From Flavobacterium fragile (lineage in GTDB: Bacteria; Bacteroidota; Bacteroidia; Flavobacteriales; Flavobacteriaceae), in contig NZ_JAMLJN010000002.1 in NCBI RefSeq assembly GCF_023634865.1, positions 310,001 to 374,000 on the forward strand: a stretch of DNA of 64,000 nt, in the 5' to 3' direction. The translations under genes were made by a program, and so were the position numbers. Below, one piece after another: positions 1-64,000 of the stretch (its first letter is position 1; the number at the start of each line of letters is the position of its first letter). The notes under the pieces were generated by a model. The model was not told the origin of the DNA. It searched no databases and worked only from the letters and a program-made list of their open reading frames with translations.

Positions 1-924
1 ATCTTTTTTATGAAATTTTGTAAAGTCAGATTCTGATTTTAGAAATTGAACTAATGCTTTTGATTTTTTGGAAGCGTTTTTAAAAGTATAACCTGTACTC
101 GCTTTTGTCCATCCGCCAGCGGAACCAATATTAATGATATTTTTCGTGTTGTGTTTCCAGAAAGGATAACACGTCATCGGAATATTACCTTGTTCTTTTT
201 CGATGATTTCGTATTCTGTTATGCCAAGATTTGTAATGTACTTCTGAATTTCAGCTTCGTATTCTTCTTTAAAAAGTAAGTTTTTTGAAAACAAGGTATA
301 TTCTAATAACGCTTCAGTTGAAGAAGTCGGTAAAATATACATAAAACGGGTATTGCCTTTTTGTTCCACCGAAAAATCCATGAAAGTAGCGCAATTTGGA
401 GTAAAAACCGCTTCTTTACTTTTGATATACCAACCAATAAAATGTTGATGAATTAATGGGAATTTGGTTTGTGTTGTTACAACTTCTGGATTATAAATGG
501 AATTGAAAATTTTGTTGCAAGTAAAGGTTTCACTTACCGTTTTTACAATACAATGATCTCCTAATTCCGAAAAATCAACCACTTTTTGATTTAGAAAATG
601 AATGTTTTTATGTTCGGAAATCTTCTTAAAAACTAATTTGTAAAAATCTAAACCATTGATTTTTTTGTATTGATAAGGTGTTAATTCTAAAACCCTATTA
701 AATTTTTCATTCGCAAAAATCGCTTGATTCCATTTTTTTGAGACGATTCCATCAAATAAATTATGTTCATCCCAAAAGCACCAAGTTCTATCGTTTACTT
801 TTTTAGCATTTTCATCAATTAGCAAAATGGATTTATCCTCAAATTTTCCAGATAAAAGCATTTCATTAACCGTCATCAAAGCCGATAACCCTGAACCCGT
901 AAAAATGTAGTGATAATGTTGCAT
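1..924 (-). CDS. crtY: Lycopene beta-cyclase (3' end cut off by window edge)
   Basis: This FAD/NAD-dependent enzyme cyclises the ends of lycopene to beta-carotene, a step of the yellow carotenoid (zeaxanthin-type) pathway. The 308 visible codons, read directly from the minus strand, start MQHYHYIFTGSGLSALM, a Rossmann dinucleotide-binding motif. WCFWDE follows at residues 48-53. Further on come IPMTCYPFW (about residue 247) and GSAGGWTKASTGYTF (about 262-283), all hallmarks of the CrtY/LCYB family. The family is usually about 380-390 residues, so roughly 75-80 C-terminal residues lie beyond the window. The ATG at 924 is preceded by a 218-bp gap shared with the divergent DtxR-type gene. A TAATTTTG -7-like box lies on the minus strand in that gap. 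The assignment is confident; only the end is missing. Confidence 0.92.
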   Translation of the reverse strand, partial: MQHYHYIFTGSGLSALMTVNEMLLSGKFEDKSILLIDENAKKVNDRTWCFWDEHNLFDGIVSKKWNQAIFANEKFNRVLELTPYQYKKINGLDFYKLVFKKISEHKNIHFLNQKVVDFSELGDHCIVKTVSETFTCNKIFNSIYNPEVVTTQTKFPLIHQHFIGWYIKSKEAVFTPNCATFMDFSVEQKGNTRFMYILPTSSTEALLEYTLFSKNLLFKEEYEAEIQKYITNLGITEYEIIEKEQGNIPMTCYPFWKHNTKNIINIGSAGGWTKASTGYTFKNASKKSKALVQFLKSESDFTKFHKKD

Positions 925-1094
925 TAATAAATGGTATATCGAATTTCTAAAAAATTTCTCCTTGTATGATTTTCTATTCAAGAACCTCAAAATTAGTCAA
1001 ATTTTATCAGTAATCGGAATGTTTTTGAAATCTAAAGAAAAGCTCATTCACTTAAACTTTATCAATATATTATTCGTTTTTGCCTAAAAATAAA

Positions 1095-1110
1095 TTTAGT
1101 TATACCTAAA
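1095..1110 (+). promoter_or_regulatory. Candidate DtxR-family operator over the -33 region
   Basis: TTTAGTTATACCTAAA is a 16-bp palindrome with seven of eight base pairs matching. It has the TTTAG/CTAAA arms typical of DtxR/MntR-type operators. It begins at the TTTA that sits in the -33 position of the promoter just upstream of the DtxR-type gene, so bound repressor would cover that element. Autoregulation is inferred, not shown. Confidence 0.5.
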
Positions 1111-1118
1111 ATATTATT

Positions 1119-1126
1119 TATATTTG
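1119..1126 (+). promoter_or_regulatory. -7 promoter box of the DtxR-ZIP operon
   Basis: TATATTTG matches the Bacteroidota -7 consensus TAnnTTTG. A TTTA at 1095-1098 lies 20 bp upstream in the -33 position. The expected transcription start is within a few bases of 1133, about 10 bp before the ATG at 1143. Confidence 0.6.
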
Positions 1127-1142
1127 TCAAAATAAATTGTTT

Positions 1143-1790
1143 ATGACCATTTCGGAAGAAAATTATATTAAAGTTATTTATCATTTGTCGTTGGTTTCTC
1201 CTAGAGGTGTTAATACGAATGCTATAGCAGGAATGTTAGATACCAAAGCGTCATCAGTTACCGATATGTTGAAGAAGCTTTCAGATAAAGATTTGGTGAG
1301 TTATCAAAAATATCACGGTGTTACACTTACTGATAAAGGCTTACATTCTGCCAAAATGATTGTTAGAAAACACCGTTTATGGGAAGTTTTTTTGGTAGAT
1401 AAATTAGGTTTTTCTTGGGATGAAGTGCACGAAATTGCCGAAGAATTAGAACATATCAAATCGGAGCAATTGGTTAATAAACTAGATGCTTTTTTAGGTT
1501 TTCCAATTGCTGACCCACATGGTGATCCCATTCCAAATGCGAAAGGTGTAATTCAAAAGGTTGAAAAACAACTTTTATCGGAAGTAGAGATTAACGTTTC
1601 CTTTCATTGTATTGGCGTGAAAGATTCTTCTACTGATTTTTTAAAATATTTAGATAAGCAAAAAATAGCATTAGGATCGGTAGTAAAAGTAGTTGAAAAA
1701 GAAAATTTTGATGACACTTTAATAGTTGAGATTGATGGAAAACGATTAACGATTTCAAATAAAATTGCAAATAATTTATATGTTCAATGA
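1143..1790 (+). CDS. DtxR-family metal-dependent transcriptional regulator (MntR/IdeR-like)
   Basis: This is a metal-sensing repressor of 215 residues. Residues 1-60 form a winged helix (MTISEENYIKVIY, then SSVTDMLKKLSDKDL). Residues 60-135 form the metal-binding and dimerisation domain, with the family motif GFPIADPHGDPIPN near its end. Residues about 145-215 form an FeoA/SH3-like C-terminal domain. I start at the ATG at 1143; the open frame extends two codons upstream to a TTG with no advantage. The stop overlaps the ATG of the following ZIP transporter gene by four bases (ATGA), so the two are translationally coupled and the regulator probably controls metal uptake. Family membership does not say whether it responds to iron or manganese; the neighbouring feoAB and receptor genes with related palindromes favour iron. 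Confidence 0.9.
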   Translation: MTISEENYIKVIYHLSLVSPRGVNTNAIAGMLDTKASSVTDMLKKLSDKDLVSYQKYHGVTLTDKGLHSAKMIVRKHRLWEVFLVDKLGFSWDEVHEIAEELEHIKSEQLVNKLDAFLGFPIADPHGDPIPNAKGVIQKVEKQLLSEVEINVSFHCIGVKDSSTDFLKYLDKQKIALGSVVKVVEKENFDDTLIVEIDGKRLTISNKIANNLYVQ

Positions 1791-2611
1791 GTATGTTTGA
1801 TTCAATTATCCATTTTTTTGAGAGTATTGACCCAATTTTAGCTGCTTTTTTAGCTACCACTTTTACATGGGGATTAACGGCATTTGGCGCTTCGTTTGTT
1901 TTCTTTTTTAAGAATATGAATCGAGTAGTGTTAGATGGAATGCTAGGTTTTACTGGAGGTGTGATGGTTGCAGCCAGTTTCTGGAGTTTATTAGCTCCTG
2001 CTATCAAAATGAGTGATGGTGATGGTTTTGTAAAAGTAATTCCGGCTGCGGTTGGATTTGCTTTGGGAGCTTTATTTATTTTCGGCTTGGATAAAATCTT
2101 GCCGCACATGCATATTAATTTCAAAGAAACAGAAGGGATGAAATCTCCTTGGCAACGCACAACGCTTTTGGTTCTAGCTATTACGTTACATAATATTCCA
2201 GAAGGTTTAGCCGTAGGTGTTTTATTTGGTGGAGTAGCAGCTGGAATTCCAGAAGCATCGATTGCTGGAGCGGTTACTTTAGCCATTGGAATTGGTATTC
2301 AAAATTTTCCTGAAGGAATTGCCGTTTCTATGCCGTTAAGAAGAATGGGAATGAGCAGAGCAAAAAGTTTTATGTACGGACAATCCTCTGCTATTGTGGA
2401 ACCTATATTTGGAGTATTAGGAGCTGTTGCTGTTACTTTTTTTACTCCGATTTTACCTTATGCTCTAGCATTTGCAGCAGGAGCTATGATTTTTGTGGTA
2501 GTTGAAGAAGTTATTCCCGAAACGCAACAAGATAAAAATACCGACATTGCCACTCTAGGTTTCATAGGAGGTTTTATTCTAATGATGACTTTAGATGTGG
2601 CATTGGGTTAA
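1787..2611 (+). CDS. ZIP-family divalent metal transporter
   Basis: This inner-membrane ZIP/ZupT-type transporter of 274 residues has about eight hydrophobic segments. Two adjacent helices carry the metal-site motifs: HNIPEGLAVGVLFGG near residues 135-150 and NFPEGIAVSMPL near 173-184. These correspond to the HxxPEG/NxPEG signature of helices 4 and 5. Substrates in the family are Zn, Fe(II), Mn and Co. Its start overlaps the stop of the DtxR-type regulator gene by four bases, so it belongs to the same transcript and is probably metal-regulated. Its stop overlaps by four bases the stop of a small convergent gene (2608-2736). There is no room for a conventional terminator there. Confidence 0.9.
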   Translation: MSMFDSIIHFFESIDPILAAFLATTFTWGLTAFGASFVFFFKNMNRVVLDGMLGFTGGVMVAASFWSLLAPAIKMSDGDGFVKVIPAAVGFALGALFIFGLDKILPHMHINFKETEGMKSPWQRTTLLVLAITLHNIPEGLAVGVLFGGVAAGIPEASIAGAVTLAIGIGIQNFPEGIAVSMPLRRMGMSRAKSFMYGQSSAIVEPIFGVLGAVAVTFFTPILPYALAFAAGAMIFVVVEEVIPETQQDKNTDIATLGFIGGFILMMTLDVALG

Positions 2612-2736
2612 TGACAAGCACAATCGTCGTTGCAAGGTTTTGATTTCTTTTTGCGTTTTTTCCAAAAGAATTTTTTTACCAAAAAACCTATAGCTATGAA
2701 AAGCGAAAGATAGACTAATATTTGTTGTACATCCAT
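2608..2736 (-). CDS. FeoB-associated Cys-rich membrane protein (42 aa)
   Basis: This very short gene reads MDVQQILVYLSLFIAIGF, then a basic stretch LVKKFFWKKRKKKSK, and ends in a Cys/His tail PCNDDCACH. One N-terminal transmembrane helix, a Lys/Arg-rich cytoplasmic segment and a CxxxCxCH tail are the architecture of the small FeoB-associated Cys-rich proteins encoded near feoB in many bacteria. Their exact role in ferrous iron transport is unsettled. Here the gene lies downstream of the FecA-like receptor gene, on the same strand as feoAB. A TACTTTTG -7 box ends four bases before the ATG, suggesting a nearly leaderless transcript. The stop codon overlaps the stop of the convergent ZIP gene by four bases. 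Confidence 0.8.
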   Translation of the reverse strand: MDVQQILVYLSLFIAIGFLVKKFFWKKRKKKSKPCNDDCACH

Positions 2737-2740
2737 AATA

Positions 2741-2748
2741 CAAAAGTA
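2741..2748 (-). promoter_or_regulatory. -7 box immediately before the small Feo-associated gene
   Basis: On the minus strand TACTTTTG matches TAnnTTTG, and only TATT separates it from the ATG at 2736. Initiation about 5-7 bases downstream would make a leaderless or near-leaderless mRNA. I see no good TTTG at the -33 spacing. Confidence 0.4.
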
Positions 2749-2755
2749 GAAAAAG

Positions 2756-2785
2756 CAATCTCAAAATAAACGAGATTGTTTTTTT
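2756..2785. terminator. Bidirectional intrinsic terminator
   Basis: The arms CAATCTC (2756-2762) and GAGATTG (2772-2778) form a 7-bp stem with a 9-nt loop. It is followed by T7 on the + strand and by CTTTTTCT on the - strand. It sits between the end of the FecA-like receptor gene (2792) and the small Feo-associated gene, and so probably ends the receptor transcript. Confidence 0.65.
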
Positions 2786-2791
2786 ATTAAT

Positions 2792-5011
2792 TTAAAATTT
2801 AGCGGCAATTCCTATAGATGCGCTAAAAGGCATTCCTGGGCGTAATCCTGCTGGCACTCTTGAAACCAAATAGGTAGTATCAAATAGGTTATTGATGTTT
2901 CCTGTTAAGCTAAAATTTTTGTTGAATTTATATTTTGACCCAAAATCTACAACTGTATTATTTGGGACAGAAAATTCATTTGGGATAGAGCCTTGACCCG
3001 CAACTGTTCTGAATTCACCATTAAATCTTGCGCCTAAAATCAATTCAAATTTTGCGTGTTCTAATGCAATTGAAGCATTAAATTGGTGCTTTGAAATGTA
3101 TGGAATTTCATCCCCTTTTACGATGGTTCCCCAAGCTCCATCTGAACTTGCAAATTCGTTTACAAATTCGGTATCAGTAAAAGTATATCCAAAGGTAATT
3201 GGCAATTTGAATTTTCCGTCTTCATTTAAAACTGGATAGTTTAATAATAACTCAATTCCTTTTACATGCGCTTCACCCGCATTGAATTGGTCTAAGGTTC
3301 CAGAGCCTCCACTTGCAGCTAAGTCACTTCCTAATAAATTAGAATAGTTGTTAAAATAAGCTACAACTTCTCCTGATAAATTGTTGTGTTTAAAACGCGA
3401 ACCTAATTCATAGTTTATACTTTTTTCAGCATTTGTACCTGGGGTATTTGTTGGAGGAGCAAAACCTTTGTGAACACCACCAAAGAATGATAAATTATTA
3501 TTGATTCTATAATTTGTACCTACACCAGGTAACCAAACTTTTACATGATTGTCATTTTTAACTAAATTTGTTCCAGTTCTTGTTACGTCATTTGTTCCGT
3601 AGTTTTTGTTTAACAAATCGATAGTTTCAAAACGTATACCAGGTGTAACGGTTAAGTCGTTATATTTAATTTTGTACAAGGCGTGAGCTGCAAGTGCTTC
3701 TGCATAAGCGATTCTATTATCTTGTGTTCCTGGGATTCCAGCTGTTGTTAATACCATTGAACCATTAATCATAGCATAGCTGTCATTCCATTGAAATCTA
3801 TCTTCGCTATCTTTGTGATAACGAACTCCCACTTCTAAGTCATGGTAAACTTCCCCAGTCAAGAAATGAAAATCTAATTTAGTTTGAACTCCTTGAGCTA
3901 AATATCCTCTGTTATTTGCACGAACTCGCAAAGCGTTATTTGGAGAGTTTTGTGCTCCTGTAACATATTCAAAGGCTAATTCATTTGTTACTGGGTCCTC
4001 TAAAATAGCATCAATGGCATAAGTTGTTCCGCCAAATCGTACATCGTTTAATTTATACCAATTTCTAGAAAATTTATTTCGGTAAGCCGTAGTGGTTACA
4101 CTAAAATAGTTGCTGGTTTTTAAAGTATGTGTAACCGAAAATTGATTATTTTTAGTTGTAATGTTATCTTTTTCCGATCCTGCGTATCGCATGAAAGGAG
4201 AATTATTGAAATCATCCTCTGTTAAACCTAAATACGTTTCATTTGCATCTTCATCTGCATACACCATTTTAAATTCAATAGCATTATAGATTTTACTAGT
4301 TGGTTTAGATTGTACTCTAAATTTCGCCATTACATCATTCTTGTCAAAACCTGTGTTGGCTCCATTTGGTAAATTTTTAAATCCGTCTGAATTGTAGTTT
4401 AAAAATTGGACAACAGCACCTACCGTTTCATTTGCAATTCCAACATTTGCAACAGTTCGGCTGGTATTAAAACTTCCGTAATCGGTTAAAAATCCTGCGC
4501 TAAATTTTTTAGGAATCGGTGCAGAAACAAAGTTGATAGTACCACCTGTAGTAAAAGGACCGTACTGAATTTGGCTACTTCCCTTTAAGATTTCAACCGC
4601 ACTCATACGAGCAACTGATGGGAAATAATAAGCGGCAGGAGCTGAATATGGAGCAGGAGCGATTAAAACGTTATCTTCCATTAGAGTGATTTTCGCACTT
4701 CTATCTGGTGAAGTTCCTCTTAAGCTGATATTCGGTCTTAAACCAAAACCGTCTTCCTCATACACATTTACTCCAGTTACTGTTCTTAAAACACGGTTGA
4801 TATCGGTATAATTGAATTTTTGTAAATCTGCTGCTGAAATATAAGCAGCCGAACCTGTTTTGTTAGTCGCTTCAAATTTACTTCCAATGATTTGATTAGC
4901 CGAAATAACAACTTCTTTTAAGGATTTTAACGAGTCGTTTTTTGTTTCTTTATCTTGTGAAAATGCTATCCCTGAAATTAATAAGATAATTGGGGCGATT
5001 ATATATTTCAT
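2792..5011 (-). CDS. TonB-dependent receptor, FecA-like
   Basis: This outer-membrane TonB-dependent transporter of 739 residues probably takes up an iron chelate. It has a Sec signal peptide (MKYIIAPIILLISGIAFSQ). The plug domain spans about residues 30-160, with an early EVVISANQ TonB-box-like stretch, then GVNVYEEDGFGLRPNISL and RMSAVEILKGSSQIQYG. The rest is a 22-strand beta barrel ending in an aromatic terminus (ASIGIAAKF). The GLRPNISLRGTSPDRSAK stretch resembles the Fe(III)-dicitrate receptor FecA group. It lacks the N-terminal carboxypeptidase-like repeat seen in many bacteroidete receptors, and no SusD partner is adjacent, so it is not a SusCD-type glycan porter. It lies downstream of feoAB, but a 243-bp gap with its own promoter and a candidate operator separates them. 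The substrate is inferred from context only. Confidence 0.88.
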   Translation of the reverse strand: MKYIIAPIILLISGIAFSQDKETKNDSLKSLKEVVISANQIIGSKFEATNKTGSAAYISAADLQKFNYTDINRVLRTVTGVNVYEEDGFGLRPNISLRGTSPDRSAKITLMEDNVLIAPAPYSAPAAYYFPSVARMSAVEILKGSSQIQYGPFTTGGTINFVSAPIPKKFSAGFLTDYGSFNTSRTVANVGIANETVGAVVQFLNYNSDGFKNLPNGANTGFDKNDVMAKFRVQSKPTSKIYNAIEFKMVYADEDANETYLGLTEDDFNNSPFMRYAGSEKDNITTKNNQFSVTHTLKTSNYFSVTTTAYRNKFSRNWYKLNDVRFGGTTYAIDAILEDPVTNELAFEYVTGAQNSPNNALRVRANNRGYLAQGVQTKLDFHFLTGEVYHDLEVGVRYHKDSEDRFQWNDSYAMINGSMVLTTAGIPGTQDNRIAYAEALAAHALYKIKYNDLTVTPGIRFETIDLLNKNYGTNDVTRTGTNLVKNDNHVKVWLPGVGTNYRINNNLSFFGGVHKGFAPPTNTPGTNAEKSINYELGSRFKHNNLSGEVVAYFNNYSNLLGSDLAASGGSGTLDQFNAGEAHVKGIELLLNYPVLNEDGKFKLPITFGYTFTDTEFVNEFASSDGAWGTIVKGDEIPYISKHQFNASIALEHAKFELILGARFNGEFRTVAGQGSIPNEFSVPNNTVVDFGSKYKFNKNFSLTGNINNLFDTTYLVSRVPAGLRPGMPFSASIGIAAKF

Positions 5012-5016
5012 TTTTA

Positions 5017-5033
5017 TTTAGATTAATTCTACA
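5017..5033 (-). promoter_or_regulatory. Candidate metal-regulator operator at receptor promoter
   Basis: The + strand reads TTTAGATTAATTCTACA, which matches the palindrome TTTAGATTnAATCTAAA with two mismatches. It lies just upstream of the receptor ATG and covers the transcription start expected from the -7 box at 5037-5044. A closely related 17-mer occupies the same place before feoA (7598-7614). Binding by the DtxR-type protein encoded at 1143-1790, or by Fur, is inferred. Confidence 0.5.
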
Positions 5034-5036
5034 TTG

Positions 5037-5068
5037 CAAAATTAATTACTAAACTTTATTTAGACAAA
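5037..5068 (-). promoter_or_regulatory. Promoter of the FecA-like receptor gene
   Basis: On the minus strand TTTG (5068-5065), 20 bp, then TAATTTTG (5044-5037) matches the Bacteroidota promoter TTTG-N19-TAnnTTTG. The predicted start near 5030 falls inside the palindrome at 5017-5033. A second, weaker TTTAGA-type half site lies at 5059-5075, over the -33 element. Confidence 0.6.
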
Positions 5069-5254
5069 TTACAAATAATTTTTTTTCTAGATAATTTACG
5101 ATTTATTAATAATAAAATGTTTTAAGTCTTAATTTTAAATATTCGTATAATTAAATCGAAAATGATGAGGTTTTAATTGACGAGATAACTTTTAATTGAT
5201 TAAAATTTGGTAAAAATAGTTCGGAATTTGAATTTCATTATTTTTTTTAGCAAG

Positions 5255-7357
5255 TTATTTCAATAATTGATATGCAATTAAAGAAGTTACATAAGCAAAT
5301 CCGCTCATGAAAACCAACTGAATTATTGGCCATTTCCATGAATTGGTTTCCTTTTTTACAATAGCTAAAGTAGAAATACATTGCATCGCAAATGCATAAA
5401 ATAGTAATAAGGAAATTCCAGTAGCAAAATTGAATACTTTTATACCTGTTTCTGGATGAATTTCAGCTGCCATTCTGTTTTTTATAGTGGTTTCTTCTTC
5501 ACTATGACTTCCTACACTGTATATTGTAGCTAGTGTTCCAACAAAAACTTCACGAGCGGCAAACGAACTCACCACAGCAACTCCAATTTTCCAATCATAA
5601 CCTAAAGGGCGAATTATGGGTTCTATTGCTTTTCCCATATAACCAATGTAAGAGTTTTCTAGTTTATATGAATTTACTAAATCATCAAATTCCGCTGAAG
5701 AAAGAGTTTTGTTTAGGTTTTGTTCTGCAATAATTTTTTCAGCATTATTGAAGTTGTCACTTAAGCCATGAGAGCCTAAAAACCACAAAATTACCGATAA
5801 TGCTAAGATGATTTTTCCAGCACCAAAAACAAAGGCTTTCGTTTTTTCTAATACATTAATTCCAACATTTTTAAACATAGGAATTTTATAGCTTGGCATT
5901 TCAACTACAAAATAGGACTTGCATTTTAATTTCAAATATCTGTTTAGTAGATAAGCTGAAAAAACAGCCATTCCAAATCCTAATAAATACAATCCCATTA
6001 AGGTTAAACCTTGTAAACTTAAAAAACCTAATACTCTTTTTTCGGGAATAATTAAAGAAATTAGAATCGCATAAACAGGTAATCTTGCCGAACAAGTGGT
6101 GAATGGCGTAACTAAAATGGTAATTAAACGTTCTTTCCAATTTTCGATATTTCTCGCCCCCATAATTGCAGGAATAGCACAAGCCGTTCCTGAAATTAAA
6201 GGCACGACGCTTTTGCCAGAAAGACCAAATTTCCGCATGATTTTATCCATCAAAAACACCACGCGACTCATGTAGCCACTTTCTTCCAGCACTGATATGA
6301 ACAAGAATAAAAAGGCAATTTGAGGAACAAAAATCACAATTCCACCAATTCCTGGAATCAATCCTTCACTTATTAAATTGGTAAATTCTCCTGCTGGAAG
6401 ATGTTGTTTGGCAAGCGAACTTAAATTAGCAAAGGTTTCATCAATAAAATCCATCGGAATGCTACTCCAATCAAATAAAAATTGGAAAATAAGCATTAAA
6501 ATTCCAAAGAAAATCACATAACCAAAAATTTTGTGTGTCAGAATTCGGTCAATTTTTGCACGAATATCCGTTGCTTTTGAAACGTCTATTTTTTGACCTA
6601 ATTTTAGCGTGTCATTGATAAACTGATAACGCTTTATAGTTTCTTTTTGTTGGAGTTTTTTTAAATCGGAATGCGATTTGGTAAACGAACTTTTGATTTC
6701 GTTTCGGTCTAAATTCAAGAAATTCACATCTTGCGTAATTACCAACCAAAGTTTGTACAACAATTGATTTGGAAACGCTCTTCTTAAGTTATTGAAATAC
6801 TCTGGATCAATTGAAGACGCATTCAAACATGGTTCGGTAGAAAGAACATTATAATTCAGAATTAAATCTTTCAAATAATCAATTCCAATTTTTTTACGGG
6901 AACTTATTAAAGCAATCTTCGTTTTTAGTTCTTTTTCTAAAACCGGAATATCCAATTCAATTCCTTTCAATTTCATTCTATCCGCCATATTAATGACTAA
7001 AATGGTCGGAATTTCTAAATCTTTAATTTGGGTAAAAAGGAGTAAATTTCGTTTTAAGTTTTCCACTTCGGTCACCACAACGGCAACATCTGGAAAATCT
7101 TCATCATTTTTGTTGAGTAATAATTCAATCACCACATTTTCATCAATAGAACTAGCATTTAAGCTGTAAGTTCCAGGTAAATCGATGATTTTAGCTTTTG
7201 TGGTTTCATTTAATTTGCAAACGCCTTGCTTTTTCTCAACGGTAATTCCCGGGTAATTTCCCACTTGTTGATTCAATCCTGTTAATTCATTAAAAACCGA
7301 TGTTTTGCCCACATTTGGGTTTCCAATTAAAGCAACTTTGATAGGATTTTTACTCAT
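5255..7357 (-). CDS. feoB: Ferrous iron transporter FeoB
   Basis: This is the Fe(II) permease of the inner membrane, 700 residues. The N-terminal G domain carries all signature motifs: G1 GNPNVGKTS (12-20), G2 around GNYPGITVE (33-41), G3 DLPG (59-62), G4 NMAD (123-126), and a plausible G5 near SSRKKIG. A helical spacer follows. From about residue 285 to 700 there are two Gate domains and the FeoB core of 8-10 membrane segments. The motifs SGTACAIPAIMGARN and TPFTTCSARLPVYAILI include the Cys and polar residues lining the proposed pore. Length is in the normal range. feoA lies 8 bp upstream on the same strand, so the pair forms an operon. The candidate metal operator before feoA suggests repression when iron is plentiful. 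Confidence 0.97.
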   Translation of the reverse strand: MSKNPIKVALIGNPNVGKTSVFNELTGLNQQVGNYPGITVEKKQGVCKLNETTKAKIIDLPGTYSLNASSIDENVVIELLLNKNDEDFPDVAVVVTEVENLKRNLLLFTQIKDLEIPTILVINMADRMKLKGIELDIPVLEKELKTKIALISSRKKIGIDYLKDLILNYNVLSTEPCLNASSIDPEYFNNLRRAFPNQLLYKLWLVITQDVNFLNLDRNEIKSSFTKSHSDLKKLQQKETIKRYQFINDTLKLGQKIDVSKATDIRAKIDRILTHKIFGYVIFFGILMLIFQFLFDWSSIPMDFIDETFANLSSLAKQHLPAGEFTNLISEGLIPGIGGIVIFVPQIAFLFLFISVLEESGYMSRVVFLMDKIMRKFGLSGKSVVPLISGTACAIPAIMGARNIENWKERLITILVTPFTTCSARLPVYAILISLIIPEKRVLGFLSLQGLTLMGLYLLGFGMAVFSAYLLNRYLKLKCKSYFVVEMPSYKIPMFKNVGINVLEKTKAFVFGAGKIILALSVILWFLGSHGLSDNFNNAEKIIAEQNLNKTLSSAEFDDLVNSYKLENSYIGYMGKAIEPIIRPLGYDWKIGVAVVSSFAAREVFVGTLATIYSVGSHSEEETTIKNRMAAEIHPETGIKVFNFATGISLLLFYAFAMQCISTLAIVKKETNSWKWPIIQLVFMSGFAYVTSLIAYQLLK

Positions 7358-7365
7358 GAGAATTA

Positions 7366-7590
7366 TTATTTAGTAACCGTGATTTCTTTAGCAGTTTCTA
7401 TTCGAATTGCTACATGTGAATCATTTACGTTAAAATACAAAGGATCGCCTAAAGGAGCAACTTGAATTAAAGTAATGGAATTTCCAGGTAAACATCCCAT
7501 TTCTAATAATTTAAGTGGGATTTCATCAAGATTAATTGAAGCTATAGTAGCTACTTCTCCAATTTTGAGTTCAGAAGAACAAATTTCCAT
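7366..7590 (-). CDS. feoA: Ferrous iron transport protein FeoA
   Basis: This 74-residue SH3-fold protein is the small cytoplasmic partner of FeoB and is needed for Fe(II) uptake. Its sequence fits the FeoA domain: an N-terminal strand ending LKIGEVATIASI, the turn LLEMGCLPGNSITLIQVAPLGDPLYF, and the end NDSHVAIRIETAKEITV. The LLEMGCLPG stretch corresponds to the conserved MGhxxG motif. It is the first gene of the feoAB operon, 8 bp ahead of feoB. A 17-bp palindrome lies directly upstream, overlapping the expected transcription start. The same fold appears as the C-terminal domain of the DtxR-type regulator upstream in the window. Confidence 0.95.
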   Translation of the reverse strand: MEICSSELKIGEVATIASINLDEIPLKLLEMGCLPGNSITLIQVAPLGDPLYFNVNDSHVAIRIETAKEITVTK

Positions 7591-7597
7591 TTCCTTA

Positions 7598-7614
7598 TTT
7601 AGATTGAATTAAAA
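7598..7614 (-). promoter_or_regulatory. Candidate metal-regulator operator before feoA
   Basis: The + strand reads TTTAGATTGAATTAAAA, 15 of 17 positions identical to the palindrome TTTAGATTnAATCTAAA. It begins 7 bp from the feoA ATG. A TACTTTTG -7 box (minus strand, 7624-7617) lies just outside it, so the site straddles the likely transcription start, as at the receptor gene. Confidence 0.55.
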
Positions 7615-7616
7615 TA

Positions 7617-7624
7617 CAAAAGTA
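7617..7624 (-). promoter_or_regulatory. -7 promoter box of feoAB
   Basis: The minus strand reads TACTTTTG, a match to TAnnTTTG, 26 bp before the feoA ATG. I do not see a clear TTTG at the -33 position, so this promoter may be intrinsically weak or may depend on an activator. Confidence 0.5.
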
Positions 7625-7690
7625 AAAATTATAATTGGACTTAAGTTGATTTTTATCAGTTTTAGTAAAATAATAACTTTATTTAACACC

Positions 7691-8386
7691 TTACTGATTT
7701 TCACTTAGCCATAAAATATCCTCCAAAAGTTGTTTCATATTTTTTGTTTTTTCATCACCTGTAGGTTGATCTAAATTGGTGCCATCGTAAAAACCACGAA
7801 TTCTTTTATTTTTATCTACTAAAACAAAATTTTCAGTATGTACCATGTCGTACAATTCTTCTGGCTTGCCTGTTTTTACTGCTAAATACGATTTTCGGGC
7901 TAAATAATAGATGTCTTTTTTATTTCCAGTAACTAAATTCCATCTTGAATCATCAACCCCTTTTTCAATGGCGTATTTTTTTAAAACTTCAGGGGTGTCA
8001 ATATCAGGAGTAACAGAGAAAGACAACAGTTTCACTTCTGGGTTATTTTTCAATTGATTTTGCAACCAAACCATGTTATCCGTCATTTTTGGACAAATAG
8101 TTGGGCAAGTAGTGAAAAAGAAATCGGCTACATAAATGGTGTTTTCGTAATCTTTTTGTGTAATTGTTTTACCATTTTGATTGGTAAATGCAAAATCAGA
8201 AATTTTATGATTGTTTCCAATGTGTTGCACAGTAGAATCAACTAACTCCGGATTGATATCTCTCGGAGAATAAATGGGTAAGGTTTTTTTGGGAACTAAC
8301 AAACTGTATATTCCCAAATAAATGATTAGCGAAAGTATTCCAAAAATGATGAAAAACTTTTTATATGGAGCAAGAAAATTAAGCAT
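7691..8386 (-). CDS. SCO1/SenC family copper chaperone
   Basis: This membrane-anchored thioredoxin-fold protein delivers copper to the CuA site of cytochrome c oxidase, or acts as a thiol reductase. It is 231 residues long. An uncleaved N-terminal anchor spans about residues 11-30. The copper motif CPTIC is at residues 94-98 and the conserved third ligand is His183 (MVHTENF). The open frame continues upstream for 54 codons, but that part is low-complexity and aromatic, unlike any Sco N-terminus. I therefore use the ATG at 8386, directly before MLNFLAPYKKFFIIFG. It is transcribed divergently from the M13 peptidase gene, with about 100 bp between start codons. No oxidase genes are adjacent. Confidence 0.9.
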   Translation of the reverse strand: MLNFLAPYKKFFIIFGILSLIIYLGIYSLLVPKKTLPIYSPRDINPELVDSTVQHIGNNHKISDFAFTNQNGKTITQKDYENTIYVADFFFTTCPTICPKMTDNMVWLQNQLKNNPEVKLLSFSVTPDIDTPEVLKKYAIEKGVDDSRWNLVTGNKKDIYYLARKSYLAVKTGKPEELYDMVHTENFVLVDKNKRIRGFYDGTNLDQPTGDEKTKNMKQLLEDILWLSENQ

Positions 8387-8457
8387 ATTTTTTTTTACAA
8401 AAATAATCCAAATTCGTGAAAATTGTAAATTAAAACCATATTCAATAGAATAAAATT

Positions 8458-8465
8458 TATATTTG
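8458..8465 (+). promoter_or_regulatory. -7 promoter box of the M13 peptidase gene
   Basis: TATATTTG matches TAnnTTTG and lies 20 bp before the ATG at 8486. No convincing -33 TTTG was seen at the right spacing. Confidence 0.5.
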
Positions 8466-8485
8466 TAGAAATAAATAAATTGGAT

Positions 8486-10567
8486 ATGGAAATAAAAACA
8501 AATTTTAAAAAAGGAGTTGCTTTTTGTGCAGCCATAGCAATTTTGCAAAGCTGTAATTCAACACAAAGCGTTACAGAAAAAAAAGAGGTTAAAACCTCTT
8601 CAGGGATTAATTTAGGATATATGGATAAATCCGTAAATCCAGCAGATGATTTTAATCGTTATGTAAACGGAACATGGTTAGATAAAACCGAAATCCCAGC
8701 CGACAGAACCCGTTGGGGAAGTTTTGATGAACTTCGTAAAAACACCGATGACGATGTTATGGCAATTTTGAAAGAAGCGATTAACGATAAAACTATCGAT
8801 CCTAATTCTGATCAAGCGAAAGCCATTAATTTGTACAAATCGGTTTTAGATACGGTAACGAGAAACAAACAAGGAATCGAACCTTTAAAACCATATTTAG
8901 CAAAAATTAACGCAGTTCAAAATGCAGATCAATTAGTAGCTTTGTTAGCCGAAATGGAGCCAGAAATGGGATTAGGTTTTTTCGGAAGTTACATCGGAGC
9001 CGATGCCAAAAACAGTAACAAAAACGTAATTTATGTAGGTACAGGAAGTCTAGGTTTACCAGATAGAGATTACTATGTTTCCGATGCGCCCGACAACAAA
9101 GAAAAACGTGAAAAATACGTGGCTCACGTAACCAGAATGTTACAATTCATCGGAGAATCTGAAGCTACTGCAAATGCGAATGCAAAGAAAATTTTAGCTT
9201 TAGAAACTAAAATGTCGACTGCTACTTTAGATAGAGTAGAACGTAGAGATAGAAGAAAAACCTATAATCCAATGAGTTTTGCTGATTTACAAAAATTAGC
9301 GCCAACGGTAAAATGGGATACGTATTTCCAAAGTGTTGGAATTGGAAAAGTAGATTCTTTAGTAGTTTCGCAACCAAAATATTTACAAACGGTTGAAACC
9401 ATTTTAAAAGATAACCAAGTTGAAGATTGGAAAGCCTACATGCGTTGGACCGCTTTAAGAGGTTCGGCAGGTTTATTGTCAACGGATATCGAAAATGCGA
9501 ATTTTGATTTCTACGGAAAAACATTAACAGGAGCCGTAAAACAACGTCCAGCGGAAGAAAGAGCTTTAGCAACAGTTAACGGAAGATTAGGTGAAGCGTT
9601 AGGGAAGCTTTATGTGGCTAAAAAATTCCCGCCAGAAGCGAAAGAAAAAGCACAAGCCATGATTGCTAACGTAATGAAAGCTTTTGACAACCGTATTGAT
9701 AATTTACCTTGGATGACCAAAGCTACTAAGGAAAATGCAAAAATCAAATTGAATAAATTCCGAGTAAAAATTGGATATCCAGATAAATGGAAAGATTACT
9801 CAGAATTACAAGTGAAATCTCCAGAACAAGGCGGAACGTATTTCGATAATTCAAAAATGTACGCAAGATGGAGTCACAAGAAGAACATCGAAAAAATGGG
9901 GAAACCTGTTGATAAAGAAGAATGGGGAATGTCGCCTCAAACGGTAAATGCGTATTTCAGCCCAACGAACAACGAAATTGTATTTCCAGCGGCGATCTTA
10001 CAACCACCTTTCTACGATTACAAAGCGGACGAAGCGGTAAATTATGGTGGAATTGGAGCCGTAATTGGTCACGAAATTTCACACGGATTTGACGATTCAG
10101 GTTCAAGATATAATGCGGATGGAAACTTAGTAAACTGGTGGAGCGAAGACGACTTAAAACAATTCACCACTTTAGGAAGTGCTTTAGCAGATCAATATTC
10201 CGCTTTAGAACCATTACCAGGAATTTTTGTAGATGGTAAATTCACTTTAGGTGAAAACATCGGAGATTTAGGTGGAGTTAACGCTGCTTACGACGGATTA
10301 CAAATCTATTTGAAAGCAAACGGAAACCCAGGTTTAATAGACGGATTTACGCCAGAGCAACGTTTCTTTATTTCTTGGGCAACCATTTGGAGAAGTAAAA
10401 TGCGTGATGAAGCCATCAAAAACCAAGTAAAAACAGACCCACATTCTCCAGGAATGTATCGTGCTTATGTGCCGTTGCAAAACGTGGAAGCATTTTATAA
10501 AGCGTTCAATATTCAGCCAAATAACGGAATGTATGTTGCGCCAGATAAACGCGTTAAAATTTGGTAA
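8486..10567 (+). CDS. M13 family (neprilysin/PepO-like) zinc metallopeptidase, lipoprotein
   Basis: This secreted endopeptidase of the neprilysin family is 693 residues from the ATG at 8486; the frame also allows a TTG two codons upstream. Residues 1-23 form a lipoprotein signal ending ILQSC, so Cys23 would be lipidated and the enzyme held on a membrane. The N-terminal peptidase M13 domain begins with the usual NPADDFNRYVNGTW. The substrate-binding motif NAYFSPTNNEIVFPA precedes the zinc site HEISH (about 529-533). The third ligand lies in GENIGDLGG. The protein ends RVKIW, close to the family's usual C-x-x-W end but without the Cys. Such peptidases degrade oligopeptides in the periplasm or outside the cell. 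A strong terminator follows. Confidence 0.95.
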   Translation: MEIKTNFKKGVAFCAAIAILQSCNSTQSVTEKKEVKTSSGINLGYMDKSVNPADDFNRYVNGTWLDKTEIPADRTRWGSFDELRKNTDDDVMAILKEAINDKTIDPNSDQAKAINLYKSVLDTVTRNKQGIEPLKPYLAKINAVQNADQLVALLAEMEPEMGLGFFGSYIGADAKNSNKNVIYVGTGSLGLPDRDYYVSDAPDNKEKREKYVAHVTRMLQFIGESEATANANAKKILALETKMSTATLDRVERRDRRKTYNPMSFADLQKLAPTVKWDTYFQSVGIGKVDSLVVSQPKYLQTVETILKDNQVEDWKAYMRWTALRGSAGLLSTDIENANFDFYGKTLTGAVKQRPAEERALATVNGRLGEALGKLYVAKKFPPEAKEKAQAMIANVMKAFDNRIDNLPWMTKATKENAKIKLNKFRVKIGYPDKWKDYSELQVKSPEQGGTYFDNSKMYARWSHKKNIEKMGKPVDKEEWGMSPQTVNAYFSPTNNEIVFPAAILQPPFYDYKADEAVNYGGIGAVIGHEISHGFDDSGSRYNADGNLVNWWSEDDLKQFTTLGSALADQYSALEPLPGIFVDGKFTLGENIGDLGGVNAAYDGLQIYLKANGNPGLIDGFTPEQRFFISWATIWRSKMRDEAIKNQVKTDPHSPGMYRAYVPLQNVEAFYKAFNIQPNNGMYVAPDKRVKIW

Positions 10568-10587
10568 TCAAATTTAAAATAAAATCA

Positions 10588-10615
10588 AATCCCATCTTTA
10601 AGGTGGGATTTTTTT
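10588..10615 (+). terminator. Intrinsic terminator after the M13 peptidase gene
   Basis: The arms AATCCCATC (10588-10596) and GGTGGGATT (10602-10610) form a 9-bp stem with one T-G wobble and a 5-nt loop, followed by T7. Confidence 0.8.
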
Positions 10616-10635
10616 GTTGAATAGTAAAGATTATC

Positions 10636-10675
10636 GCCAAGGATTAAAAGATTATAATCTGTGAAAATTTAATCT
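10636..10675. repeat. Intergenic ATCTGTG-type repeat
   Basis: The segment contains AGATTATAATCT followed by ATCTGTGAAAATTTAATCTG. The words AATCTGTG recur in the dispersed ~40-bp element found at 13518, 13961, 37749 and 54360, so this may be a degenerate relative. It lies between two convergent genes. Confidence 0.3.
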
Positions 10676-10686
10676 GTAACTAAAAA

Positions 10687-11610
10687 TTATTTCTTCTTAA
10701 TCGCTCGATTCACTAAATAAAGTCCAATAATGGTTATCGTTCCTCCAATGATAATCGCCGTTGTTAAAGGTTCATCAAACAATAAATATCCAAAAAACAA
10801 AGCCACCATCGGATTGATGTAGGCATACAAACTACTGATTTCAGTCGGTAAATTTTCTAAAGCATAAATAAACGCAATAAACGTCAAAACCGAACCAAAA
10901 ACCACCAAATAGCCAATCGACCACCAAGAAATCGCAGGAATTTCGCTCAACGGAACAGAAGTACCATTAAATCCAATCACGCTCGAAATCACAACGCTCG
11001 AAATCAACATTTGCAATCCCAAACTAAAATACGGATTGAAATTCGTTTTGTTTTCCTTGATATAAATCGAAGACAATGCCCAAGTAAACGTAGCAATTAC
11101 CGAAAGTAAAATTCCAAAACGGAATTCAGGTTGTAAGAAATCGTTGAGGTAATCGTAAAAAATTACGCAAATTCCGCCAAAAGCTACAATCAAACCAACA
11201 ACCGCTTTCCAAGATGTTTTTTGTCCGCGAAACAAACTGATGATGACAATCCAAAGTGGAAATATCGAACCAATAATCGCACCCAAACCACTCGAAATGT
11301 ATTTCACGCCCCAAGTACTCAAACCATTACTTAACATGAAATTCAAAACACTCAAAACTAAAATAGTACGCCATTGACGTTTGTTTGGCCAAGGATGTTT
11401 TTTGATTAAGAAATAGAGCAAATACAATAAGCCTCCAAAAAGTTGACGCAGTGCTACCAATTGCATCGGAGGCATGTGTTTTACACCTTCTTTGGAAGCA
11501 ATCCAAGTGGTTCCCCAGAAAAAACTAATCCAAATTAATGCTAAAATCGGCAAGCCAATCGCATTTTTCTTTTGCTTGATGTAATTGTGAAATACGCTAA
11601 AATAAGCCAT
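10687..11610 (-). CDS. EamA/DMT-superfamily permease
   Basis: This 307-residue inner-membrane protein has about ten hydrophobic helices arranged as two EamA repeats: residues about 20-150, beginning ALIWISFFWGTTWIASK, and about 165-300, ending in the family's GxxxIxxGxxLVN-type tail (IIGGTITIIGLYLVNRAIKKK). Members export amino acids, nucleotides or other metabolites; the sequence does not reveal the substrate. It is the last gene of a four-gene minus-strand unit and starts 2 bp after the stop of the SDR gene, so co-transcription is very likely. Confidence 0.88.
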   Translation of the reverse strand: MAYFSVFHNYIKQKKNAIGLPILALIWISFFWGTTWIASKEGVKHMPPMQLVALRQLFGGLLYLLYFLIKKHPWPNKRQWRTILVLSVLNFMLSNGLSTWGVKYISSGLGAIIGSIFPLWIVIISLFRGQKTSWKAVVGLIVAFGGICVIFYDYLNDFLQPEFRFGILLSVIATFTWALSSIYIKENKTNFNPYFSLGLQMLISSVVISSVIGFNGTSVPLSEIPAISWWSIGYLVVFGSVLTFIAFIYALENLPTEISSLYAYINPMVALFFGYLLFDEPLTTAIIIGGTITIIGLYLVNRAIKKK

Positions 11611-11612
11611 TA

Positions 11613-12467
11613 CTAAATTTCTTTTTGGAACGAATAGTCCAAAATCGTTTCTACTTTTTTACTAGAAATCATTTTGCCTTTCGATTCCGAATTTTCCGCA
11701 AAGGTAGGAAATGGCAAATTGAATATTTCCGCTTTTTTGTGATAATATGCTTTACGAGTTGGATGTTGAGGTGCCACAGCGTTAAAGGTTTGATTCCATT
11801 CCCAATTGTCATGCTGAACTTGTTTTAGTATCTTTTCAATAACTCCAATACAATCTTCTCTTTCAATCATATTTACGGGAGCATCCGGATTTTCAACATT
11901 CGTTCTTCCTGCTAAAAATTTCACCGGATGACGATCATCACCAAGTAAACCACCAAAACGAATTACTGTAGTTTTAAAATTTGGATTCGATTGCAAAAGA
12001 GTTTCAGTAATAACTAATTGTTTACCACTTTCGGTATCGGGATTGGGTTTTGTTTCTTCTGTCACTTCGAGCGGAGTCGAGAAGTTTTTTGAATCACCAT
12101 AAACCGAAGTCGAACTCACAAAAATAACTTTCTGAATGCCCGATTTTTCGATAAAAGGAATCAACGTTTTTATTTTATTTACAAATCTCATTTCGTTAGA
12201 AGTCGAAGTTTCTCTTCTCAACCCTGGTGGAATATCAATAATCAAAACATCGGTTTCTTTCAGAAAACCTTCCATATTTCCAATGATTTGATGTTCCTCC
12301 AATTGAATTTGGAAAGGTAAAATTCCTGAGTTTTCCAACACTTCTAACTTACTTTCCGAAGTCGTAGAACCTTTTACTTCGTAACCTTTTGAAAGCAATG
12401 ATTTGGCTAAGGGTAAACCGAGCCAACCGCAACCGAGTATGGCAATCTTTTTTCTTTCTTCTTTCAT
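11613..12467 (-). CDS. NAD(P)-dependent epimerase/dehydratase-like SDR protein (YeeZ-like)
   Basis: This 284-residue Rossmann protein of the extended/atypical SDR group opens with a glycine-rich loop KKIAILGCGWLGLPLAKSL and continues with FVSSTSVYGD, the SDR active-site-like Tyr motif. Its substrate is unknown; distant relatives include YeeZ-type oxidoreductases. Two stretches look repeat-derived. Residues about 128-138 (FSTPLEVTEET) are encoded by a copy of a GAGCGGAGTCGA-containing intergenic repeat. Residues about 211-220 (ILKQVQHDN) are encoded by a GTCATGCTGAACTTG-type repeat. It sits 8 bp after the zinc-ribbon gene and 2 bp before the DMT permease gene. Confidence 0.8.
   Translation of the reverse strand: MKEERKKIAILGCGWLGLPLAKSLLSKGYEVKGSTTSESKLEVLENSGILPFQIQLEEHQIIGNMEGFLKETDVLIIDIPPGLRRETSTSNEMRFVNKIKTLIPFIEKSGIQKVIFVSSTSVYGDSKNFSTPLEVTEETKPNPDTESGKQLVITETLLQSNPNFKTTVIRFGGLLGDDRHPVKFLAGRTNVENPDAPVNMIEREDCIGVIEKILKQVQHDNWEWNQTFNAVAPQHPTRKAYYHKKAEIFNLPFPTFAENSESKGKMISSKKVETILDYSFQKEI
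11808..11836 (-). repeat. Repeat sequence embedded in the SDR coding region (copy 1)
   Basis: The + strand reads GTCATGCTGAACTTGTTTTA and continues to 11836. From memory, this is very close to a repeat found between genes in many Bacteroidota genomes. Here it lies in frame within the SDR gene and encodes ILKQVQHDN. Confidence 0.5.
12061..12084 (-). repeat. Repeat sequence embedded in the SDR coding region (copy 2)
   Basis: The + strand reads GTCACTTCGAGCGGAGTCGA then GAAG. Its 12-mer GAGCGGAGTCGA occurs again in the intergenic repeat at 38284-38295. Here it is translated as part of FSTPLEVTEET. Confidence 0.55.
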
Positions 12468-12475
12468 CTATCTTC

Positions 12476-12826
12476 TTAACTATCTTTCTTCACCAACATA
12501 TAAAAATCGTCTTCCAAAGCACGATAGCCTTGGTCGTACAAAAAGAAATAGGTGTTACCGGTTTTGGTTTGTAACATACTCGTAAAAAACTCAAAATCGA
12601 AACCTTTACTAAGTAATTTGGTTTTTGTGGTTTTTCCTTTGTCTTCTGGGTTGAGTTCACACAAAATGCGGTAATTTTTACGCAATTTGTTATTTATGTT
12701 GCGCATCAGATTGTTCTGATCTTTGTTCATTTTGTTGTTGTACGCATTGCGGCAACCATCCGAACAAAACTTTTTGTCTTCGCGACCAATGATTTTATCG
12801 CCACATTCTAAACAGGTTTTACTCAT
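12476..12826 (-). CDS. Small zinc-ribbon protein of unknown function
   Basis: This 116-residue protein has an N-terminal zinc-binding knuckle with Cys5, Cys8, Cys21 and Cys25 (CLECGDKIIG and KFCSDGCRNAYN), of the type seen in DUF2116-like zinc ribbons. The rest is basic then mixed, with no recognisable catalytic motif. The middle (KLRKNYRILCELNPEDKGK) suggests nucleic-acid or protein binding, but that is speculation. It lies in a tight minus-strand unit: 3 bp after the DUF6265-like gene and 8 bp before the SDR gene. Similar proteins are common in flavobacteria as conserved hypotheticals. Confidence 0.75.
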   Translation of the reverse strand: MSKTCLECGDKIIGREDKKFCSDGCRNAYNNKMNKDQNNLMRNINNKLRKNYRILCELNPEDKGKTTKTKLLSKGFDFEFFTSMLQTKTGNTYFFLYDQGYRALEDDFYMLVKKDS

Positions 12827-12829
12827 GGC

Positions 12830-13327
12830 TTACTTCTTAAAATTAAACTTCATTTCTTTACTACTATCCTCAAAAACCACGTAAATATTGATTTCATTAT
12901 CCGAAATTTTCTCAAACGTAAATTTATCGAAATATACATGTGTTGGGGTGACTTTTACCAATCTAAAATTCAAACTTACTTCCGCCTTTTCCCAACCTTT
13001 TAATTCGCCATCAAAGTGTTTGAGTTGTAATAAAAGGGTTTTCTCTTTCTCAATAATGTGTCCCAATTCATAGAAAGCGACTTTTCCATCCACAACTAAT
13101 TTGAAGTTAAACATCATGGAATTCCCAATCGGTTCGCTCCACGTTTCTTGACAAATACCACCTAAAGCTTTGCCTTTCCAATTGCCTACAATCCATTTTA
13201 CATCTTGTAAAGTGGCTTTTGGCGAACCTTTTTCATCGTTGTAATTTAAGGTGTTTTGTGCAAATGTGGTAAACGAACAAATAAAAAGTAAAAAATAAAT
13301 ACTTTTTTGGAAGAGAGATTTTTTCAT
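12830..13327 (-). CDS. Secreted DUF6265-like protein
   Basis: This 165-residue exported protein has a Sec signal peptide ending near TTFAQ. The mature part contains VKWIVGNWKGKALGGICQE, NSMMFNFKLVVDGKVAFYE and VYFDKFTFEKIS. It resembles the small lipocalin-like beta-barrel proteins annotated DUF6265, which often begin with a WLxGxW motif. A ligand-binding role would fit that fold but is not shown. The open frame runs 11 codons upstream; I choose the ATG at 13327, which directly gives MKKSLFQKSIYFLLF. It is the first gene of a four-gene minus-strand unit (this gene, zinc ribbon, SDR, DMT permease). Confidence 0.7.
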   Translation of the reverse strand: MKKSLFQKSIYFLLFICSFTTFAQNTLNYNDEKGSPKATLQDVKWIVGNWKGKALGGICQETWSEPIGNSMMFNFKLVVDGKVAFYELGHIIEKEKTLLLQLKHFDGELKGWEKAEVSLNFRLVKVTPTHVYFDKFTFEKISDNEINIYVVFEDSSKEMKFNFKK

Positions 13328-13517
13328 CTGTAAAGTCTTATAGTAAAAGCGAATATACAAAAATAATTTCCATTTACAAACGCTTACAAATATTTACAAC
13401 CGATATTAAATAGCTAATTACCGAATAAACTTTTTTTCTCGCCACATCTTTGCACTGTCGAAATGAAACAACGAGTTCAAGTTCAAAAACAAGAGCAAGT
13501 TCAAATTTCAAAACATT

Positions 13518-13557
13518 AGATTTTTTAAATTATTCCAATTTCTTAAATCTGTGTTCC
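13518..13557 (+). repeat. Dispersed ~40-bp palindromic leader element, copy E1
   Basis: An imperfect inverted repeat with arms AGATTTTTTAAATT and AATTTCTTAAATCT around ATTCC, followed by GTGTTCC. It ends 48 bp before the first ssb start. Copies E2 (13961), E3 (37749) and E4 (54360, minus) share this form; E1 and E2 differ at two of 40 positions. The rest of the 278-bp gap 13328-13605 holds GTTCAA-rich sequence and no gene I can support. Confidence 0.75.
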
Positions 13558-13605
13558 AAAAAAGAATCAATATTAATTTTATAAACATTTAAATTTTTAC
13601 ACGCC

Positions 13606-13926
13606 ATGAAAAACAGAGTACAATTAATCGGACATGTAGGTCAAGAACCAGAAATCAAAAACTTAGAATCTGGAAGAGTAGCTAACTTCACAATCGCTAC
13701 GAATGAAAATTACACCAACGCCAAAGGTGAAAAAGTAGAACAAACCGAATGGCACCGCGTTTCCGCTTGGGGAAAAACAGTAGACATTATTGAAAAATTA
13801 TTAACCAAAGGAAGTCACGTTGCCATCGAAGGTAAACTAACCCACAGAAGTTACGACGATAAAGACGGAAACAAACGTTATATCACGGAAGTGGTTGCTA
13901 ATGAATTGGTTTTATTAAGTAAATGA
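13606..13926 (+). CDS. ssb: Single-stranded DNA-binding protein, short paralogue 1
   Basis: This OB-fold protein of 106 residues binds single-stranded DNA. The SSB core is complete: MKNRVQLIGHVGQEPEIKNL, then VANFTIATNENY, TEWHRVSAWGKT and GSHVAIEGKLTHRSYDD. It ends at the last OB strand (VVANELVLLSK), without the flexible linker and acidic DDDIPF-type tail that recruits repair proteins in full-length SSBs (about 150-180 residues). It is therefore likely a second, specialised SSB, with the replicative one encoded elsewhere. A close paralogue follows 113 bp downstream behind a duplicated leader, then an HRDC-domain gene. Confidence 0.92.
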   Translation: MKNRVQLIGHVGQEPEIKNLESGRVANFTIATNENYTNAKGEKVEQTEWHRVSAWGKTVDIIEKLLTKGSHVAIEGKLTHRSYDDKDGNKRYITEVVANELVLLSK

Positions 13927-13960
13927 AATAGATCAAATTCAAGTTCAAAATTCAACACAC

Positions 13961-14000
13961 AGATTTTTTAAGTTATTACAATTTCTTAAATCTGTGTTCC
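13961..14000 (+). repeat. Dispersed palindromic leader element, copy E2
   Basis: Differs from E1 at two of 40 positions. Its outer arms are extended to a perfect ACACAGATTT / AAATCTGTGT pair. It ends 39 bp before the second ssb start. A GTTCAAAATTCAA stretch like that before E1 precedes it, so the leader was duplicated along with the gene. Confidence 0.75.
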
Positions 14001-14039
14001 TAAAAATCAAGTAACACAAACATTAAATATTTATACGCC

Positions 14040-14363
14040 ATGAAAAACTCAGTACTATTAATCGGACACGTTGGTCAAGAACCAGAAATCAAAAACCTTG
14101 AAGGAGGAAAAAAATTAGCAAACATCAGTATCGCTACAAACGAAGTGTATTATCGCGAAAACGGTGATAAAGTGGAACAAACCCAATGGCACCGAGTAAC
14201 TGCTTGGGGCAAAACAGCCGAAATTATCGAACGATTTGTAACCAAAGGAAAAGAAATCGGAATTGAAGGAAAGTTAACCCACAGAAGTTACGACGACAAA
14301 GACGGAAACAAGCGCTATGTTACAGAAGTTGTTGCCAATGAAATTTTGTTAATCGGTAAATAA
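14040..14363 (+). CDS. ssb: Single-stranded DNA-binding protein, short paralogue 2
   Basis: This 107-residue OB-fold SSB is a tandem duplicate of the gene just upstream. The two share LIGHVGQEPEIKNLE, EGKLTHRSYDDKDGNKRY and TEVVANE, but differ in the L45 region (EVYYRENGDKVEQTQ against ENYTNAKGEKVEQTE) and in helix alpha1 (IIERFVTKGKEIG against IIEKLLTKGSHVA). It also lacks an acidic C-terminal tail. The duplicated upstream element supports duplication of a gene-plus-leader unit followed by divergence. The HRDC gene starts 7 bp downstream, so these two are co-transcribed. Confidence 0.92.
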   Translation: MKNSVLLIGHVGQEPEIKNLEGGKKLANISIATNEVYYRENGDKVEQTQWHRVTAWGKTAEIIERFVTKGKEIGIEGKLTHRSYDDKDGNKRYVTEVVANEILLIGK

Positions 14364-14370
14364 GGATGTT

Positions 14371-14808
14371 ATGCAAGTTAGAGTGTTTTCAATCCGTTTG
14401 GATGCTGCCTTTTTGGAGTACGATCAGCAACAATTGAATGCTTTTTTGAATACAGTAACGTTTAAAAAATCAAGCACACAATTTGTTGAAATTGATGAAG
14501 CGCATTGGTCGGTTATTGTTTATTATGAAACAGAAGAACAACAAAAACCAGAGCGATTAGAACGAAAATCGTACGAAGATTTGAATCCGAAAGACAAACA
14601 AGTTTACGGTTATTTGAATCAATGGAGAAACGAAAAATCAGAAGCTTTAAAATTGAAAAAGTATATGATTTGTCACAATTCAGAATTAATCGATTTAGCC
14701 ATGTACAAGCCAAGCAACTTAGATGAATTACAACAAATCAAAGGTTTCGGGAAACAAAAATCGGAGCGATTCGGAGAAGATATTTTAGCTATTTTGAATG
14801 CTGTTTGA
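14371..14808 (+). CDS. HRDC-domain protein
   Basis: This 145-residue protein has an HRDC domain in its C-terminal half: LNQWRNEKSEALKLKKYMI, then ELIDLAMYKPSNLDELQQIK and GFGKQKSERFGEDILAIL. This helical bundle is found at the ends of RecQ helicases and RNase D and binds nucleic acid. The N-terminal 65 residues (MQVRVFSIRLDAAFLEYDQQ) have no recognisable domain, though the same N-terminal form is common in stand-alone flavobacterial HRDC proteins. It starts 7 bp after the second ssb gene, suggesting a joint role in handling single-stranded DNA. A strong terminator follows. Confidence 0.85.
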   Translation: MQVRVFSIRLDAAFLEYDQQQLNAFLNTVTFKKSSTQFVEIDEAHWSVIVYYETEEQQKPERLERKSYEDLNPKDKQVYGYLNQWRNEKSEALKLKKYMICHNSELIDLAMYKPSNLDELQQIKGFGKQKSERFGEDILAILNAV

Positions 14809-14814
14809 GAAAAG

Positions 14815-14842
14815 ACCACCAGCGAAAGTTGGTGGTTTTTTA
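14815..14842. terminator. Terminator between convergent HRDC and HDAC-like genes
   Basis: The arms ACCACCA (14815-14821) and TGGTGGT (14830-14836) enclose an 8-nt loop and are followed by T6ATTT on the + strand. It closes the ssb-ssb-HRDC transcript; the stop of the HDAC-like gene is at 14844. Confidence 0.8.
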
Positions 14843-14843
14843 T

Positions 14844-15746
14844 TTAAAACAAAATGTCTTTTGCTGCTCGATACGTATTGGCATGTGCTTCAATAATCGT
14901 TTTGATTTCAGGAGAATAACCTCCACCCATGCTTACTTGAACGGGAATTTGATAACGCTCACAATTTTGAAAAACAATTTCGTCTCTTTTTTTACAACCA
15001 TCGATAGAGCAACCTAATTTCCCTAATTTATCAGAAGCTAAAATATCAACTCCAGCCAAATAGAAAATGAAATCAGGTTTTTGTTCTTCTATTAATTTTG
15101 GAATAATTTCGGAAATGGTTTTCAAAAAATCTTCATCCGAAGTATTGTCTTCAAACGCAATGTCTAAGTCAGAAGTTTCTTTTTTAAACGGATAATTCGA
15201 TTTCCCATGGGTAGAAAAGGTAAACACTTTATCGTTTTTTTGAAAAATTTCTGCCGTTCCATTCCCTTGATGCACGTCCAAATCGATGATTAAGATTTTT
15301 TTTGCTAGTTTTTTATCTAATAAATGTTGAGCAGCAATGGCTTGGTCATTTAATAAACAAAAGGCTTCACCGCGATTGGAGTAGGCATGATGCGTTCCAC
15401 CTGCAATATTGAACGCTACTTTGGTTTCAAACGCTTTTTCAGCGCCTAAAATGGTTCCTTGTGCAATTCGTAATTCTCTTTCTACTAATTCTTTGGAAAG
15501 TGGGAATCCAATTTTTCTCGCTGCTTTAGGATCTAACGTTAAATTCAGTAAATCGGAAACATATTCTTTTGTGTGAATCCTTAAAACTGTGTCAATCGGT
15601 ATAATTTCGGGTTCAAAAAAATCACTTTTTTCAGCAATGCCTTCATGTAGTAATTGTTGTGGTAACAATTCGTATTTTAACATTGGAAAGCGATGTCCTT
15701 CGGGTAACGGATGTTTAAAAATAGGATGAAATGCAATGGGAAACAT
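14844..15746 (-). CDS. Histone deacetylase-family (class II/AcuC-like) hydrolase
   Basis: This zinc-dependent deacylase of the HDAC/AcuC/acetylpolyamine amidohydrolase superfamily is 300 residues long. Catalytic elements are all present: GGTHHA with the His pair 119-120, the metal ligands in DLDVHQGNGT (Asp157 and His159), and a third Asp in AGVDIL. The late GGGY motif (SMGGGYSP) provides the transition-state Tyr. Bacterial members remove acetyl groups from acetyl-CoA synthetase, polyamines or other small amides; the natural substrate here is not evident. It is the last gene of a minus-strand set and directly abuts the CAT-like acetyltransferase gene (stop to start with no gap). An acetyl-adding and an acetyl-removing enzyme are thus encoded side by side. 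Confidence 0.9.
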   Translation of the reverse strand: MFPIAFHPIFKHPLPEGHRFPMLKYELLPQQLLHEGIAEKSDFFEPEIIPIDTVLRIHTKEYVSDLLNLTLDPKAARKIGFPLSKELVERELRIAQGTILGAEKAFETKVAFNIAGGTHHAYSNRGEAFCLLNDQAIAAQHLLDKKLAKKILIIDLDVHQGNGTAEIFQKNDKVFTFSTHGKSNYPFKKETSDLDIAFEDNTSDEDFLKTISEIIPKLIEEQKPDFIFYLAGVDILASDKLGKLGCSIDGCKKRDEIVFQNCERYQIPVQVSMGGGYSPEIKTIIEAHANTYRAAKDILF

Positions 15747-16370
15747 TTACGAATTCATTAAATTTTGTAATTCTTCAATAAACAATCCAATGTGGTAACC
15801 ATCAACGAGTCCGTGATGAGCGGTTACAGAAATCGCCATTGTTTTCTTTCCGCTTTCTTCCATTACTTTTCCATATGAGATTTTCGGGCAACTATCCGCA
15901 AATTTAAAATTTCTCGCATGAGTTAAACCTGTAAAATTGATCCAAGGAACTGCCGAAAAATGAATAATATTTTCAGGATATTTTCTAGTTAAAATTCCGG
16001 TTGTAGTTTGAATTCTTGCGATTTCTTTTTGGACTATTTTATGGAATTCATTTATATCTTCATGAAACTTCATGAAGGAAAATCCAAACGTTTTATCGTC
16101 ACGCATGATGGTTGCCGATGCATCTATTTCATCATAAAGGACTACATTTTCGCCTTCGATTCGTAGACGAAAATTTTCTATCTTATTAATTGCAACTAAA
16201 GTTTTATGCAAATAATATACAAAGAACGAAATTTGATTTGCCTTAGCTCGTTCCATTGCAATAGTGCAATCAATCGTTGAGGTAATTCCAAAAAAAGGTT
16301 CGTCAAATGCTGAAAAAAAATCAAAATGCCCTTTTCGGTTCCAATTCTTCAAATCTATGTTTTGTTTCAT
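15747..16370 (-). CDS. CatA-like acyltransferase
   Basis: This 207-residue protein belongs to the chloramphenicol acetyltransferase family. The catalytic HHxxxDG motif is present near residues 184-190 (AHHGLVDGYHIG). Other family features are the early FFGITSTIDCT and the INFTGLTHA strand. Trimeric CAT enzymes transfer acetyl from acetyl-CoA. Many chromosomal flavobacterial members have no shown drug activity, so resistance should not be assumed. The start overlaps the HAD gene by four bases and the stop abuts the HDAC-like gene, so the three are co-expressed. Its acceptor may therefore be an internal metabolite. Confidence 0.85.
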   Translation of the reverse strand: MKQNIDLKNWNRKGHFDFFSAFDEPFFGITSTIDCTIAMERAKANQISFFVYYLHKTLVAINKIENFRLRIEGENVVLYDEIDASATIMRDDKTFGFSFMKFHEDINEFHKIVQKEIARIQTTTGILTRKYPENIIHFSAVPWINFTGLTHARNFKFADSCPKISYGKVMEESGKKTMAISVTAHHGLVDGYHIGLFIEELQNLMNS

Positions 16371-17053
16371 ATCAATAAAGGAAGAATGTTAGATATGTTT
16401 TCAAATGATTTAAAGTTATCGTGCTTGATTTCGAAATCAATTTTCTCGTATTCCCAAGTAGTGTGGTATGGAATGTGAATTGCATGTCCACCAATGTTCA
16501 AAACAGGTAATACATCCGATTTTAATGAATTTCCAATCATTAGAAAATCTTCAGGTTTGCAATCCAAACGGCCTAACATTTTCTCGTAATCCAACTCGGC
16601 TTTGTCACTCAACACTTCAATATGATGAAAAAAAGGTCCAATTCCAGAATCGTGTAATTTTCTGTGTTGGTCTTTTAAATCGCCTTTTGTAGCTACTACC
16701 AATTTATATTTTCCTTTCAATTGTTCCAAAACAGATTCAACATTAGGTAACAATTTGACAGGTTTTTGAAGTAAATCTTTTCCGATGGCTAAAATTTGCT
16801 CAATCCCTTTCCCCGAAATTTGATGATTTGTCAATTGCAAGGCAGTTTCAATCATCGACAAGGTAAACGCTTTAATTCCGAAACCATACAAAGGCAAATT
16901 TTTCACCTGATGATTCAAAATCAATCCCAAAATTTCCTGACTCGAAGCATAATCTTGAAACAAGACACAAAAGCGTTCTTGCGCCTCATCGAAATAAGGT
17001 TCGTTGTGCCATAAAGTGTCGTCTGCGTCGAAAGCGATTATTTTTGGAGTCAT
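16367..17053 (-). CDS. HAD-superfamily hydrolase
   Basis: This 228-residue cytosolic phosphatase-like protein has the HAD motif I DADDTLW with Asp9 as nucleophile and Asp11 as acid/base. Motif II is in LVVATKG, motif III is a Lys in the following region, and motif IV is in MIGNSLKSDVLP. A helical cap lies between motifs I and II (subfamily I). The substrate is not predictable from sequence. It overlaps the next gene (CatA-like) by four bases and begins 7 bp after the unknown secreted-protein gene, so it sits inside a metG-to-HDAC minus-strand unit. Confidence 0.88.
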   Translation of the reverse strand: MTPKIIAFDADDTLWHNEPYFDEAQERFCVLFQDYASSQEILGLILNHQVKNLPLYGFGIKAFTLSMIETALQLTNHQISGKGIEQILAIGKDLLQKPVKLLPNVESVLEQLKGKYKLVVATKGDLKDQHRKLHDSGIGPFFHHIEVLSDKAELDYEKMLGRLDCKPEDFLMIGNSLKSDVLPVLNIGGHAIHIPYHTTWEYEKIDFEIKHDNFKSFENISNILPLLI

Positions 17054-17060
17054 GAAAAAA

Positions 17061-18485
17061 TTAGAATTTATATATTGTTACTTTTTCCTGTTTGTTTTTA
17101 TGGGCAAAAAGATAAAAATGGTTATTACTTTCAAAAAGAGTTAAAAAATTTTCTTTTAAATTATTATTTTCAACGTAACTTCTAACATTATCATAATTTG
17201 AAGTCACATTTTTCAAATCTGTTGGTTTGAAATTTGAAGATGATATACAACTTCTAATATATACAACAACTTTATCGGAATAAGAAGTAATTGATGAGCC
17301 TGAGCCATCATTAATAATTGCTGCTGCAATACCTCCAACTAACCCAAACATTCCAAGCATTTGATAAGATTGTTGTCTTGGATAAGAAACTCCAGCTATA
17401 GATAAATAATAATTACCGTTTGAAAGGAATCCTGTTATTGAAGGATTTTTAGCAAAACTTTTTCTCAAGAATTTCTCTTCATTTTTAAGAATTTCTCTGT
17501 TTTTTATACCTCCAACTTCTTCTATAAGTTCTGAATTGATATATTGATGACCTTCTGTAGCGGTTATTGAAAAAGAGTTAAGTGTTTTATTGTCAAAGTT
17601 TTTAATAATGATTGAAATTCTTTCATTGCTAAATTTTGCAATAAAAATTTTATTGTCAATTACAAAAGAATTCGTTTCCTTAGATAAAAATGAATCAATT
17701 GAATTTTCATCCTGCTTAGAAATATTGTGGCTATTTGCAGTAAAATCTTTTAAAGACAGTATTACAAATTGACTAAAATTATTATTTACATCTGATGAAA
17801 TAATTATTCTTTCATTATCAACATAAATTTTCTTTTTTTCCGTTGCATGAACAGAGTTAAAGTTAATTTTATCAGTTAAAAATATTGGAAAAGAAGCCTT
17901 ATAAACTGTTCCGTTTTCGTCATTTAAAAAATCCCAAAATTTTATTTTTTGATTTAATGAATTGACAAAACTCATATTAGAGCAGTCAAATGATTTTTTT
18001 TCTACTGTTAGACCATTAAATCTATAATAATTTATAATTGATGCTTCTTTAGTTACAGTAATAACATTAAAAAATGCATCTTTTGTATAACTAGATAACG
18101 TTTTTTCATTACTCTCAATGGGGTAATTTATTTCATTTTTAATAATCTTTTTATTTTCAAAATCAATAGTTAGTACCTCCAATGTTTTTTTGTTCTTTTT
18201 CCAATAAGTGTAGAATAAATTTTCTTTTATACTATTACCAATGAAATCTCCAGACTTATCAATTTCTGTATGTTCAAACCTACTTAATACATTAAAACTT
18301 TTGTCAGCTTTTATTAATTCAATGTTTTCTTTATTTTTTAAAATAAGTGCATAATCATTGTTATTAGGGTCTTCAATACGATAAAAACTTTTAATCTTGT
18401 CAAGATTAATATCTATTGAATTTACTAACTCTTGAGAGAAAGTTAATTTTGAGAACAAAAAAAACAGTAAAATAAACTTTTTCAT
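17061..18485 (-). CDS. Secreted protein of unknown function
   Basis: I do not recognise this 474-residue protein. It has a Sec signal peptide (MKKFILLFFLFSKLTFSQ). The body is rich in Asn, Lys, Ile and Ser, with recurring beta-type stretches such as NDYALILKNKENIELIKADK and DENSIDSFLSKE. A hydrophobic glycine-rich segment near residue 385 (GMFGLVGGIAAAIINDGSG) could be a membrane hairpin or buried core. No peptidase, glycosidase or sorting-domain motif was seen. Codon use by eye is more A/T-rich, with many ATA codons, than in metG, which suggests an accessory gene. It lies 15 bp after metG and 7 bp before the HAD gene. Confidence 0.6.
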   Translation of the reverse strand: MKKFILLFFLFSKLTFSQELVNSIDINLDKIKSFYRIEDPNNNDYALILKNKENIELIKADKSFNVLSRFEHTEIDKSGDFIGNSIKENLFYTYWKKNKKTLEVLTIDFENKKIIKNEINYPIESNEKTLSSYTKDAFFNVITVTKEASIINYYRFNGLTVEKKSFDCSNMSFVNSLNQKIKFWDFLNDENGTVYKASFPIFLTDKINFNSVHATEKKKIYVDNERIIISSDVNNNFSQFVILSLKDFTANSHNISKQDENSIDSFLSKETNSFVIDNKIFIAKFSNERISIIIKNFDNKTLNSFSITATEGHQYINSELIEEVGGIKNREILKNEEKFLRKSFAKNPSITGFLSNGNYYLSIAGVSYPRQQSYQMLGMFGLVGGIAAAIINDGSGSSITSYSDKVVVYIRSCISSSNFKPTDLKNVTSNYDNVRSYVENNNLKENFLTLFESNNHFYLFAHKNKQEKVTIYKF

Positions 18486-18500
18486 AGTTAAATATATAAT

Positions 18501-20558
18501 TTAAGATATCATCGCACCATTAATAACGCCTTCCGCATCTGGATTTACGAAAACTAATTTGCCTTCTGCATTGTTAGTCAACAACAACATGCCTTCACTT
18601 TCTACACCACGTAAAGCTCTTGGTGCTAAGTTTACTAAAACCGTAACGCGTTTTCCAATTACTTCTTCTGGTGTAAAATGCTCAGCAATTCCAGAAACGA
18701 TGGTTCTTACATCAATTCCTGTATCTACTTTTAACACTAAAAGTTTATTGGCTTTTGGCATTTTTTCAGCTTCGATGATGGTTCCAATTCGTAAATCTAC
18801 TTTGGCAAAATCTTCGAAAGTGATAATGTCTTTTTGAGGTTCAGCTTTTGCGTTTTCCACTTTGTTGGCAGTTTTAGTTGCTTCTAATTTGTCTAATTGT
18901 TTTTGGATTTCGGCATCTTCAATTTGGGCAAATAAAATTTCTGCTTGACCAATTTGATGTCCTGCTGGTAACAAATCAGTTTTAGTCGTTACATCATTCC
19001 AACCTAAAGCATCGATTTTTAAAATATTCGATAATTTTTTAGCCGTAAAAGGTAAAAATGGTTCCGATAAAACCGCTAATGCAGAAGCAATTTGCAACGC
19101 TACATACATTTGCGTTTGTACTCTTGCTGGATTTTCTTTTACCATTTTCCATGGTTCTTCATCTGCTAAATATTTGTTTCCTAAACGAGCTACGTTCATT
19201 AATTCGCCTAACGCCTCTCTGAATCTATAACGTTCAATAGAACTTGAAATTACAGCTGGATACGCTTTTAATTCGGCTAATGTTTGTTCGTCAACTTCTG
19301 AAAATTCGTTTGGAACTGGAACAATTCCGTTATAATATTTATTGGTTAACACCACAACACGATTGATGAAATTTCCAAAAATCGCAGCTAATTCGTTATT
19401 ATTTCTTGCTTGAAAATCTTTCCAAGTAAAATCGTTGTCTTTTGTTTCTGGAGCATTTGCCGTTAACGCATAACGTAATGCGTCTTGTTTTTCTGGGAAA
19501 TCTTGCAAATATTCGTGTAACCAAACCGCCCAGTTTTTAGAAGTCGATAATTTGTTTCCTTCTAAATTTAAAAATTCATTTGCTGGAACATTATCGGGTA
19601 AAATATAACTTCCTTCCGCTTTTAACATCGCTGGGAAAATGATGCAATGGAAAACGATATTGTCTTTTCCAATGAAGTGAACCAATTTTGTATCGGCATC
19701 TTTCCAATACGGTTCCCAATCTTTTCCTTCACGAGCTGCCCATTCTTTGGTTGACGAAATGTAACCAATTGGCGCATCAAACCAAACGTATAATTTTTTT
19801 CCTTCGGCACCTTCCACAGGAACATCAATTCCCCAATCCAAATCACGTGTTACCGCTCTTGGCTCTAAACCGCCATCAACCCATGATTTTACTTGTCCGT
19901 AAACATTTGGTTTCCAATCGTTTTTGTGCCCTTCTAAAACCCATTCTTTTAAGAACGATTCGTAGCGATTTAAAGGTAAAAACCAGTGTTTTGTTGATTT
20001 TAAAATCGGAGTTTCGCCTGTAATAGTTGATTTTGGATTAATTAAATCGGTTGCATTTAAAGTCGAACCACATTTTTCGCATTGATCGCCATACGCTTCT
20101 GGATTGTCGCATTTTGGACAAGTTCCGGTTACGAAACGGTCTGCTAAGAATTGATCTGCTTTGGCGTCGTATAATTGTTCGGTAGTTTCTTCGATGAAAT
20201 CACCGTTATCGTATAATTTTCTAAAAAATTCTGAAGCCGTTTTATGATGAATCTCGGCAGAAGTTCTCGAATAATTATCAAAAGAAATTCCGAAATCTTC
20301 AAACGATTTGCGAATGATTCCGTCATATTTATCAATTACTTGTTGAGGCGTAATCCCTTCTTTTTTAGCTTTCATTGAAATCGCCACACCGTGCTCGTCG
20401 CTTCCGCAAATGAAAGCCACATCTTTTCCTTGCAAACGCAAATATCTTGCATAAATATCAGAAGGAACATAAACACCTGCTAAATGTCCAATGTGAATAG
20501 GTCCGTTTGTATAAGGTAAAGCCGCTGTAATCGTATATCTTTTCGGATTTTCTAACAT
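18501..20558 (-). CDS. metG: Methionyl-tRNA synthetase
   Basis: This essential cytosolic enzyme charges tRNA-Met with methionine and is 685 residues. The class I signature is PIHIGHL (HIGH at 22-25) and the KMSKS loop appears as KLSTS near residue 335. A zinc knuckle [18 protein letters not shown] sits in the connective peptide. The C-terminal domain (about 580-685, beginning [20 protein letters not shown]) is the EMAPII/Trbp111-type tRNA-binding and dimerisation module. Length and order match two-zinc-type bacterial MetG. Upstream, only 13 bp separate its start from a 32-bp inverted-repeat arm of the GxxExxY cassette, so its original promoter may have been displaced. Confidence 0.98.
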
Positions 20559-20570
20559 AATTTATTTTAT

Positions 20571-20602
20571 TTTAACGCAAAGACGCTAAGTTTTTCGCAA
20601 AG
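20571..20602 (+). repeat. Left inverted-repeat arm of the GxxExxY cassette
   Basis: A 32-bp sequence beginning TTTAACGCAAAG and ending AAGTTTTTCGCAAAG. Its reverse complement occurs at 21040-21071 with differences only in the middle five or six bases. An overlapping palindrome GCAAAGCTTTGC (20597-20608) follows at the inner edge. Confidence 0.8.
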
Positions 20603-20647
20603 CTTTGCAAAGAAATTTAAGTTTTAAAAGTGCAAATGTCGTGAAAA

Positions 20648-21025
20648 TTATAATTTATTCACAACTCGTCTGATACCTTCTTTTAAAAGAACTGAATTAA
20701 AGTTTAAAAGTAAGCCTAATTTGAAGTTACCAAGCCTTAAATAAGTTAGAGTTTGAGCAAAATGAAGTTCGGAAAGTTCTTCAACACTTTTTAATTCTAA
20801 AACGAGTTTATCCTCTACAAGTAAATCGATTCTGTAACCGCAATCTAGTTTTACTTCTTCGAAAATCAATGGAATTGATTTTTCTTTTTCAACTTTAAAT
20901 CCTGCTTGTACAAGTTTATAATAAAGACATTCTTTATATGTATTTTCAAGTAAGCCAGGTCCTAATGCATTATGAACTTCAATGGCAATTCCAATAACTC
21001 TATTTGAGATTTCATTTTCTGTCAT
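20648..21025 (-). CDS. GxxExxY family protein (PD-(D/E)XK nuclease-like)
   Basis: This 125-residue protein shows the defining motif GLLENTY at residues 24-30, after IEVHNALGPG. The second half has a restriction-nuclease-like core: YRIDLLVEDKLVLELKSVEE, with an acidic residue followed by E-x-K, as in PD-(D/E)XK enzymes. It ends GIRRVVNKL. The family is scattered across bacteria, often in many copies per genome, and its function is unknown. Here the gene lies within a roughly 500-bp unit bounded by 32-bp inverted repeats (20571-20602 and 21040-21071), just upstream of metG. An AAGGA-type ribosome site precedes the ATG at 21025. This looks like a small transposable or repeat-associated cassette. 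Confidence 0.88.
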   Translation of the reverse strand: MTENEISNRVIGIAIEVHNALGPGLLENTYKECLYYKLVQAGFKVEKEKSIPLIFEEVKLDCGYRIDLLVEDKLVLELKSVEELSELHFAQTLTYLRLGNFKLGLLLNFNSVLLKEGIRRVVNKL

Positions 21026-21039
21026 TTTTCCTTTTTTAA

Positions 21040-21071
21040 CTTTGCGAAAAACTTCTAAACTTTGCGTTAAA
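21040..21071 (-). repeat. Right inverted-repeat arm of the GxxExxY cassette
   Basis: The reverse complement begins TTTAACGCAAAGTTTAG and ends AAGTTTTTCGCAAAG. It differs from the left arm (20571-20602) only in the central five or six bases. It lies just upstream of the GxxExxY start codon and may carry that gene's promoter. Confidence 0.8.
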
Positions 21072-21206
21072 TTTTGAACAAATGAAGTATTAATTTAAAA
21101 GCACAAAGATTTTTTTATTAAAAACTGAAACAAAAATAATCGATTAGTGATGAAATCCCGAATTTTAATTGGATTTTGTTTACTTTTGAGTTAATAAAAT
21201 CTGACG

Positions 21207-22163
21207 ATGTATAGATTTATTTTGATACTTATTTTAATTTCAAACTTTTCTCATTCGCAAAAGAAAATGAAAATTCCACCTTATCTTAAAAAAGGCGACA
21301 CAGTTGCTATTGTTTGTACGGCTCGTAAATTTTTTCCAGAAGATGCAAAACCCGCTATTGAATTATTAGAATCTTGGGGATTAAAAGCCAAATTAGGCAG
21401 AACCATAGGTTTAGATAGTTGCCAACTTGGTGGTACTGATGCCGAAAGAATTGCCGATTTTCAAGAAATGATGGATGATGACAACATCAAAGCGATTTGG
21501 TGCGCGCGTGGCGGTTATGGTACGGTTCGAATTATCGATTCGTTAGATTTTACCAAATTCAAAAAACATCCGAAATGGATTATGGGATTTTCCGACGTAA
21601 CGGTTTTGCACAGTCAATTGAATGTGGAACGCGTGGCTACTTTACATTCGATTATGCCGTTTACAGTTCCAAAAGCACCTGAAGAAGTGAAAGAAACCTT
21701 ACGAAAAGCGCTTTTTGGAGAAGTTGTTTCCTATACAATTCCATCAAAACCATATGATGTAAAAGGAAAAGTTTCGGGCGAATTGGTTGGTGGAAATATT
21801 TCGATTTTATATAGTTTGTTAGGTTCTAAATCTTCGATTGATACCAATGGAAAAATTCTCTTTATTGAAGATTTGGATGAATATTTGTATCACATCGACA
21901 GAATGATGTACAATTTAAAACGCAATGGGTATTTCGAAAATGTAAAAGGAATTATTGTGGGAAGTATGGCTGATATGCACGATAACGAAATTCCGTTCGG
22001 ACAAAACGAAGTGCAAATTATTACCGCAATTGCTAAAGAATATAACATTCCAATCGCATTCGAATTTCCAGCGGGACACCAAAAAGACAACCGAACATTG
22101 ATTCTAGGGAAACAAGTTGATTTTGAAGTAAATGATAATGAAGTGAAGCTTCAATTCCATTAA
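21207..22163 (+). CDS. Murein LD-carboxypeptidase (peptidase family S66)
   Basis: This 318-residue enzyme is of the LdcA/MccF type, which removes the terminal D-Ala from muropeptide tetrapeptides during cell-wall recycling. A signal peptide (MYRFILILILISNFSHSQ) suggests export to the periplasm, unlike cytosolic LdcA. Family motifs are seen: GDTVAIVCTARKF near the start, IWCARGGYGTVRIIDSLD, and the nucleophile region GFSDVTVLHSQL with the active Ser. The C-terminal half contains GGNISILYSLLGSKSSIDT and FIEDLDEYLYHIDRM with a catalytic Glu. YraN follows 17 bp downstream. Confidence 0.9.
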   Translation: MYRFILILILISNFSHSQKKMKIPPYLKKGDTVAIVCTARKFFPEDAKPAIELLESWGLKAKLGRTIGLDSCQLGGTDAERIADFQEMMDDDNIKAIWCARGGYGTVRIIDSLDFTKFKKHPKWIMGFSDVTVLHSQLNVERVATLHSIMPFTVPKAPEEVKETLRKALFGEVVSYTIPSKPYDVKGKVSGELVGGNISILYSLLGSKSSIDTNGKILFIEDLDEYLYHIDRMMYNLKRNGYFENVKGIIVGSMADMHDNEIPFGQNEVQIITAIAKEYNIPIAFEFPAGHQKDNRTLILGKQVDFEVNDNEVKLQFH

Positions 22164-22180
22164 AATTGACACATTAAGTA

Positions 22181-22540
22181 ATGGCAGAACACAACGATTT
22201 AGGAAAATTTGGAGAAGAATTAGCAGTTGACTTCTTAAAAAAAAATGGCTATGAAATCTTAGAAACGAATTGGGTTTTTGATAAAGCCGAAATCGATATT
22301 ATAGCCCAAAAAAATGGAGTATTAGCCGTTGTTGAAGTAAAAACGCGTTCGAGTATTGAATTTGGTTTGCCTCAAGAATTTGTAAAGCCAAAAAAAATCC
22401 AATTATTGGTCAAGGCTGTAAATGAATATGTTGTTCAAAATGATTTAGACGTTGAAGTTCGTTTTGATATTGTTGCAATTCACAAAGAAAACACAGAGTT
22501 TGTTATAGAACATATAGAAGAAGCATTTTACTATTTTTGA
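22181..22540 (+). CDS. yraN: YraN/UPF0102 family putative nuclease
   Basis: This 119-residue protein has the PD-(D/E)XK fold. The family pattern is clear: LGKFGEELAVDFLKKNGYEIL, then AEIDIIAQKNGVLAVVEVKTR, with Asp and E-V-K as the putative metal site, and KKIQLLVKAVNEYV. YraN proteins are widely conserved and resemble Holliday-junction resolvases, but their function is not settled. It starts 17 bp after the LD-carboxypeptidase gene, indicating co-transcription. The gene after it has its own TATCTTTG -7 box. Confidence 0.92.
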   Translation: MAEHNDLGKFGEELAVDFLKKNGYEILETNWVFDKAEIDIIAQKNGVLAVVEVKTRSSIEFGLPQEFVKPKKIQLLVKAVNEYVVQNDLDVEVRFDIVAIHKENTEFVIEHIEEAFYYF

Positions 22541-22572
22541 TGTTAAATTTATAACAATTTGTTTTTTGTTTT

Positions 22573-22580
22573 TATCTTTG
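22573..22580 (+). promoter_or_regulatory. -7 promoter box of the ACT-like gene
   Basis: TATCTTTG matches TAnnTTTG, 22 bp before the ATG at 22603. No -33 TTTG is found at a 19-20 bp spacing. Confidence 0.4.
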
Positions 22581-22602
22581 CGCCAAACAAACAACTAAAA
22601 GT

Positions 22603-23268
22603 ATGAAAACAATATCCTCAGTAGTAGAGCAATACATTAAATCGAAGCCTTTTTTACTAAGTTCGCTCTCGCAAGGAATTATTAATTTAACTTCTTTAGC
22701 AAGAATAATGATGCCTGAGTTGGAAGCACATTTAGGAAAAGATGTGAAACAAGGTGCTGTTGTAATGTCATTAAAAAGACTTTCTGAAGAGTTGGATTTC
22801 AAAATCAACTATAAAATTTCAAAGGTTTTAAAAAATATTGGCGAAATTACGGTTCGTTCGTCATTAACAGATTATAGTTTTGTTATTTCTGATACCCTTT
22901 TAGACAATCAAGCAAAATTGATGTCTGAAATTAATAAACAGCAAGATATTTTTTATACTTCATCTCGCGGTGTTAATGAAACAAATATTGTAACAAGTAC
23001 ATCTATTGCGCCCCTTGTCGAATCTTTTTTTAAAAACGAAAAGTTAACACACAAAATTGAAAATTTATCTTCTATAACAGTAAAATTGCCTCAGGAAAAC
23101 ATTTCAACTCCGGGGGTTTATTATTACATTTTTCAAAGATTGGCCTGGGAAGGAATTATTATTCATGAAGTAATTTCTACGACCAATGAGTTTACCATTA
23201 TTGTTAGCGATGAACAAATTGATGTAGCTTTTAAGGTAATAAAGGATCTTAAAAATGTATTTGATTAA
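22603..23268 (+). CDS. ACT-domain-like protein of unknown function
   Basis: This 221-residue cytosolic protein has no kinase or dehydrogenase domain. The N-terminal part (MKTISSVVEQYIKSKPFLLS, then GKDVKQGAVVMSLKRLSEEL) looks like a small helical, possibly DNA-binding module. The C-terminal 65 residues (TVKLPQENISTPGVYYYIFQ, then EGIIIHEVISTTNEFTIIV) follow the beta-alpha-beta pattern of aspartokinase ACT domains. A role in sensing an amino acid is a reasonable guess, but the ligand is unknown. Some databases may label such proteins aspartate kinase; the catalytic part is absent here. It precedes the sprE-like gene by about 100 bp. Confidence 0.6.
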   Translation: MKTISSVVEQYIKSKPFLLSSLSQGIINLTSLARIMMPELEAHLGKDVKQGAVVMSLKRLSEELDFKINYKISKVLKNIGEITVRSSLTDYSFVISDTLLDNQAKLMSEINKQQDIFYTSSRGVNETNIVTSTSIAPLVESFFKNEKLTHKIENLSSITVKLPQENISTPGVYYYIFQRLAWEGIIIHEVISTTNEFTIIVSDEQIDVAFKVIKDLKNVFD

Positions 23269-23372
23269 TAAAAATGGTTGTATTTTTTTTCACATCAAAA
23301 AAAGAAACGTATTTTTACCCATCTGTATACTAAAAAGTAATTTTAGTAGTTTAAGTACAAAAACGTTTTAAA

Positions 23373-26015
23373 TTGAAAATCACTATAAAAAAATATTATT
23401 TAGGATTAGGTTTTTTATTCATTTTAATAGCTTGTTCTGTTAAGAAGGATAAATTCGTTAACCGAAATTTCCATGCTGTTACAACGGAATATAATGTTCT
23501 GTTCAACGGGAATGTTGCACTCGAAAATGGTTTGAAAGAATTAAATACAACGTATCAAGATAATTTTTGGGAAATTTTACCCATCGAACGTGTTTCTAGT
23601 CTTGAAGATGCACTTTTACCAGGGCAAACAAAGAATCAGAACTTTGAACGTGCTGAAGAAAAAGCTGTAAAAGCAATTCAAAAGCATTCCATGAACGTCG
23701 CTGGGACTGAAAAGAATCCTCAAATGGATGAAGCCTATTTGTTATTGGCTAAGGCGCGTTACTACGAAAATCGTTTCATTCCTGCTTTAGAAGCATTAAA
23801 CTATATCTTATATAAATATCCTTTGAGTGATAGAATTTATCATGCTAAAGTATGGCGAGAAAAAGTAAATATTCGATTGGATAATGAAGATGTTGCTATT
23901 AAAAATCTAAAACTCCTCTTGAAAGATAAAAAAATTGAAGGACAAGATTTAGCCGACGCTAATGCAATGTTAGCTCAGGCTTATATGAATCTTCAAATTA
24001 ATGATACGGCTGTTGCAGCAATAAAAATTGCAAAAGAAACCACAAAAAGCAATGACGAAAAGGCACGATATGCTTTTATTTTAGGGCAATTGTATGAAAA
24101 TCTAAATTATCATGATAGTGCTTACGCTGCTTTTCAGGAGGTAATTGATATGAATAGAAAGTCGCCTCGTAGATACGTAATTCAATCACACGCTAAACAA
24201 GCATCACAGTTTGATTACAAAAATGGAGATACTTTGCTTTTTGTTGAAAAATTTAATGCACTTTTAGAAGACAGAGAAAATCGTCCATATTTAGATATTT
24301 TAAATCATCAAATGGGGCTTTTTTATGATAAATTAGGTGTTTACAAAAAAGCTAAATTTTATTATAATAAATCTGTAAAATCAGGGTCTCAAGATAAATA
24401 TCTAGTAGCTTCAAATTATAGAAATATAGGGGAAATTTATTTTAAAGATGCTCAATATAAAATAGCTGGTAAATATTACGATAGTACCTTATCGAGTTTA
24501 AAAGAAAGAACGAGAGAGCATAGAAAAATCAAGAAAAAAAGAGACAATTTAGACGATGTAATCAAATACGAAACCATTGCACAACAGAATGATAGTATTT
24601 TGAAAGTGGTAGCAATGAGTTTTTCTGAAAGAAAAAATTATTATGAGGATTACATTGCAAAATTAAAAATTGAAGACGATAGAAAAGCTAAAATAGCAGC
24701 AGAAAAAGCTGAAAAAGAAGCGAACACAAAAGCTAATTCTCAAGCTAATGCCAATAAAAATTTAAATGCTTTTAATGCTGATGATGCTGCTTTTGGAAAA
24801 AAAGATATAAGTGTTATAGATAGCCCTATGCCAATGCTTCCGCCAGGAATAAACTCTAAATCAGACGGAAGTAATTTTTATTTTTACAATCCAGTAGCTG
24901 TAGAATTTGGAAAAAAAGAGTTTCAGTCGCGATGGGGTAAACGCTCATTAGTAGACAATTGGAGGTTGTTATCTTCGGATAAAAATTCAGATAAAGAAGA
25001 CCAGATTGCCTTAGACAATGAAACTGATGGTCAAACCAATGAAGAGAAAGCTTTGGATCCTAAATATGATGTTCAAACGTATTTATCTAAAATTCCTACG
25101 GATCAGGAATTAATTGCAACTTTTGTAAAAGATCGAAATTTTGCCTATTATCAGTTGGGTATAATTTACAAAGAAAAGTTCAAAGAATACGAGTTGGCGG
25201 CTTCCCGTTTAGAACAACTTTTGAAAAACAATCCAGAGGAAAGATTAATACTTCCAGCGATGTATAATTTGTACAAAATTTACCAACAAATACATCCAGA
25301 TAAAGCATCAATGGTAAAACAACAAATTTTGAATCAATATCCAGAAAGTAGATATGCCCAGATTATAAAAAATCCAGAAACTGAAATTACTGATGAAGAT
25401 AATCCAGAAATTGTTTTTAATCAACTATATAAAAATTTTGAAAAAAATCAAATAAGAGAGGTTTATACAGCTCTTGATGATGCTATACTTAGATTTACAG
25501 GTGAGGAATCGCTTCCAAAGTTTGAAATGCTTAAAGCAAAAGTAAGCGGAAGGTTAAAAGGAATAGAAGATTATAAAAGCGCATTAAACTTTGTTGCTTT
25601 AACTTATCCAAATGTTGAAGAAGGAAAACAAGCAGAAAAAATGCTTAAGGATGAAATTCCAACTATTGAAGCATTGAATTTTGGAAATACAGCAGCAACA
25701 TCGTTTAAGATTATTTTTCCTAAAAAATATCCTTATGAAAAAGAAGTAAAGAATCTTACGGATAAAATTTCAAACTATTTAAAAGATATCAATAATACAA
25801 CTTTAAAGACTTCGGAGGATATTTATACGTTAACCGACAACTTTATTGTAATCCATGGTTTTGATAATAAAGATGCTGCAATATCAGTATTATCAGTACT
25901 ACAATTGCATAAAAATTACAAATTATCCGACAAAGCTTATATAATTTCAACTGAGGATTACAAGATTATACAAATGAAAAAGAAGTTGAACGAATGGATT
26001 TTGTTAAATAAATAA
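23373..26015 (+). CDS. sprE: SprE/PorW-type TPR lipoprotein (gliding motility, type IX secretion)
   Basis: This 880-residue outer-membrane-associated lipoprotein contains tetratricopeptide repeats. It belongs to the SprE (Flavobacterium) / PorW (Porphyromonas) group required for type IX protein secretion and gliding. The lipobox is LIACS near residue 20, giving a lipidated Cys. N-terminal sequence NRNFHAVTTEYNVLFNG is characteristic of this group. TPR units cover about 120-400; an Ala/Lys/Asn-rich linker follows (about 430-470), then more TPRs (about 590-870). It starts at a TTG (23373), since no ATG lies close enough to retain the lipoprotein signal. Bactofilin and ATP synthase genes follow on the same strand. 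The M1 peptidase at 57797 carries a type IX sorting domain and is a likely client. Confidence 0.82.
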   Translation: MKITIKKYYLGLGFLFILIACSVKKDKFVNRNFHAVTTEYNVLFNGNVALENGLKELNTTYQDNFWEILPIERVSSLEDALLPGQTKNQNFERAEEKAVKAIQKHSMNVAGTEKNPQMDEAYLLLAKARYYENRFIPALEALNYILYKYPLSDRIYHAKVWREKVNIRLDNEDVAIKNLKLLLKDKKIEGQDLADANAMLAQAYMNLQINDTAVAAIKIAKETTKSNDEKARYAFILGQLYENLNYHDSAYAAFQEVIDMNRKSPRRYVIQSHAKQASQFDYKNGDTLLFVEKFNALLEDRENRPYLDILNHQMGLFYDKLGVYKKAKFYYNKSVKSGSQDKYLVASNYRNIGEIYFKDAQYKIAGKYYDSTLSSLKERTREHRKIKKKRDNLDDVIKYETIAQQNDSILKVVAMSFSERKNYYEDYIAKLKIEDDRKAKIAAEKAEKEANTKANSQANANKNLNAFNADDAAFGKKDISVIDSPMPMLPPGINSKSDGSNFYFYNPVAVEFGKKEFQSRWGKRSLVDNWRLLSSDKNSDKEDQIALDNETDGQTNEEKALDPKYDVQTYLSKIPTDQELIATFVKDRNFAYYQLGIIYKEKFKEYELAASRLEQLLKNNPEERLILPAMYNLYKIYQQIHPDKASMVKQQILNQYPESRYAQIIKNPETEITDEDNPEIVFNQLYKNFEKNQIREVYTALDDAILRFTGEESLPKFEMLKAKVSGRLKGIEDYKSALNFVALTYPNVEEGKQAEKMLKDEIPTIEALNFGNTAATSFKIIFPKKYPYEKEVKNLTDKISNYLKDINNTTLKTSEDIYTLTDNFIVIHGFDNKDAAISVLSVLQLHKNYKLSDKAYIISTEDYKIIQMKKKLNEWILLNK

Positions 26016-26035
26016 CAACCCAAATACCTATTAAT

Positions 26036-26389
26036 ATGTTTGAAAAAGTTAAAAATGAAGATCATTTATTAGGACAGACTAATAGAATTGTGGAAGGAAC
26101 AACTATTACTGGAGATATTACAACACAAGCAGATTTTAGATTGGATGGGAAATTAAAAGGGAATTTTACTTCAGAAGGCAAAATAGTAATTGGTCCTAAA
26201 GGAGAAGTAATTGGAGATATTATTTGTAAAAATATTGATATTGAAGGTGTGTTTTCAGGAAAATTACAAGCCGAAGGAATGCTAAATGTAAAATCAAAAG
26301 CGCACATCACAGGAGAAGTAATCGTTGGTAAATTAGCTGTCGAACCAGGAGCTCGTTTTGAAGCTAGTTGTGAAATGCGAAACACCTAA
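26036..26389 (+). CDS. Bactofilin (polymer-forming cytoskeletal protein)
   Basis: This 117-residue protein is a right-handed beta-helix bactofilin. Repeating six-residue rungs are visible: NRIVEGTTITGDITT, ADFRLDGKLKGNFTSEGKI and VIGPKGEVIGDIICKN. Short non-helical tails lie on both ends. Bactofilins polymerise without nucleotide and act as scaffolds for cell-wall enzymes, cell shape or stalk formation. It starts 20 bp after the sprE-like gene and 38 bp before the AtpZ-like gene, and so is probably co-transcribed with its neighbours. Confidence 0.9.
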   Translation: MFEKVKNEDHLLGQTNRIVEGTTITGDITTQADFRLDGKLKGNFTSEGKIVIGPKGEVIGDIICKNIDIEGVFSGKLQAEGMLNVKSKAHITGEVIVGKLAVEPGARFEASCEMRNT

Positions 26390-26427
26390 GTTGTTGAATT
26401 CTAAATAAAAAGCAAATCCTAAAAAAC

Positions 26428-26649
26428 ATGGATTCCAAAAAAAGACAACCGAATAAATGGTTAGCTTTAATCACTATCCCATTTCAAATGGGATTAGTTA
26501 TTTTTGGATTTTCCTATTTAGGAACTTGGTTAGATGCAACTAATAATAATATGGCAACAACCAATTTTAAGATTTTTACATTAATTGGAGTATTTATTGC
26601 CATTTATCAAGTAATAAGTCAAGTGAATCAAATAAATAAAAACAAATAA
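26428..26649 (+). CDS. AtpZ/AtpI-family membrane protein
   Basis: This 73-residue protein has two transmembrane helices (LALITIPFQMGLVIFGFSYL and FTLIGVFIAIYQVISQVNQ). The GTWLD between them is the AtpZ/AtpI-family motif. Such proteins are encoded at the head of F-type ATP synthase operons and are linked to c-ring assembly or to Mg/Ca transport. Another small membrane protein gene starts 4 bp downstream, followed by atpB. Confidence 0.85.
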   Translation: MDSKKRQPNKWLALITIPFQMGLVIFGFSYLGTWLDATNNNMATTNFKIFTLIGVFIAIYQVISQVNQINKNK

Positions 26650-26652
26650 GAT

Positions 26653-27021
26653 ATGTCAGTTTATGCTAAGGTAGCAATCGTAGTGGGAATTGTTTTTGGA
26701 ATTCATTTTGGAATCGCACAGTTTATGGATGCTAATTTTCATAGGGTTAATTTTTTGGTTTCCTATGTGAGTCAGGCGGTTTTAACAGCGCTTATTTTAT
26801 CGGTCTTACTTCAAATTGATAAAAAAGCAAAAGAACAATTAGGATATGCCTTTTTAGGATTAACCTCTGCGAAAGTAATTTTGAGTTACCTTATTGCGAC
26901 CCAATTTTTGTTTCAAGGTATAGAAGTTGCAAAAGAAATTAAGATACATTTTTTCGTAGCATTTTTAGTTTTTTTAGGCTTAGACGCTTACTTTGTAATA
27001 AGATTATTAAATAAAAAATAA
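26653..27021 (+). CDS. Small membrane protein of the atp locus (DUF6168-like)
   Basis: This 122-residue protein has four predicted membrane helices (VAIVVGIVFGIHFGIAQF; VNFLVSYVSQAVLTALILS; FLGLTSAKVILSYLIATQ; FFVAFLVFLGLDAYFVIRLL). Four-helix proteins at this place are the position-equivalents of AtpI in the atp operons of flavobacteria, though similarity to AtpI is not obvious. A role in ATP synthase assembly is inferred from context only. It starts 4 bp after the AtpZ-like gene; atpB then has its own promoter. Confidence 0.7.
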   Translation: MSVYAKVAIVVGIVFGIHFGIAQFMDANFHRVNFLVSYVSQAVLTALILSVLLQIDKKAKEQLGYAFLGLTSAKVILSYLIATQFLFQGIEVAKEIKIHFFVAFLVFLGLDAYFVIRLLNKK

Positions 27022-27069
27022 TTTTCAAGTAAAAAAGCAACAATTTTTCAAAAAATGTATTTAAGAAAC

Positions 27070-27098
27070 TTGGAATATTAATTAAAATTGTACTTTTG
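27070..27098 (+). promoter_or_regulatory. Promoter of atpB
   Basis: TTGG (27070-27073), 17 bp, then TACTTTTG (27091-27098) fits the Bacteroidota promoter with slightly short spacing. A possible upstream TTG codon (27096) of the atpB frame lies inside this -7 box and therefore cannot be the translation start. Confidence 0.6.
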
Positions 27099-27131
27099 CA
27101 AAAATTTTTAGGAAACATAAGAATTATAGTT

Positions 27132-28289
27132 ATGATGATTTTAAGGAAACCCATTTCCATTTTAACAGCGATATTGTTTTTAACAAGTTCAATGGTTTTT
27201 TCTGCAAGTGAAACTACTGATTCTTTACAAGTAGCCACAGCGCCTGCAACAACAGAAGTTGAAGCACATGGAGAGCACGCAGAAGAAGCAAAATCGCCAA
27301 AAGAAGTTGTTAATGCTCATATTCAGCACCACCTTCAAGACGATTACTATTTTACATTTTTTGCTGATGAGGCAGAAGGTAAGCATTATGGGTTCCCACT
27401 TCCAGTAATTTTAATTGATGGAGGATTAAAAGTTTTCTCAGCATCTAAATTCCACTACGGTGAAACAGTTGCTGAAGTAGACGGTAAATTCTACAAATTA
27501 TACCACGGAAAAATTTACGAAACAAACGCTGCTGGTGACTTAACTATGGATGATCACCACCACCCAACAAACAAAATGCCTTTGAATTTTTCGATGACTA
27601 AAAATGTAGTTTCGTTAATTCTTACTGCGGTAATTTTATTCTTCTTATTTGTTGGATTAGCTAAAACATACAAAAACGGACATAACAATTTACCAAAAGG
27701 TTTCAGCAGAGTGTTAGAGCCTCTTGTATTATATGTTCGTGATGAAATTGCAAGACCAAACATTGGTGAGAAAAAATATAAAAAATTCATGCCTTATTTG
27801 TTAACGGTATTCTTCTTAATTTGGTTGTTAAACTTATTAGGATTAACACCGCTAGGAATTAACGTAACAGGAAACATTGCTTTCACTTTATGTGCTGCTT
27901 TATTTACTTTCTTTATTACACAATTCAGTGCGAATAAAGAGTATTGGGGACACATTTTCTGGATGCCGGGAGTTCCTGTTCCAATGAAAATTATCTTAGC
28001 GCCAATTGAGGTATTAGGTATGTTCACAAAACCATTCTCATTAATGATCCGTCTTTTTGCTAACATTACAGCGGGTCACACAGTAGTAATGGGATTAATT
28101 GCAATCGTATTTTTAATGAAAGAACAATTAACAGTAGGTGGAGCTACAGCAGTTTCATTAGCTTTAACTTTGTTTATTTCGGTTATTGAAATATTAGTGG
28201 CGTTTTTACAAGCGTATATTTTTACAATGTTGTCATCTTTATTTATAGGTATGGCAGTTCAAGATCATCATCACGACGATCATCATTAA
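27132..28289 (+). CDS. atpB: F0F1 ATP synthase subunit a
   Basis: This membrane subunit forms the proton half-channels next to the c-ring. The 385-residue product is long because of a bacteroidete-type N-terminal extension: a signal-peptide-like start (ISILTAILFLTSSMVFSAS), a Glu/His-rich stretch (VEAHGEHAEEAKSPK) and a beta-rich periplasmic part to about residue 145. The canonical subunit a then has five or six membrane helices. The conserved Arg is in the FSLMIRLFANITAGH motif and GHTVVMGL follows. A second His-rich tail (VQDHHHDDHH) ends the protein. I use ATG 27132 (27135 is also possible), because the upstream TTG lies within the promoter. Confidence 0.95.
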   Translation: MMILRKPISILTAILFLTSSMVFSASETTDSLQVATAPATTEVEAHGEHAEEAKSPKEVVNAHIQHHLQDDYYFTFFADEAEGKHYGFPLPVILIDGGLKVFSASKFHYGETVAEVDGKFYKLYHGKIYETNAAGDLTMDDHHHPTNKMPLNFSMTKNVVSLILTAVILFFLFVGLAKTYKNGHNNLPKGFSRVLEPLVLYVRDEIARPNIGEKKYKKFMPYLLTVFFLIWLLNLLGLTPLGINVTGNIAFTLCAALFTFFITQFSANKEYWGHIFWMPGVPVPMKIILAPIEVLGMFTKPFSLMIRLFANITAGHTVVMGLIAIVFLMKEQLTVGGATAVSLALTLFISVIEILVAFLQAYIFTMLSSLFIGMAVQDHHHDDHH

Positions 28290-28327
28290 TTAGTATAAAT
28301 TTTGTTTAATTATATAAATCAATTATC

Positions 28328-28522
28328 ATGACAATTCCAAATTTAGTAGGAGCTGGTTTAATCGTAATCGGAGCTGGTTTAGGTTTAGGTAAAATTGGTG
28401 GATCTGCAATGGATGCTATTGCTCGTCAACCAGAAGCTGCTGGAAAAATCCAAACTGCAATGATTATCATTGGAGCGTTATTAGAAGGTTTAGCATTCGG
28501 TGCTTTAATCTTAGGAGCTTAA
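28328..28522 (+). CDS. atpE: F0F1 ATP synthase subunit c
   Basis: This 64-residue proteolipid has two membrane helices joined by a polar loop with the conserved ARQPE (residues about 36-40). The ion-binding carboxylate is the Glu in IIGALLEGLAFG of helix 2. The Gln in helix 1 and the ES/ET pair typical of Na+-binding c subunits are absent, so proton coupling is expected. About 10-15 copies form the rotor ring. A strong hairpin between this gene and atpF may help raise its mRNA level relative to the other subunits. Confidence 0.97.
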   Translation: MTIPNLVGAGLIVIGAGLGLGKIGGSAMDAIARQPEAAGKIQTAMIIIGALLEGLAFGALILGA

Positions 28523-28529
28523 TTAAAAA

Positions 28530-28564
28530 AACAACACCTGTAGCGGTTGGCTACAAGTGTTGTT
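28530..28564 (+). promoter_or_regulatory. Intercistronic hairpin between atpE and atpF
   Basis: The arms AACAACAC plus TGTAG (28530-28543) pair with CTACA plus GTGTTGTT (28551-28564), interrupted by a single C-A mismatch, around the loop CGGTTGG. No long T run follows, so it is more likely an mRNA-stability or processing element, or a leaky terminator, than a full stop. Confidence 0.6.
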
Positions 28565-28610
28565 TAATTAAACAGTATTTTAAAAAAAGAATTTTATAAA
28601 GACTATATAA

Positions 28611-29111
28611 ATGGATAAGTTAATCAACGATTTTTCTTATGGTTTGTTTTTTTGGCAAGCTATTATTTTATTCATATTAATTGTATTATTAGCTAAATTT
28701 GCTTGGAAACCTATCTTAGCAGCATTAGCCGCTCGTGAAGAAGGTATTTCTAATGCTTTGTTAGCAGCAGAAAACGCTAAGAAAGACATGCAAAACCTTA
28801 AAGCGGATAATGAAAAATTATTAGCTGAAGCAAGAGCGGAAAGAGATGCTATGATCAAAGAAGCAAGAGAAATCAAAGAAAAAATGATTGCTGATGCTAA
28901 ATCTGAGGCGCAAGCACAAGGTGAAAAAATGATTGAATCAGCGAAAGCTTCAATCGAAAGTGAGAAAAATGCAGCTATGGCAGAATTGAAAAATCAAGTT
29001 TCAACTTTGTCATTAGAAATTGCTGAGACATTATTAAAAGGAGAATTATCTAACAAAGAAGCTCAAACTAAATTGGTTGAGAAAATGTTAGGTGACGCTA
29101 AATTAAACTAA
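28611..29111 (+). CDS. atpF: F0F1 ATP synthase subunit b
   Basis: This 166-residue peripheral stalk subunit has one N-terminal membrane helix (LFFWQAIILFILIVLLAKFA), then the conserved WKPILAALAAREEGI. A long right-handed coiled coil rich in Ala, Lys and Glu runs to residue about 150. Length is normal for a homodimeric b subunit. It is separated from atpE by 88 bp holding a hairpin and from atpH by 4 bp. Confidence 0.97.
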   Translation: MDKLINDFSYGLFFWQAIILFILIVLLAKFAWKPILAALAAREEGISNALLAAENAKKDMQNLKADNEKLLAEARAERDAMIKEAREIKEKMIADAKSEAQAQGEKMIESAKASIESEKNAAMAELKNQVSTLSLEIAETLLKGELSNKEAQTKLVEKMLGDAKLN

Positions 29112-29115
29112 TATC

Positions 29116-29649
29116 ATGGCAGGAACTAGAGCAGCAATTCGATACGCTAAAGCCATTTTGGACATTGCTAAAGAAAACAATTCTGTTGATGCAGTAAATG
29201 CAGACATGACTTCAATTGTAAATGCAATTAAAGATAGTGCAGAATTAAAAGACTTTTTGCAAAGCCCAATTATTAAAGGGGAAATTAAATTTTCTTCTTT
29301 AAACGAAATTTTTACTTCTGCTCAAAAAGAGACAAAAGGATTATTTCAGTTGCTTTTAGTAAACAAAAGATTTGAATTATTAAACGATGTTGCTTTACAG
29401 TTCAATGCTTTATACGATGAACTTAACGGAATTGAAGTAGCTAAAGTTACAACAGCTGTTCCAATGACGCCTGAGTTAGAAACTAAAGTGTTGGCAAAAA
29501 TTGCATCGTTTTCAAATAAAAAAATCACCATTCAAAATATTGTAGATCCAGCCATCATTGGAGGATTTATTTTAAGAATTGGTGACAAACAATACAATGC
29601 ATCTGTAGCAAACAGTTTGCAAAATTTAAAAAGAGAGTTTAGTAATTAA
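29116..29649 (+). CDS. atpH: F0F1 ATP synthase subunit delta
   Basis: This 177-residue stalk subunit links b to the top of F1. The family's N-terminal helical domain (AAIRYAKAILDIAKENNSVD, then LKDFLQSPIIKGEIK) and C-terminal signature (IVDPAIIGGFILRIGDKQYN, SLQNLKREF) are present. In most atp operons atpA follows directly; here a 169-codon gene for an unrelated exported protein intervenes. The start lies 4 bp after atpF. Confidence 0.96.
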   Translation: MAGTRAAIRYAKAILDIAKENNSVDAVNADMTSIVNAIKDSAELKDFLQSPIIKGEIKFSSLNEIFTSAQKETKGLFQLLLVNKRFELLNDVALQFNALYDELNGIEVAKVTTAVPMTPELETKVLAKIASFSNKKITIQNIVDPAIIGGFILRIGDKQYNASVANSLQNLKREFSN

Positions 29650-29663
29650 TTATTCTTTGTTAA

Positions 29664-30173
29664 ATGAAAAAAGTTTTACTACTCTTATTGATGTTATTTT
29701 CTGTTTTAGGTTACTCTCAAAAGTTCAAATTTAAGAACCAAGAAGTATTAGTAGATGGTAACATATGGTTAAAGTATGATGGTTGTGGTGGATTTGATTC
29801 TTTCTGTTCGCTTGTAAATACCACTAACGGGGACGAAATTATTTTTATAAAAGTCATTCGCGTTTCTGGGGTTGAAGCAAGAATACCATCAAACCCTGAT
29901 GGAGATTTAGTTTATTGGGAAGTTTCTTTTTTAGGTTTGAATAAAAAAATTGAATTAAAAAAATCTTCTAAATCAATTGTTGAATTACTTTATAAATCTA
30001 AAGTAATTAATGAAGATCAAACTTTAAATGAAGAAAAAGTTAATTTACTTGTAGAAAAGTATGGAACTGAATTTTCAGATAGATTAAATAAATCAAATAA
30101 TGGTCAAACCATTATTATCAATAATAATCAAGAGCCAAAGAAATCTGGCATAAATATTAATATAGGAGGATAA
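29664..30173 (+). CDS. Exported protein of unknown function inserted in the atp operon
   Basis: I do not recognise this 169-residue protein. It has a clear signal peptide (MKKVLLLLLMLFSVLGYSQ). The mature part holds WLKYDGCGGFDSFCSLVN (a Cys pair that could form a disulfide), YWEVSFLGLNKKIELK and an Asn-rich tail (NNGQTIIINNNQEPKKSG). It ends in NINIGG. It lies between atpH and atpA, 14 and 15 bp from them, on the same strand, so it must be expressed with the ATP synthase unless removed by processing. It looks more A/T-rich, with more ATA and AAT codons, than its neighbours. No direct repeats that would mark an insertion were found at its edges. A role in the ATP synthase is not implied. Confidence 0.7.
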   Translation: MKKVLLLLLMLFSVLGYSQKFKFKNQEVLVDGNIWLKYDGCGGFDSFCSLVNTTNGDEIIFIKVIRVSGVEARIPSNPDGDLVYWEVSFLGLNKKIELKKSSKSIVELLYKSKVINEDQTLNEEKVNLLVEKYGTEFSDRLNKSNNGQTIIINNNQEPKKSGININIGG

Positions 30174-30188
30174 TAATTATATATAATT

Positions 30189-31766
30189 ATGGCTGAAATT
30201 AAACCTGCTGAAATATCAGCAATATTAAAACAACAGTTATCTGGTTTTGAATCAGGTGCAACGTTAGAGGAAGTTGGAACTGTACTTCAAGTAGGAGACG
30301 GTATCGCTCGTGTTTACGGATTATCAAACGCTCAATACGGAGAGTTAGTACAATTCGAAAACGGATTAGAGGCTATCGTTTTGAACTTAGAAGAAGACAA
30401 TGTTGGGGTAGTACTTTTAGGACCATCAACAGGAATCAAAGAAGGTTCTACAGTAAAAAGAACACAACGTATAGCTTCTCTTAAAGTAGGAGAGCAAATG
30501 GTAGGTCGTGTTGTAGATACTTTAGGTAACCCAATCGACGGTAAAGGTCCAATCGGTGGTGAGTTATATGAGATGCCATTAGAAAGAAAAGCTCCTGGAG
30601 TTATTTTCCGTCAGCCAGTAACTGAACCATTACAAACAGGAGTAAAAGCAGTTGATGCGATGATTCCAGTAGGTCGTGGACAACGTGAGTTAGTTATTGG
30701 TGACCGTCAAACTGGTAAATCAACAGTTTGTATCGATACGATCTTAAATCAAAAAGAATTTTATGATGCAGGTCAACCTGTATTCTGTATCTATGTTGCT
30801 GTAGGTCAAAAAGCTTCAACTGTTGCTGCTTTAGCAAAAACATTAGAAGAAAAAGGAGCTATGGCATATACCATCATCGTAGCGGCTAACGCTTCAGATC
30901 CTGCTCCAATGCAAGTTTACGCTCCTATGGCGGGTGCTGCTATCGGAGAATATTTCAGAGATTCTGGTCGTCCAGCTTTAATTGTTTATGATGATTTATC
31001 TAAACAAGCAGTTGCTTACCGTGAGGTATCTTTATTATTAAGAAGACCACCAGGACGTGAGGCTTACCCTGGAGACGTTTTCTACTTACACTCTCGTTTA
31101 TTAGAAAGAGCTTGTAAAGTTATCGCTAACGACGAAATCGCTAGAAATATGAACGATTTGCCAGATTCTATCAAAGGAATCGTTAAAGGTGGTGGTTCGT
31201 TAACAGCGTTACCAATTATTGAAACTCAAGCGGGTGACGTTTCTGCATATATCCCAACAAACGTAATTTCGATTACAGACGGACAGATCTTCTTAGATGG
31301 TGATTTATTCAACTCTGGAGTTCGTCCTGCAATTAACGTAGGTATTTCGGTATCTCGTGTTGGAGGTAATGCACAAATCAAATCCATGAAAAAAGTTGCT
31401 GGTACATTAAAATTAGACCAAGCACAATTCCGTGAGTTAGAAGCTTTCGCGAAATTTGGTTCTGATTTAGATGCGGTTACCTTAAACGTAATTGAAAAAG
31501 GTAAGAGAAACGTTGAAATCTTAAAACAAGGTTTAAACTCTCCATTTACAGTTGAAAATCAGGTTGCAATAATCTATGCAGGTTCTAAAAACTTGTTAAG
31601 AAATGTGCCAGTTGATAAAGTAAAAGAATTCGAAAAAGATTATTTAGAGTTCTTAAATGCAAAACACAGAGATACATTAGATGCGTTAAAAGCAGGTAAA
31701 TTTGATGACAAAATTACTGACGTTTTAGAAAACGTAGCTAAAGAAATTTCAGCAAAATATAATTAA
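30189..31766 (+). CDS. atpA: F0F1 ATP synthase subunit alpha
   Basis: This 525-residue non-catalytic nucleotide-binding subunit of the F1 hexamer has the Walker A loop GDRQTGKST near residue 175. The alpha/beta signature ([14 protein letters not shown]) and the arginine finger lie in the same region. Length and domain order (beta barrel, nucleotide-binding, C-terminal helical) are normal. The unrelated exported-protein gene lies 15 bp upstream. A 90-bp gap with an inverted repeat separates it from atpG. atpD and atpC are absent from this cluster, as is usual in flavobacteria, where they are encoded elsewhere. Confidence 0.98.
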
Positions 31767-31767
31767 T

Positions 31768-31836
31768 AGTATTAAGTATCAAGTATTAAGACGAAAGACT
31801 TTGATATTACAGAGCATTAGTCTTAATACTTAATAC
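31768..31836 (+). repeat. Inverted repeat in the atpA-atpG gap
   Basis: AAGTATTAAGAC (31781-31792) pairs with GTCTTAATACTT (31820-31831). The outer AGTATTAAGTAT and AATACTTAATACT extend the relation, with a 7-base insertion on the left side. It resembles a tandem AAGTAT(C/T)-type intergenic repeat. It lies in a co-transcribed region and so would form an RNA hairpin. Confidence 0.6.
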
Positions 31837-31856
31837 TAAAATCTTAATACAATAAC

Positions 31857-32714
31857 ATGGCAAACTTAAAGGAAATACGTAATAGAATTACTTCTGTTTC
31901 ATCTACGATGCAAATTACATCGGCGATGAAAATGGTTTCTGCTGCTAAATTAAAAAAAGCGCAAGACGCCATTACGGCTATGCGTCCGTATGCAGAAAAA
32001 CTTACTGAACTATTACAAAACTTAAGTGCAACTCTTGAAGGAGAAGTTGGTGGTGCTTTTACAACTCAGAGAGAAGTAAAAAAAGTACTTATCGTTGCAA
32101 TTACTTCTAATAGAGGTTTGTGTGGTGCGTTCAATTCAAACGTTATCAAACAAGTAAAAGTAGTAGCTGATGCTTACCAAGGAAAACAAGTTGATGTTTT
32201 TGCTATCGGTAAAAAAGGAAACGACGTTTTACGTAAAACCCACAATGTGGTTGACGTTCAAAACGGTGTTTTTGACCAATTGACTTTTGACAATGCAGCA
32301 GCTATTGCACAGCAGTTAATGGATAAATTCGTAGCAGGTGAATATGATAAAATTGAAATCGTATATAACGAATTCAAAAATGCAGCGACTCAAATTGTAA
32401 GAACGCAACAGTTTTTACCTTTAGCTCCAATTGTTGGTGGCGAAGTAGTAGCTTCTGATTATATTTTTGAACCTTCTAAAGAAGAAATTGTGTTGACTTT
32501 GATTCCAAAATCATTAAAAACACAATTATACAAATCGATTAGAGATTCATTTGCAGCAGAACACGGAGCACGTATGACCGCAATGCACAAAGCAACCGAT
32601 AACGCTACAGAATTAAGAAACCAATTAAAATTAACTTACAACAAAGCACGTCAAGCAGCAATTACTGGAGAAATCCTTGAGATTGTTGGTGGAGCTGAAG
32701 CTTTGAATAACTAA
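31857..32714 (+). CDS. atpG: F0F1 ATP synthase subunit gamma
   Basis: This 285-residue central rotor shaft of F1 has long terminal coiled coils: N-terminal IRNRITSVSSTMQITSAMKM, with the MQITSAMKMV signature, and C-terminal MHKATDNATELRNQLKLTYN, then KARQAAITGEILEIVGGAE. The middle Rossmann-like domain includes SNRGLCGAFNSNVIK. It is the last gene of this atp cluster; a strong terminator follows at 32739. Confidence 0.98.
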   Translation: MANLKEIRNRITSVSSTMQITSAMKMVSAAKLKKAQDAITAMRPYAEKLTELLQNLSATLEGEVGGAFTTQREVKKVLIVAITSNRGLCGAFNSNVIKQVKVVADAYQGKQVDVFAIGKKGNDVLRKTHNVVDVQNGVFDQLTFDNAAAIAQQLMDKFVAGEYDKIEIVYNEFKNAATQIVRTQQFLPLAPIVGGEVVASDYIFEPSKEEIVLTLIPKSLKTQLYKSIRDSFAAEHGARMTAMHKATDNATELRNQLKLTYNKARQAAITGEILEIVGGAEALNN

Positions 32715-32738
32715 TTTTAATTTAGATTTCATAAAGAG

Positions 32739-32763
32739 TCCCGATTTATTCGGGATTTTTTTG
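32739..32763 (+). terminator. Terminator of the atp operon
   Basis: TCCCGA (32739-32744) pairs with TCGGGA (32750-32755) around TTTAT, followed by T7 and a further TTG. Confidence 0.8.
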
Positions 32764-32766
32764 TTT

Positions 32767-32774
32767 TATATTTG
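32767..32774 (+). promoter_or_regulatory. -7 promoter box of the Imm26-like gene
   Basis: TATATTTG matches TAnnTTTG and directly follows the atp terminator, 48 bp before the GTG start at 32823. No -33 TTTG is evident. Confidence 0.4.
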
Positions 32775-32822
32775 TGATAGTAATAAATAAAAAACTAAGG
32801 AATTTACTAAAACTATAAATCA

Positions 32823-33317
32823 GTGAGAATAAAGATTGGAGATGTTTTTTCCGTTAATATTTCTGAATCAGAAAAAAAATTTTTTCAGTACATTGCTGTT
32901 GATTCAACGCAGTTAAATAGTGATGTAATAAGATCATTTAATAGAAAATATTTGCTCAATGAAATTGTTGAAATAGAATCAATATTAGATGGTGAAATAG
33001 ATTTCTATGCCCATTGTGTAATAAAGTTAGGTTTAAAAATGAAACTGTGGGAAAAAGTCGGCAATTCAAATAAAACAGGAGAACTTCAAAATATACTTTT
33101 TAGAGGTTCAAGAGATTCAGGATGTAAGCCAGGTGAACAAATAAAGTTCTCAACAGACTGGTATGTTTGGAAAATTAATGATAAAGATTTCACTTTTGTT
33201 GGAAAATTGGAAGGTGATAATATTAAAGCTGAGCTTGGTTTAGTAGTAAATCCATATGATGTAATTGAGAGAATGAGAACAGGTAATTTTAGTTTTTTTT
33301 ATCCCGATTATGAATAA
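32823..33317 (+). CDS. Imm26-like protein
   Basis: This 164-residue cytosolic protein begins at a GTG (MRIKIGDVFSVNISESEKKF). The IGDVFSV start, followed by FFQYIAVDSTQLNSDVIRSF and later STDWYVWKIND, resembles the immunity-protein family Imm26 (a family named from toxin-neighbourhood analyses). No toxin gene lies nearby, so this is either an orphan immunity gene or a housekeeping relative. The coding sequence looks more A/T-rich than the flanking atp and peptidase genes. It has its own -7 box after the atp terminator and stands alone before a REP-like palindrome at 33328. Confidence 0.5.
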   Translation: MRIKIGDVFSVNISESEKKFFQYIAVDSTQLNSDVIRSFNRKYLLNEIVEIESILDGEIDFYAHCVIKLGLKMKLWEKVGNSNKTGELQNILFRGSRDSGCKPGEQIKFSTDWYVWKINDKDFTFVGKLEGDNIKAELGLVVNPYDVIERMRTGNFSFFYPDYE

Positions 33318-33327
33318 TTTAACCAGA

Positions 33328-33352
33328 TAGCGCGGAATTGCATTCCGAACCC
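33328..33352. repeat. REP-like GC-richer palindrome
   Basis: GATAGCGCGGAATTGCATTC and the following CGAACCC contain the palindrome CGGAAT-TGC-ATTCCG (33333-33347). It is clearly GC-richer than its surroundings and has the look of repetitive extragenic palindromes. Only one copy was seen in this window. Confidence 0.4.
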
Positions 33353-33406
33353 ATACATCGGTAATTCATTTAACAAAACCTTTTTTCCCTCATTTACTTT
33401 TATTGG

Positions 33407-33414
33407 TATATTTG
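33407..33414 (+). promoter_or_regulatory. -7 promoter box of the S9 peptidase gene
   Basis: TATATTTG matches TAnnTTTG, 19 bp before the ATG at 33434. Confidence 0.5.
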
Positions 33415-33433
33415 TAAGAATAACAATTAACCA

Positions 33434-35776
33434 ATGAAAAAATATATATCTTTCGTTTTAGTACTTTTTACCTTTTTGGCTTCGGCACAAAATCTTCGTT
33501 TAGAAGACATCATGAAAGGAAATGAATTCATCGGGCACCAACCGGATAATCATCGTTGGTCAATCGATGGGCAAACCGTTTTATTCGATTGGAATCCGAA
33601 TAACGAAATAGGAACTAGCACGTATTTCTGGAATTCCACTTTAAAAACACCGCAAAAAGTAACGACTTCAAATCCTATTTACGATTTGGATTTTATGGCA
33701 ACTCAAAAAGAGTATGATGTGGTGTATTATACCAATCAAGGTGTTTTGTATTCGTATACCAAATCCAATAAAAAAACGAAAAAAGTCATTCAATTAGCCG
33801 AACGCATTAATTCGGTGGATAGAAGCAGTAATCCTGATATTATTTTTTTTCAGCAAAATCGCAATGTATATCAATTCAATACCAAAGATTTTTCGATTGT
33901 TCAATTGACCAATTTTAAATCTGGAAAAGAAAATAAAGTTTCAAAAGAAGAAGATTCTTTTTTAAAAAACCAACAGGCAGCATTGTTTCAATTTGTTCGT
34001 GATGAAGAAGCGTCTTCAAAATGGTATGAAGAAAAATCAAAATCTAAAAAAGAGAAATTCCCGAAAGAAATCTATTACGATAAATCTTCGTTAGAGCAAA
34101 TTAAACCCTCGCCAGATGGAAAATTTGTAACCTTCCGTCTTTCAGATTATCCAAATCAGCCCTCAACAAATGTTGAAAACTTCATCACCGCTGATGGTTT
34201 TACACGTCAAGAAAAAGCACGAGCAAAAGTTTCGACATCTAATTTCAGTAAGCATAAATTCGGAATTTTCAATGTCGAAAAAGATACCACGTATTACGTT
34301 TCATTTTCGAATTTAAATGGAATCAAAGACGCACCAAAATACTATCAAGATTACGAAAATCTAAAAGATAAAACGGATTACGAAACGGCTATTGTAATGA
34401 TGAGTCCGGTATATAGTCCAGACGGGAAAAACGCCGTTTTAGAAATCAGAAGTCAAGACAACAAACACCGTTGGATTGTGCAATTGGATTTAACTTCAGG
34501 AAAAATCACCGAGTTAGACCACCAACAAGACGAAGCATGGATTGGCGGACCCGGAATTCCAGGCTATAGTTTCAGTAGCGGAACTTTAGGTTTTATTGAT
34601 AATTCTACTTTTTATTTTCAATCGGAAGCTACTGGTTTTTCGCATTTGTACACATACAATTTTAAAACCAAGAAAAAAGAAGCGTTAACAAAAGGGAATT
34701 GGGAAGTTCGTGAAGTGAAATTAGCCAACGATAAAAAATCATTTTACCTTACGACTACAACAACGCATCCAGGTAACAGAAGTTTTTACAAATTAGACAT
34801 CGCTTCCAAAAAAATGACGGGAATTTTAACCAATGACGGTAACTATGAAGTAGAAGTATCTCCCGATGAAAAAACACTTTTGGTGCGTTATTCGTATAAA
34901 AACAAACCTTGGGAATTATACGTTGGAGCTAATAAGCCAAATTCGGAATTAAAACAAATTACGTTTTCCACTACACCAGAATTCAAAAAATACAATTGGA
35001 AAACACCTGAAGTCATCACCTTTAAAGCCGAAGACGGAACCAATGTTTACGCACGTTTGTACCAACCTAAAATGGAAAATAAGAACAAAGCTGCAGTAAT
35101 TTTTGTTCATGGAGCAGGATATTTGCAAAACGCCCACAATTATTGGAGTACCTACCACAGAGAATACATGTTTCACAACATGTTAACCGATTTAGGCTAC
35201 ACCGTTTTAGACATCGATTACAGAGCTAGTGATGGTTACGGTCGCGATTTTAGAACGGGAATTTACCGTCACATGGGCGGAAAAGATTTATCGGATCAAT
35301 TAGATGGAAAGAAATATTTAGTTCAAAATTTAGGAATAGACGCCAACCGAGTGGGAATTTACGGAGGTTCGTATGGCGGATTCATCACATTGATGGCATT
35401 GCTAACAGAGCCAGGCGAATTCAAAGCTGGAGCTGCTTTACGTTCGGTTACCGATTGGGCGCATTATAATCACGGTTATACGTCAAACATCTTGAATTTC
35501 CCAGAAACTGATCCAGAAGCGTACAAAAAAAGTTCCCCGATTTATTTCGCGAATAACTTACAAGACAAATTGTTAATGTTACACGGAATGGTAGACGATA
35601 ACGTGCAATTTCAAGACATTGTTCGATTGACGCAACGTTTCATCGAATTAGGTAAAAAAGATTGGGATTTAGCAGTTTTCCCAGTAGAAGCACACGGTTT
35701 CACAGAAACGTATTCTTGGGTTGACGAATACCGAAGAATTTTAAATTTATTCAACGAAAATCTATTACAAAAATAA
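33434..35776 (+). CDS. S9 family prolyl oligopeptidase (DPP4-like), exported
   Basis: This 780-residue serine peptidase is exported via a signal peptide (MKKYISFVLVLFTFLASAQ). The N-terminal half (residues about 30-520) is a DPP4-type beta propeller. The C-terminal alpha/beta hydrolase domain has the catalytic Ser in GGSYGGF (about 646), Asp in MVDDNVQF (about 720) and His in VEAHGF (about 753). Propeller Glu residues that bind the substrate N-terminus in DPP4 are plausible in FQFVRDEEASSKW. Dipeptidyl peptidases of this type cleave X-Pro dipeptides from oligopeptides in the periplasm. The GNAT gene begins one base after its stop. Confidence 0.95.
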   Translation: MKKYISFVLVLFTFLASAQNLRLEDIMKGNEFIGHQPDNHRWSIDGQTVLFDWNPNNEIGTSTYFWNSTLKTPQKVTTSNPIYDLDFMATQKEYDVVYYTNQGVLYSYTKSNKKTKKVIQLAERINSVDRSSNPDIIFFQQNRNVYQFNTKDFSIVQLTNFKSGKENKVSKEEDSFLKNQQAALFQFVRDEEASSKWYEEKSKSKKEKFPKEIYYDKSSLEQIKPSPDGKFVTFRLSDYPNQPSTNVENFITADGFTRQEKARAKVSTSNFSKHKFGIFNVEKDTTYYVSFSNLNGIKDAPKYYQDYENLKDKTDYETAIVMMSPVYSPDGKNAVLEIRSQDNKHRWIVQLDLTSGKITELDHQQDEAWIGGPGIPGYSFSSGTLGFIDNSTFYFQSEATGFSHLYTYNFKTKKKEALTKGNWEVREVKLANDKKSFYLTTTTTHPGNRSFYKLDIASKKMTGILTNDGNYEVEVSPDEKTLLVRYSYKNKPWELYVGANKPNSELKQITFSTTPEFKKYNWKTPEVITFKAEDGTNVYARLYQPKMENKNKAAVIFVHGAGYLQNAHNYWSTYHREYMFHNMLTDLGYTVLDIDYRASDGYGRDFRTGIYRHMGGKDLSDQLDGKKYLVQNLGIDANRVGIYGGSYGGFITLMALLTEPGEFKAGAALRSVTDWAHYNHGYTSNILNFPETDPEAYKKSSPIYFANNLQDKLLMLHGMVDDNVQFQDIVRLTQRFIELGKKDWDLAVFPVEAHGFTETYSWVDEYRRILNLFNENLLQK

Positions 35777-35777
35777 A

Positions 35778-36203
35778 ATGTCACAGTTAATAGAATTAGG
35801 AACTAAAGCCGAAATGTTAGAGCAATTGCCTATCATTCAACAGTTGTATCCTGATTATACGCTTGAAATTTATGGGAATTTGCTAGACAAAATGATTCCG
35901 CACAATTATAAACAATTAATTGTAGTCGAAAACGGAATCACAATGGGTTTGGCAGGATTTTGGATTGGAACAAAATTGTGGTGCGGAAAATACTTAGAAA
36001 TGGATAATGTGGTCGTACATGAAGATTTTCGTTCTAAAGGAATAGGAAGTATTATGACGAATTATCTCAATCAAAAAGCCATTGATGAAGATTGTAACAT
36101 GATAGCTTTAGATGCTTACACGACCAATTTTGGAGCCCAAAAATTCTACATGAATCACGGATTTGTTCCCAAAGGGTTTCATTTTGTGAAATACTTGAAG
36201 TAA
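35778..36203 (+). CDS. GNAT family N-acetyltransferase
   Basis: This 141-residue acetyl-CoA-dependent transferase has the GNAT fold. Strand beta4 and the acetyl-CoA loop are seen as KYLEMDNVVVHEDFRSKGIG, including the R-x-x-G-I-G pyrophosphate loop, followed by SIMTNYLNQKA. The last strand is FYMNHGFVPKGFHFVKYL. The acceptor is unknown. It starts one base after the S9 peptidase stop, so both are on one transcript. Confidence 0.88.
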   Translation: MSQLIELGTKAEMLEQLPIIQQLYPDYTLEIYGNLLDKMIPHNYKQLIVVENGITMGLAGFWIGTKLWCGKYLEMDNVVVHEDFRSKGIGSIMTNYLNQKAIDEDCNMIALDAYTTNFGAQKFYMNHGFVPKGFHFVKYLK

Positions 36204-36276
36204 CCGAATCTAATCTTGGATATGCTTCGCTAAAACCTAAGTTTTAACTACATTTGTTAAATAAAAATTAAGTAAT

Positions 36277-37734
36277 TTGAGTTCAGGAAAAAGCCTTTTT
36301 AAACAAACCTTAATCTATGGATTGGCAACAGTTTTGCCAAGAATGCTTAGTTTTCTGCTGGTACGATTATATACAGATTATTTGCCAAACAAAGAATATG
36401 GCGAAGTTTCTGTAATTTTTTCATATTTAGTTTTTTTCAATGTAGTTTTATCTTATGGAATGGAAACGGCTTTTTTTCGATTTTATAATTCGGAAGAGAA
36501 CAAAGGAAAAGTAATTTCAACCTCTTCAATTTCTATCTTATGGTCAACAATTGGATTCTTAGCCTTGTTTCTCTTGTTCCGAAATAACTTAGCGCTTTGG
36601 TCAGAAATTAAGGTAGAATACATCGTTTTCACGATTTGGATTTTAGCTTTAGATGCACTAGCGATTATTCCATTTTCTAAAATTAGAGCCGAAAGCCGTC
36701 CTGTGAAATACGCTTTTATTAAAATATTTAATGTTGTAATCAATTTATCTTTAAATGTTTTCTTCTTAGCTTTTTTACCAAAATGGGCTGAAAATACAGA
36801 TAGTATAATAGTACAATCTATCTATTTTGAGAATTTTCAAATTGGTTATATTTTCGTTTCAAGTTTAATCGCAAGTTTAGTAACATTATTATTCGTTTTA
36901 CCCGATTATTTCAAAATCAAATGGCAATTTGATGCTGACTTGTGGAAGAAAATGATGAAATACGGTTTACCCATTTTAGTAGCCGGAATTGCATTCGCAA
37001 TCAACGAACATTTCGATAAAATCTTATTGGATTGGATGCAAGTCGATATGGCTGATATTGGAGCCTATTCCGCTTGTTATAAAATAGGGATGTTTATGGT
37101 GTTGTTCCGAACCGCTTATTCTTTAGGAATTGAACCGTTTTTCTTTAGTCATGCTAAGAATGAAAATGCACCTCAAACCTACGCTACGATTACCAAGTAT
37201 TTTGTCATTTTTGGTTCGTTTATTTGCTTAGGCGTTATTGTTTTTGCCGATATTTTGAAATTGATTTTGGTGCCGAAAGAAACATATTGGGATGCGATGG
37301 ATGTGGTTCCATTAATTGTGTTGGCTAATTTCTTTTTAGGTATTTACACCAATTTATCCATTTGGTACAAATTAATCGATAAAACTAGAGTGGGAGCTTA
37401 TATTTCAATTGTTGGAGCTATAGTAACTTTAGTTTTAAACTTGATTTTAATTCCATTCATCAGTTATGTGGGTTCTGCAATTGCTACCATTTTGGCTTAC
37501 GGAACCATGATGTTTATTTCGTATTACATGGGACAAAAAAAATATCCAATTCCATACGATAAGAAATCCATTTTTACTTATTTAGGATTAGCGATAGTAC
37601 TTTCTGGAATTTCATTTTATGTGCCCATTTTACGCGAAACTTATGTCTTTGGAATTGCAGCTATCTTGTTTTTTGCTTACTTTGTGTACCGAAACGAAAA
37701 AGAAACCATTTTAACGATTATCAGAAGAAAATAA
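36277..37734 (+). CDS. Polysaccharide flippase (Wzx/MOP superfamily)
   Basis: This 485-residue inner-membrane protein has 12-14 helices. It is of the oligosaccharidyl-lipid flippase type and begins LFKQTLIYGLATVLPRMLSF, the usual Wzx N-terminus. Other features are an internal repeat of six- or seven-helix units and a long hydrophobic C-terminus. It would flip lipid-linked sugar units for O-antigen, capsule or exopolysaccharide. The gene starts at TTG (36277); no ATG preserves the first helix. dut and a sugar nucleotidyltransferase gene follow, which fits a cell-envelope gene group. Confidence 0.9.
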   Translation: MSSGKSLFKQTLIYGLATVLPRMLSFLLVRLYTDYLPNKEYGEVSVIFSYLVFFNVVLSYGMETAFFRFYNSEENKGKVISTSSISILWSTIGFLALFLLFRNNLALWSEIKVEYIVFTIWILALDALAIIPFSKIRAESRPVKYAFIKIFNVVINLSLNVFFLAFLPKWAENTDSIIVQSIYFENFQIGYIFVSSLIASLVTLLFVLPDYFKIKWQFDADLWKKMMKYGLPILVAGIAFAINEHFDKILLDWMQVDMADIGAYSACYKIGMFMVLFRTAYSLGIEPFFFSHAKNENAPQTYATITKYFVIFGSFICLGVIVFADILKLILVPKETYWDAMDVVPLIVLANFFLGIYTNLSIWYKLIDKTRVGAYISIVGAIVTLVLNLILIPFISYVGSAIATILAYGTMMFISYYMGQKKYPIPYDKKSIFTYLGLAIVLSGISFYVPILRETYVFGIAAILFFAYFVYRNEKETILTIIRRK

Positions 37735-37748
37735 TAACTTTGAATTAT

Positions 37749-37790
37749 AGATTTGGTAAGAATTTCTCCAATTTCTAAAATCTGTGTTCC
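37749..37790 (+). repeat. Dispersed palindromic leader element, copy E3
   Basis: A more degenerate 42-bp copy, beginning AGATTTGGTAAG and ending CTAAAATCTGTGTTCC. It ends 18 bp before the dut start codon and is in the same orientation as the gene, as for E1 and E2 before the ssb genes. Confidence 0.65.
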
Positions 37791-37808
37791 AAAAAAAAAG
37801 AATTAAAA

Positions 37809-38243
37809 ATGCAAATCAAAATTATCAATAAATCCAATCACGAGTTACCTAACTACGAAACTATCGCTTCAGCAGGAATGGATTTACGTGCGAATATTTC
37901 AGAACCCATCACTTTAAAATCACTAGAAAGAACCATCGTAAAAACCGGACTTTTCATTGAATTGCCAATAGGTTACGAAGCACAAGTACGTCCAAGAAGC
38001 GGTTTGGCAGCTAAGAAAGGAATCACAGTGTTAAATTCACCCGGAACAATTGATGCGGATTACCGAGGAGAAATTGGTGTGATTTTAGTAAATTTATCCA
38101 ATGAAGATTTTGTCATCGAAAACGGAGAAAGAATCGCCCAATTAATTATCGCCAAACACGAAAGAGCAGAATGGATTGAAGTAACCGAATTGTCAGAAAC
38201 TTCTAGAGGAGAAGGCGGTTTTGGTAGTACGGGAGTGAAGTAA
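37809..38243 (+). CDS. dut: Deoxyuridine triphosphate nucleotidohydrolase (dUTPase)
   Basis: This 144-residue homotrimeric dUTPase keeps uracil out of DNA and supplies dUMP for dTMP synthesis. Five conserved motifs are present: [11 protein letters not shown] (1), [12 protein letters not shown] (2), [20 protein letters not shown] (3), [11 protein letters not shown] (4) and [10 protein letters not shown] (5). Length is standard. A palindromic leader element precedes it by 18 bp. It is transcribed with, or just after, the flippase gene. Confidence 0.97.
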
Positions 38244-38340
38244 AGTGTTCAGTGTTCAGCCCCAGTTAGCAGTTTGTCTGACTGAGCGGAGTCGAAGTCT
38301 CAAGTATAAAGTGTTCAGAAAAAATATCAAAATAGAATCT
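38244..38340. repeat. Intergenic repeat cluster after dut
   Basis: Contains GTGTTCAGTGTTCAG, CAGTTAGCAGT and GAGCGGAGTCGAAG. CAGTTAGCAGT recurs at 49443-49453, and GAGCGGAGTCGA (38284-38295) recurs inside the SDR coding region (12069-12080). No gene is visible in this 130-bp gap. Confidence 0.55.
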
Positions 38341-38373
38341 TAGCGAACTTTGCATTTAAAATAAAAATATATC

Positions 38374-39384
38374 ATGAAAATAATTGTACCTATGGCAGGT
38401 CGTGGTTCACGCCTTCGTCCACATACCTTAACCGTTCCAAAACCATTAATTCCAGTAGCAGGAAAACCTATCGTTCACCGATTAGTAGAGGATATTGCTG
38501 GCGTTTTAAATCAGAAAATAGACGAAGTGGCGTTTATTATTCATGAGAGTTTTGGTAAACAAGTAGAAGCAGATTTAATTGCTATTGCCCAAAAATTAGG
38601 AGCAAGAGGAACCATTTACTATCAAAACGAAGCACTAGGAACGGGTCACGCGATTATGTGTGCGAAAGATTCATTGGAAGGTCCAGCGGTTATCGCTTAT
38701 GCGGATACGTTAATTCGTGCGGATTTTGATTTAGACACAACTGCCGATAGCGTAATTTGGGTAAAACAAGTCGACCAACCTGAAGCTTTTGGTGTGGTAA
38801 ACTTAAATGAAAAAGGTGAAATTATCGAATTGGTAGAGAAACCTAAAGAATTTGTATCCGATTTAGCCGTAATCGGAATTTACTATTTTAAAGATATTGC
38901 GGTTTTGAAAAACGAATTACAATCGGTATTAGACAACAACATCATTCACGGTGGCGAATACCAAATTAATGATGGTATTAAACAAATGATGGCAAAAGGC
39001 ATGAAATTTGTACCAGGACAGGTAGACGAGTGGATGGATTGTGGAAATAAAGATGTTACAGTAGAAACCAATACTAGAATGTTAGGTTTTTTATATAACG
39101 ATGGAGAAAATTTAGTTTCGGCTGATGTGAAATTAGAGAATTCAACTATTATTCCACCATGTTATATAGGGGAAGATGTAGTTTTGATTAATGCAACCGT
39201 AGGTCCAAATGTTTCATTAGGAAAAGGATGTCATGTTATTGATTCAACAATAAAAAATAGTTTGATTCAAACTCACGCACATATCAAAAATGCCAATCTA
39301 GATAATGCAATGATAGGAAATCATGTGAATTTTGATGGCAATTTTACAAGTATAAGTATTGGTGATTATTCGGTTTTAGAATAA
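38374..39384 (+). CDS. Sugar-1-phosphate nucleotidyltransferase
   Basis: This 336-residue enzyme makes an NDP-sugar from a sugar-1-phosphate. The nucleotidyltransferase domain begins with the signature IIVPMAGRGSRLRPHTLTVP KP (positions about 2-24, containing GxGxRLxxxT and the PKP motif). It continues with GTGHAIMCAKDSL and a metal-site region YADTLIRADFD. The C-terminal 90 residues are a left-handed beta-helix acyltransferase-like domain (hexapeptide repeats, e.g. NSTIIPPCYIGEDVVLINA). Base specificity (dTTP, UTP or GTP) is not decided by eye. The last 17 residues (FDGNFTSISIGDYSVLE) are encoded twice: here and again at 40078-40132, suggesting that the current 3' end was acquired with the next gene. 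Confidence 0.9.
   Translation: MKIIVPMAGRGSRLRPHTLTVPKPLIPVAGKPIVHRLVEDIAGVLNQKIDEVAFIIHESFGKQVEADLIAIAQKLGARGTIYYQNEALGTGHAIMCAKDSLEGPAVIAYADTLIRADFDLDTTADSVIWVKQVDQPEAFGVVNLNEKGEIIELVEKPKEFVSDLAVIGIYYFKDIAVLKNELQSVLDNNIIHGGEYQINDGIKQMMAKGMKFVPGQVDEWMDCGNKDVTVETNTRMLGFLYNDGENLVSADVKLENSTIIPPCYIGEDVVLINATVGPNVSLGKGCHVIDSTIKNSLIQTHAHIKNANLDNAMIGNHVNFDGNFTSISIGDYSVLE
39330..39383 (+). repeat. 54-bp direct repeat, copy A (3' end of nucleotidyltransferase gene)
   Basis: Starts TTTTGATGGCAATTTTACAA. Copy B lies at 40078-40131. The two copies differ at only two positions, both synonymous in the nucleotidyltransferase frame (ATA/ATT and GGT/GGA). The repeats bracket the lipoprotein gene at 39430-40083. 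Confidence 0.9.
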
Positions 39385-39429
39385 TGTTTTGAAGTTTTGT
39401 ATTACAATGTTTAATTGAGCATTAAAAAA

Positions 39430-40083
39430 ATGAGTTTAGGAATTTGTAGTGTAAATAAAAAGCACTTAAAATTGGTGATGATTTTTTCATCATTGAGTTT
39501 ACTAATGGCTTTAATTAGTTGTAATAAAGACAATAAAAAAACAACTTTAAAAATTGAAAATAACTACAAACAAAAAACCATATCAACCAACAATGATTTT
39601 TTAATTTATAAAAAGGGCGTTTCAGGTATAAAAATTGGCGAGAATTTACCCGATAAAATAAACAAATATGAGTATTTTAAATCTCATAAATTAGTTGAAG
39701 AAGGAAATGTAGAACCAATAGTTAAAATATTGCATAATAAAGATACGTTATTTGAGGTGAGTTTTGTTTATGATTTAGAAAATCAAAATTTTAATGATAG
39801 AATTTCTGAAATTTTAATAAAAAGTAAAAAGTTTAAAACTAAAGAAAACATCGGTGCATCATCTACTATTGAAGATTTTATTAAAGAATATCCAAACTAT
39901 TTTATTTGGTACACATATATTAGTAATAATTATGTAATACAATCTAAAGATTTAGAGATTCAATTTTTGCTTAATGAAAAAGATTATATTGGTAAAAAAG
40001 ATTTAATGACAGGTGATATGGTTGAATTAGAATTAAAGGATTTTAAACCTTATTCAAAAATTAAAGCAATAAGAATCTTTTGA
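39430..40083 (+). CDS. Lipoprotein of unknown function on an inserted segment
   Basis: This predicted lipoprotein is 217 residues from the ATG at 39430 (a TTG five codons upstream is also possible). A hydrophobic segment ends LLMALISC, a lipobox with the modified Cys near residue 32 (MIFSSLSLLMALISC could also be the true start, ATG 39478). The mature protein is Lys/Asn-rich: FLIYKKGVSGIKIGENLPDK, DTLFEVSFVYDLENQ and IGASSTIEDFIKEYPNY. No family was recognised. The gene is AT-rich by eye and lies between two 54-bp direct repeats made of the 3' end of the nucleotidyltransferase gene. Next to the second repeat the TPR gene starts at once, as it must have before the insertion. Confidence 0.7.
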   Translation: MSLGICSVNKKHLKLVMIFSSLSLLMALISCNKDNKKTTLKIENNYKQKTISTNNDFLIYKKGVSGIKIGENLPDKINKYEYFKSHKLVEEGNVEPIVKILHNKDTLFEVSFVYDLENQNFNDRISEILIKSKKFKTKENIGASSTIEDFIKEYPNYFIWYTYISNNYVIQSKDLEIQFLLNEKDYIGKKDLMTGDMVELELKDFKPYSKIKAIRIF

Positions 40084-40132
40084 TGGCAATTTTACAAGTA
40101 TTAGTATTGGAGATTATTCGGTTTTAGAATAG
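40078..40132 (+). pseudogene. Residual 3' end of the nucleotidyltransferase gene (repeat copy B)
   Basis: The frame reads FDGNFTSISIGDYSVLE then TAG, identical in protein to the end of the intact gene. The TAG (40130-40132) directly abuts the ATG of the TPR gene. This is best read as the original 3' end, left behind when a segment carrying another 3' end plus the lipoprotein gene was inserted. Confidence 0.85.
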
Positions 40133-41473
40133 ATGATAAAGAAAACACACATAGCTTTTTTGGCGTTCCTGCTTTTTAGTTTTGGGAATCACTTGTTTGC
40201 ACAAGACAATCCCGATGCAATTGCTTTGGTGGACGACCAACTGGAAAATAATTTTTACGAAGCCATGAAGCAACGTGGCATCGAAAATTACGATAAAGCT
40301 ATAGTAGCCATTCAAAAATGTATTGAAAAAGAACCTACTAACGCCGCTTTTCAATATGAGTTAGGTAAAAATTATTTGAGCCTAAAAAACTATGTTGATG
40401 CTGAAAGTGCCTTTAAAAAAGCAGTCGAGTTAGACAACAAGCAACGTTGGTATTGGAATGGTTTGTATGATGTGTATTATCAAACGAAAGATTTTCAAAA
40501 ATCGATTCCGATTGTAGAGAAATTAATTGAGTTTGATGCCAACATGAAAGAAGATTTGGTTTCGCTTTACATGAATACTAATCAGCACGCGAAAGCCTTA
40601 GAGTTATTGAATAATATGGAGTCATCTTCAAAATTGACACGTACAATGGAATTCTATAAGCTAAGATTACAGGAAACAAATAAACTTGCTAAGCCACAAA
40701 AAGAACAATTGGAAGATGCGATTAAAAAAAATCCTAAAGTGGAACAAAATTATATCGATCTGATTGTTTTTTACACGAATTTAAATCAAGAAGAAAAAGC
40801 ATTTGAGGTAGCGAAACAATTGGAAAGAGAAATCCCAAGTTCTGATTGGGCTCATGTGAGTTTGGTGAAATTTCATTTGAATAATAACGACGGAGAAAAC
40901 GCTTCAAAATCCATGTTCAAAGTTTTGGAAAACGATCGAATGGATTTAAAAATCAAACATCGTGTTTTTAATGAGTTTTTAATTTTTGCAGTTAAAAATT
41001 CAACCTATTTAAAAGAAATCGATAAAGCAATTCCGTATTTTGATAACGACAAAGAAATCAATGTAGCCAAAGAAGTAGCTAAATTTTTCTGGAAAAAGAA
41101 CGATTTAGAAAAAACAGCTTACTATTTTGAAAAAGCGCTTAAAAAAAATTCGGATGATATAGATGCAATGGAATTGTATTTAGAAGTGTTAATTCAGAAG
41201 CAAGATTTTCTGTTGGTAACAAAAAAATCAGAAGAATATTTAGAGTCTTTTCCCACGCAATCAGGATTTTATTTTTATGCGGGTTTAGGATATAACCAAC
41301 TAAAAGAATATAAAAAAGCTAAAAACAATCTTGAAAACGGCTTAGATTTTGTAGTGGAAAATCCATCATTAGAAGCTAATTTTTACAAACAGTTAATTAT
41401 CAGTTGCGAAAATTTAAATGATAATGCTAAAAAGCAAGTGTATACCAACAAGTTAAAGCAATTACAAAAATAA
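40133..41473 (+). CDS. Exported TPR protein
   Basis: This 446-residue protein has a signal peptide (MIKKTHIAFLAFLLFSFGNHLFAQ) and then tetratricopeptide repeats over most of its length, for example AAFQYELGKNYLSLKNYVDA, RWYWNGLYDVYYQTKDFQKS and SGFYFYAGLGYNQLKEYKKA. It may scaffold envelope complexes; similar genes are found next to DUF4292 and EnvC-like genes in flavobacteria. The start codon follows at once after a stop codon (TAGATG), and the DUF4292 gene begins directly at its own stop, giving a tight nucleotidyltransferase-TPR-DUF4292-EnvC operon. Confidence 0.85.
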   Translation: MIKKTHIAFLAFLLFSFGNHLFAQDNPDAIALVDDQLENNFYEAMKQRGIENYDKAIVAIQKCIEKEPTNAAFQYELGKNYLSLKNYVDAESAFKKAVELDNKQRWYWNGLYDVYYQTKDFQKSIPIVEKLIEFDANMKEDLVSLYMNTNQHAKALELLNNMESSSKLTRTMEFYKLRLQETNKLAKPQKEQLEDAIKKNPKVEQNYIDLIVFYTNLNQEEKAFEVAKQLEREIPSSDWAHVSLVKFHLNNNDGENASKSMFKVLENDRMDLKIKHRVFNEFLIFAVKNSTYLKEIDKAIPYFDNDKEINVAKEVAKFFWKKNDLEKTAYYFEKALKKNSDDIDAMELYLEVLIQKQDFLLVTKKSEEYLESFPTQSGFYFYAGLGYNQLKEYKKAKNNLENGLDFVVENPSLEANFYKQLIISCENLNDNAKKQVYTNKLKQLQK

Positions 41474-42238
41474 ATGAAGTCGATATTATCAGCCTTTTTA
41501 GTCTTTTTTTTAATAGGATGTAAATCTAAACAAGCCGTAGCTACTGCTGCTGCAAGTGAAAATACTGAAGTTTTTAAAGTAATTAAAGGTCATTACAACA
41601 ACCAACAAGATTTTAAAACTTTAAGCATAAGAGCTAATGCCAAATATGAGGATGCCAAACAATCACATTCTATGAATGCGGATATTCGCATCAAGAAAGA
41701 TGAAATTATTTGGATAAACATTAAGTTCTTAGGAATTCCTATGGCAAAAGCGATGATAACTCCTACAAAAGTAAGTTATTATGAAAAGATAAATAATTCC
41801 TATTTTGAAGGTGATTTTAGCGTATTGAGCAGTTGGTTAGGAACCGATTTAGATTTTAATAAAGTACAAAATTTGTTTTTAGGAAAAGCTATAGATGACT
41901 TAACTAAAGAACGTTGGGTTTCTGAAGTAGTGGAGAATATGTTTAAATTATCGCTTCCTAATAATGCTGATATTACAAAAGAATTTTATTTTGAAGGAGC
42001 CAATTATTTATTGAAAAAAGAAACAATAGTTCAAGCAAGTAAAAATCGAAATTTAGAAATTCATTACCCATCCTTTAAGGAAGATAAGGGGATGTTTTTA
42101 CCAAATGAAATCAACATTAAAGCCGAACAAAAAGATCAAGTTTCTATTGATATTGTATTCAAACACACAACATTTGATGAAAATTTGAGTTATCCTTATT
42201 CAATACCTAATGGTTATTCTAAAGTTGAAATCGATTAA
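41474..42238 (+). CDS. DUF4292 lipoprotein
   Basis: This 254-residue lipoprotein (MKSILSAFLVFFLIGC, lipidated Cys near 16) is of the DUF4292 family, which has a LolA/LolB-like beta half-barrel. Support comes from TLSIRANAKYEDAKQSHSMN, DEIIWINIKFLGIPMAKAMI and the late LSYPYSIPNGYSKVEID. A role in lipoprotein or lipid handling at the outer membrane is suggested by fold only. It directly abuts the TPR gene and precedes the EnvC-like gene by 45 bp. Confidence 0.82.
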   Translation: MKSILSAFLVFFLIGCKSKQAVATAAASENTEVFKVIKGHYNNQQDFKTLSIRANAKYEDAKQSHSMNADIRIKKDEIIWINIKFLGIPMAKAMITPTKVSYYEKINNSYFEGDFSVLSSWLGTDLDFNKVQNLFLGKAIDDLTKERWVSEVVENMFKLSLPNNADITKEFYFEGANYLLKKETIVQASKNRNLEIHYPSFKEDKGMFLPNEINIKAEQKDQVSIDIVFKHTTFDENLSYPYSIPNGYSKVEID

Positions 42239-42259
42239 TTTTTTTTAAACTAAAAAAAC

Positions 42260-42267
42260 TACCTTTG
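42260..42267 (+). promoter_or_regulatory. -7 promoter box before the EnvC-like gene
   Basis: TACCTTTG matches TAnnTTTG, 16 bp before the ATG at 42284. It may provide expression in addition to read-through from upstream. Confidence 0.4.
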
Positions 42268-42283
42268 TAAAAATCTTGGATGC

Positions 42284-43516
42284 ATGAATCAATTCTTTAA
42301 AATTCTATTTTTCTTTTTTATCACAACCTTATGTTTTGCTCAACCTTCAGAACAGCAAAAACTAGAGGAACGCAAAGCCCAAATTCTAAAAGAAATTTCC
42401 GAAAACAGATTGCGTTTGGAAGCTGAGAAAAAGAAAGAAAAATCAGTTTTAGGACAAATTAATCAACAAAAAAAATTGATTCAATTGCGTGAAAAGTTAC
42501 TGAATACAACAGCAAAACAAACACGCATTTTAACGGATGAAATCTATTTAACTCAATTAGAAATGAATAAGTTAAATAGAGAATTGAAAGTCCTAAAAGA
42601 AGATTACGAAAAGATGATTGTAAAATCATACAAAAGTAGAAATGAGCAAAGTAGAATTATGTTCATACTTTCTTCAGAAAATTTTTTGCAAGCGTACAAA
42701 AGAATTCAGTACATGAAGCAATATGCTGACTTCAGAAAAATGCAAGGAGAGGAAATTAAAGAAAAGCAGCAAAAATTAGCAGAATCCGAGAAAAGATTAT
42801 CTGAAAGTAAGAAAGAAAAAGAAGTGGTTCTGCAACAAACCGAAAAAGAAAAGCAAGAATTAGAAAAAGAGAAAAAGGAACAAGAGCGTTTAGTCTCCTT
42901 AATTCAGAAAGATAAAAAGAAATTAACTGCTGAAATAAATAAAAAACAAAAAGAAGCTAAGGCTATCGATGCAAAAATTAAAAAATTAATTGCAGCAGAA
43001 ATCGCAGCCGCAAACAAACGAAACGCAGAAAAAACTGGAAAAACTGCGCCAAAAGCTGGAACAACAGCCGCTTCAAAATTTGTTTTAACAACGGAAGGGA
43101 AAGTGGTTTCAGATAATTTTAAAGCTAACCGAGGTAAATTGCCTTGGCCAGTTGCAGATGGGTATATTTCATTAAAATACGGAGATCAACCACACCCTGT
43201 TCATAAAAATTTGGTTATACACAACAGTGGGGTTGAAATTACAACCAAACCAGGCGCTTCTGCAAGAGCTGTTTTTGGTGGAGATGTTTTACAAGTTCAA
43301 GTGATTTCGGCAAACAATAAAGCAGTATATATTCAGCACGGGGATTTTATTACGGTATATTTGAATTTATCATCCGTTAGTGTTTCAAAAGGACAAAAAG
43401 TTAGCATCAAGCAAAATATTGGTAAAATTCACACCGATTCTTCAGGAAATGCCGTGATTAAGTTTTTAGTATTACAAAATACTACAACATTAAATCCAGA
43501 ATCTTGGTTAAATTAA
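42284..43516 (+). CDS. EnvC-like murein hydrolase activator with degenerate M23 domain
   Basis: This 410-residue periplasmic protein has a signal peptide (MNQFFKILFFFFITTLCFAQ). A very long coiled coil covers about 20-240 (EKKKEKSVLGQINQQKK; KEKQELEKEKKEQER). A LytM/M23-type domain spans about 290-410. The zinc-binding HxxxD and HxH motifs of active M23 enzymes are replaced: HNSGVEITT has Glu for Asp, and the late motif is IKFLVLQNT. The domain is therefore probably catalytically inactive, as in E. coli EnvC, which activates amidases through FtsEX. A terminator follows. Confidence 0.88.
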   Translation: MNQFFKILFFFFITTLCFAQPSEQQKLEERKAQILKEISENRLRLEAEKKKEKSVLGQINQQKKLIQLREKLLNTTAKQTRILTDEIYLTQLEMNKLNRELKVLKEDYEKMIVKSYKSRNEQSRIMFILSSENFLQAYKRIQYMKQYADFRKMQGEEIKEKQQKLAESEKRLSESKKEKEVVLQQTEKEKQELEKEKKEQERLVSLIQKDKKKLTAEINKKQKEAKAIDAKIKKLIAAEIAAANKRNAEKTGKTAPKAGTTAASKFVLTTEGKVVSDNFKANRGKLPWPVADGYISLKYGDQPHPVHKNLVIHNSGVEITTKPGASARAVFGGDVLQVQVISANNKAVYIQHGDFITVYLNLSSVSVSKGQKVSIKQNIGKIHTDSSGNAVIKFLVLQNTTTLNPESWLN

Positions 43517-43522
43517 AAAAGT

Positions 43523-43550
43523 ATGGGGTCTTGTTGACCTCATTTTTTTT
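43523..43550 (+). terminator. Intrinsic terminator after the EnvC-like gene
   Basis: ATGGGGTC (43523-43530) pairs with GACCTCAT (43536-43543), one G-T wobble, 5-nt loop, followed by T8. Confidence 0.8.
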
Positions 43551-43567
43551 AGATATTTGTAACAAAT

Positions 43568-44530
43568 ATGAATGTAAACAACATCAAAATACTTCACATC
43601 GATAGCAATCATCCCTTACTTTGGGAACAATTACAACAAGCTGGTTTTCAAAATGAAGCTGATTTTACTTCCTCCAAACAAGAAGTAGAAGCTAAAATTG
43701 AAAACTATCATGGTATTGTCATTCGTAGTCGTTTTAAAATTGATAAAACCTTTTTAGATAAAGCCACTAATTTGCAATTCATCGCTCGTGTTGGCGCAGG
43801 TTTAGAAAGTATCGATTGTGATTACGCTACAGCGAAAGGAATTCATTTAATCGCTGCTCCAGAGGGAAATGCAAATGCCGTTGGCGAACACGCTATCGGA
43901 ATGTTGTTGTCACTTTTTAATAACTTGAACAAAGCCAATAACGAAGTAAAATCAGGTCAATGGAAACGTGAAGCCAATCGCGGTCACGAATTAGAAGGCA
44001 AAATCATCGGAATTATCGGTTATGGTAACATGGGAAAATCATTCGCAAAAAAATTACGCGGATTTGATGTAACCGTTTTGTGCCATGATATTTTACCTAA
44101 CATGGGAGATGCTAATGCCACTCAAGTTTCATTATCTGAACTTCAAGAAAGAGCTGATGTTTTAAGTTTACACACACCTTGGACGCCTGAAACTGATAAG
44201 ATGATAAAGGCTGATTTTATTAATCAATTTAAAAAACCATTTTGGTTGATTAATACCGCAAGAGGAAATTCGGTTGTAACGGCTGATTTGGTGGAAGCCT
44301 TGAAATCAGGTAAAATTTTAGGTGCAGGTTTAGATGTTTTGGAATACGAAAAACTATCTTTTGAAACGTTGTTTGAAGGTGAAAAACCAGCCGCTTTCGA
44401 ATATCTTTTAGAAGCAGAAAACGTATTATTAACACCACATATAGCAGGTTGGACTTTTGAAAGTCATCAGAAATTAGCTCAGACTATTGTGGAAAAGATT
44501 TGTAAGATTTATATAAAAACAAAAGGCTAA
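43568..44530 (+). CDS. D-2-hydroxyacid dehydrogenase (SerA/phosphoglycerate dehydrogenase-like)
   Basis: This 320-residue NAD-dependent dehydrogenase has the usual two-domain fold. The substrate domain holds VIRSRFKIDKTFLDKATNLQ and FIARVGAGLESID. The Rossmann loop is IIGIIGYGNMGKSFAKKL. Catalytic Arg is in INTARGNSVV, Glu follows in LDVLEYE, and His is in LTPHIAGWTFES. Length fits the short SerA-like group without an ACT domain. Serine synthesis is the likeliest role, but D-lactate or hydroxypyruvate are also possible. Its last codons lie in one arm of a palindrome shared with the end of the convergent OlsF-like gene. Confidence 0.85.
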   Translation: MNVNNIKILHIDSNHPLLWEQLQQAGFQNEADFTSSKQEVEAKIENYHGIVIRSRFKIDKTFLDKATNLQFIARVGAGLESIDCDYATAKGIHLIAAPEGNANAVGEHAIGMLLSLFNNLNKANNEVKSGQWKREANRGHELEGKIIGIIGYGNMGKSFAKKLRGFDVTVLCHDILPNMGDANATQVSLSELQERADVLSLHTPWTPETDKMIKADFINQFKKPFWLINTARGNSVVTADLVEALKSGKILGAGLDVLEYEKLSFETLFEGEKPAAFEYLLEAENVLLTPHIAGWTFESHQKLAQTIVEKICKIYIKTKG

Positions 44531-44547
44531 TCAATTGATTAGCCTTT
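44522..44547. terminator. Perfect 26-bp palindrome holding the ends of two convergent genes
   Basis: AAAGGCTAATCAA and TTGATTAGCCTTT form a perfect 13-bp inverted repeat. It contains the stop codon of the dehydrogenase (TAA 44528-44530) and, on the other strand, the stop of the OlsF-like gene (44541-44539). Both proteins end in Lys-Gly. C/T-rich tails follow, and it probably works as a bidirectional terminator. Confidence 0.75.
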
Positions 44548-46329
44548 CTCTTTTCTTTCCAATTCCGCTTGAAATTCTTCCATAACGGGTTTCACGGTAC
44601 TTTCGGGTAAATCTGCAATTTTAATGTACATTAAGCCATCAACTGAATTGTTGAATAATGGGTCCACATTAAAAGCCACTACTCTTGCGTTTTGTTTGAT
44701 GTATTTTTTAATTAAAACTGGCAAACGTAAATTTCCTGGTTCTACTTCATCAATTATTTTGTCAAACTTATTCAAATCGGCTTCGGTTTCGTTGAAAACG
44801 AAATCTTTGTCGGCGTCTTTCAGTTTTACTTTGTATTCTTTTTTCGGGTGAACATATTGCGCAATGTACGGGTCGTAATAATGCGACTTCATAAATTCAA
44901 TCATCAACGATTTTGAAAAATCCGAGAATTGATTACTAATACTTACGCCACCAATTAAATATTTATGTTCTGGATAGTGTAAAGTTGTGTGTACAATTCC
45001 CTTCCATAATAGGAACAAAGGCATTGGTTTTTGTTGGTATTCTTTAATGATGAATGCTCTACCCATTTCGATAGATTTACTCATCATATCGTATAATTCT
45101 GGTTCAAAACGGAACAATTCATGCAAATAAAATCCGTCAATTCCGTATTGTGAATAAATGCGAGAACCTAATCCCATTCGATATGCACCAGCAATACATT
45201 GTGCCTCATCATCCCATAAAAACATATGGTGATAATATTTATCGTAATTGTCAAGATCTAACGATTCGTTCGTCCCTTCACCAACTTCTCTAAATGTAAT
45301 TTCTCGCAAACGTCCAATTTCGTGTAAGATATTTGGAATTTTATCAGCCGTTACAAAATAAACTTCATAATTTTTACTTTGTAATAGGCGATAATCTCCT
45401 TTTTTTAAACAAGCCATTTCCTCCAAAATTTGGTCATGATTTGCTGGCTTTGCAATTTGTTTAGGAGGTTTTGGAATACTTAATTTTGGTAAATTAATTT
45501 TGCTTTCATCTTCAAAAGCGTTTGAAAGCATGTAGGTTTTCTTGCGTAAAAAATCGCCATAACTTTCAATATCTTGGTATTCATTTTGTTCGTTTACCGA
45601 AATAGGTTTTCCAATGCGAACTTTAATTATTCTATCTTTTTGAGTAAGTAATTCGCTTGGTAATTTAGCGGTTCTTAGTGTGTCATCAATTTTAGATAAG
45701 AAGTAAAATAATTTACTGTTCTTAGCATGAAAATAAATCGGAACCACAGGAACTTGTGCTTTTCTAATCACTTTGATAGCGCCTTCTTCCCAAGGTTTAT
45801 CGACTACTAATTTACCATCTTTATAAGTTGAAACTTCTCCTGCAGGAAACATTCCTAAAGGCTTTCCATCGCTTAAATGGCGTAATGTTTCTTTGATTCC
45901 AACTACGCTTGATTTGGCATCTTTATGATTTTCAAACGGATTAACCGGCATGATGTACGGCTTCATCGGTTCGATTCGGTGCAGTAAAAAATTGGCGATA
46001 ATTTTGAAATTAGGTTCTCTTTCTAACATTAATTTCAATAATAAAATACCATCAATACCACCAAGTGGATGATTGGAAATGGTAATGTAAGGTCCTTCTT
46101 TGGGTAGACGTTTTAAATCTTCTTCAGGGATTTCAAATTTGATTTGGAATTCGTCTAAAATGGCATTTAAAAATTCCAAATCGCTCAAATGTTTATTTCT
46201 ATCATAAATTTTATTTAATGTAGAAATCTTGAGCACTTTCATAAGCAACCAGCCCGAAAAAGTACCGAAAACCCCATATTTATCAGCATTTATTGCTTTT
46301 GCAACTTCTTTAGCAGTAACTAACCCCAT
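44539..46329 (-). CDS. olsF: Bifunctional aminolipid acyltransferase (OlsF-like)
   Basis: This 596-residue fusion has an N-terminal PlsC-type acyltransferase (NHPLGGIDG, the H-x4-D motif with His about 86; later MFPAGEVS) and a C-terminal GNAT/hemolysin-type N-acyltransferase from about residue 320 (REITFREVGEGTNES, then CIAGAYRMGLG and EMGRAFI). OlsF proteins, described in Serratia and Flavobacterium, make ornithine lipids in two steps: the C-terminal part acylates the amino acid and the N-terminal part adds the second chain. Ornithine, glycine or related lipids would be membrane components here. The ATG at 46329 is preceded by a TTG, which I did not use. Its end lies in a terminator palindrome. 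Confidence 0.85.
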   Translation of the reverse strand: MGLVTAKEVAKAINADKYGVFGTFSGWLLMKVLKISTLNKIYDRNKHLSDLEFLNAILDEFQIKFEIPEEDLKRLPKEGPYITISNHPLGGIDGILLLKLMLEREPNFKIIANFLLHRIEPMKPYIMPVNPFENHKDAKSSVVGIKETLRHLSDGKPLGMFPAGEVSTYKDGKLVVDKPWEEGAIKVIRKAQVPVVPIYFHAKNSKLFYFLSKIDDTLRTAKLPSELLTQKDRIIKVRIGKPISVNEQNEYQDIESYGDFLRKKTYMLSNAFEDESKINLPKLSIPKPPKQIAKPANHDQILEEMACLKKGDYRLLQSKNYEVYFVTADKIPNILHEIGRLREITFREVGEGTNESLDLDNYDKYYHHMFLWDDEAQCIAGAYRMGLGSRIYSQYGIDGFYLHELFRFEPELYDMMSKSIEMGRAFIIKEYQQKPMPLFLLWKGIVHTTLHYPEHKYLIGGVSISNQFSDFSKSLMIEFMKSHYYDPYIAQYVHPKKEYKVKLKDADKDFVFNETEADLNKFDKIIDEVEPGNLRLPVLIKKYIKQNARVVAFNVDPLFNNSVDGLMYIKIADLPESTVKPVMEEFQAELERKEKG

Positions 46330-46496
46330 CAATTATTTTGTTTATTGAGCAAGAAACAAAGATAATAATTATGTTTAATTAATAATCGTTTCGATGCTTA
46401 ATATAAAAAGCTAAAGTTATATATTTTTTTATGTCTGATATTTAATGAGTTACGGATTCTGTGAATCCTTGACTTTATTATTAAAAACCTTTTTAG

Positions 46497-46504
46497 TACA
46501 TTTG
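46497..46504 (+). promoter_or_regulatory. -7 promoter box of the exonuclease III gene
   Basis: TACATTTG matches TAnnTTTG, with TTTA at 46474-46477, 19 bp upstream, in place of TTTG. It lies 20 bp before the ATG. Confidence 0.5.
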
Positions 46505-46524
46505 GTCAAAAGCTACGAGAATAA

Positions 46525-47286
46525 ATGAAAATTATATCTTACAATGTTAACGGAATTCGAGCTGCCATTACAAAAGGTTTCTTAGAATGGTTGCAACAAG
46601 CAGATCCCGATGTTATTTGTCTTCAAGAAATTAAAGCTACAGAAGATCAAATCCCAAAATTTGAAATTGAAGCTGCAGGTTATCCCTACCAATATTATTT
46701 TCCAGCAGAAAAAAAGGGCTATAGTGGTGTAGCCGTTTTATCCAAAATCGAACCTAAGAATGTCGTTTATGGAACAGGAATTGGTTACATGGATGCTGAA
46801 GGAAGAAATTTGCGATTGGATTTCGATGACTTGTCGGTAATGAGTTTGTATCTTCCATCTGGCACAAATATTGATAGATTAGACCATAAATTCCAATATA
46901 TGGACGATTTTCAAAACTATGTAAACGAGTTGAAAAAAGAAGTTCCCAACTTGGTAATTTGCGGCGATTATAATATTTGTCATGAAGCCATTGATATTCA
47001 TGATCCTATCCGAAACGCAAAAATTTCTGGTTTTTTACCCGAAGAACGTGCTTGGTTAGATGGGTTTATGAAAAGTGGTTTTATCGATACCTTTCGCCAT
47101 TTAAACAAAGAACCACACAATTACAGTTGGTGGAGTTACAGAGCAAATGCTCGAAATAATAACAAAGGTTGGAGAATCGATTATTGTTTGGCGGCAGAAC
47201 CTTTGAAAGATAAAATTCAAAGAGCCTTAATTTTGCCAGAAGTCAAGCACTCTGACCATTGCCCAGTTTTAGTTGAAATTAAATAA
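46525..47286 (+). CDS. xth: Exodeoxyribonuclease III / AP endonuclease
   Basis: This 253-residue base-excision-repair enzyme cuts at abasic sites and removes 3' blocks. Its start is MKIISYNVNGIRAAITKGFL. The catalytic elements are LQEIKA (metal-binding Glu), CGDYNICHEAIDIH (Asp-x-Asn) and KHSDHCPVLVEI (the SDH motif) near the end. The family motif RIDYCLAA is present. Length is typical. The OmpA-type lipoprotein gene follows 28 bp after its stop, with the ATG at 47315. Confidence 0.96.
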   Translation: MKIISYNVNGIRAAITKGFLEWLQQADPDVICLQEIKATEDQIPKFEIEAAGYPYQYYFPAEKKGYSGVAVLSKIEPKNVVYGTGIGYMDAEGRNLRLDFDDLSVMSLYLPSGTNIDRLDHKFQYMDDFQNYVNELKKEVPNLVICGDYNICHEAIDIHDPIRNAKISGFLPEERAWLDGFMKSGFIDTFRHLNKEPHNYSWWSYRANARNNNKGWRIDYCLAAEPLKDKIQRALILPEVKHSDHCPVLVEIK

Positions 47287-47314
47287 GAATCAATTAATCA
47301 AAAATAGAAAAATA

Positions 47315-48280
47315 ATGATTAGAAAAATTGCCCTTGCTTGTGTAGTTTTAAGTTTAACTACATCGTGCGTTTCTAAAAAAATCTACCAAGATTTAGAAAA
47401 CAAATATGCTGATTTAAAAAAGGAACACAACACCCTATCGGATGAAAATACTGCTTTAAAAACCGATAAAAATCAGTTAGAAGCAGATAAAAATAGATTG
47501 CAAACAGAATTAGACAAAGTAAAAGCAGAACGCGATAAATTAGCTTCTGAATATGCTGCTACCAAAAAGAATTTGGACAATTTAAAAGCGTCTTATGCAG
47601 CACTTGAAAAAGATAGTAACGATGCTTTAGAAGCGAACATTAATAAAAACAGACAATTGTTAGCGGAGTTAGAAGCTAAACAAAAAGCATTATCTGCTGA
47701 ACAAGAGCGCTTAAATAAACTGAAAAAAGATTTAGAAGCGTCTTCTGCCCGATTAGCTGAGTTAGAAAAAATGATGGCTGATAAAGATGCTGCGATGAAA
47801 AAATTAAAAGAAACGTTATCTAAATCGTTAAAAGCATTTGAAGGTAAAGGTTTGACTGTAACGGAAAGAGACGGAAAAGTATATGTTTCTATGGAAAACA
47901 AATTACTTTTCGAATCGGGAAGTTGGACTGTTGGTGCAGAAGGTAAAAAAGCGGTGGATTTAGTGGGTAAAGTTTTAGGTGACAATCCTGAGATTTCAGT
48001 TTTAATTGAAGGTCATACCGATAACGATAAAATTACGGGAACAATCGGCGGCGGTGTAGAGAACAACTGGGATTTATCTACAAAACGAGCTACAGCTATC
48101 GTAAATATTTTATCAGCCAATGCTAAAGTAAAAAAAGAAAACTTAACAGCTGCAGGTCGTGGTGAATATGCACCATTAATGAGTAATGAAACGGCAGAAG
48201 GTAAAGCAAAAAACAGAAGAATCGAAATCATCTTAACACCTAAGTTAGATGAGATTTCTAAAATGTTAAATGAACTATAA
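47315..48280 (+). CDS. OmpA-family lipoprotein with coiled coil
   Basis: This 321-residue peptidoglycan-linking lipoprotein has a lipobox LTTSC at about residue 20. A coiled coil spans about 25-185 (LEADKNRLQTELDKVKAERD; LAELEAKQKALSAEQERLN). A C-terminal OmpA domain (about 200-315) has SVLIEGHTDNDK and the DxxTxxRA-type helix (NWDLSTKRATAIVN), plus NRRIEIIL. OmpA domains bind diaminopimelate in peptidoglycan. I use the ATG at 47315; the frame extends 14 codons upstream without a signal. A strong terminator follows. Confidence 0.9.
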   Translation: MIRKIALACVVLSLTTSCVSKKIYQDLENKYADLKKEHNTLSDENTALKTDKNQLEADKNRLQTELDKVKAERDKLASEYAATKKNLDNLKASYAALEKDSNDALEANINKNRQLLAELEAKQKALSAEQERLNKLKKDLEASSARLAELEKMMADKDAAMKKLKETLSKSLKAFEGKGLTVTERDGKVYVSMENKLLFESGSWTVGAEGKKAVDLVGKVLGDNPEISVLIEGHTDNDKITGTIGGGVENNWDLSTKRATAIVNILSANAKVKKENLTAAGRGEYAPLMSNETAEGKAKNRRIEIILTPKLDEISKMLNEL

Positions 48281-48300
48281 CATTTCATAAAAGATTGATA

Positions 48301-48333
48301 AAAAGGCTTGAGATTTAAACTCAAGCCTTTTTC
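48301..48333 (+). terminator. Intrinsic terminator after the OmpA-type gene
   Basis: GGCTTGAG (48305-48312) pairs with CTCAAGCC (48320-48327), flanked by AAAA and TTTTT for a long stem; a T-rich tail follows. A TAACTTTG -7 box (48350-48357) begins the next unit. Confidence 0.85.
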
Positions 48334-48349
48334 TTTGGTGTAAACTTTG

Positions 48350-48357
48350 TAACTTTG
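48350..48357 (+). promoter_or_regulatory. -7 promoter box of the aldo/keto reductase gene
   Basis: TAACTTTG matches TAnnTTTG, 24 bp before the ATG at 48382. A possible upstream TTG codon at 48355 lies in this box and is therefore not the start. Confidence 0.5.
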
Positions 48358-48381
48358 AACTTTAAATATTTATTTTCCGAA

Positions 48382-49422
48382 ATGAACTATACAACACTAC
48401 CTAATACCGAACTAAAAGTCAGTAAAATCTGTTTAGGAACCATGACTTTTGGGAATCAAAATACCGAAAGTGAATCGCATTCGCAATTGGATTACGCTCT
48501 TGAAAAAGGAATTAATTTTATTGATACGGCTGAAATGTATCCCATCGGTGGCAATGCTCAAATCTTTGGAAGTACAGAGCGTTATATCGGAACTTGGATT
48601 AAAAAAATTGGCCCATCGGAACGTGAGAAATTAGTTTTAGCAACTAAAATTGCTGGACCTAATCGCGGCATGGAATACATTCGTCAACCCTTGGATTTTT
48701 CTAAGAAAAGTATCCACGAAGCGGTAGAATTGAGTTTAAAAAACCTTCAAACCGATTACATCGATTTATATCAAATGCATTGGCCAGAGCGTGTGATGAA
48801 CATGTTTCAAAAACGCGGTGTTCAGGAACTTGATCCCAAATGGCAAGACAATATTTTTGATGTTTTAACGGTTTACGAAGGATTAATCAAAGAAGGGAAA
48901 ATCAAACATATTGGTGTTTCTAATGAAAATCCGTGGGGTGTGATGCGTTTTCTAATGGAAAGTGAAAAGCATGGTTTACCAAGAATTACCACAATACAAA
49001 ATCCGTTTTCGTTGTTAAATCGTTTGTATGAAGTAGGTTTGTCAGAAATTGGAATGCGTGAAAATGTTGGATTATTAGCCTATTCGCCATTAGGTTTCGG
49101 ATTTTTGTCTGGAAAATATTTGAATGGCTATCCAGAGAATTCGCGTATGAAATTGTTTCCAAATTTCGTTCGCTATACCAATGAAAATTGTTTCAGAGCT
49201 ACCAAATTATACAAAGAATTAGCGGAAGCGAACGGATTAACATTAACCCAAATGGCAATTGCTTTTGTACATCGTCAAAAATTTGTGACTTCAACAATTA
49301 TTGGTGCAACTACAATGGAACAATTACAGGAAAATATTGCTGCTTTTGATACAATTTTATCAAATGAAATTGTAGCTGAAATAGAGAAAATTCAGGAATT
49401 AATTCCAAATCCAGCACCTTAA
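48382..49422 (+). CDS. Aldo/keto reductase (Tas-like)
   Basis: This 346-residue NADPH-dependent oxidoreductase is a TIM barrel. It contains ICLGTMTFGNQ, INFIDTAEMYPIGG with the catalytic Asp and Tyr, VLATKIAGPNRG with the catalytic Lys, and DYIDLYQMHWPERV with the His. Near the C-terminus, TSTIIGATTMEQLQENI is the usual NADPH-binding end. Residues MYPIGG and the extra loop after ATKIAG resemble the Tas subgroup. The physiological substrate is unknown. A palindromic repeat separates it from the convergent DUF4139 gene. Confidence 0.92.
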   Translation: MNYTTLPNTELKVSKICLGTMTFGNQNTESESHSQLDYALEKGINFIDTAEMYPIGGNAQIFGSTERYIGTWIKKIGPSEREKLVLATKIAGPNRGMEYIRQPLDFSKKSIHEAVELSLKNLQTDYIDLYQMHWPERVMNMFQKRGVQELDPKWQDNIFDVLTVYEGLIKEGKIKHIGVSNENPWGVMRFLMESEKHGLPRITTIQNPFSLLNRLYEVGLSEIGMRENVGLLAYSPLGFGFLSGKYLNGYPENSRMKLFPNFVRYTNENCFRATKLYKELAEANGLTLTQMAIAFVHRQKFVTSTIIGATTMEQLQENIAAFDTILSNEIVAEIEKIQELIPNPAP

Positions 49423-49438
49423 TAGTATACAGTTTTCG

Positions 49439-49486
49439 GTCTCAGTTAGCAGTATATTACTGAAAACTGAGACTGTCAACTGAGAC
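49439..49486. repeat. Palindromic intergenic repeat between convergent genes
   Basis: GTCTCAGTTAGCAGT (49439-49453) pairs with ACTGTCAACTGAGAC (49472-49486), with a two-base internal mismatch. It contains CAGTTAGCAGT, also seen at 38263-38273. It may act as a terminator for both neighbours. Confidence 0.65.
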
Positions 49487-49490
49487 TATT

Positions 49491-51095
49491 TTACAGGTTA
49501 TCTATGATTTTATCTTTCGGATATTTGATTTTATAACTTATTCTGAATTTTTTGGTTTCTCCAGTACCAAGTTTTACATCCCAAGTTAAAATTCCAGTTT
49601 CTGTGTTTACTTTGGCTTTTCCGTTATCTAATAATTCGATGCTGATTTCTTTATCAGTGCTGATTGGATATTGATCTTTCAATACCATTTCAATTGCTTC
49701 TTTTTTGTTGTTTTTCACCGTAATATCGTATGTAAACGTTTGTTCTTTATAACTTGATAAGAATTTAGTTCCCGATTTATCTGCTATTTTTTCACGTTTG
49801 ATGGCAATTTTTTTGTCTCTTCCCATACTCAAATTCAAAGTATCCGAAGTTTGATTTGGGTTAATCATGGTTTTGCCTACGTACATACCTTCAAAAATAA
49901 TATTCGCTTCACCAGGCAATAGGTTGAATTTAGAATAATCATTAATTTCAGCTAATAAAAAGGCTTCTTTTTCTACTTTTGGAACGGCGTAATATTTATA
50001 TGTGGCAGGTAGTTTCAAATCTTTCAGCGCTACACTATGTGCTTTCCCATTCGATAAAATGTCATATGGGATGTCGATATCGAAAGAAACGTTTAATTGA
50101 TTTTCATTTATGGTTGTGTAATTTGAAATAGATGTTTCTGCTTTATTTTTTTTACTTGCTTTATAACCAGTAACTACAACTTCATTTAATTGCACTTCAC
50201 CATCATCAAATCCGTAAGTTCTTGGATAACCAAATCGTAGAAACCAAGCCTGTAAAATTGGCGCTGTATTGTTTTGATTTGGATTACCGCTTGAAAGTGT
50301 TAATTTTACTTTTTTCCAATCAATTCCGGTATTTTGCACTACTTTGGCTTTGTATATTAGATTGATTGGCGAATTAATGTTATCGGCACGCAAATCATAA
50401 AAGGGTGACCAAGAAGCGTTGTTTGTTAGGTAATTGATGTCTAAATTTACAGAACTTGCAACATCAGTCATTACTTGTAAAACTAATTTTCCTTGTGAGG
50501 TTTTCTCTTGTTTTTGAGTATTCAATTCTAGTTTTGAATTCAGTTTTGAAAGTATGTCTTTTAATTTTTTTTCCTTTTCGATTAGCACATCAACCGAATT
50601 GCTTAATTCATTTCTTTTTGCTCGGTAATAATCTACTAGTTTGATTAATTCGGCGACATTTAAACCTGAATTTTCTCCCGCCACATTTTGATTTTTATCT
50701 AATAGTTCCATGGTTTTGGAGTACGACACTTTTTCATTCGCAATTTTTCCCATTTCTTTTTCGATAAGTACAATGCTATCTCGCACTTTTTTAATCATCG
50801 GATTGCTTTCGTCAATTTCATATTCTGAAATAAAATTCCGAGTAAATTGAACTGATAATATGGTAACATTAGCAGGTGCTCCAATTTGAACTGTATTTTC
50901 GTTGATATAATCAGCAACGTTTTTAATAACAATTTCGCTAGTTCCCATAGGAAGTGTAACAGAAGCCGATTGTAATAATTCAGCCGAATTGCTGTAAACT
51001 GTTGCGCTTTTAATTTTAGCGGAGGTAAAAATAGGTTTTTGAGCAAATACGATTGCTGAAAAACATAATAAAGCGAATGCTAATGTTTTTTTCAT
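49491..51095 (-). CDS. Exported DUF4139-domain protein (mucoidy-inhibitor-like)
   Basis: This 534-residue protein has a signal peptide (MKKTLAFALLCFSAIVFAQ) and a coiled coil at about 80-200 (IEKEMGKIANEKVSYSKTME; LSKLNSKLELNTQKQEK). The DUF4139 domain follows (NNASWSPFYDLRADNINSPI; VTVKNNKKEAIEMVLKDQ). This is the arrangement of MuiA-type proteins, whose function is unknown. A short stretch EVQLNEVVVTGYKASKKNKA in the middle resembles the start of a TonB-receptor plug (VVVTGY), which is odd for this family. The gene ends in a palindromic repeat shared with the aldo/keto reductase gene. Confidence 0.8.
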   Translation of the reverse strand: MKKTLAFALLCFSAIVFAQKPIFTSAKIKSATVYSNSAELLQSASVTLPMGTSEIVIKNVADYINENTVQIGAPANVTILSVQFTRNFISEYEIDESNPMIKKVRDSIVLIEKEMGKIANEKVSYSKTMELLDKNQNVAGENSGLNVAELIKLVDYYRAKRNELSNSVDVLIEKEKKLKDILSKLNSKLELNTQKQEKTSQGKLVLQVMTDVASSVNLDINYLTNNASWSPFYDLRADNINSPINLIYKAKVVQNTGIDWKKVKLTLSSGNPNQNNTAPILQAWFLRFGYPRTYGFDDGEVQLNEVVVTGYKASKKNKAETSISNYTTINENQLNVSFDIDIPYDILSNGKAHSVALKDLKLPATYKYYAVPKVEKEAFLLAEINDYSKFNLLPGEANIIFEGMYVGKTMINPNQTSDTLNLSMGRDKKIAIKREKIADKSGTKFLSSYKEQTFTYDITVKNNKKEAIEMVLKDQYPISTDKEISIELLDNGKAKVNTETGILTWDVKLGTGETKKFRISYKIKYPKDKIIDNL

Positions 51096-51193
51096 TTCTG
51101 TAAACTTTAATGTTTATAATGGAGAGTTAAATATAAGTAAAAAGGTTGGGAAGTAATAAAAAAAATTGTAGAATTGTAAGAAAATATAGGATT

Positions 51194-51886
51194 ATGAGAT
51201 ACTTTTTTCTATTGTTATTTTGTTTTGTTGGAAGTTTAGGTTTTTCACAAAAAAAATATCACTTTGATTGTGCATTAATTTTTGACAATCCTATTTCTGC
51301 TGATAAAGAAACTAAATCGAATGTAGTTTTAACAAATTCAAAAGATAATAGTTATCACACCTTTGTTTCTTTTGATAAAGATTCGATAAATGCTTCATTG
51401 AAATTAATTGATTTCGAAGGCTTGATTATCAACTCAAATGTTAGTAAAGAAAGGTTTTACAAAGCAGAGATTTTTTCAAATGAATGTAATTCGGTATATA
51501 GATTTTCAAACAAGTTTAAGTACAAGACTAAAGAGTATGATATTATTAAACATCAAGATACGACAATTAATGATACAACGTATTTTCATTATTCCATTAA
51601 AAGTAATAAAAGTTTAGAATATCAAAAAAGAAAGCAGATTAAAACCATACACTATATTATCGATAGAAATAGCGAAAATTTTAAACCTTTTTTGTATCGC
51701 GCTACCGAGTATAATAAGTGGGTTGAAACTTCTAAATTACCTAATGGTTTACTAAAGATGAAATATTATGTTGATACCGTAGGTACTATAACTTTCAAAC
51801 AAACTTTAGTAAAAGTAGTTCAGATAAATAAAGTTTTTACGATTCCAGAAGAATGTGATTATACTAAATCCCCAAAACAATCTTAG
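51194..51886 (+). CDS. Exported protein of unknown function
   Basis: I do not recognise this 230-residue protein. It has a signal peptide (MRYFFLLLFCFVGSLGFSQ). The mature part is rich in Lys, Asn, Ser and Tyr: YHFDCALIFDNPISADKETK, YHTFVSFDKDSINASLKLID and GLLKMKYYVDTVGTITFKQT. I start at the ATG at 51194; the frame extends 16 codons further without a signal-like stretch. Its stop codon lies 23 bp inside the end of the convergent mgtE gene. Codon use looks more AT-rich than in mgtE. Confidence 0.65.
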   Translation: MRYFFLLLFCFVGSLGFSQKKYHFDCALIFDNPISADKETKSNVVLTNSKDNSYHTFVSFDKDSINASLKLIDFEGLIINSNVSKERFYKAEIFSNECNSVYRFSNKFKYKTKEYDIIKHQDTTINDTTYFHYSIKSNKSLEYQKRKQIKTIHYIIDRNSENFKPFLYRATEYNKWVETSKLPNGLLKMKYYVDTVGTITFKQTLVKVVQINKVFTIPEECDYTKSPKQS

Positions 51887-53216
51887 CTATCGTAAAATAG
51901 GTCAAAATTCCTAAGATGTCGTTACTAGTCGTGATGAAAGGACCTGTTGCTAATGCTGGGTCAATGCCATATTTATTTAAAATAATTGGAATAAAAGTAC
52001 CAATTAACGAAGCCATAATAATTACAGAAAGTAGTGCAATAGCAACGGTATAGCCCACATGAATTTCATAACCTAGTAAAAAGCAACTTCCTAAAAGAAG
52101 TATGGCAGCCAAAATTAATCCGTTTAATAAACTTAAGGATAATTCTTTTAATAATCGTTCAATTATTGGTCCGATAATCGTATTATTTGCCAAACCTTGT
52201 ACTATAATCGCAGAAGATTGCACTCCCACATTTCCAGCCATTGCCGCAATCAATGGAGTGAAGAAAAATAACTCAGGGTGAACCGCCATTATGGGTTCAA
52301 ATATTCCCAAAACATGTACCGATATAAAACCTCCTAGTAAGGCTAAAACCAACCATGGTAAACGCGCTTTAGTTAATTGCAAAATGCTATCGTCTGCTTC
52401 TACGTCTTGCGAAATACCGGCTGCTAACTGGTAATCTTTGTCGGCTTCTTCCTTGATTACGTCTACGATGTCGTCAATAGTAATTCTACCTACTAGTCGG
52501 CCTAATTCATCTACAACCGGAATGGCTTCCAAGTCGTACTTTTGCATAATTCGCGCAACTTCAACATCTTTTGTATCTACTTTTACGTAATCTACCTTTC
52601 GGATGTACACTTCGCTAATAGGGGTTTTGGTCGAGGTAGTTAATAAATCTTTTAAAGATAAACGTCCTTTTAATCGCTCTTCATCATCCACCACATAAAT
52701 TGAATGTACTCGAGTAACGTTTTCCGCTTGCGAACGCATTTCTTTAACACAAGTTAAAACGTTCCAATTTTCGTTAACTTTTACCAGCTCTTTTCCCATC
52801 AAACCGCCAGCGGTATCTTCGTCATAGCGTAATAAGTCGACAATGTCTTTGGCGTGTTCAACGTCTTCTAATTCTGAGATTACCTGCTCTTTTTTGTATT
52901 GCGGTAATTCGGCAATAATGTCGGCAGCGTCATCGGTACTTAATTCGTCAATTTCTTCTGCAATTTCTTTTGGAGATAAATTACGTAAGATTTTTTCACG
53001 AAGTTCTTCGTCTAATTCTAGAAGAATTTCTGCTGTTTTTTCAGAATCTAAGGTGTTAAAAATGTAAGCAGCGCCATAATCATCGAGTTCTTCCATGATT
53101 TCGGCAATATCAGCAAAGTGAATATCTTCAAGAAGTAAAAGTAATTCTTGTGATTTGTTTTCACTTATAAGTTGTTCTATTTCAGATAGAAATTCTCTGC
53201 TGATTTTAAACTCCAT
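51864..53216 (-). CDS. mgtE: Magnesium transporter MgtE
   Basis: This 450-residue Mg2+ channel has an acidic N domain (residues 1-125; [20 protein letters not shown] and [19 protein letters not shown]), two CBS domains (about 130-255; [20 protein letters not shown] and [20 protein letters not shown]), and five membrane helices (about 285-450; [15 protein letters not shown] near the pore). Mg2+ binding between the N and CBS domains closes the pore. The start overlaps the end of rsmA by 11 bp, so both are co-transcribed. Confidence 0.96.
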
Positions 53217-53985
53217 CGGCTGCTATTTTTTGGGTGATTTCAATAAATTGTTCTACCGAAAGTTGCTCCGGACGTAGGTCAAAGATACTATCTTCTTTTA
53301 AATTATCAGTGAAATTAAACGATTTTAAGCTATTTCGTAGTGTTTTCCTTCTTTGGTTAAAAGCAGTTTTTACCACATTAAAGAATAATTTTTCATCACA
53401 TGGTAGTGAATAATCTGCTTTTCTTCTCAATCGTAATACACCAGAATCTACTTTTGGCGGTGGGTTAAAAACACTTGGTGGAACGGTAAACAAATATTCT
53501 GCTTCATAAAAAGCTTGGGCTAAAACCGATAAAATTCCATAGGTTTTGCTTCCCTTTTTCTCGCAAATTCTTTCGGCAACTTCTTTTTGAAACATTCCAG
53601 CAAATTCTGGAATTTGATCACGCATTTCTAAGGTTTTGAATACAATTTGAGTCGAAATATTGTAGGGGAAATTCCCAATTATAGCAAAAGGTTCGCCATT
53701 GAAAACTTCGTTTAAATTGTATTTTAAAAAGTCTTTCGAAATGATATGATTTTCTAATTTAGGATAATGAACGCCCAAATATTCCACCGATTCTTTATCG
53801 ATTTCAATTACATAGGTTTCGGTTGGCTTGTCTAATAAATATTTGGTTAAAACACCCATTCCTGGACCAATTTCCAAAATTTTAGAATAGCCTTCTAGCG
53901 AAAGTGTGTCTGCAATATCCTTTGCGATGCTTTCATCTTTTAGGAAATGTTGTCCTAAGTGTTTTTTTGCGGTTACTTTTTCCAT
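53206..53985 (-). CDS. rsmA: 16S rRNA dimethyladenosine transferase RsmA (KsgA)
   Basis: This 259-residue SAM-dependent methyltransferase dimethylates two adenosines near the 3' end of 16S rRNA. It contains [18 protein letters not shown], the SAM motif [15 protein letters not shown], and motif [11 protein letters not shown] (NFPY, common in Bacteroidota). It ends with the small helical domain. Length is normal. It overlaps mgtE by 11 bp and follows the DUF4286 gene after one base, giving a DUF4286-rsmA-mgtE transcript. Confidence 0.97.
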
Positions 53986-53986
53986 T

Positions 53987-54313
53987 TTAATTCGTTTCTC
54001 CGTAGAATTCTTCCATCACCTCTAATTCCGTTCTAAAAGCTAACATTTTATCCGCAAAAAGTTCTAAACCTTCTTGGCGTAATCTTGGCGCGTGATTTTG
54101 GTAATAGTCTTCTAATTTCGCTCTAGAATCTGTAAAATATTGAACGGCATAAGTGGTGCCTCCCATTTCTTCTTCTACTAAAACTCGAACCATTTTAGCA
54201 TTGGTAAATAAACCAGTCGCTAAAACATCGTTAATATGTTTGTGCTGCATCCACTTTAACCAAGCGGAATGAATGCTTTCGTCTACGTTTATGGTTACGT
54301 TGTATATAATCAT
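53987..54313 (-). CDS. DUF4286 family protein
   Basis: This 108-residue protein has the ferredoxin-like alpha/beta pattern of DUF4286: [20 protein letters not shown], then [20 protein letters not shown] and [20 protein letters not shown]. It is related in fold to dimeric alpha-beta barrels. The function is unknown. rsmA begins one base downstream. A copy (E4) of the dispersed palindromic leader element ends 46 bp upstream of its start, in the same orientation. Confidence 0.88.
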
Positions 54314-54359
54314 TTTTAATAAATTTCAATTTCAAGTACAATTTCAAAAATCAATTTTA

Positions 54360-54399
54360 GAACACGGATTTAAGAAATTGGAATAATTAAAAAAATCTT
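54360..54399 (-). repeat. Dispersed palindromic leader element, copy E4
   Basis: Read on the minus strand it matches E1 (13518-13557) with about two differences over the shared 39 bases. It ends 46 bp before the DUF4286 start. On its other side (54400-54436) lies a CAAAGACACAAAG-type repeat. Confidence 0.75.
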
Positions 54400-54436
54400 G
54401 GTGTCCCTTGTGCTTTCTTTGTGTCTTTGTAGTTAA
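54400..54436 (-). repeat. CAAAGACACAAAG-type intergenic repeat
   Basis: The minus strand begins TTTAACTACAAAGACACAAA and continues GAAAGCACAAGGGACACC. The TTTAAC..CAAAGAC pattern resembles the inverted-repeat arms of the GxxExxY cassette (20571-20602), but no GxxExxY gene is adjacent here. Confidence 0.45.
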
Positions 54437-54439
54437 ATC

Positions 54440-56221
54440 CTAAATCGTCGAATCTCCTCGCAACGTTCTGTATTGCTTTCTGCTTTCAGTATAATACAAA
54501 CTATCGGGATGTTCTAACACCACTTTTTCGTATAATGCTTTAGCTTTTTCGTTTTCTAAAAGATGTTTTCTATAAATCTCTGCCGAAAAGAATAAAGCTT
54601 CATCCTTATAAATCCCGTCCTTATGGTTATCTAAAATATTTTGATAATACGTTAAGGCTTTGTTGTAATCTGCTTTTTCTTCATAAATTTTTCCAACTTT
54701 GAACAAGGTTCCTTCTTCGATGCTTTCGCCTTTATGTTTTTGTAAAATGGTTAGAAAGAGTTGCAGCGCTTCTTCTTTTTTATTCTGATACAATTTTAAA
54801 TCCGCTGTTGAATAGGCTTGAAGTGCTACTCGTAAACTGTCTTCGGCCGAATTGTCTTGAATAAGCAAAAACATTTCAATCGCATCATTTGCAATTAACA
54901 AACTTGGGGATTGTTTCAATACTTTTACTTGTTGCAAGGTCCAATCGAAATCTTTTTTGTAGAAGTTGGCTTTGGCTAATTTTAGACTAGCTTCGTGCGC
55001 TAAAACATCATTTTTCAAATTGTCTTCCACTTGTGCATAATACAAAATGGCTTGATTGAATTTTTCATCATACACCATAATGTCGGCCAATTCCATCTTC
55101 ACTTTTGATTGTTCTCTCACATTTAATGGAAGTTTCAAGGTGTTCTGCAACAACTCAATTCCTAATTTCGATTGATTCAGATAAAAAGCTTTAAAATGAG
55201 CGGAAAGAATTTGTAAGTCTATCGAATACGGACTAATACCATATTTTTTCAATAACTCTTGAAGTTTTAAATCAATTGCAGGATAATCTTTTGAAATTGC
55301 TGATTCCATTTCCATGGAAATTAGAAAATGATGTGCTTTCATTTGTAATTCCAAATCTTGCGTATTTTCTAAAACAAATTCTAAAATAAGTTTGGCATCT
55401 TCAAATTGTTTTTCTTCCATTGCCATACTTCCTAAAGTGACTATGTTGTAAAAACTGTTGGGATTTCTTTTAAAAACTGCTTTTTCCTGAACAAACGCTT
55501 TTCCGTATTCTTTTTGTTGTACAAAAAACCAACTCAAAAATTGGTTCCAATATGTGTCTTGCGACTTTTGCGTTCTAAGCAATAAGTTTTTTCGAATAGT
55601 GGCTGCAAAAGAACCATCGGTATCATCCATTAAAAAGCGGGTCAATTGATTTTGTACCATTGGAGTTCCATCAGGCGTATTGAAACCATAATCTAAAAGT
55701 TTATTCAGCATGACTTCTAAATTACCCAATTGCCCTTGAATCATCGCGATTTGGTAATCGAAATTTAGATTAGGGTTTTTCTTTTGTGCGGTTTCATAGG
55801 TTTTTAATGCCCAAGGTAACAATACTTTTTTTTCGAATGAATTAGCAATTTGGTAGGCATAATTGGGTTCCTTTTCAATTTCTTGGATGGCTAATTCGTA
55901 ATTTTTCTCTGCTTTATCCGTATTTTTTTGAAGTTGGTAATTGTAACCTAATTCAATGTACAACAGAGGTTGGTTGTATTTGTCTTTTCTTTTTGTAATC
56001 GCGTTTTCTGCTTTATCGTATTGTTGTAATTGTTGGTAACACTCCACAACTTTTTGAAAGAAGAAATAATTGGAAGGTTGCTTGGTTGAAATTTCTTCAA
56101 ATAATGTCAGTGCTTTTTGAAATTCGCCTTTTTCAAAATAGTCCATAGCTAATTGCTCGTTCTGTGCCGAAACCCAAAACGAGGACAAAAACAAGATCAA
56201 AAAAGCTAATTTTTGTAACAT
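54440..56221 (-). CDS. Exported TPR protein
   Basis: This 593-residue protein begins with a signal peptide (MLQKLAFLILFLSSFWVSAQ). It then consists almost wholly of tetratricopeptide-like repeats, for example EQLAMDYFEKGEFQKALTLF, PLLYIELGYNYQLQKNTDK and EGTLFKVGKIYEEKADYNKA. It may act in envelope assembly or protein secretion; no partner is suggested by its position. The gene lies 74 bp downstream of serS, behind a strong inverted repeat, and its own stop lies next to the CAAAGACACAAAG-type repeat. Confidence 0.85.
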   Translation of the reverse strand: MLQKLAFLILFLSSFWVSAQNEQLAMDYFEKGEFQKALTLFEEISTKQPSNYFFFQKVVECYQQLQQYDKAENAITKRKDKYNQPLLYIELGYNYQLQKNTDKAEKNYELAIQEIEKEPNYAYQIANSFEKKVLLPWALKTYETAQKKNPNLNFDYQIAMIQGQLGNLEVMLNKLLDYGFNTPDGTPMVQNQLTRFLMDDTDGSFAATIRKNLLLRTQKSQDTYWNQFLSWFFVQQKEYGKAFVQEKAVFKRNPNSFYNIVTLGSMAMEEKQFEDAKLILEFVLENTQDLELQMKAHHFLISMEMESAISKDYPAIDLKLQELLKKYGISPYSIDLQILSAHFKAFYLNQSKLGIELLQNTLKLPLNVREQSKVKMELADIMVYDEKFNQAILYYAQVEDNLKNDVLAHEASLKLAKANFYKKDFDWTLQQVKVLKQSPSLLIANDAIEMFLLIQDNSAEDSLRVALQAYSTADLKLYQNKKEEALQLFLTILQKHKGESIEEGTLFKVGKIYEEKADYNKALTYYQNILDNHKDGIYKDEALFFSAEIYRKHLLENEKAKALYEKVVLEHPDSLYYTESRKQYRTLRGDSTI

Positions 56222-56230
56222 AAATAAAAC

Positions 56231-56280
56231 AAATAATGTACTAAAGTAACACTTTTTAGCGTCAAATTAGTACATTATTT
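56231..56280 (-). terminator. Perfect 14-bp inverted repeat between serS and the TPR gene
   Basis: AAATAATGTACTAA (56231-56244) and TTAGTACATTATTT (56267-56280) are exact inverted copies with a 22-base loop. On the minus strand a T-rich stretch follows (GTTTTATTT). It may end serS transcription or be an operator for the downstream TPR gene. Confidence 0.6.
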
Positions 56281-56295
56281 TATAAAGATTAACGT

Positions 56296-57567
56296 TTAGT
56301 TGATAATGTCAAATCCTGTATATTTTCTTAAAACTTCAGGAACTACTATGCCTTCAGGTGTTTGATAGTTCTCTAAAATTCCTGCTAATACCCTTGGTAA
56401 CGCTAATGAACTTCCGTTTAACGTGTGTGCCAATTGGTTTTTACCTTCTTTGTCTTTGAAACGTAATTTTAAACGATTTGCTTGGAAGGTTTCAAAATTA
56501 GAAACCGAACTAATTTCTAACCAACGCTCTTGTGCTGTTGAATATACTTCAAAATCATAGGTTAAAGCAGAAGCAAAACTCATGTCGCCACCACATAATC
56601 TTAGAATTCTGTATGGTAATTTTAATTCTTGTAAAATTCCTTTTACGTGTTCTACCATTCCATCTAATGCTTCATACGATTTGTCTGGATGTTCAATACG
56701 AACGATTTCTACTTTGTCAAATTGATGTAAACGATTTAATCCACGAACATGAGCACCATACGAACCTGCTTCACGACGGAAACAAGGCGTGTAACCGGTG
56801 CAAAGAATTGGTAAATCATTTTCATTTAATAATACATCTCTAAAGATATTGGTTACTGGAACTTCAGCTGTTGGAATTAAATATAAATCATCAACACCTA
56901 CATGGTACATTTGTCCTTCTTTATCCGGTAATTGTCCTGTTCCAAAACCTGAAGCTTCGTTAACTAAATGTGGCACTTGGTATTCTTGATAACCAGCATC
57001 CGTATTTTTATCTAAGAAATAGGTGATTAAAGCACGTTGTAGTTTGGCACCTTTTCCTTTGTAAACTGGGAAACCTGCTCCTGTGATTTTAACGCCTAGT
57101 TCGAAATCAATTAAATCGTATTTTTTTGCTAATTCCCAGTGAGGTAAAGCGCCTTCGTGTAATTTAGGAATATCGCCTTCTTGAAACACGTTTAAGTTTT
57201 CTTCAGGCGTTTTCCCTTCTGGAACGATATCTGCTGGTAAATTAGGTAATTTGTATAATTCTTCTTGTAATTTAGCGGCATATGTGTTTAAAACTTCGGT
57301 CAATTCTTTGTCTTTTTCACGAAGTTGAACCGATTTTTCTTTTAGGATTTCGGCTTTTGCTTTTTCGCCACTTTTCATTAAATCCCCAATGTCTTTGGAT
57401 AGCTTATTCGACTCAGCTTTGATGGTGTCTAATTCTACTTGAGTTGCTCTTCTTTTCTCGTCCAATGCAATTACTTCTTCAATGGCACTTTTAGCATCTA
57501 AGTTTTTCTTAGCTAATCGTTTTACTACTTCGTCTTTGTTTTCTCTAATGTACGCTATCTGTAACAT
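56296..57567 (-). CDS. serS: Seryl-tRNA synthetase
   Basis: This 423-residue class II synthetase charges tRNA-Ser (and tRNA-Sec where present). The N-terminal long coiled-coil arm covers residues 25-105 (KRRATQVELDTIKAESNKLS; EKAKAEILKEKSVQLREKDK). Motif 2 is CFRREAGSYGAHVRGLNRLH and motif 3 lies in LNGSSLALPRVLAGILENYQ. Active-site residues that bind the seryl-adenylate are in IPTAEVPVTN. Length is typical. Its own promoter lies upstream in a 229-bp gap that I read as having no other gene. Confidence 0.97.
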   Translation of the reverse strand: MLQIAYIRENKDEVVKRLAKKNLDAKSAIEEVIALDEKRRATQVELDTIKAESNKLSKDIGDLMKSGEKAKAEILKEKSVQLREKDKELTEVLNTYAAKLQEELYKLPNLPADIVPEGKTPEENLNVFQEGDIPKLHEGALPHWELAKKYDLIDFELGVKITGAGFPVYKGKGAKLQRALITYFLDKNTDAGYQEYQVPHLVNEASGFGTGQLPDKEGQMYHVGVDDLYLIPTAEVPVTNIFRDVLLNENDLPILCTGYTPCFRREAGSYGAHVRGLNRLHQFDKVEIVRIEHPDKSYEALDGMVEHVKGILQELKLPYRILRLCGGDMSFASALTYDFEVYSTAQERWLEISSVSNFETFQANRLKLRFKDKEGKNQLAHTLNGSSLALPRVLAGILENYQTPEGIVVPEVLRKYTGFDIIN

Positions 57568-57796
57568 AATATATAGGATTTTAAAGTTGCAAATTTAAGG
57601 AATTGAATTTAGATAATGTTAAAAAAATATAATCGTGCAGGCTTTTTTAAGAATTAAGTAAATTCTTGTGTAACTGATTTGATAATGAAAATTTTACCAT
57701 TCCATTTCTCAATTTTAATCAGATGTCATATTCAGTTATTTTTTTAATACTTTTGGGAGGAAATCAAGAAGTTTTTTGTTTAAGGGAAAAGCATTT

Positions 57797-59728
57797 ATGA
57801 AGAAAATTATTTTACTATTTCAATTATTAGCATTTGTCTGTGAAGGTGTTGCTCAAAATAACATTGCTGATTTTGAAAACATGGTGGAAGCCGAAATGAA
57901 ATCAGCTTCTTCCATACAAAATTTTAGAGTTAATCCCAATACGGCAAATTATGATATTACTTATCATGAATTACGTTTTACAGTAGATCCTAACAACACA
58001 GTGCCATACATAATTGGCAATGTAAAAACTACCTTTACCGCTTTGGCAAATCTAAATGTTGTGACTTTTGATATGGCAACTGCTTTAGTGGTGAGTTCGG
58101 TAACAATGAATAGCACTAATCTTACTTTTAATCAAAGTAATTATGAATTAAATATTAATTTACCATCGACTTTAACAAGCGGAAATAGCGCTACTATTGA
58201 AATTATTTACGCAGGTTCTCCCCCTCAAGCAGAAGGCGCTTTTACAAGAAGTACACATAACGGAACTCCAATTATTTATACGCTATCCGAACCTTTTGGC
58301 GCTCGAGATTGGTGGCCTTGCAAACAAGATTTGAATGACAAAATCAATAGTTTTGATATTTACATCACTTGTCCTGATGCTTACATTGGCGTTTCCAACG
58401 GATTATTACAAAGTTCTGTTACTTCTGGAGGAAACACAACCCGTCATTATCGACACAATTATCCGATTCCAGCCTATTTAATTTCGCTAAATGTTACAAA
58501 TTATGTTACGTATAACATTCAAGCGGGTTTAGGAACGGTTGCAAGTCCTTTTTTTCCAGTAAATAATTACTTGTATCCGGAAAGTAATACAACTGCCACT
58601 CGAAGCGCTATTGATGTAACGGTGCCGATTATGAATGTATTTGAGCAGAAATTCGGATCTTATCCTTATCGAAATGAACAATATGGTCATGTTCAATTTG
58701 GTTGGCCAGGCGGAATGGAGCATGCAACTATCTCTTCAATGAATAGTTGGAGTAGAAGTTTAATCGCTCATGAATTAGGTCATCAATGGTTTGGAAATAA
58801 AGTAACTTGTGGTTCTTGGAAAGATATTTGGTTAAACGAAGGGTTAACAGAGTATGCTGCAGGAATTGTAGTGGAAGAATTAGATGGACAAAATGATTTC
58901 ATAATTTGGAAAAATAACAAGATTACAAACATAACTTCTCAAACAGGAGGTGCATTGTATTTAACAGATTCTGAGGCATTAGATGTGAATAGAATTTTTA
59001 GCAGTCGTTTGTCTTACAATAAAGGATCAATGGTGACTCACATGTTGCGTTGGGTTATGGGAGATGCTAATTTTTTTATAGCTTTACGAAATTATTTAAA
59101 TGATACGAACTTAGCCTATGCCTATGCACAAACAAATGATCTAAAAGGGCATTTAGAATTGGTTCACGGAAGTAGTTTAGATGAGTTTTTTAATGATTGG
59201 GTATATATGCAAGGCTATCCAATTTATACTGTTAATGTACAAACATTAGGTTCTGGACAAGCCCGAATTATAATTAATCAAACTCAATCTCATCCAAGTG
59301 TTTCCTACTTCGAAATGCCTTTGGAAATTAGGCTAACAGGGGCTGGAGGAGCAACTCATGATGTAGTAGTTAATAATACGTTTAACGGACAACAATTTAC
59401 AGTTTCAGTTCCGTTTTTAGTGACGGGAGTAATTTTCGACCCGAATAAGCACATCATTTCAAGAAATAGTACAACAACACTTTCAAATGATAGTTTTGAA
59501 TTAGAAGAAGCGATTTCGATTTACCCAAATCCTACCAATGATGAATTACATATTATTATGCCAACAATTACAAAATTGGAAAAAGTTGAAATCTATAATA
59601 CGTTAGGCCAATTGTTAGCAACGCATCAAGTGGCAGATTTTAGAATCGATAATTTGAGTTCGGGAATGCATGTGATGAAAATCACCACTTCAGAAGGTGC
59701 AATTCATAAAAATTTTATAAAAAAATAG
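57797..59728 (+). CDS. Secreted M1 family aminopeptidase with type IX sorting domain
   Basis: This 643-residue secreted zinc peptidase has a signal peptide (MKKIILLFQLLAFVCEGVAQ). The M1 catalytic core includes PGGMEHATISS (the GxMEN equivalent, with His for Asn) and the zinc site HELGHQWFGNKVTCGSW, with the third ligand Glu in LNEGLTEY. The C-terminal 70 residues form a type IX secretion sorting domain (ISIYPNPTNDELHIIMP; VEIYNTLGQLLATHQV; SGMHVMKI). The protein is therefore probably exported through the type IX system to which the SprE-like protein belongs. I use the ATG at 57797; an in-frame TTG lies 21 bp upstream. Confidence 0.94.
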   Translation: MKKIILLFQLLAFVCEGVAQNNIADFENMVEAEMKSASSIQNFRVNPNTANYDITYHELRFTVDPNNTVPYIIGNVKTTFTALANLNVVTFDMATALVVSSVTMNSTNLTFNQSNYELNINLPSTLTSGNSATIEIIYAGSPPQAEGAFTRSTHNGTPIIYTLSEPFGARDWWPCKQDLNDKINSFDIYITCPDAYIGVSNGLLQSSVTSGGNTTRHYRHNYPIPAYLISLNVTNYVTYNIQAGLGTVASPFFPVNNYLYPESNTTATRSAIDVTVPIMNVFEQKFGSYPYRNEQYGHVQFGWPGGMEHATISSMNSWSRSLIAHELGHQWFGNKVTCGSWKDIWLNEGLTEYAAGIVVEELDGQNDFIIWKNNKITNITSQTGGALYLTDSEALDVNRIFSSRLSYNKGSMVTHMLRWVMGDANFFIALRNYLNDTNLAYAYAQTNDLKGHLELVHGSSLDEFFNDWVYMQGYPIYTVNVQTLGSGQARIIINQTQSHPSVSYFEMPLEIRLTGAGGATHDVVVNNTFNGQQFTVSVPFLVTGVIFDPNKHIISRNSTTTLSNDSFELEEAISIYPNPTNDELHIIMPTITKLEKVEIYNTLGQLLATHQVADFRIDNLSSGMHVMKITTSEGAIHKNFIKK

Positions 59729-59750
59729 TTCTAAAATAAAATAATGATGA

Positions 59751-59776
59751 AAAGTAAGGTGAAAACCTTACTTTTG
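59751..59776 (+). terminator. Terminator hairpin carrying the rseP -7 box
   Basis: AAAGTAAGGT (59751-59760), GAAA loop, ACCTTACTTT (59765-59774). The 3' arm contains TACTTTTG (59769-59776), a match to the -7 consensus TAnnTTTG, 22 bp before the rseP start. One element probably ends the M1 gene and starts rseP. Confidence 0.65.
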
Positions 59777-59798
59777 TCGTTTAAATAAATGCATAAAA

Positions 59799-61124
59799 AT
59801 GATTCAAGTAGCACAAATATTATTCATATTATCTGTTTTAGTAATCCTTCACGAATTTGGTCATTACATTACCGCAAGAATGTTCAAAGTACGAGTAGAA
59901 AAATTCTATTTGTTTATGGATGCTGGTTTCTCTTTAATTAAAAAGAAAATTGGTGAAACCGAATGGGGAATAGGATGGTTGCCATTGGGAGGTTATGTAA
60001 AACTTTCTGGGATGATTGATGAGAGCATGGATACTGAGCAGATGAATCAGGAACCACAGCCGTGGGAATTTCGATCAAAACCTGCTTGGCAACGTTTGAT
60101 TATTATGTTAGGTGGAATTATTGTAAATGTAATTCTGGCATGGTTAATTTTTACTATCATGTATGCCACTGTGGGTCAAAAATTTATTGCTACAGAAAAA
60201 ATTCAAGAAAATGGTTTAGCATTTGGAGAAGTTGGTCAAAAAGCTGGTTTTAGAAATGGAGATAAGATTTTAGCTGTTGATGGACAATTTCAACCTAGTT
60301 TCAACCGAATGACATTAGATGTTCTATTAGGTGATAAAGTGGAAGTGGAGCGTAATGGCCAAAAAGTAGATGTGATTTTAACCGACGAAATGAAAGGTGA
60401 AATCATCAGCAAAGAAGGTAAAGATTTTGTCGGACCACGTTTTTCAAATACCATAGTAGATTCTGTAATCCCAAAATCAGCAGCGGACGTTGCAGGTTTA
60501 AAAAAAGGGGATAGGATTAAAGCGTTAAATGGTAATGCTTTTACTTTTTATGATGAGTTTAAAGATTTAATTTCTAAGCACAAAAATGATAGTATTTCTT
60601 TGTCTGTTTTAAGAGGAACTGAAACTGTTGAATTAAAAGCTAAAGTTGATAAAGAAGGAAGATTAGGCTTTCTAAATAAAACATTAGATAAATTAGATTA
60701 TGAAGTAAATAATAAATTATCTTTTGGACAAGCTATTCCGGCTGCGGTTAATGAGTCTTGGGCTCTACTGGTTTATAATGTAAAACAATTCAAATTAATT
60801 TTACGACCAAAAACGGAAGCTTATAAGCATGTACAGAGTCCAATTGGAATTGCACGTCGTTTGCCAGACACTTGGAATTGGGAATTTATATGGAATTTCA
60901 CTGCTCTATTTTCTATTGGATTAGCCTTTATGAACTTGTTGCCAATTCCTGGTTTAGATGGTGGACATGCTTTATTTACAATTGCCGAAATGATTACAGG
61001 TAGAAAATTATCAGATAAAGTAGCGGGTTATGTTCAGACAGTTGGAATGATTATCTTGTTGACTTTAATGGCGTTAACTTTTGGAAAAGACATTTACCAA
61101 TTAGTAGTCGATAAACTTTTGTAA
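59799..61124 (+). CDS. rseP: Site-2 intramembrane protease RseP
   Basis: This 441-residue inner-membrane zinc protease cleaves anti-sigma factors and signal-peptide remnants. The active site is HEFGH (18-22), with the third ligand in NLLPIPGLDGGH (about 380-391). Two PDZ domains lie between helices 1 and 2, with AADVAGLKKGDRIKALNG as the clearest motif. The GGIIVNVILAWLIF helix and YVKLSGM membrane-reentrant loop are typical. Start and length fit. The promoter lies in the hairpin upstream. Two tRNA-Asn genes follow. Confidence 0.95.
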   Translation: MIQVAQILFILSVLVILHEFGHYITARMFKVRVEKFYLFMDAGFSLIKKKIGETEWGIGWLPLGGYVKLSGMIDESMDTEQMNQEPQPWEFRSKPAWQRLIIMLGGIIVNVILAWLIFTIMYATVGQKFIATEKIQENGLAFGEVGQKAGFRNGDKILAVDGQFQPSFNRMTLDVLLGDKVEVERNGQKVDVILTDEMKGEIISKEGKDFVGPRFSNTIVDSVIPKSAADVAGLKKGDRIKALNGNAFTFYDEFKDLISKHKNDSISLSVLRGTETVELKAKVDKEGRLGFLNKTLDKLDYEVNNKLSFGQAIPAAVNESWALLVYNVKQFKLILRPKTEAYKHVQSPIGIARRLPDTWNWEFIWNFTALFSIGLAFMNLLPIPGLDGGHALFTIAEMITGRKLSDKVAGYVQTVGMIILLTLMALTFGKDIYQLVVDKLL

Positions 61125-61141
61125 TTTTTTCAATAAAATAA

Positions 61142-61172
61142 TTTGCGATAATAAAAAATCAGTTTATATTTG
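61142..61172 (+). promoter_or_regulatory. Promoter of the tRNA-Asn pair
   Basis: TTTG (61142-61145), exactly 19 bp, then TATATTTG (61165-61172) is a perfect Bacteroidota consensus promoter. The predicted start near 61179 is about 18 bp before the first tRNA. Confidence 0.85.
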
Positions 61173-61196
61173 CACTCGCTAAAAAGATAAATATCT

Positions 61197-61270
61197 TCCT
61201 CCTTAGCTCAGTTGGTTAGAGCATCTGACTGTTAATCAGAGGGTCCTTGGTTCGAGCCCAAGAGGGGGAG
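61197..61270 (+). tRNA. tRNA-Asn (GTT), copy 1
   Basis: A 74-nt cloverleaf. The acceptor TCCTCCT pairs with AGGGGGA, followed by discriminator G. The anticodon loop CTGTTAA gives GTT, and the T arm is CTTGG-TTCGAGC-CCAAG. No CCA is encoded: the next bases are CAA. It is identical to the second copy 35 bp downstream. Confidence 0.97.
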
Positions 61271-61305
61271 CAACTTTTTAGCAAAACACAAACCTTTGAG
61301 GTGAT

Positions 61306-61379
61306 TCCTCCTTAGCTCAGTTGGTTAGAGCATCTGACTGTTAATCAGAGGGTCCTTGGTTCGAGCCCAAGAGGGGGAG
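61306..61379 (+). tRNA. tRNA-Asn (GTT), copy 2
   Basis: Identical in all 74 positions to the first copy, with no encoded CCA. The two probably share one transcript from the promoter at 61142-61172, ending at the terminator at 61386. Confidence 0.97.
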
Positions 61380-61385
61380 CAAAAA

Positions 61386-61418
61386 AAGTCTTTACACATT
61401 GTAAAGACTTTTTTTTAT
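61386..61418 (+). terminator. Terminator of the tRNA-Asn transcript
   Basis: AAGTCTTTACA (61386-61396), CAT loop, TGTAAAGACTT (61400-61410), then T8. Confidence 0.85.
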
Positions 61419-61545
61419 TTCTTTTACTTTACCAAACTTTTCAACTTAAAATTGATATTAGTTTGTTGTTAACGTATTTCTTTTATTATAGTTACATTTG
61501 ATTGTCTCTATCCTTTACTTTCGATATAATTCAATTAAAATAAGA

Positions 61546-61573
61546 AAAGCCTTTACAAATTTGTAAAGGCTTT
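61546..61573. terminator. Perfect 28-bp palindrome after nuoN
   Basis: AAAGCCTTTACAAA and TTTGTAAAGGCTTT form a perfect palindrome. It lies downstream of the nuoN stop (61599), with T-rich tails on both strands, so it is probably the nuo terminator. It resembles the tRNA terminator (CTTTACA..TGTAAAG). The 219-bp gap 61380-61598 otherwise holds nothing I can name. Confidence 0.7.
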
Positions 61574-61598
61574 ATTTTGATGCTTTATAAAAGTGTTA

Positions 61599-62972
61599 TT
61601 AAGCGCTTAGCAAGTTTAATATTGTATTTGGGAACACTCCTATTGCAATATTTAATATAATTGCTATTACCGCTGTAAAATAGTATACGAAAGGTGTTGC
61701 TGATGGTGTTTCAGCGGCATCTTTAGTATACATAGCAATTATTAGTTTGAAATAATAGCCTATACTAACTATTGAATTGATTACACCAGCTATTACAACA
61801 AATAAATAACCTGATTCGATTGTATTAGTAAATAAGCTAAATTTAGCAAAGAAACCTGAAAAAATAGGAATTCCAGCCATTGATAATAATGATGCTGTTA
61901 AAATCGCTGCCATCAATGGATTAGTTTTTCCTAAACCGTTAAAGTTTATGATGTCTTCGTTGTCTTTATTTTTGGTAACTAAAATAATTACTGCAAAAGC
62001 TGCGATTCCAGCAAGTGCATAAGCTGTTGTATAATATAACAATGTTCCAGCAGCAGAAGATAGACTTAATAAAGCCATTAGCATAAAACCTGCGTGTGAT
62101 ATACCAGAGAATGCTAACATTCTTTTTACGTTGTTTTGGCGTAAAGCCATTAGATTCCCAACTGACATTGTAAGTACTGAAATTACAACAATAATGTTTT
62201 CAAATATAGTAGGAATTGCAGGAACCATACCTTGTATTAATTTATATAGGGTTGCCATTGCAACTACTTTTGCTAAAGTACTCATTAAAGCAGTAGTTAT
62301 GCTAGGCGCACCTTCATAAACATCTGGTGCCCAGAAATGAAATGGAGCTGCCGCAATTTTGAAAAGCATACCTATGATTATTAAAGTAAGTCCAATTGGA
62401 AACCAAACTGGAATACCTGCTCCTTGTGAAAGTTGAAATATTTCATCGATATTGAAATAACCAGTAGCACCATAAATTAAACAGATTCCAAACAATATGA
62501 TTCCTGATGCAAAAGATCCTAAAAGGAAGTATTTCATTCCTGCTTCATTACTGTTTACTTCTAATCTTTTGCTTGCTGCTAGAATATATAATGAAATTGA
62601 TAGAACTTCGATTCCAATGAAAAACATTGCAAGATTGCCGAATGAAACCATTGCAACTGCTCCTGCTAGAAGGAAAATTTTGATAGCTACATAATCTGAT
62701 AATTTTGATTGGTGTTCTTTATAAAAATCACCACTTAACGCAATTAAGAAAATTGTTAAAACGATAAATAAACTTGAAAAACTCACTGAAAAACGGTTTA
62801 CAACAATCATATTGTTGTAGTGAGAACTCGGAATGTTAAATTCAGATATAGTTAATCCTAATATGGCTAAAAGCCCAATAATTGCTACTGGAATTAATAG
62901 TTTTCTTAGGTTAAAGATTTCAGCGATAAGGCAAAAAACACCTAAACCTGATATGGTTAATAATGTATTCAT
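61599..62972 (-). CDS. nuoN: NADH-quinone oxidoreductase subunit N
   Basis: This 457-residue antiporter-like membrane subunit of complex I has about 14 helices. Conserved features include the Glu in helix 5 (FIGIEVLSISLYILAA), the Lys of helix 7 (IGMLFKIAAAPFHFWAPDVY), and the Lys/His in LAKVVAMATLYKL. The AFSGISHAGFMLMALLSLS segment is typical. It is the last gene of the nuo operon: nuoM lies 9 bp upstream on the same strand, and a palindromic terminator follows. Confidence 0.96.
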   Translation of the reverse strand: MNTLLTISGLGVFCLIAEIFNLRKLLIPVAIIGLLAILGLTISEFNIPSSHYNNMIVVNRFSVSFSSLFIVLTIFLIALSGDFYKEHQSKLSDYVAIKIFLLAGAVAMVSFGNLAMFFIGIEVLSISLYILAASKRLEVNSNEAGMKYFLLGSFASGIILFGICLIYGATGYFNIDEIFQLSQGAGIPVWFPIGLTLIIIGMLFKIAAAPFHFWAPDVYEGAPSITTALMSTLAKVVAMATLYKLIQGMVPAIPTIFENIIVVISVLTMSVGNLMALRQNNVKRMLAFSGISHAGFMLMALLSLSSAAGTLLYYTTAYALAGIAAFAVIILVTKNKDNEDIINFNGLGKTNPLMAAILTASLLSMAGIPIFSGFFAKFSLFTNTIESGYLFVVIAGVINSIVSIGYYFKLIIAMYTKDAAETPSATPFVYYFTAVIAIILNIAIGVFPNTILNLLSA

Positions 62973-62981
62973 TTTTTGGTC

Positions 62982-64000
62982 TTATTTTAGACTGTTAATA
63001 GTTGAAAAAATTTCATTTAAACTCGGATGAACTAAATCAGTGATTGGTTTTGGATATAGTCCAAAAAATAATAAAAATGAAATAATTAGTACAAGTGTAA
63101 TCGTTTCATATATTGTTACTTCACTAAAAGAATTCGAATTAGTTTCACCAAGCATAACATTTTGGAACATTTTTAGCATGTAATATGCTCCTAGAATTAT
63201 GGTTAAACCACCAAGTATTACGAACCAAATATTAATTTGACTCAAGCTATATAAAACTGTAAACTCTCCAACAAAGTTATAAGTTCCGGGTAAACCTACA
63301 GAAGCTACTACAACAATAAGAAATAATGATGTGAATTTTGGCGCTTGTGATCTGATACCTCCTAATTCGCCTATTGCATAGGTGTTGTATCTTCTGTAAA
63401 TAATCTCAGCAGCAAAGAATAATCCAACAATTACAAATCCGTGAGCTATCATTTGATGAACAGCTCCATGTATTCCATCTATAGTTAACGTATAGCATCC
63501 AGCAGCTATTAATCCAACATGCGCTAAAGATGAATAGGCCAATAATCTTTTCAAATCTTTTTGACGAAGTGCTAAAATTGAACCATAGATGACACCTGCG
63601 ATACTTAAACCAACAAGTATTGGTAAGTATTCTTTTGCAGCTTGAGGTGCAATTGGTAATTGCCATCTAATTATGCTGTATAATCCCATTTTTAACATGA
63701 TACCTGATAAAAGCATCGTGCCAATTGTTGGTGCTTTTTGATATACATTAGCCTGCCAAGAATGAAAAGGAATGATAGGAATTTTTATGGCATAAGCTAA
63801 AAAGAAAGCAAGGAAAATCCATGTTTGTTCTTGGAAAGAAAGATTTAATTTGTATAGGTCTTGTAATAAAAAGCTTTCAGCTTTCGTATACAAATACGCA
63901 AAGGCAACTAGCATGAACAATGATCCTGCTAACGTGTAAATGAAAAACTTTAATACATCTTTCTTTCTTTCTTCAATATCACCATTACCCCATACTAATG
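62982..64000 (-). CDS. nuoM: NADH-quinone oxidoreductase subunit M (5' part outside window)
   Basis: This antiporter-like subunit of complex I runs off the window edge. The visible 338 codons stay open to the last base (reading LVWGNGDIEERKKDVLKFF just inside the edge), which is the region before helix 5 in NuoM. Conserved parts include AIKIPIIPFHSWQANVYQKA (proton-path Lys), LRQKDLKRLLAYSSLAHVGL and VHQMIAHGFVIVGLFF. The family is about 480-520 residues, so roughly 150 N-terminal residues lie outside. nuoN starts 9 bp after its stop. Confidence 0.95.
   Translation of the reverse strand, partial: LVWGNGDIEERKKDVLKFFIYTLAGSLFMLVAFAYLYTKAESFLLQDLYKLNLSFQEQTWIFLAFFLAYAIKIPIIPFHSWQANVYQKAPTIGTMLLSGIMLKMGLYSIIRWQLPIAPQAAKEYLPILVGLSIAGVIYGSILALRQKDLKRLLAYSSLAHVGLIAAGCYTLTIDGIHGAVHQMIAHGFVIVGLFFAAEIIYRRYNTYAIGELGGIRSQAPKFTSLFLIVVVASVGLPGTYNFVGEFTVLYSLSQINIWFVILGGLTIILGAYYMLKMFQNVMLGETNSNSFSEVTIYETITLVLIISFLLFFGLYPKPITDLVHPSLNEIFSTINSLK

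Follow-up and report, generated by a model that had tools for sequence, protein, structure and literature searches.

A predicted lipoprotein gene between two alleles of a neighbouring gene end in Flavobacterium fragile

Introduction

Some prophages and genomic islands, among them e14 and phage 21 (both at icd) and SCC (at orfX), use the 3' end of a gene as their point of entry and restore it. Integrases that make use of gene ends keep the target gene whole.

Insertion with long target duplication is the name given to gene gain beside a duplicated stretch in Helicobacter pylori, where it was described for restriction-modification genes (Nobusato et al. 2000, as cited in the accessible passages of PMC1643837, PMC4978471, and PMC3031569). 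A second described process, homology-facilitated illegitimate recombination, brings in unrelated DNA beside a homologous stretch, and matches of 3-10 bp are usual at the illegitimate joints (accessible text of PMC3240628). According to the same text these one-sided events mostly delete resident DNA of similar size, leaving no duplication. It also describes an E. coli experiment in which 56 of 60 clones carried a duplication, and these were assigned to a single crossover. Displaced gene ends are also described in T6SS immunity arrays of Vibrio cholerae, where they have been explained by a mechanism akin to homology-facilitated illegitimate recombination, and orphaned 3' regions are described at Rhs loci (accessible text of PMC5361080). 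Below, we describe a locus in Flavobacterium fragile where a single predicted lipoprotein gene lies between two versions of the end of its neighbour.

A duplicated gene end around a lipoprotein gene

The window, which is the whole 64,000-bp stretch that was analysed (contig NZ_JAMLJN010000002.1, positions 310,001 to 374,000), contains on its plus strand a nucleotidyltransferase gene of 336 aa (38374..39384) whose end is duplicated. The product belongs to the NTP_transferase family (Pfam PF00483, E 3.5e-28), and its hexapeptide-type Pfam matches are weak. The repeat spans the 54 bases of the gene up to and including the second base of its stop codon. The proximal copy (39330..39383, plus strand) is part of the intact gene, and the distal copy (40078..40131, plus strand) lies 748 bp away. 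The copies are identical at 52 of 54 positions and flank one lipoprotein gene, just as the earlier note had described; its statement that they specify the same 17 residues with two synonymous differences is borne out by translation, as each encodes FDGNFTSISIGDYSVLE followed by a stop, and both differences fall at third codon positions. The proximal copy ends in TAA (39382-39384) and the distal copy in TAG (40130-40132). The TAG is abutted by the ATG at 40133 of a TPR-repeat protein gene (40133..41473, plus strand; placed by its ORF and Pfam), the next gene in the ancestral order, for which the distal copy is still the leader. In the rest of the window, with 39000-40200 left out, the next-best ungapped match to the 54-mer has 22 mismatches on the plus strand and 23 on the other; as all such matches have at least 22 mismatches, chance is excluded as the source of the repeat.

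Between the two copies are a 45-bp spacer (39385..39429, plus strand; 21% GC over 39385-39432), which gave chance-level matches only in a search of the fetched loci, and the gene for a predicted lipoprotein of 217 aa (39430..40083, plus strand; 22% GC). This gene starts with the ATG at 39430, and its N-terminus is common to the homologues P0001 and P0003. Its TGA stop codon (40081-40083) lies inside the distal copy. Alignment of the copies places the right joint at TTTTGA (40078..40083, plus strand), six bases with which the lipoprotein gene closes and the displaced gene end opens. Homologues of the lipoprotein have the same C-terminal IRIF or IRIY, so the lipoprotein ends at the joint without loss.

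Two further repeats were seen elsewhere in the window. At 61196-61382 there are two identical 78-bp copies, 109 bp apart from start to start, and 13496-14361 holds a direct repeat of adjacent copies of about 430 bp with 78% identity.

Identifying the resident end

To determine which copy is native to the site, the locus was compared with 18 clade loci (L004, L005, L006, L007, and L016, which are named, and L085-L097). These represent 16 species, since L004 and L087 share a contig, as do L016 and L096. The distal copy has no mismatch in 54 positions to the allele of the nearest species (G023, locus L085), and the proximal copy has two departures from the clade bases. Thirteen clade loci are nearer to the distal than to the proximal copy, five are tied, and none is farther. 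At both differing sites, the distal copy carries the base common to all six core relatives; the nucleotidyltransferase gene as a whole departs from this six-relative core at 17 sites, both copy differences included. The proximal bases are present elsewhere in the clade, 981A in L119, L120, L005, and L007 and 990T in L124.

The arrangement of the relatives is simple. In 17 of the 18 clade loci the nucleotidyltransferase gene leads directly into the TPR gene with nothing between, the gene end being single-copy and the cargo absent. The direct junction reads TAG-ATG in 13 loci and TAA-ATG in four; the remaining locus, L006, has TAA and other cargo. The earlier note had taken the distal TAG-ATG to be the ancestral junction, and the relatives agree with it. 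Because the distal copy carries the clade allele and the relatives have the direct junction, this copy is the resident end of the nucleotidyltransferase gene, displaced from the gene and still in its original place. The proximal end was probably brought in with the cargo. The comparison shows that the two copies are two alleles and that the relatives preserve the empty site.

The wider genus was surveyed with a 63-bp probe in 398 genomes, two candidates being scored per genome; 317 genomes matched and 81 did not. Among the matches listed, a second copy near the nucleotidyltransferase end occurs in this genome only, and a repeat search of the 32 other two-match genomes, with all candidates scored, found no genuine nearby second copy. 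An extra gene-end match in G249 (30 bp, 87%, 1.7 kb downstream) lies inside a DUF4292-type gene and was taken as chance. An old internal duplication of the gene end, with the cargo splitting the copies later, would explain why both encode the same 17 residues, but the distal, non-coding copy is unchanged relative to the G023 allele and it is the coding copy that has two changes; among the matches listed, moreover, a second nearby copy is absent from every other genus genome that was examined. As judged from these alignments, such a duplication already seems contradicted, and we give it almost no credence. Two outcomes had been named in advance as ones that would count against recombination, namely that all relatives carry both copies and the cargo or that the copies are equidistant from the relatives, and neither occurred.

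The cargo and its relatives

The lipoprotein has a signal peptide and a LISC lipobox, both read by eye, and has no Pfam family that could be found. Its AlphaFold2 model has a mean pLDDT of 64.7, and a Foldseek search of this model against the PDB gave no match at E <=0.001, the best being E. coli YfeY (2qzb) at 0.015. We leave the cargo as a predicted envelope protein. The GC content of the insert is 22.3% compared with 32.7% for the window.

Relatives of the lipoprotein are few. Of 299 genus genomes, two gave a match, namely this genome and, with a weak and partial match, G239; of 150 relatives, two did so as well (this genome and a weak match from another family). A profile search found it in 18 of the 397 genomes of a family-wide draw, strongly in four besides this genome. 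A search of 5.8 billion proteins gave 20 relatives, of which the best full-length match, P0001, is 92% identical. Shortened, near-identical forms of 182 aa (P0002) and 141 aa (P0004) are on short contigs. The four strong family-level homologues (L145-L148) have different genomic surroundings, and at E 0.01 no repeat flanks them; there was no match among plasmids, phages, or viral contigs. No donor genome with the lipoprotein gene behind the nucleotidyltransferase gene was found in the genomes searched. By its composition and distribution, the cargo looks foreign.

Other cargo was expected at this site in related strains, and the expectation held in part. In three of 80 named loci (L006, L023, and L025) the nucleotidyltransferase and TPR genes are separated by more than 300 bp; the predicted cargo variety is there, but a gene-end repeat was seen at none of the three junctions. 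In L006, from Flavobacterium sp. LMO8, the junction (5013-5440) holds a 123-aa ORF without a Pfam family above the cut-off. In L023 (5055-5644) and L025 the same place is taken by a PIN-domain gene (in L023, the one tested, PF01850 at E 8.8e-15) together with a small ORF, an insert that is antitoxin-toxin-like. The first 58 bp of the L006 TPR gene do not align to the five clade sequences tried and the remainder does, so that the L006 cargo looks like an import with its right-hand crossover inside the TPR gene. The remaining named loci have junction gaps of at most 166 bp, apart from L011, which has no TPR match. In 98 longer loci, none of the repeats listed involves the nucleotidyltransferase end. 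AT-rich repeats were observed upstream of the nucleotidyltransferase gene in L006, L018 (many copies), L020, L021, L039, and L121.

Additional displaced ends in the genome

A scan for 3' ends was carried out over two contigs, C12 (450,770 bp) and C25 (147,706 bp), which together cover about 598 kb and 418 ORFs of at least 150 aa. An ORF was scored as positive if a copy of its last 90 bases occurred within 5 kb downstream. Two ORFs only were positive, the nucleotidyltransferase and a fumarase. The mirror control, which looked upstream of each of the same 418 ORFs, gave none. A random control of 4168 pairings gave 11 matches, all at full score, which are taken to be stretches containing the query itself.

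The fumarase gene (C12:283134-281533, minus strand, outside the window; PF05681 and PF05683) belongs to an arrangement spanning C12:280197-283134 (L167:197-3134). Behind the gene is one opposite-strand AAA_14-DUF4143 gene, followed by a 37-bp copy of the fumarase end that continues as a different fumarase C-terminus and terminator. The displaced piece matches the fumarase end and flank of G254 over 161 bp at 93%, whereas it matches the fumarase end of its own genome over no more than 37 bp, a terminator-like match of 41 bp being separate. This far better match to G254 excludes copying from the present gene, and the displaced end is that of an allele type that the gene no longer has. In G115 the same cargo lies in the same place (87% over 1561 columns), and the displaced end there is of the other type and longer. 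The fumarase end is without this adjacent cargo in 11 other relatives, and G377 gave a short match only.

A third case concerns a leader rather than a gene end. A 60-bp repeat of 90% identity, in the leader of a PadR gene (PF03551), surrounds an insert at C12:254606-256987 (L165:14606-16987), also outside the window. The insert is 2.3 kb long and contains an HTH-DUF4870 gene and others. The leader is single-copy and free of an insert in G380, G032, G310, and G199; the insert is mostly present in G115, seven relatives matched one outer flank only, and G377 matched nothing. The three cases fit one scheme, suggested by these alignments, in which an incoming gene end or leader is added together with its cargo and the resident version is left behind.

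Other repeats of this general appearance were recorded. The first part of a gene recurs as a 125-bp, 86% repeat at C12:182301 and C12:184742 (to 184866, L162), with small ORFs between; this was set aside, as relatives carry arrays of related genes there. At C25:73582 (minus strand), 39 bp of a gene leader have an exact second copy about 1.4 kb upstream. Also noted were a 5'-end match at C12:224524 and a leader match at C12:81411; all three matches are in classes that have no random control.

It could be argued that such loci are the work of a site-specific element with an attachment site that restores the 3' end of its target, as the earlier note had offered as one option. The target gene is indeed whole in both 3'-end cases, as it is with gene-end integrases. 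However, no recombinase was found among the seven Pfam-scanned ORFs of 34000-46000, the sole ORF of at least 80 aa in the insert is the lipoprotein gene and not an integrase, and the 54-mer contains neither of the core sites of an integron cassette (GTTRRRY or RYYYAAC). An insertion sequence fits no better, since the insert has no transposase and the repeat is 54 bp long and imperfect. In addition, no sequence common to the repeats of the three cases was noticed, and homologues of the fumarase cargo that lie elsewhere in G067 and G115 have no strong flanking gene-end repeat. The bare flanks of the lipoprotein homologues in L145-L148 and the absence of plasmid, phage, or viral-contig matches for the lipoprotein point the same way, and we regard a site-specific element as very improbable.

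How the gene may have arrived

An additive event that displaced the end of the nucleotidyltransferase gene is very probable. The earlier note had named recombination with a related strain as its first option, and this is well supported by the match of the distal copy to the resident allele, the foreign-looking cargo, and the empty sites. We propose that the cargo was added by one-sided recombination with DNA of a related Flavobacterium, to which we assign a probability of about 0.6. The donor would have carried the lipoprotein gene behind its own nucleotidyltransferase allele. On the left, homology within the nucleotidyltransferase gene would have anchored the incoming DNA; on the right, the short match TTTTGA would have linked the end of the lipoprotein gene to the resident gene at a point 54 bp ahead of the resident stop. 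The product would be a nucleotidyltransferase gene made whole by the donor end, with the last 54 resident bases displaced to the far side, and a TPR gene that keeps its usual 54 bases upstream. This route is preferred because one step suffices and the whole gene is available as an anchor. The 6-base match at the right joint, part of which may be plain resident sequence, is within the range usual for illegitimate joints. Against the one-sided route is the deletion, rather than duplication, that such events mostly leave in the accessible text of PMC3240628.

When the nucleotidyltransferase gene was compared with 16 relatives by mosaic analysis, no left-hand donor tract was located, so the alignment that was meant to show where the donor allele begins gave no boundary. 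The nearest relative shifts along the gene, as in a recombining clade, and the departures from the core are spread along it. In its last quarter, the nucleotidyltransferase gene has the joint-lowest third-position GC of 17 sequences (none of the 16 relatives is lower and one is equal), which is only a hint of donor DNA, since the DUF4292 gene, too, has a stretch with the lowest value. Genes of the comEC and dprA families are present, which permits DNA uptake and says little, as they are also found in 10 and 11, respectively, of 14 control genomes, E. coli included.

Alternatively, donor DNA limited to the 54-bp gene end and the cargo may have been closed at TTTTGA into a small circle of 748 bp and then integrated by a single crossover, which would lie in the 24 identical bases with which the repeat begins. 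Such an event is expected to duplicate the shared segment, the repeat ends exactly at the joint, and recircularised DNA gave duplications of 109-950 bp in the 14 sequenced clones of 56 in E. coli (accessible text of PMC3240628). Our 54 bp is nevertheless below every duplication length in that experiment, the crossover would be confined to 24 bp, and two steps would be needed. We consider the circle, with its crossover so placed, possible but unlikely.

A related strain may also have already had the gene end, cargo, and displaced end as a ready-made block, which then moved by two-sided recombination with crossovers in the flanks. A 92%-identical lipoprotein does exist elsewhere (P0001), L006 has other cargo together with the non-aligning start of its TPR gene, and the fumarase insert is common to G115 and this genome and absent from that place in 11 other relatives. 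This explanation merely moves the first event elsewhere, though, and the second copy near the gene was seen in this genome only among the matches listed for the 398 genus genomes (81 without a probe match). Transfer of a finished block is, in our view, rather doubtful. One-sided recombination, a single crossover, and a ready-made block would all yield the same product, and the present sequences do not separate them.

Relation to described insertions

Like e14, phage 21, and SCC, the DNA that arrived here would have brought a synonymously changed gene end and left the old end on its far side. Unlike those elements, which carry an integrase, none was found at this locus.

The pattern fits insertion with long target duplication. 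As in the H. pylori examples of the accessible passages cited above, a gene is present in one strain and absent from another, and the long direct repeat that flanks it is single-copy where the cargo is missing. The cargo differs, being a predicted lipoprotein rather than restriction-modification genes, an association that is frequent in this class and not defining in those passages. The pattern also resembles homology-facilitated illegitimate recombination, in which, as far as the accessible text of PMC3240628 goes, unrelated DNA likewise enters next to homologous sequence and has a short match at its opposite joint. TTTTGA, part of which may be resident, lies within the 3-10 bp that most such matches span; the deletion of resident DNA that is general, although not invariable, in these events is replaced here by a duplication of 54 bp with no loss. 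In the V. cholerae arrays and the Rhs loci (accessible text of PMC5361080) an incoming gene and its cargo similarly displace a resident 3' end, but the genes displaced are variable effectors, whereas here a conserved housekeeping gene kept its protein sequence and gained an unrelated neighbour. Our literature searches, which were not aimed at Flavobacterium by name and so are weak on this point, found no such case in that genus.

It is conceivable, and we offer it tentatively, that displaced gene ends act as recombination handles. Cargo would then behave like a cassette that has no recombinase. A piece made up of gene end, cargo, and displaced end could enter any empty site through ordinary recombination, with both neighbours unharmed, and recombination between the repeats could precisely remove the cargo. 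The fumarase insert, which has different resident ends behind it in two species, would be an example of spread of this type. If true, this idea would account for the movement of orphan genes between strains in the absence of mobile elements.

This locus is a further instance of an already known kind of insertion. A plain duplication cannot reveal which gene end is resident and which is incoming; where the copies are two alleles, as they are here, the two can be told apart. Displaced gene ends can thus mark the gain of single genes in conserved operons, and its direction, and this genome has more than one such mark. Because its two alleles give a direction and further cases are found in the same genome, this instance is more useful than a plain member of the kind.
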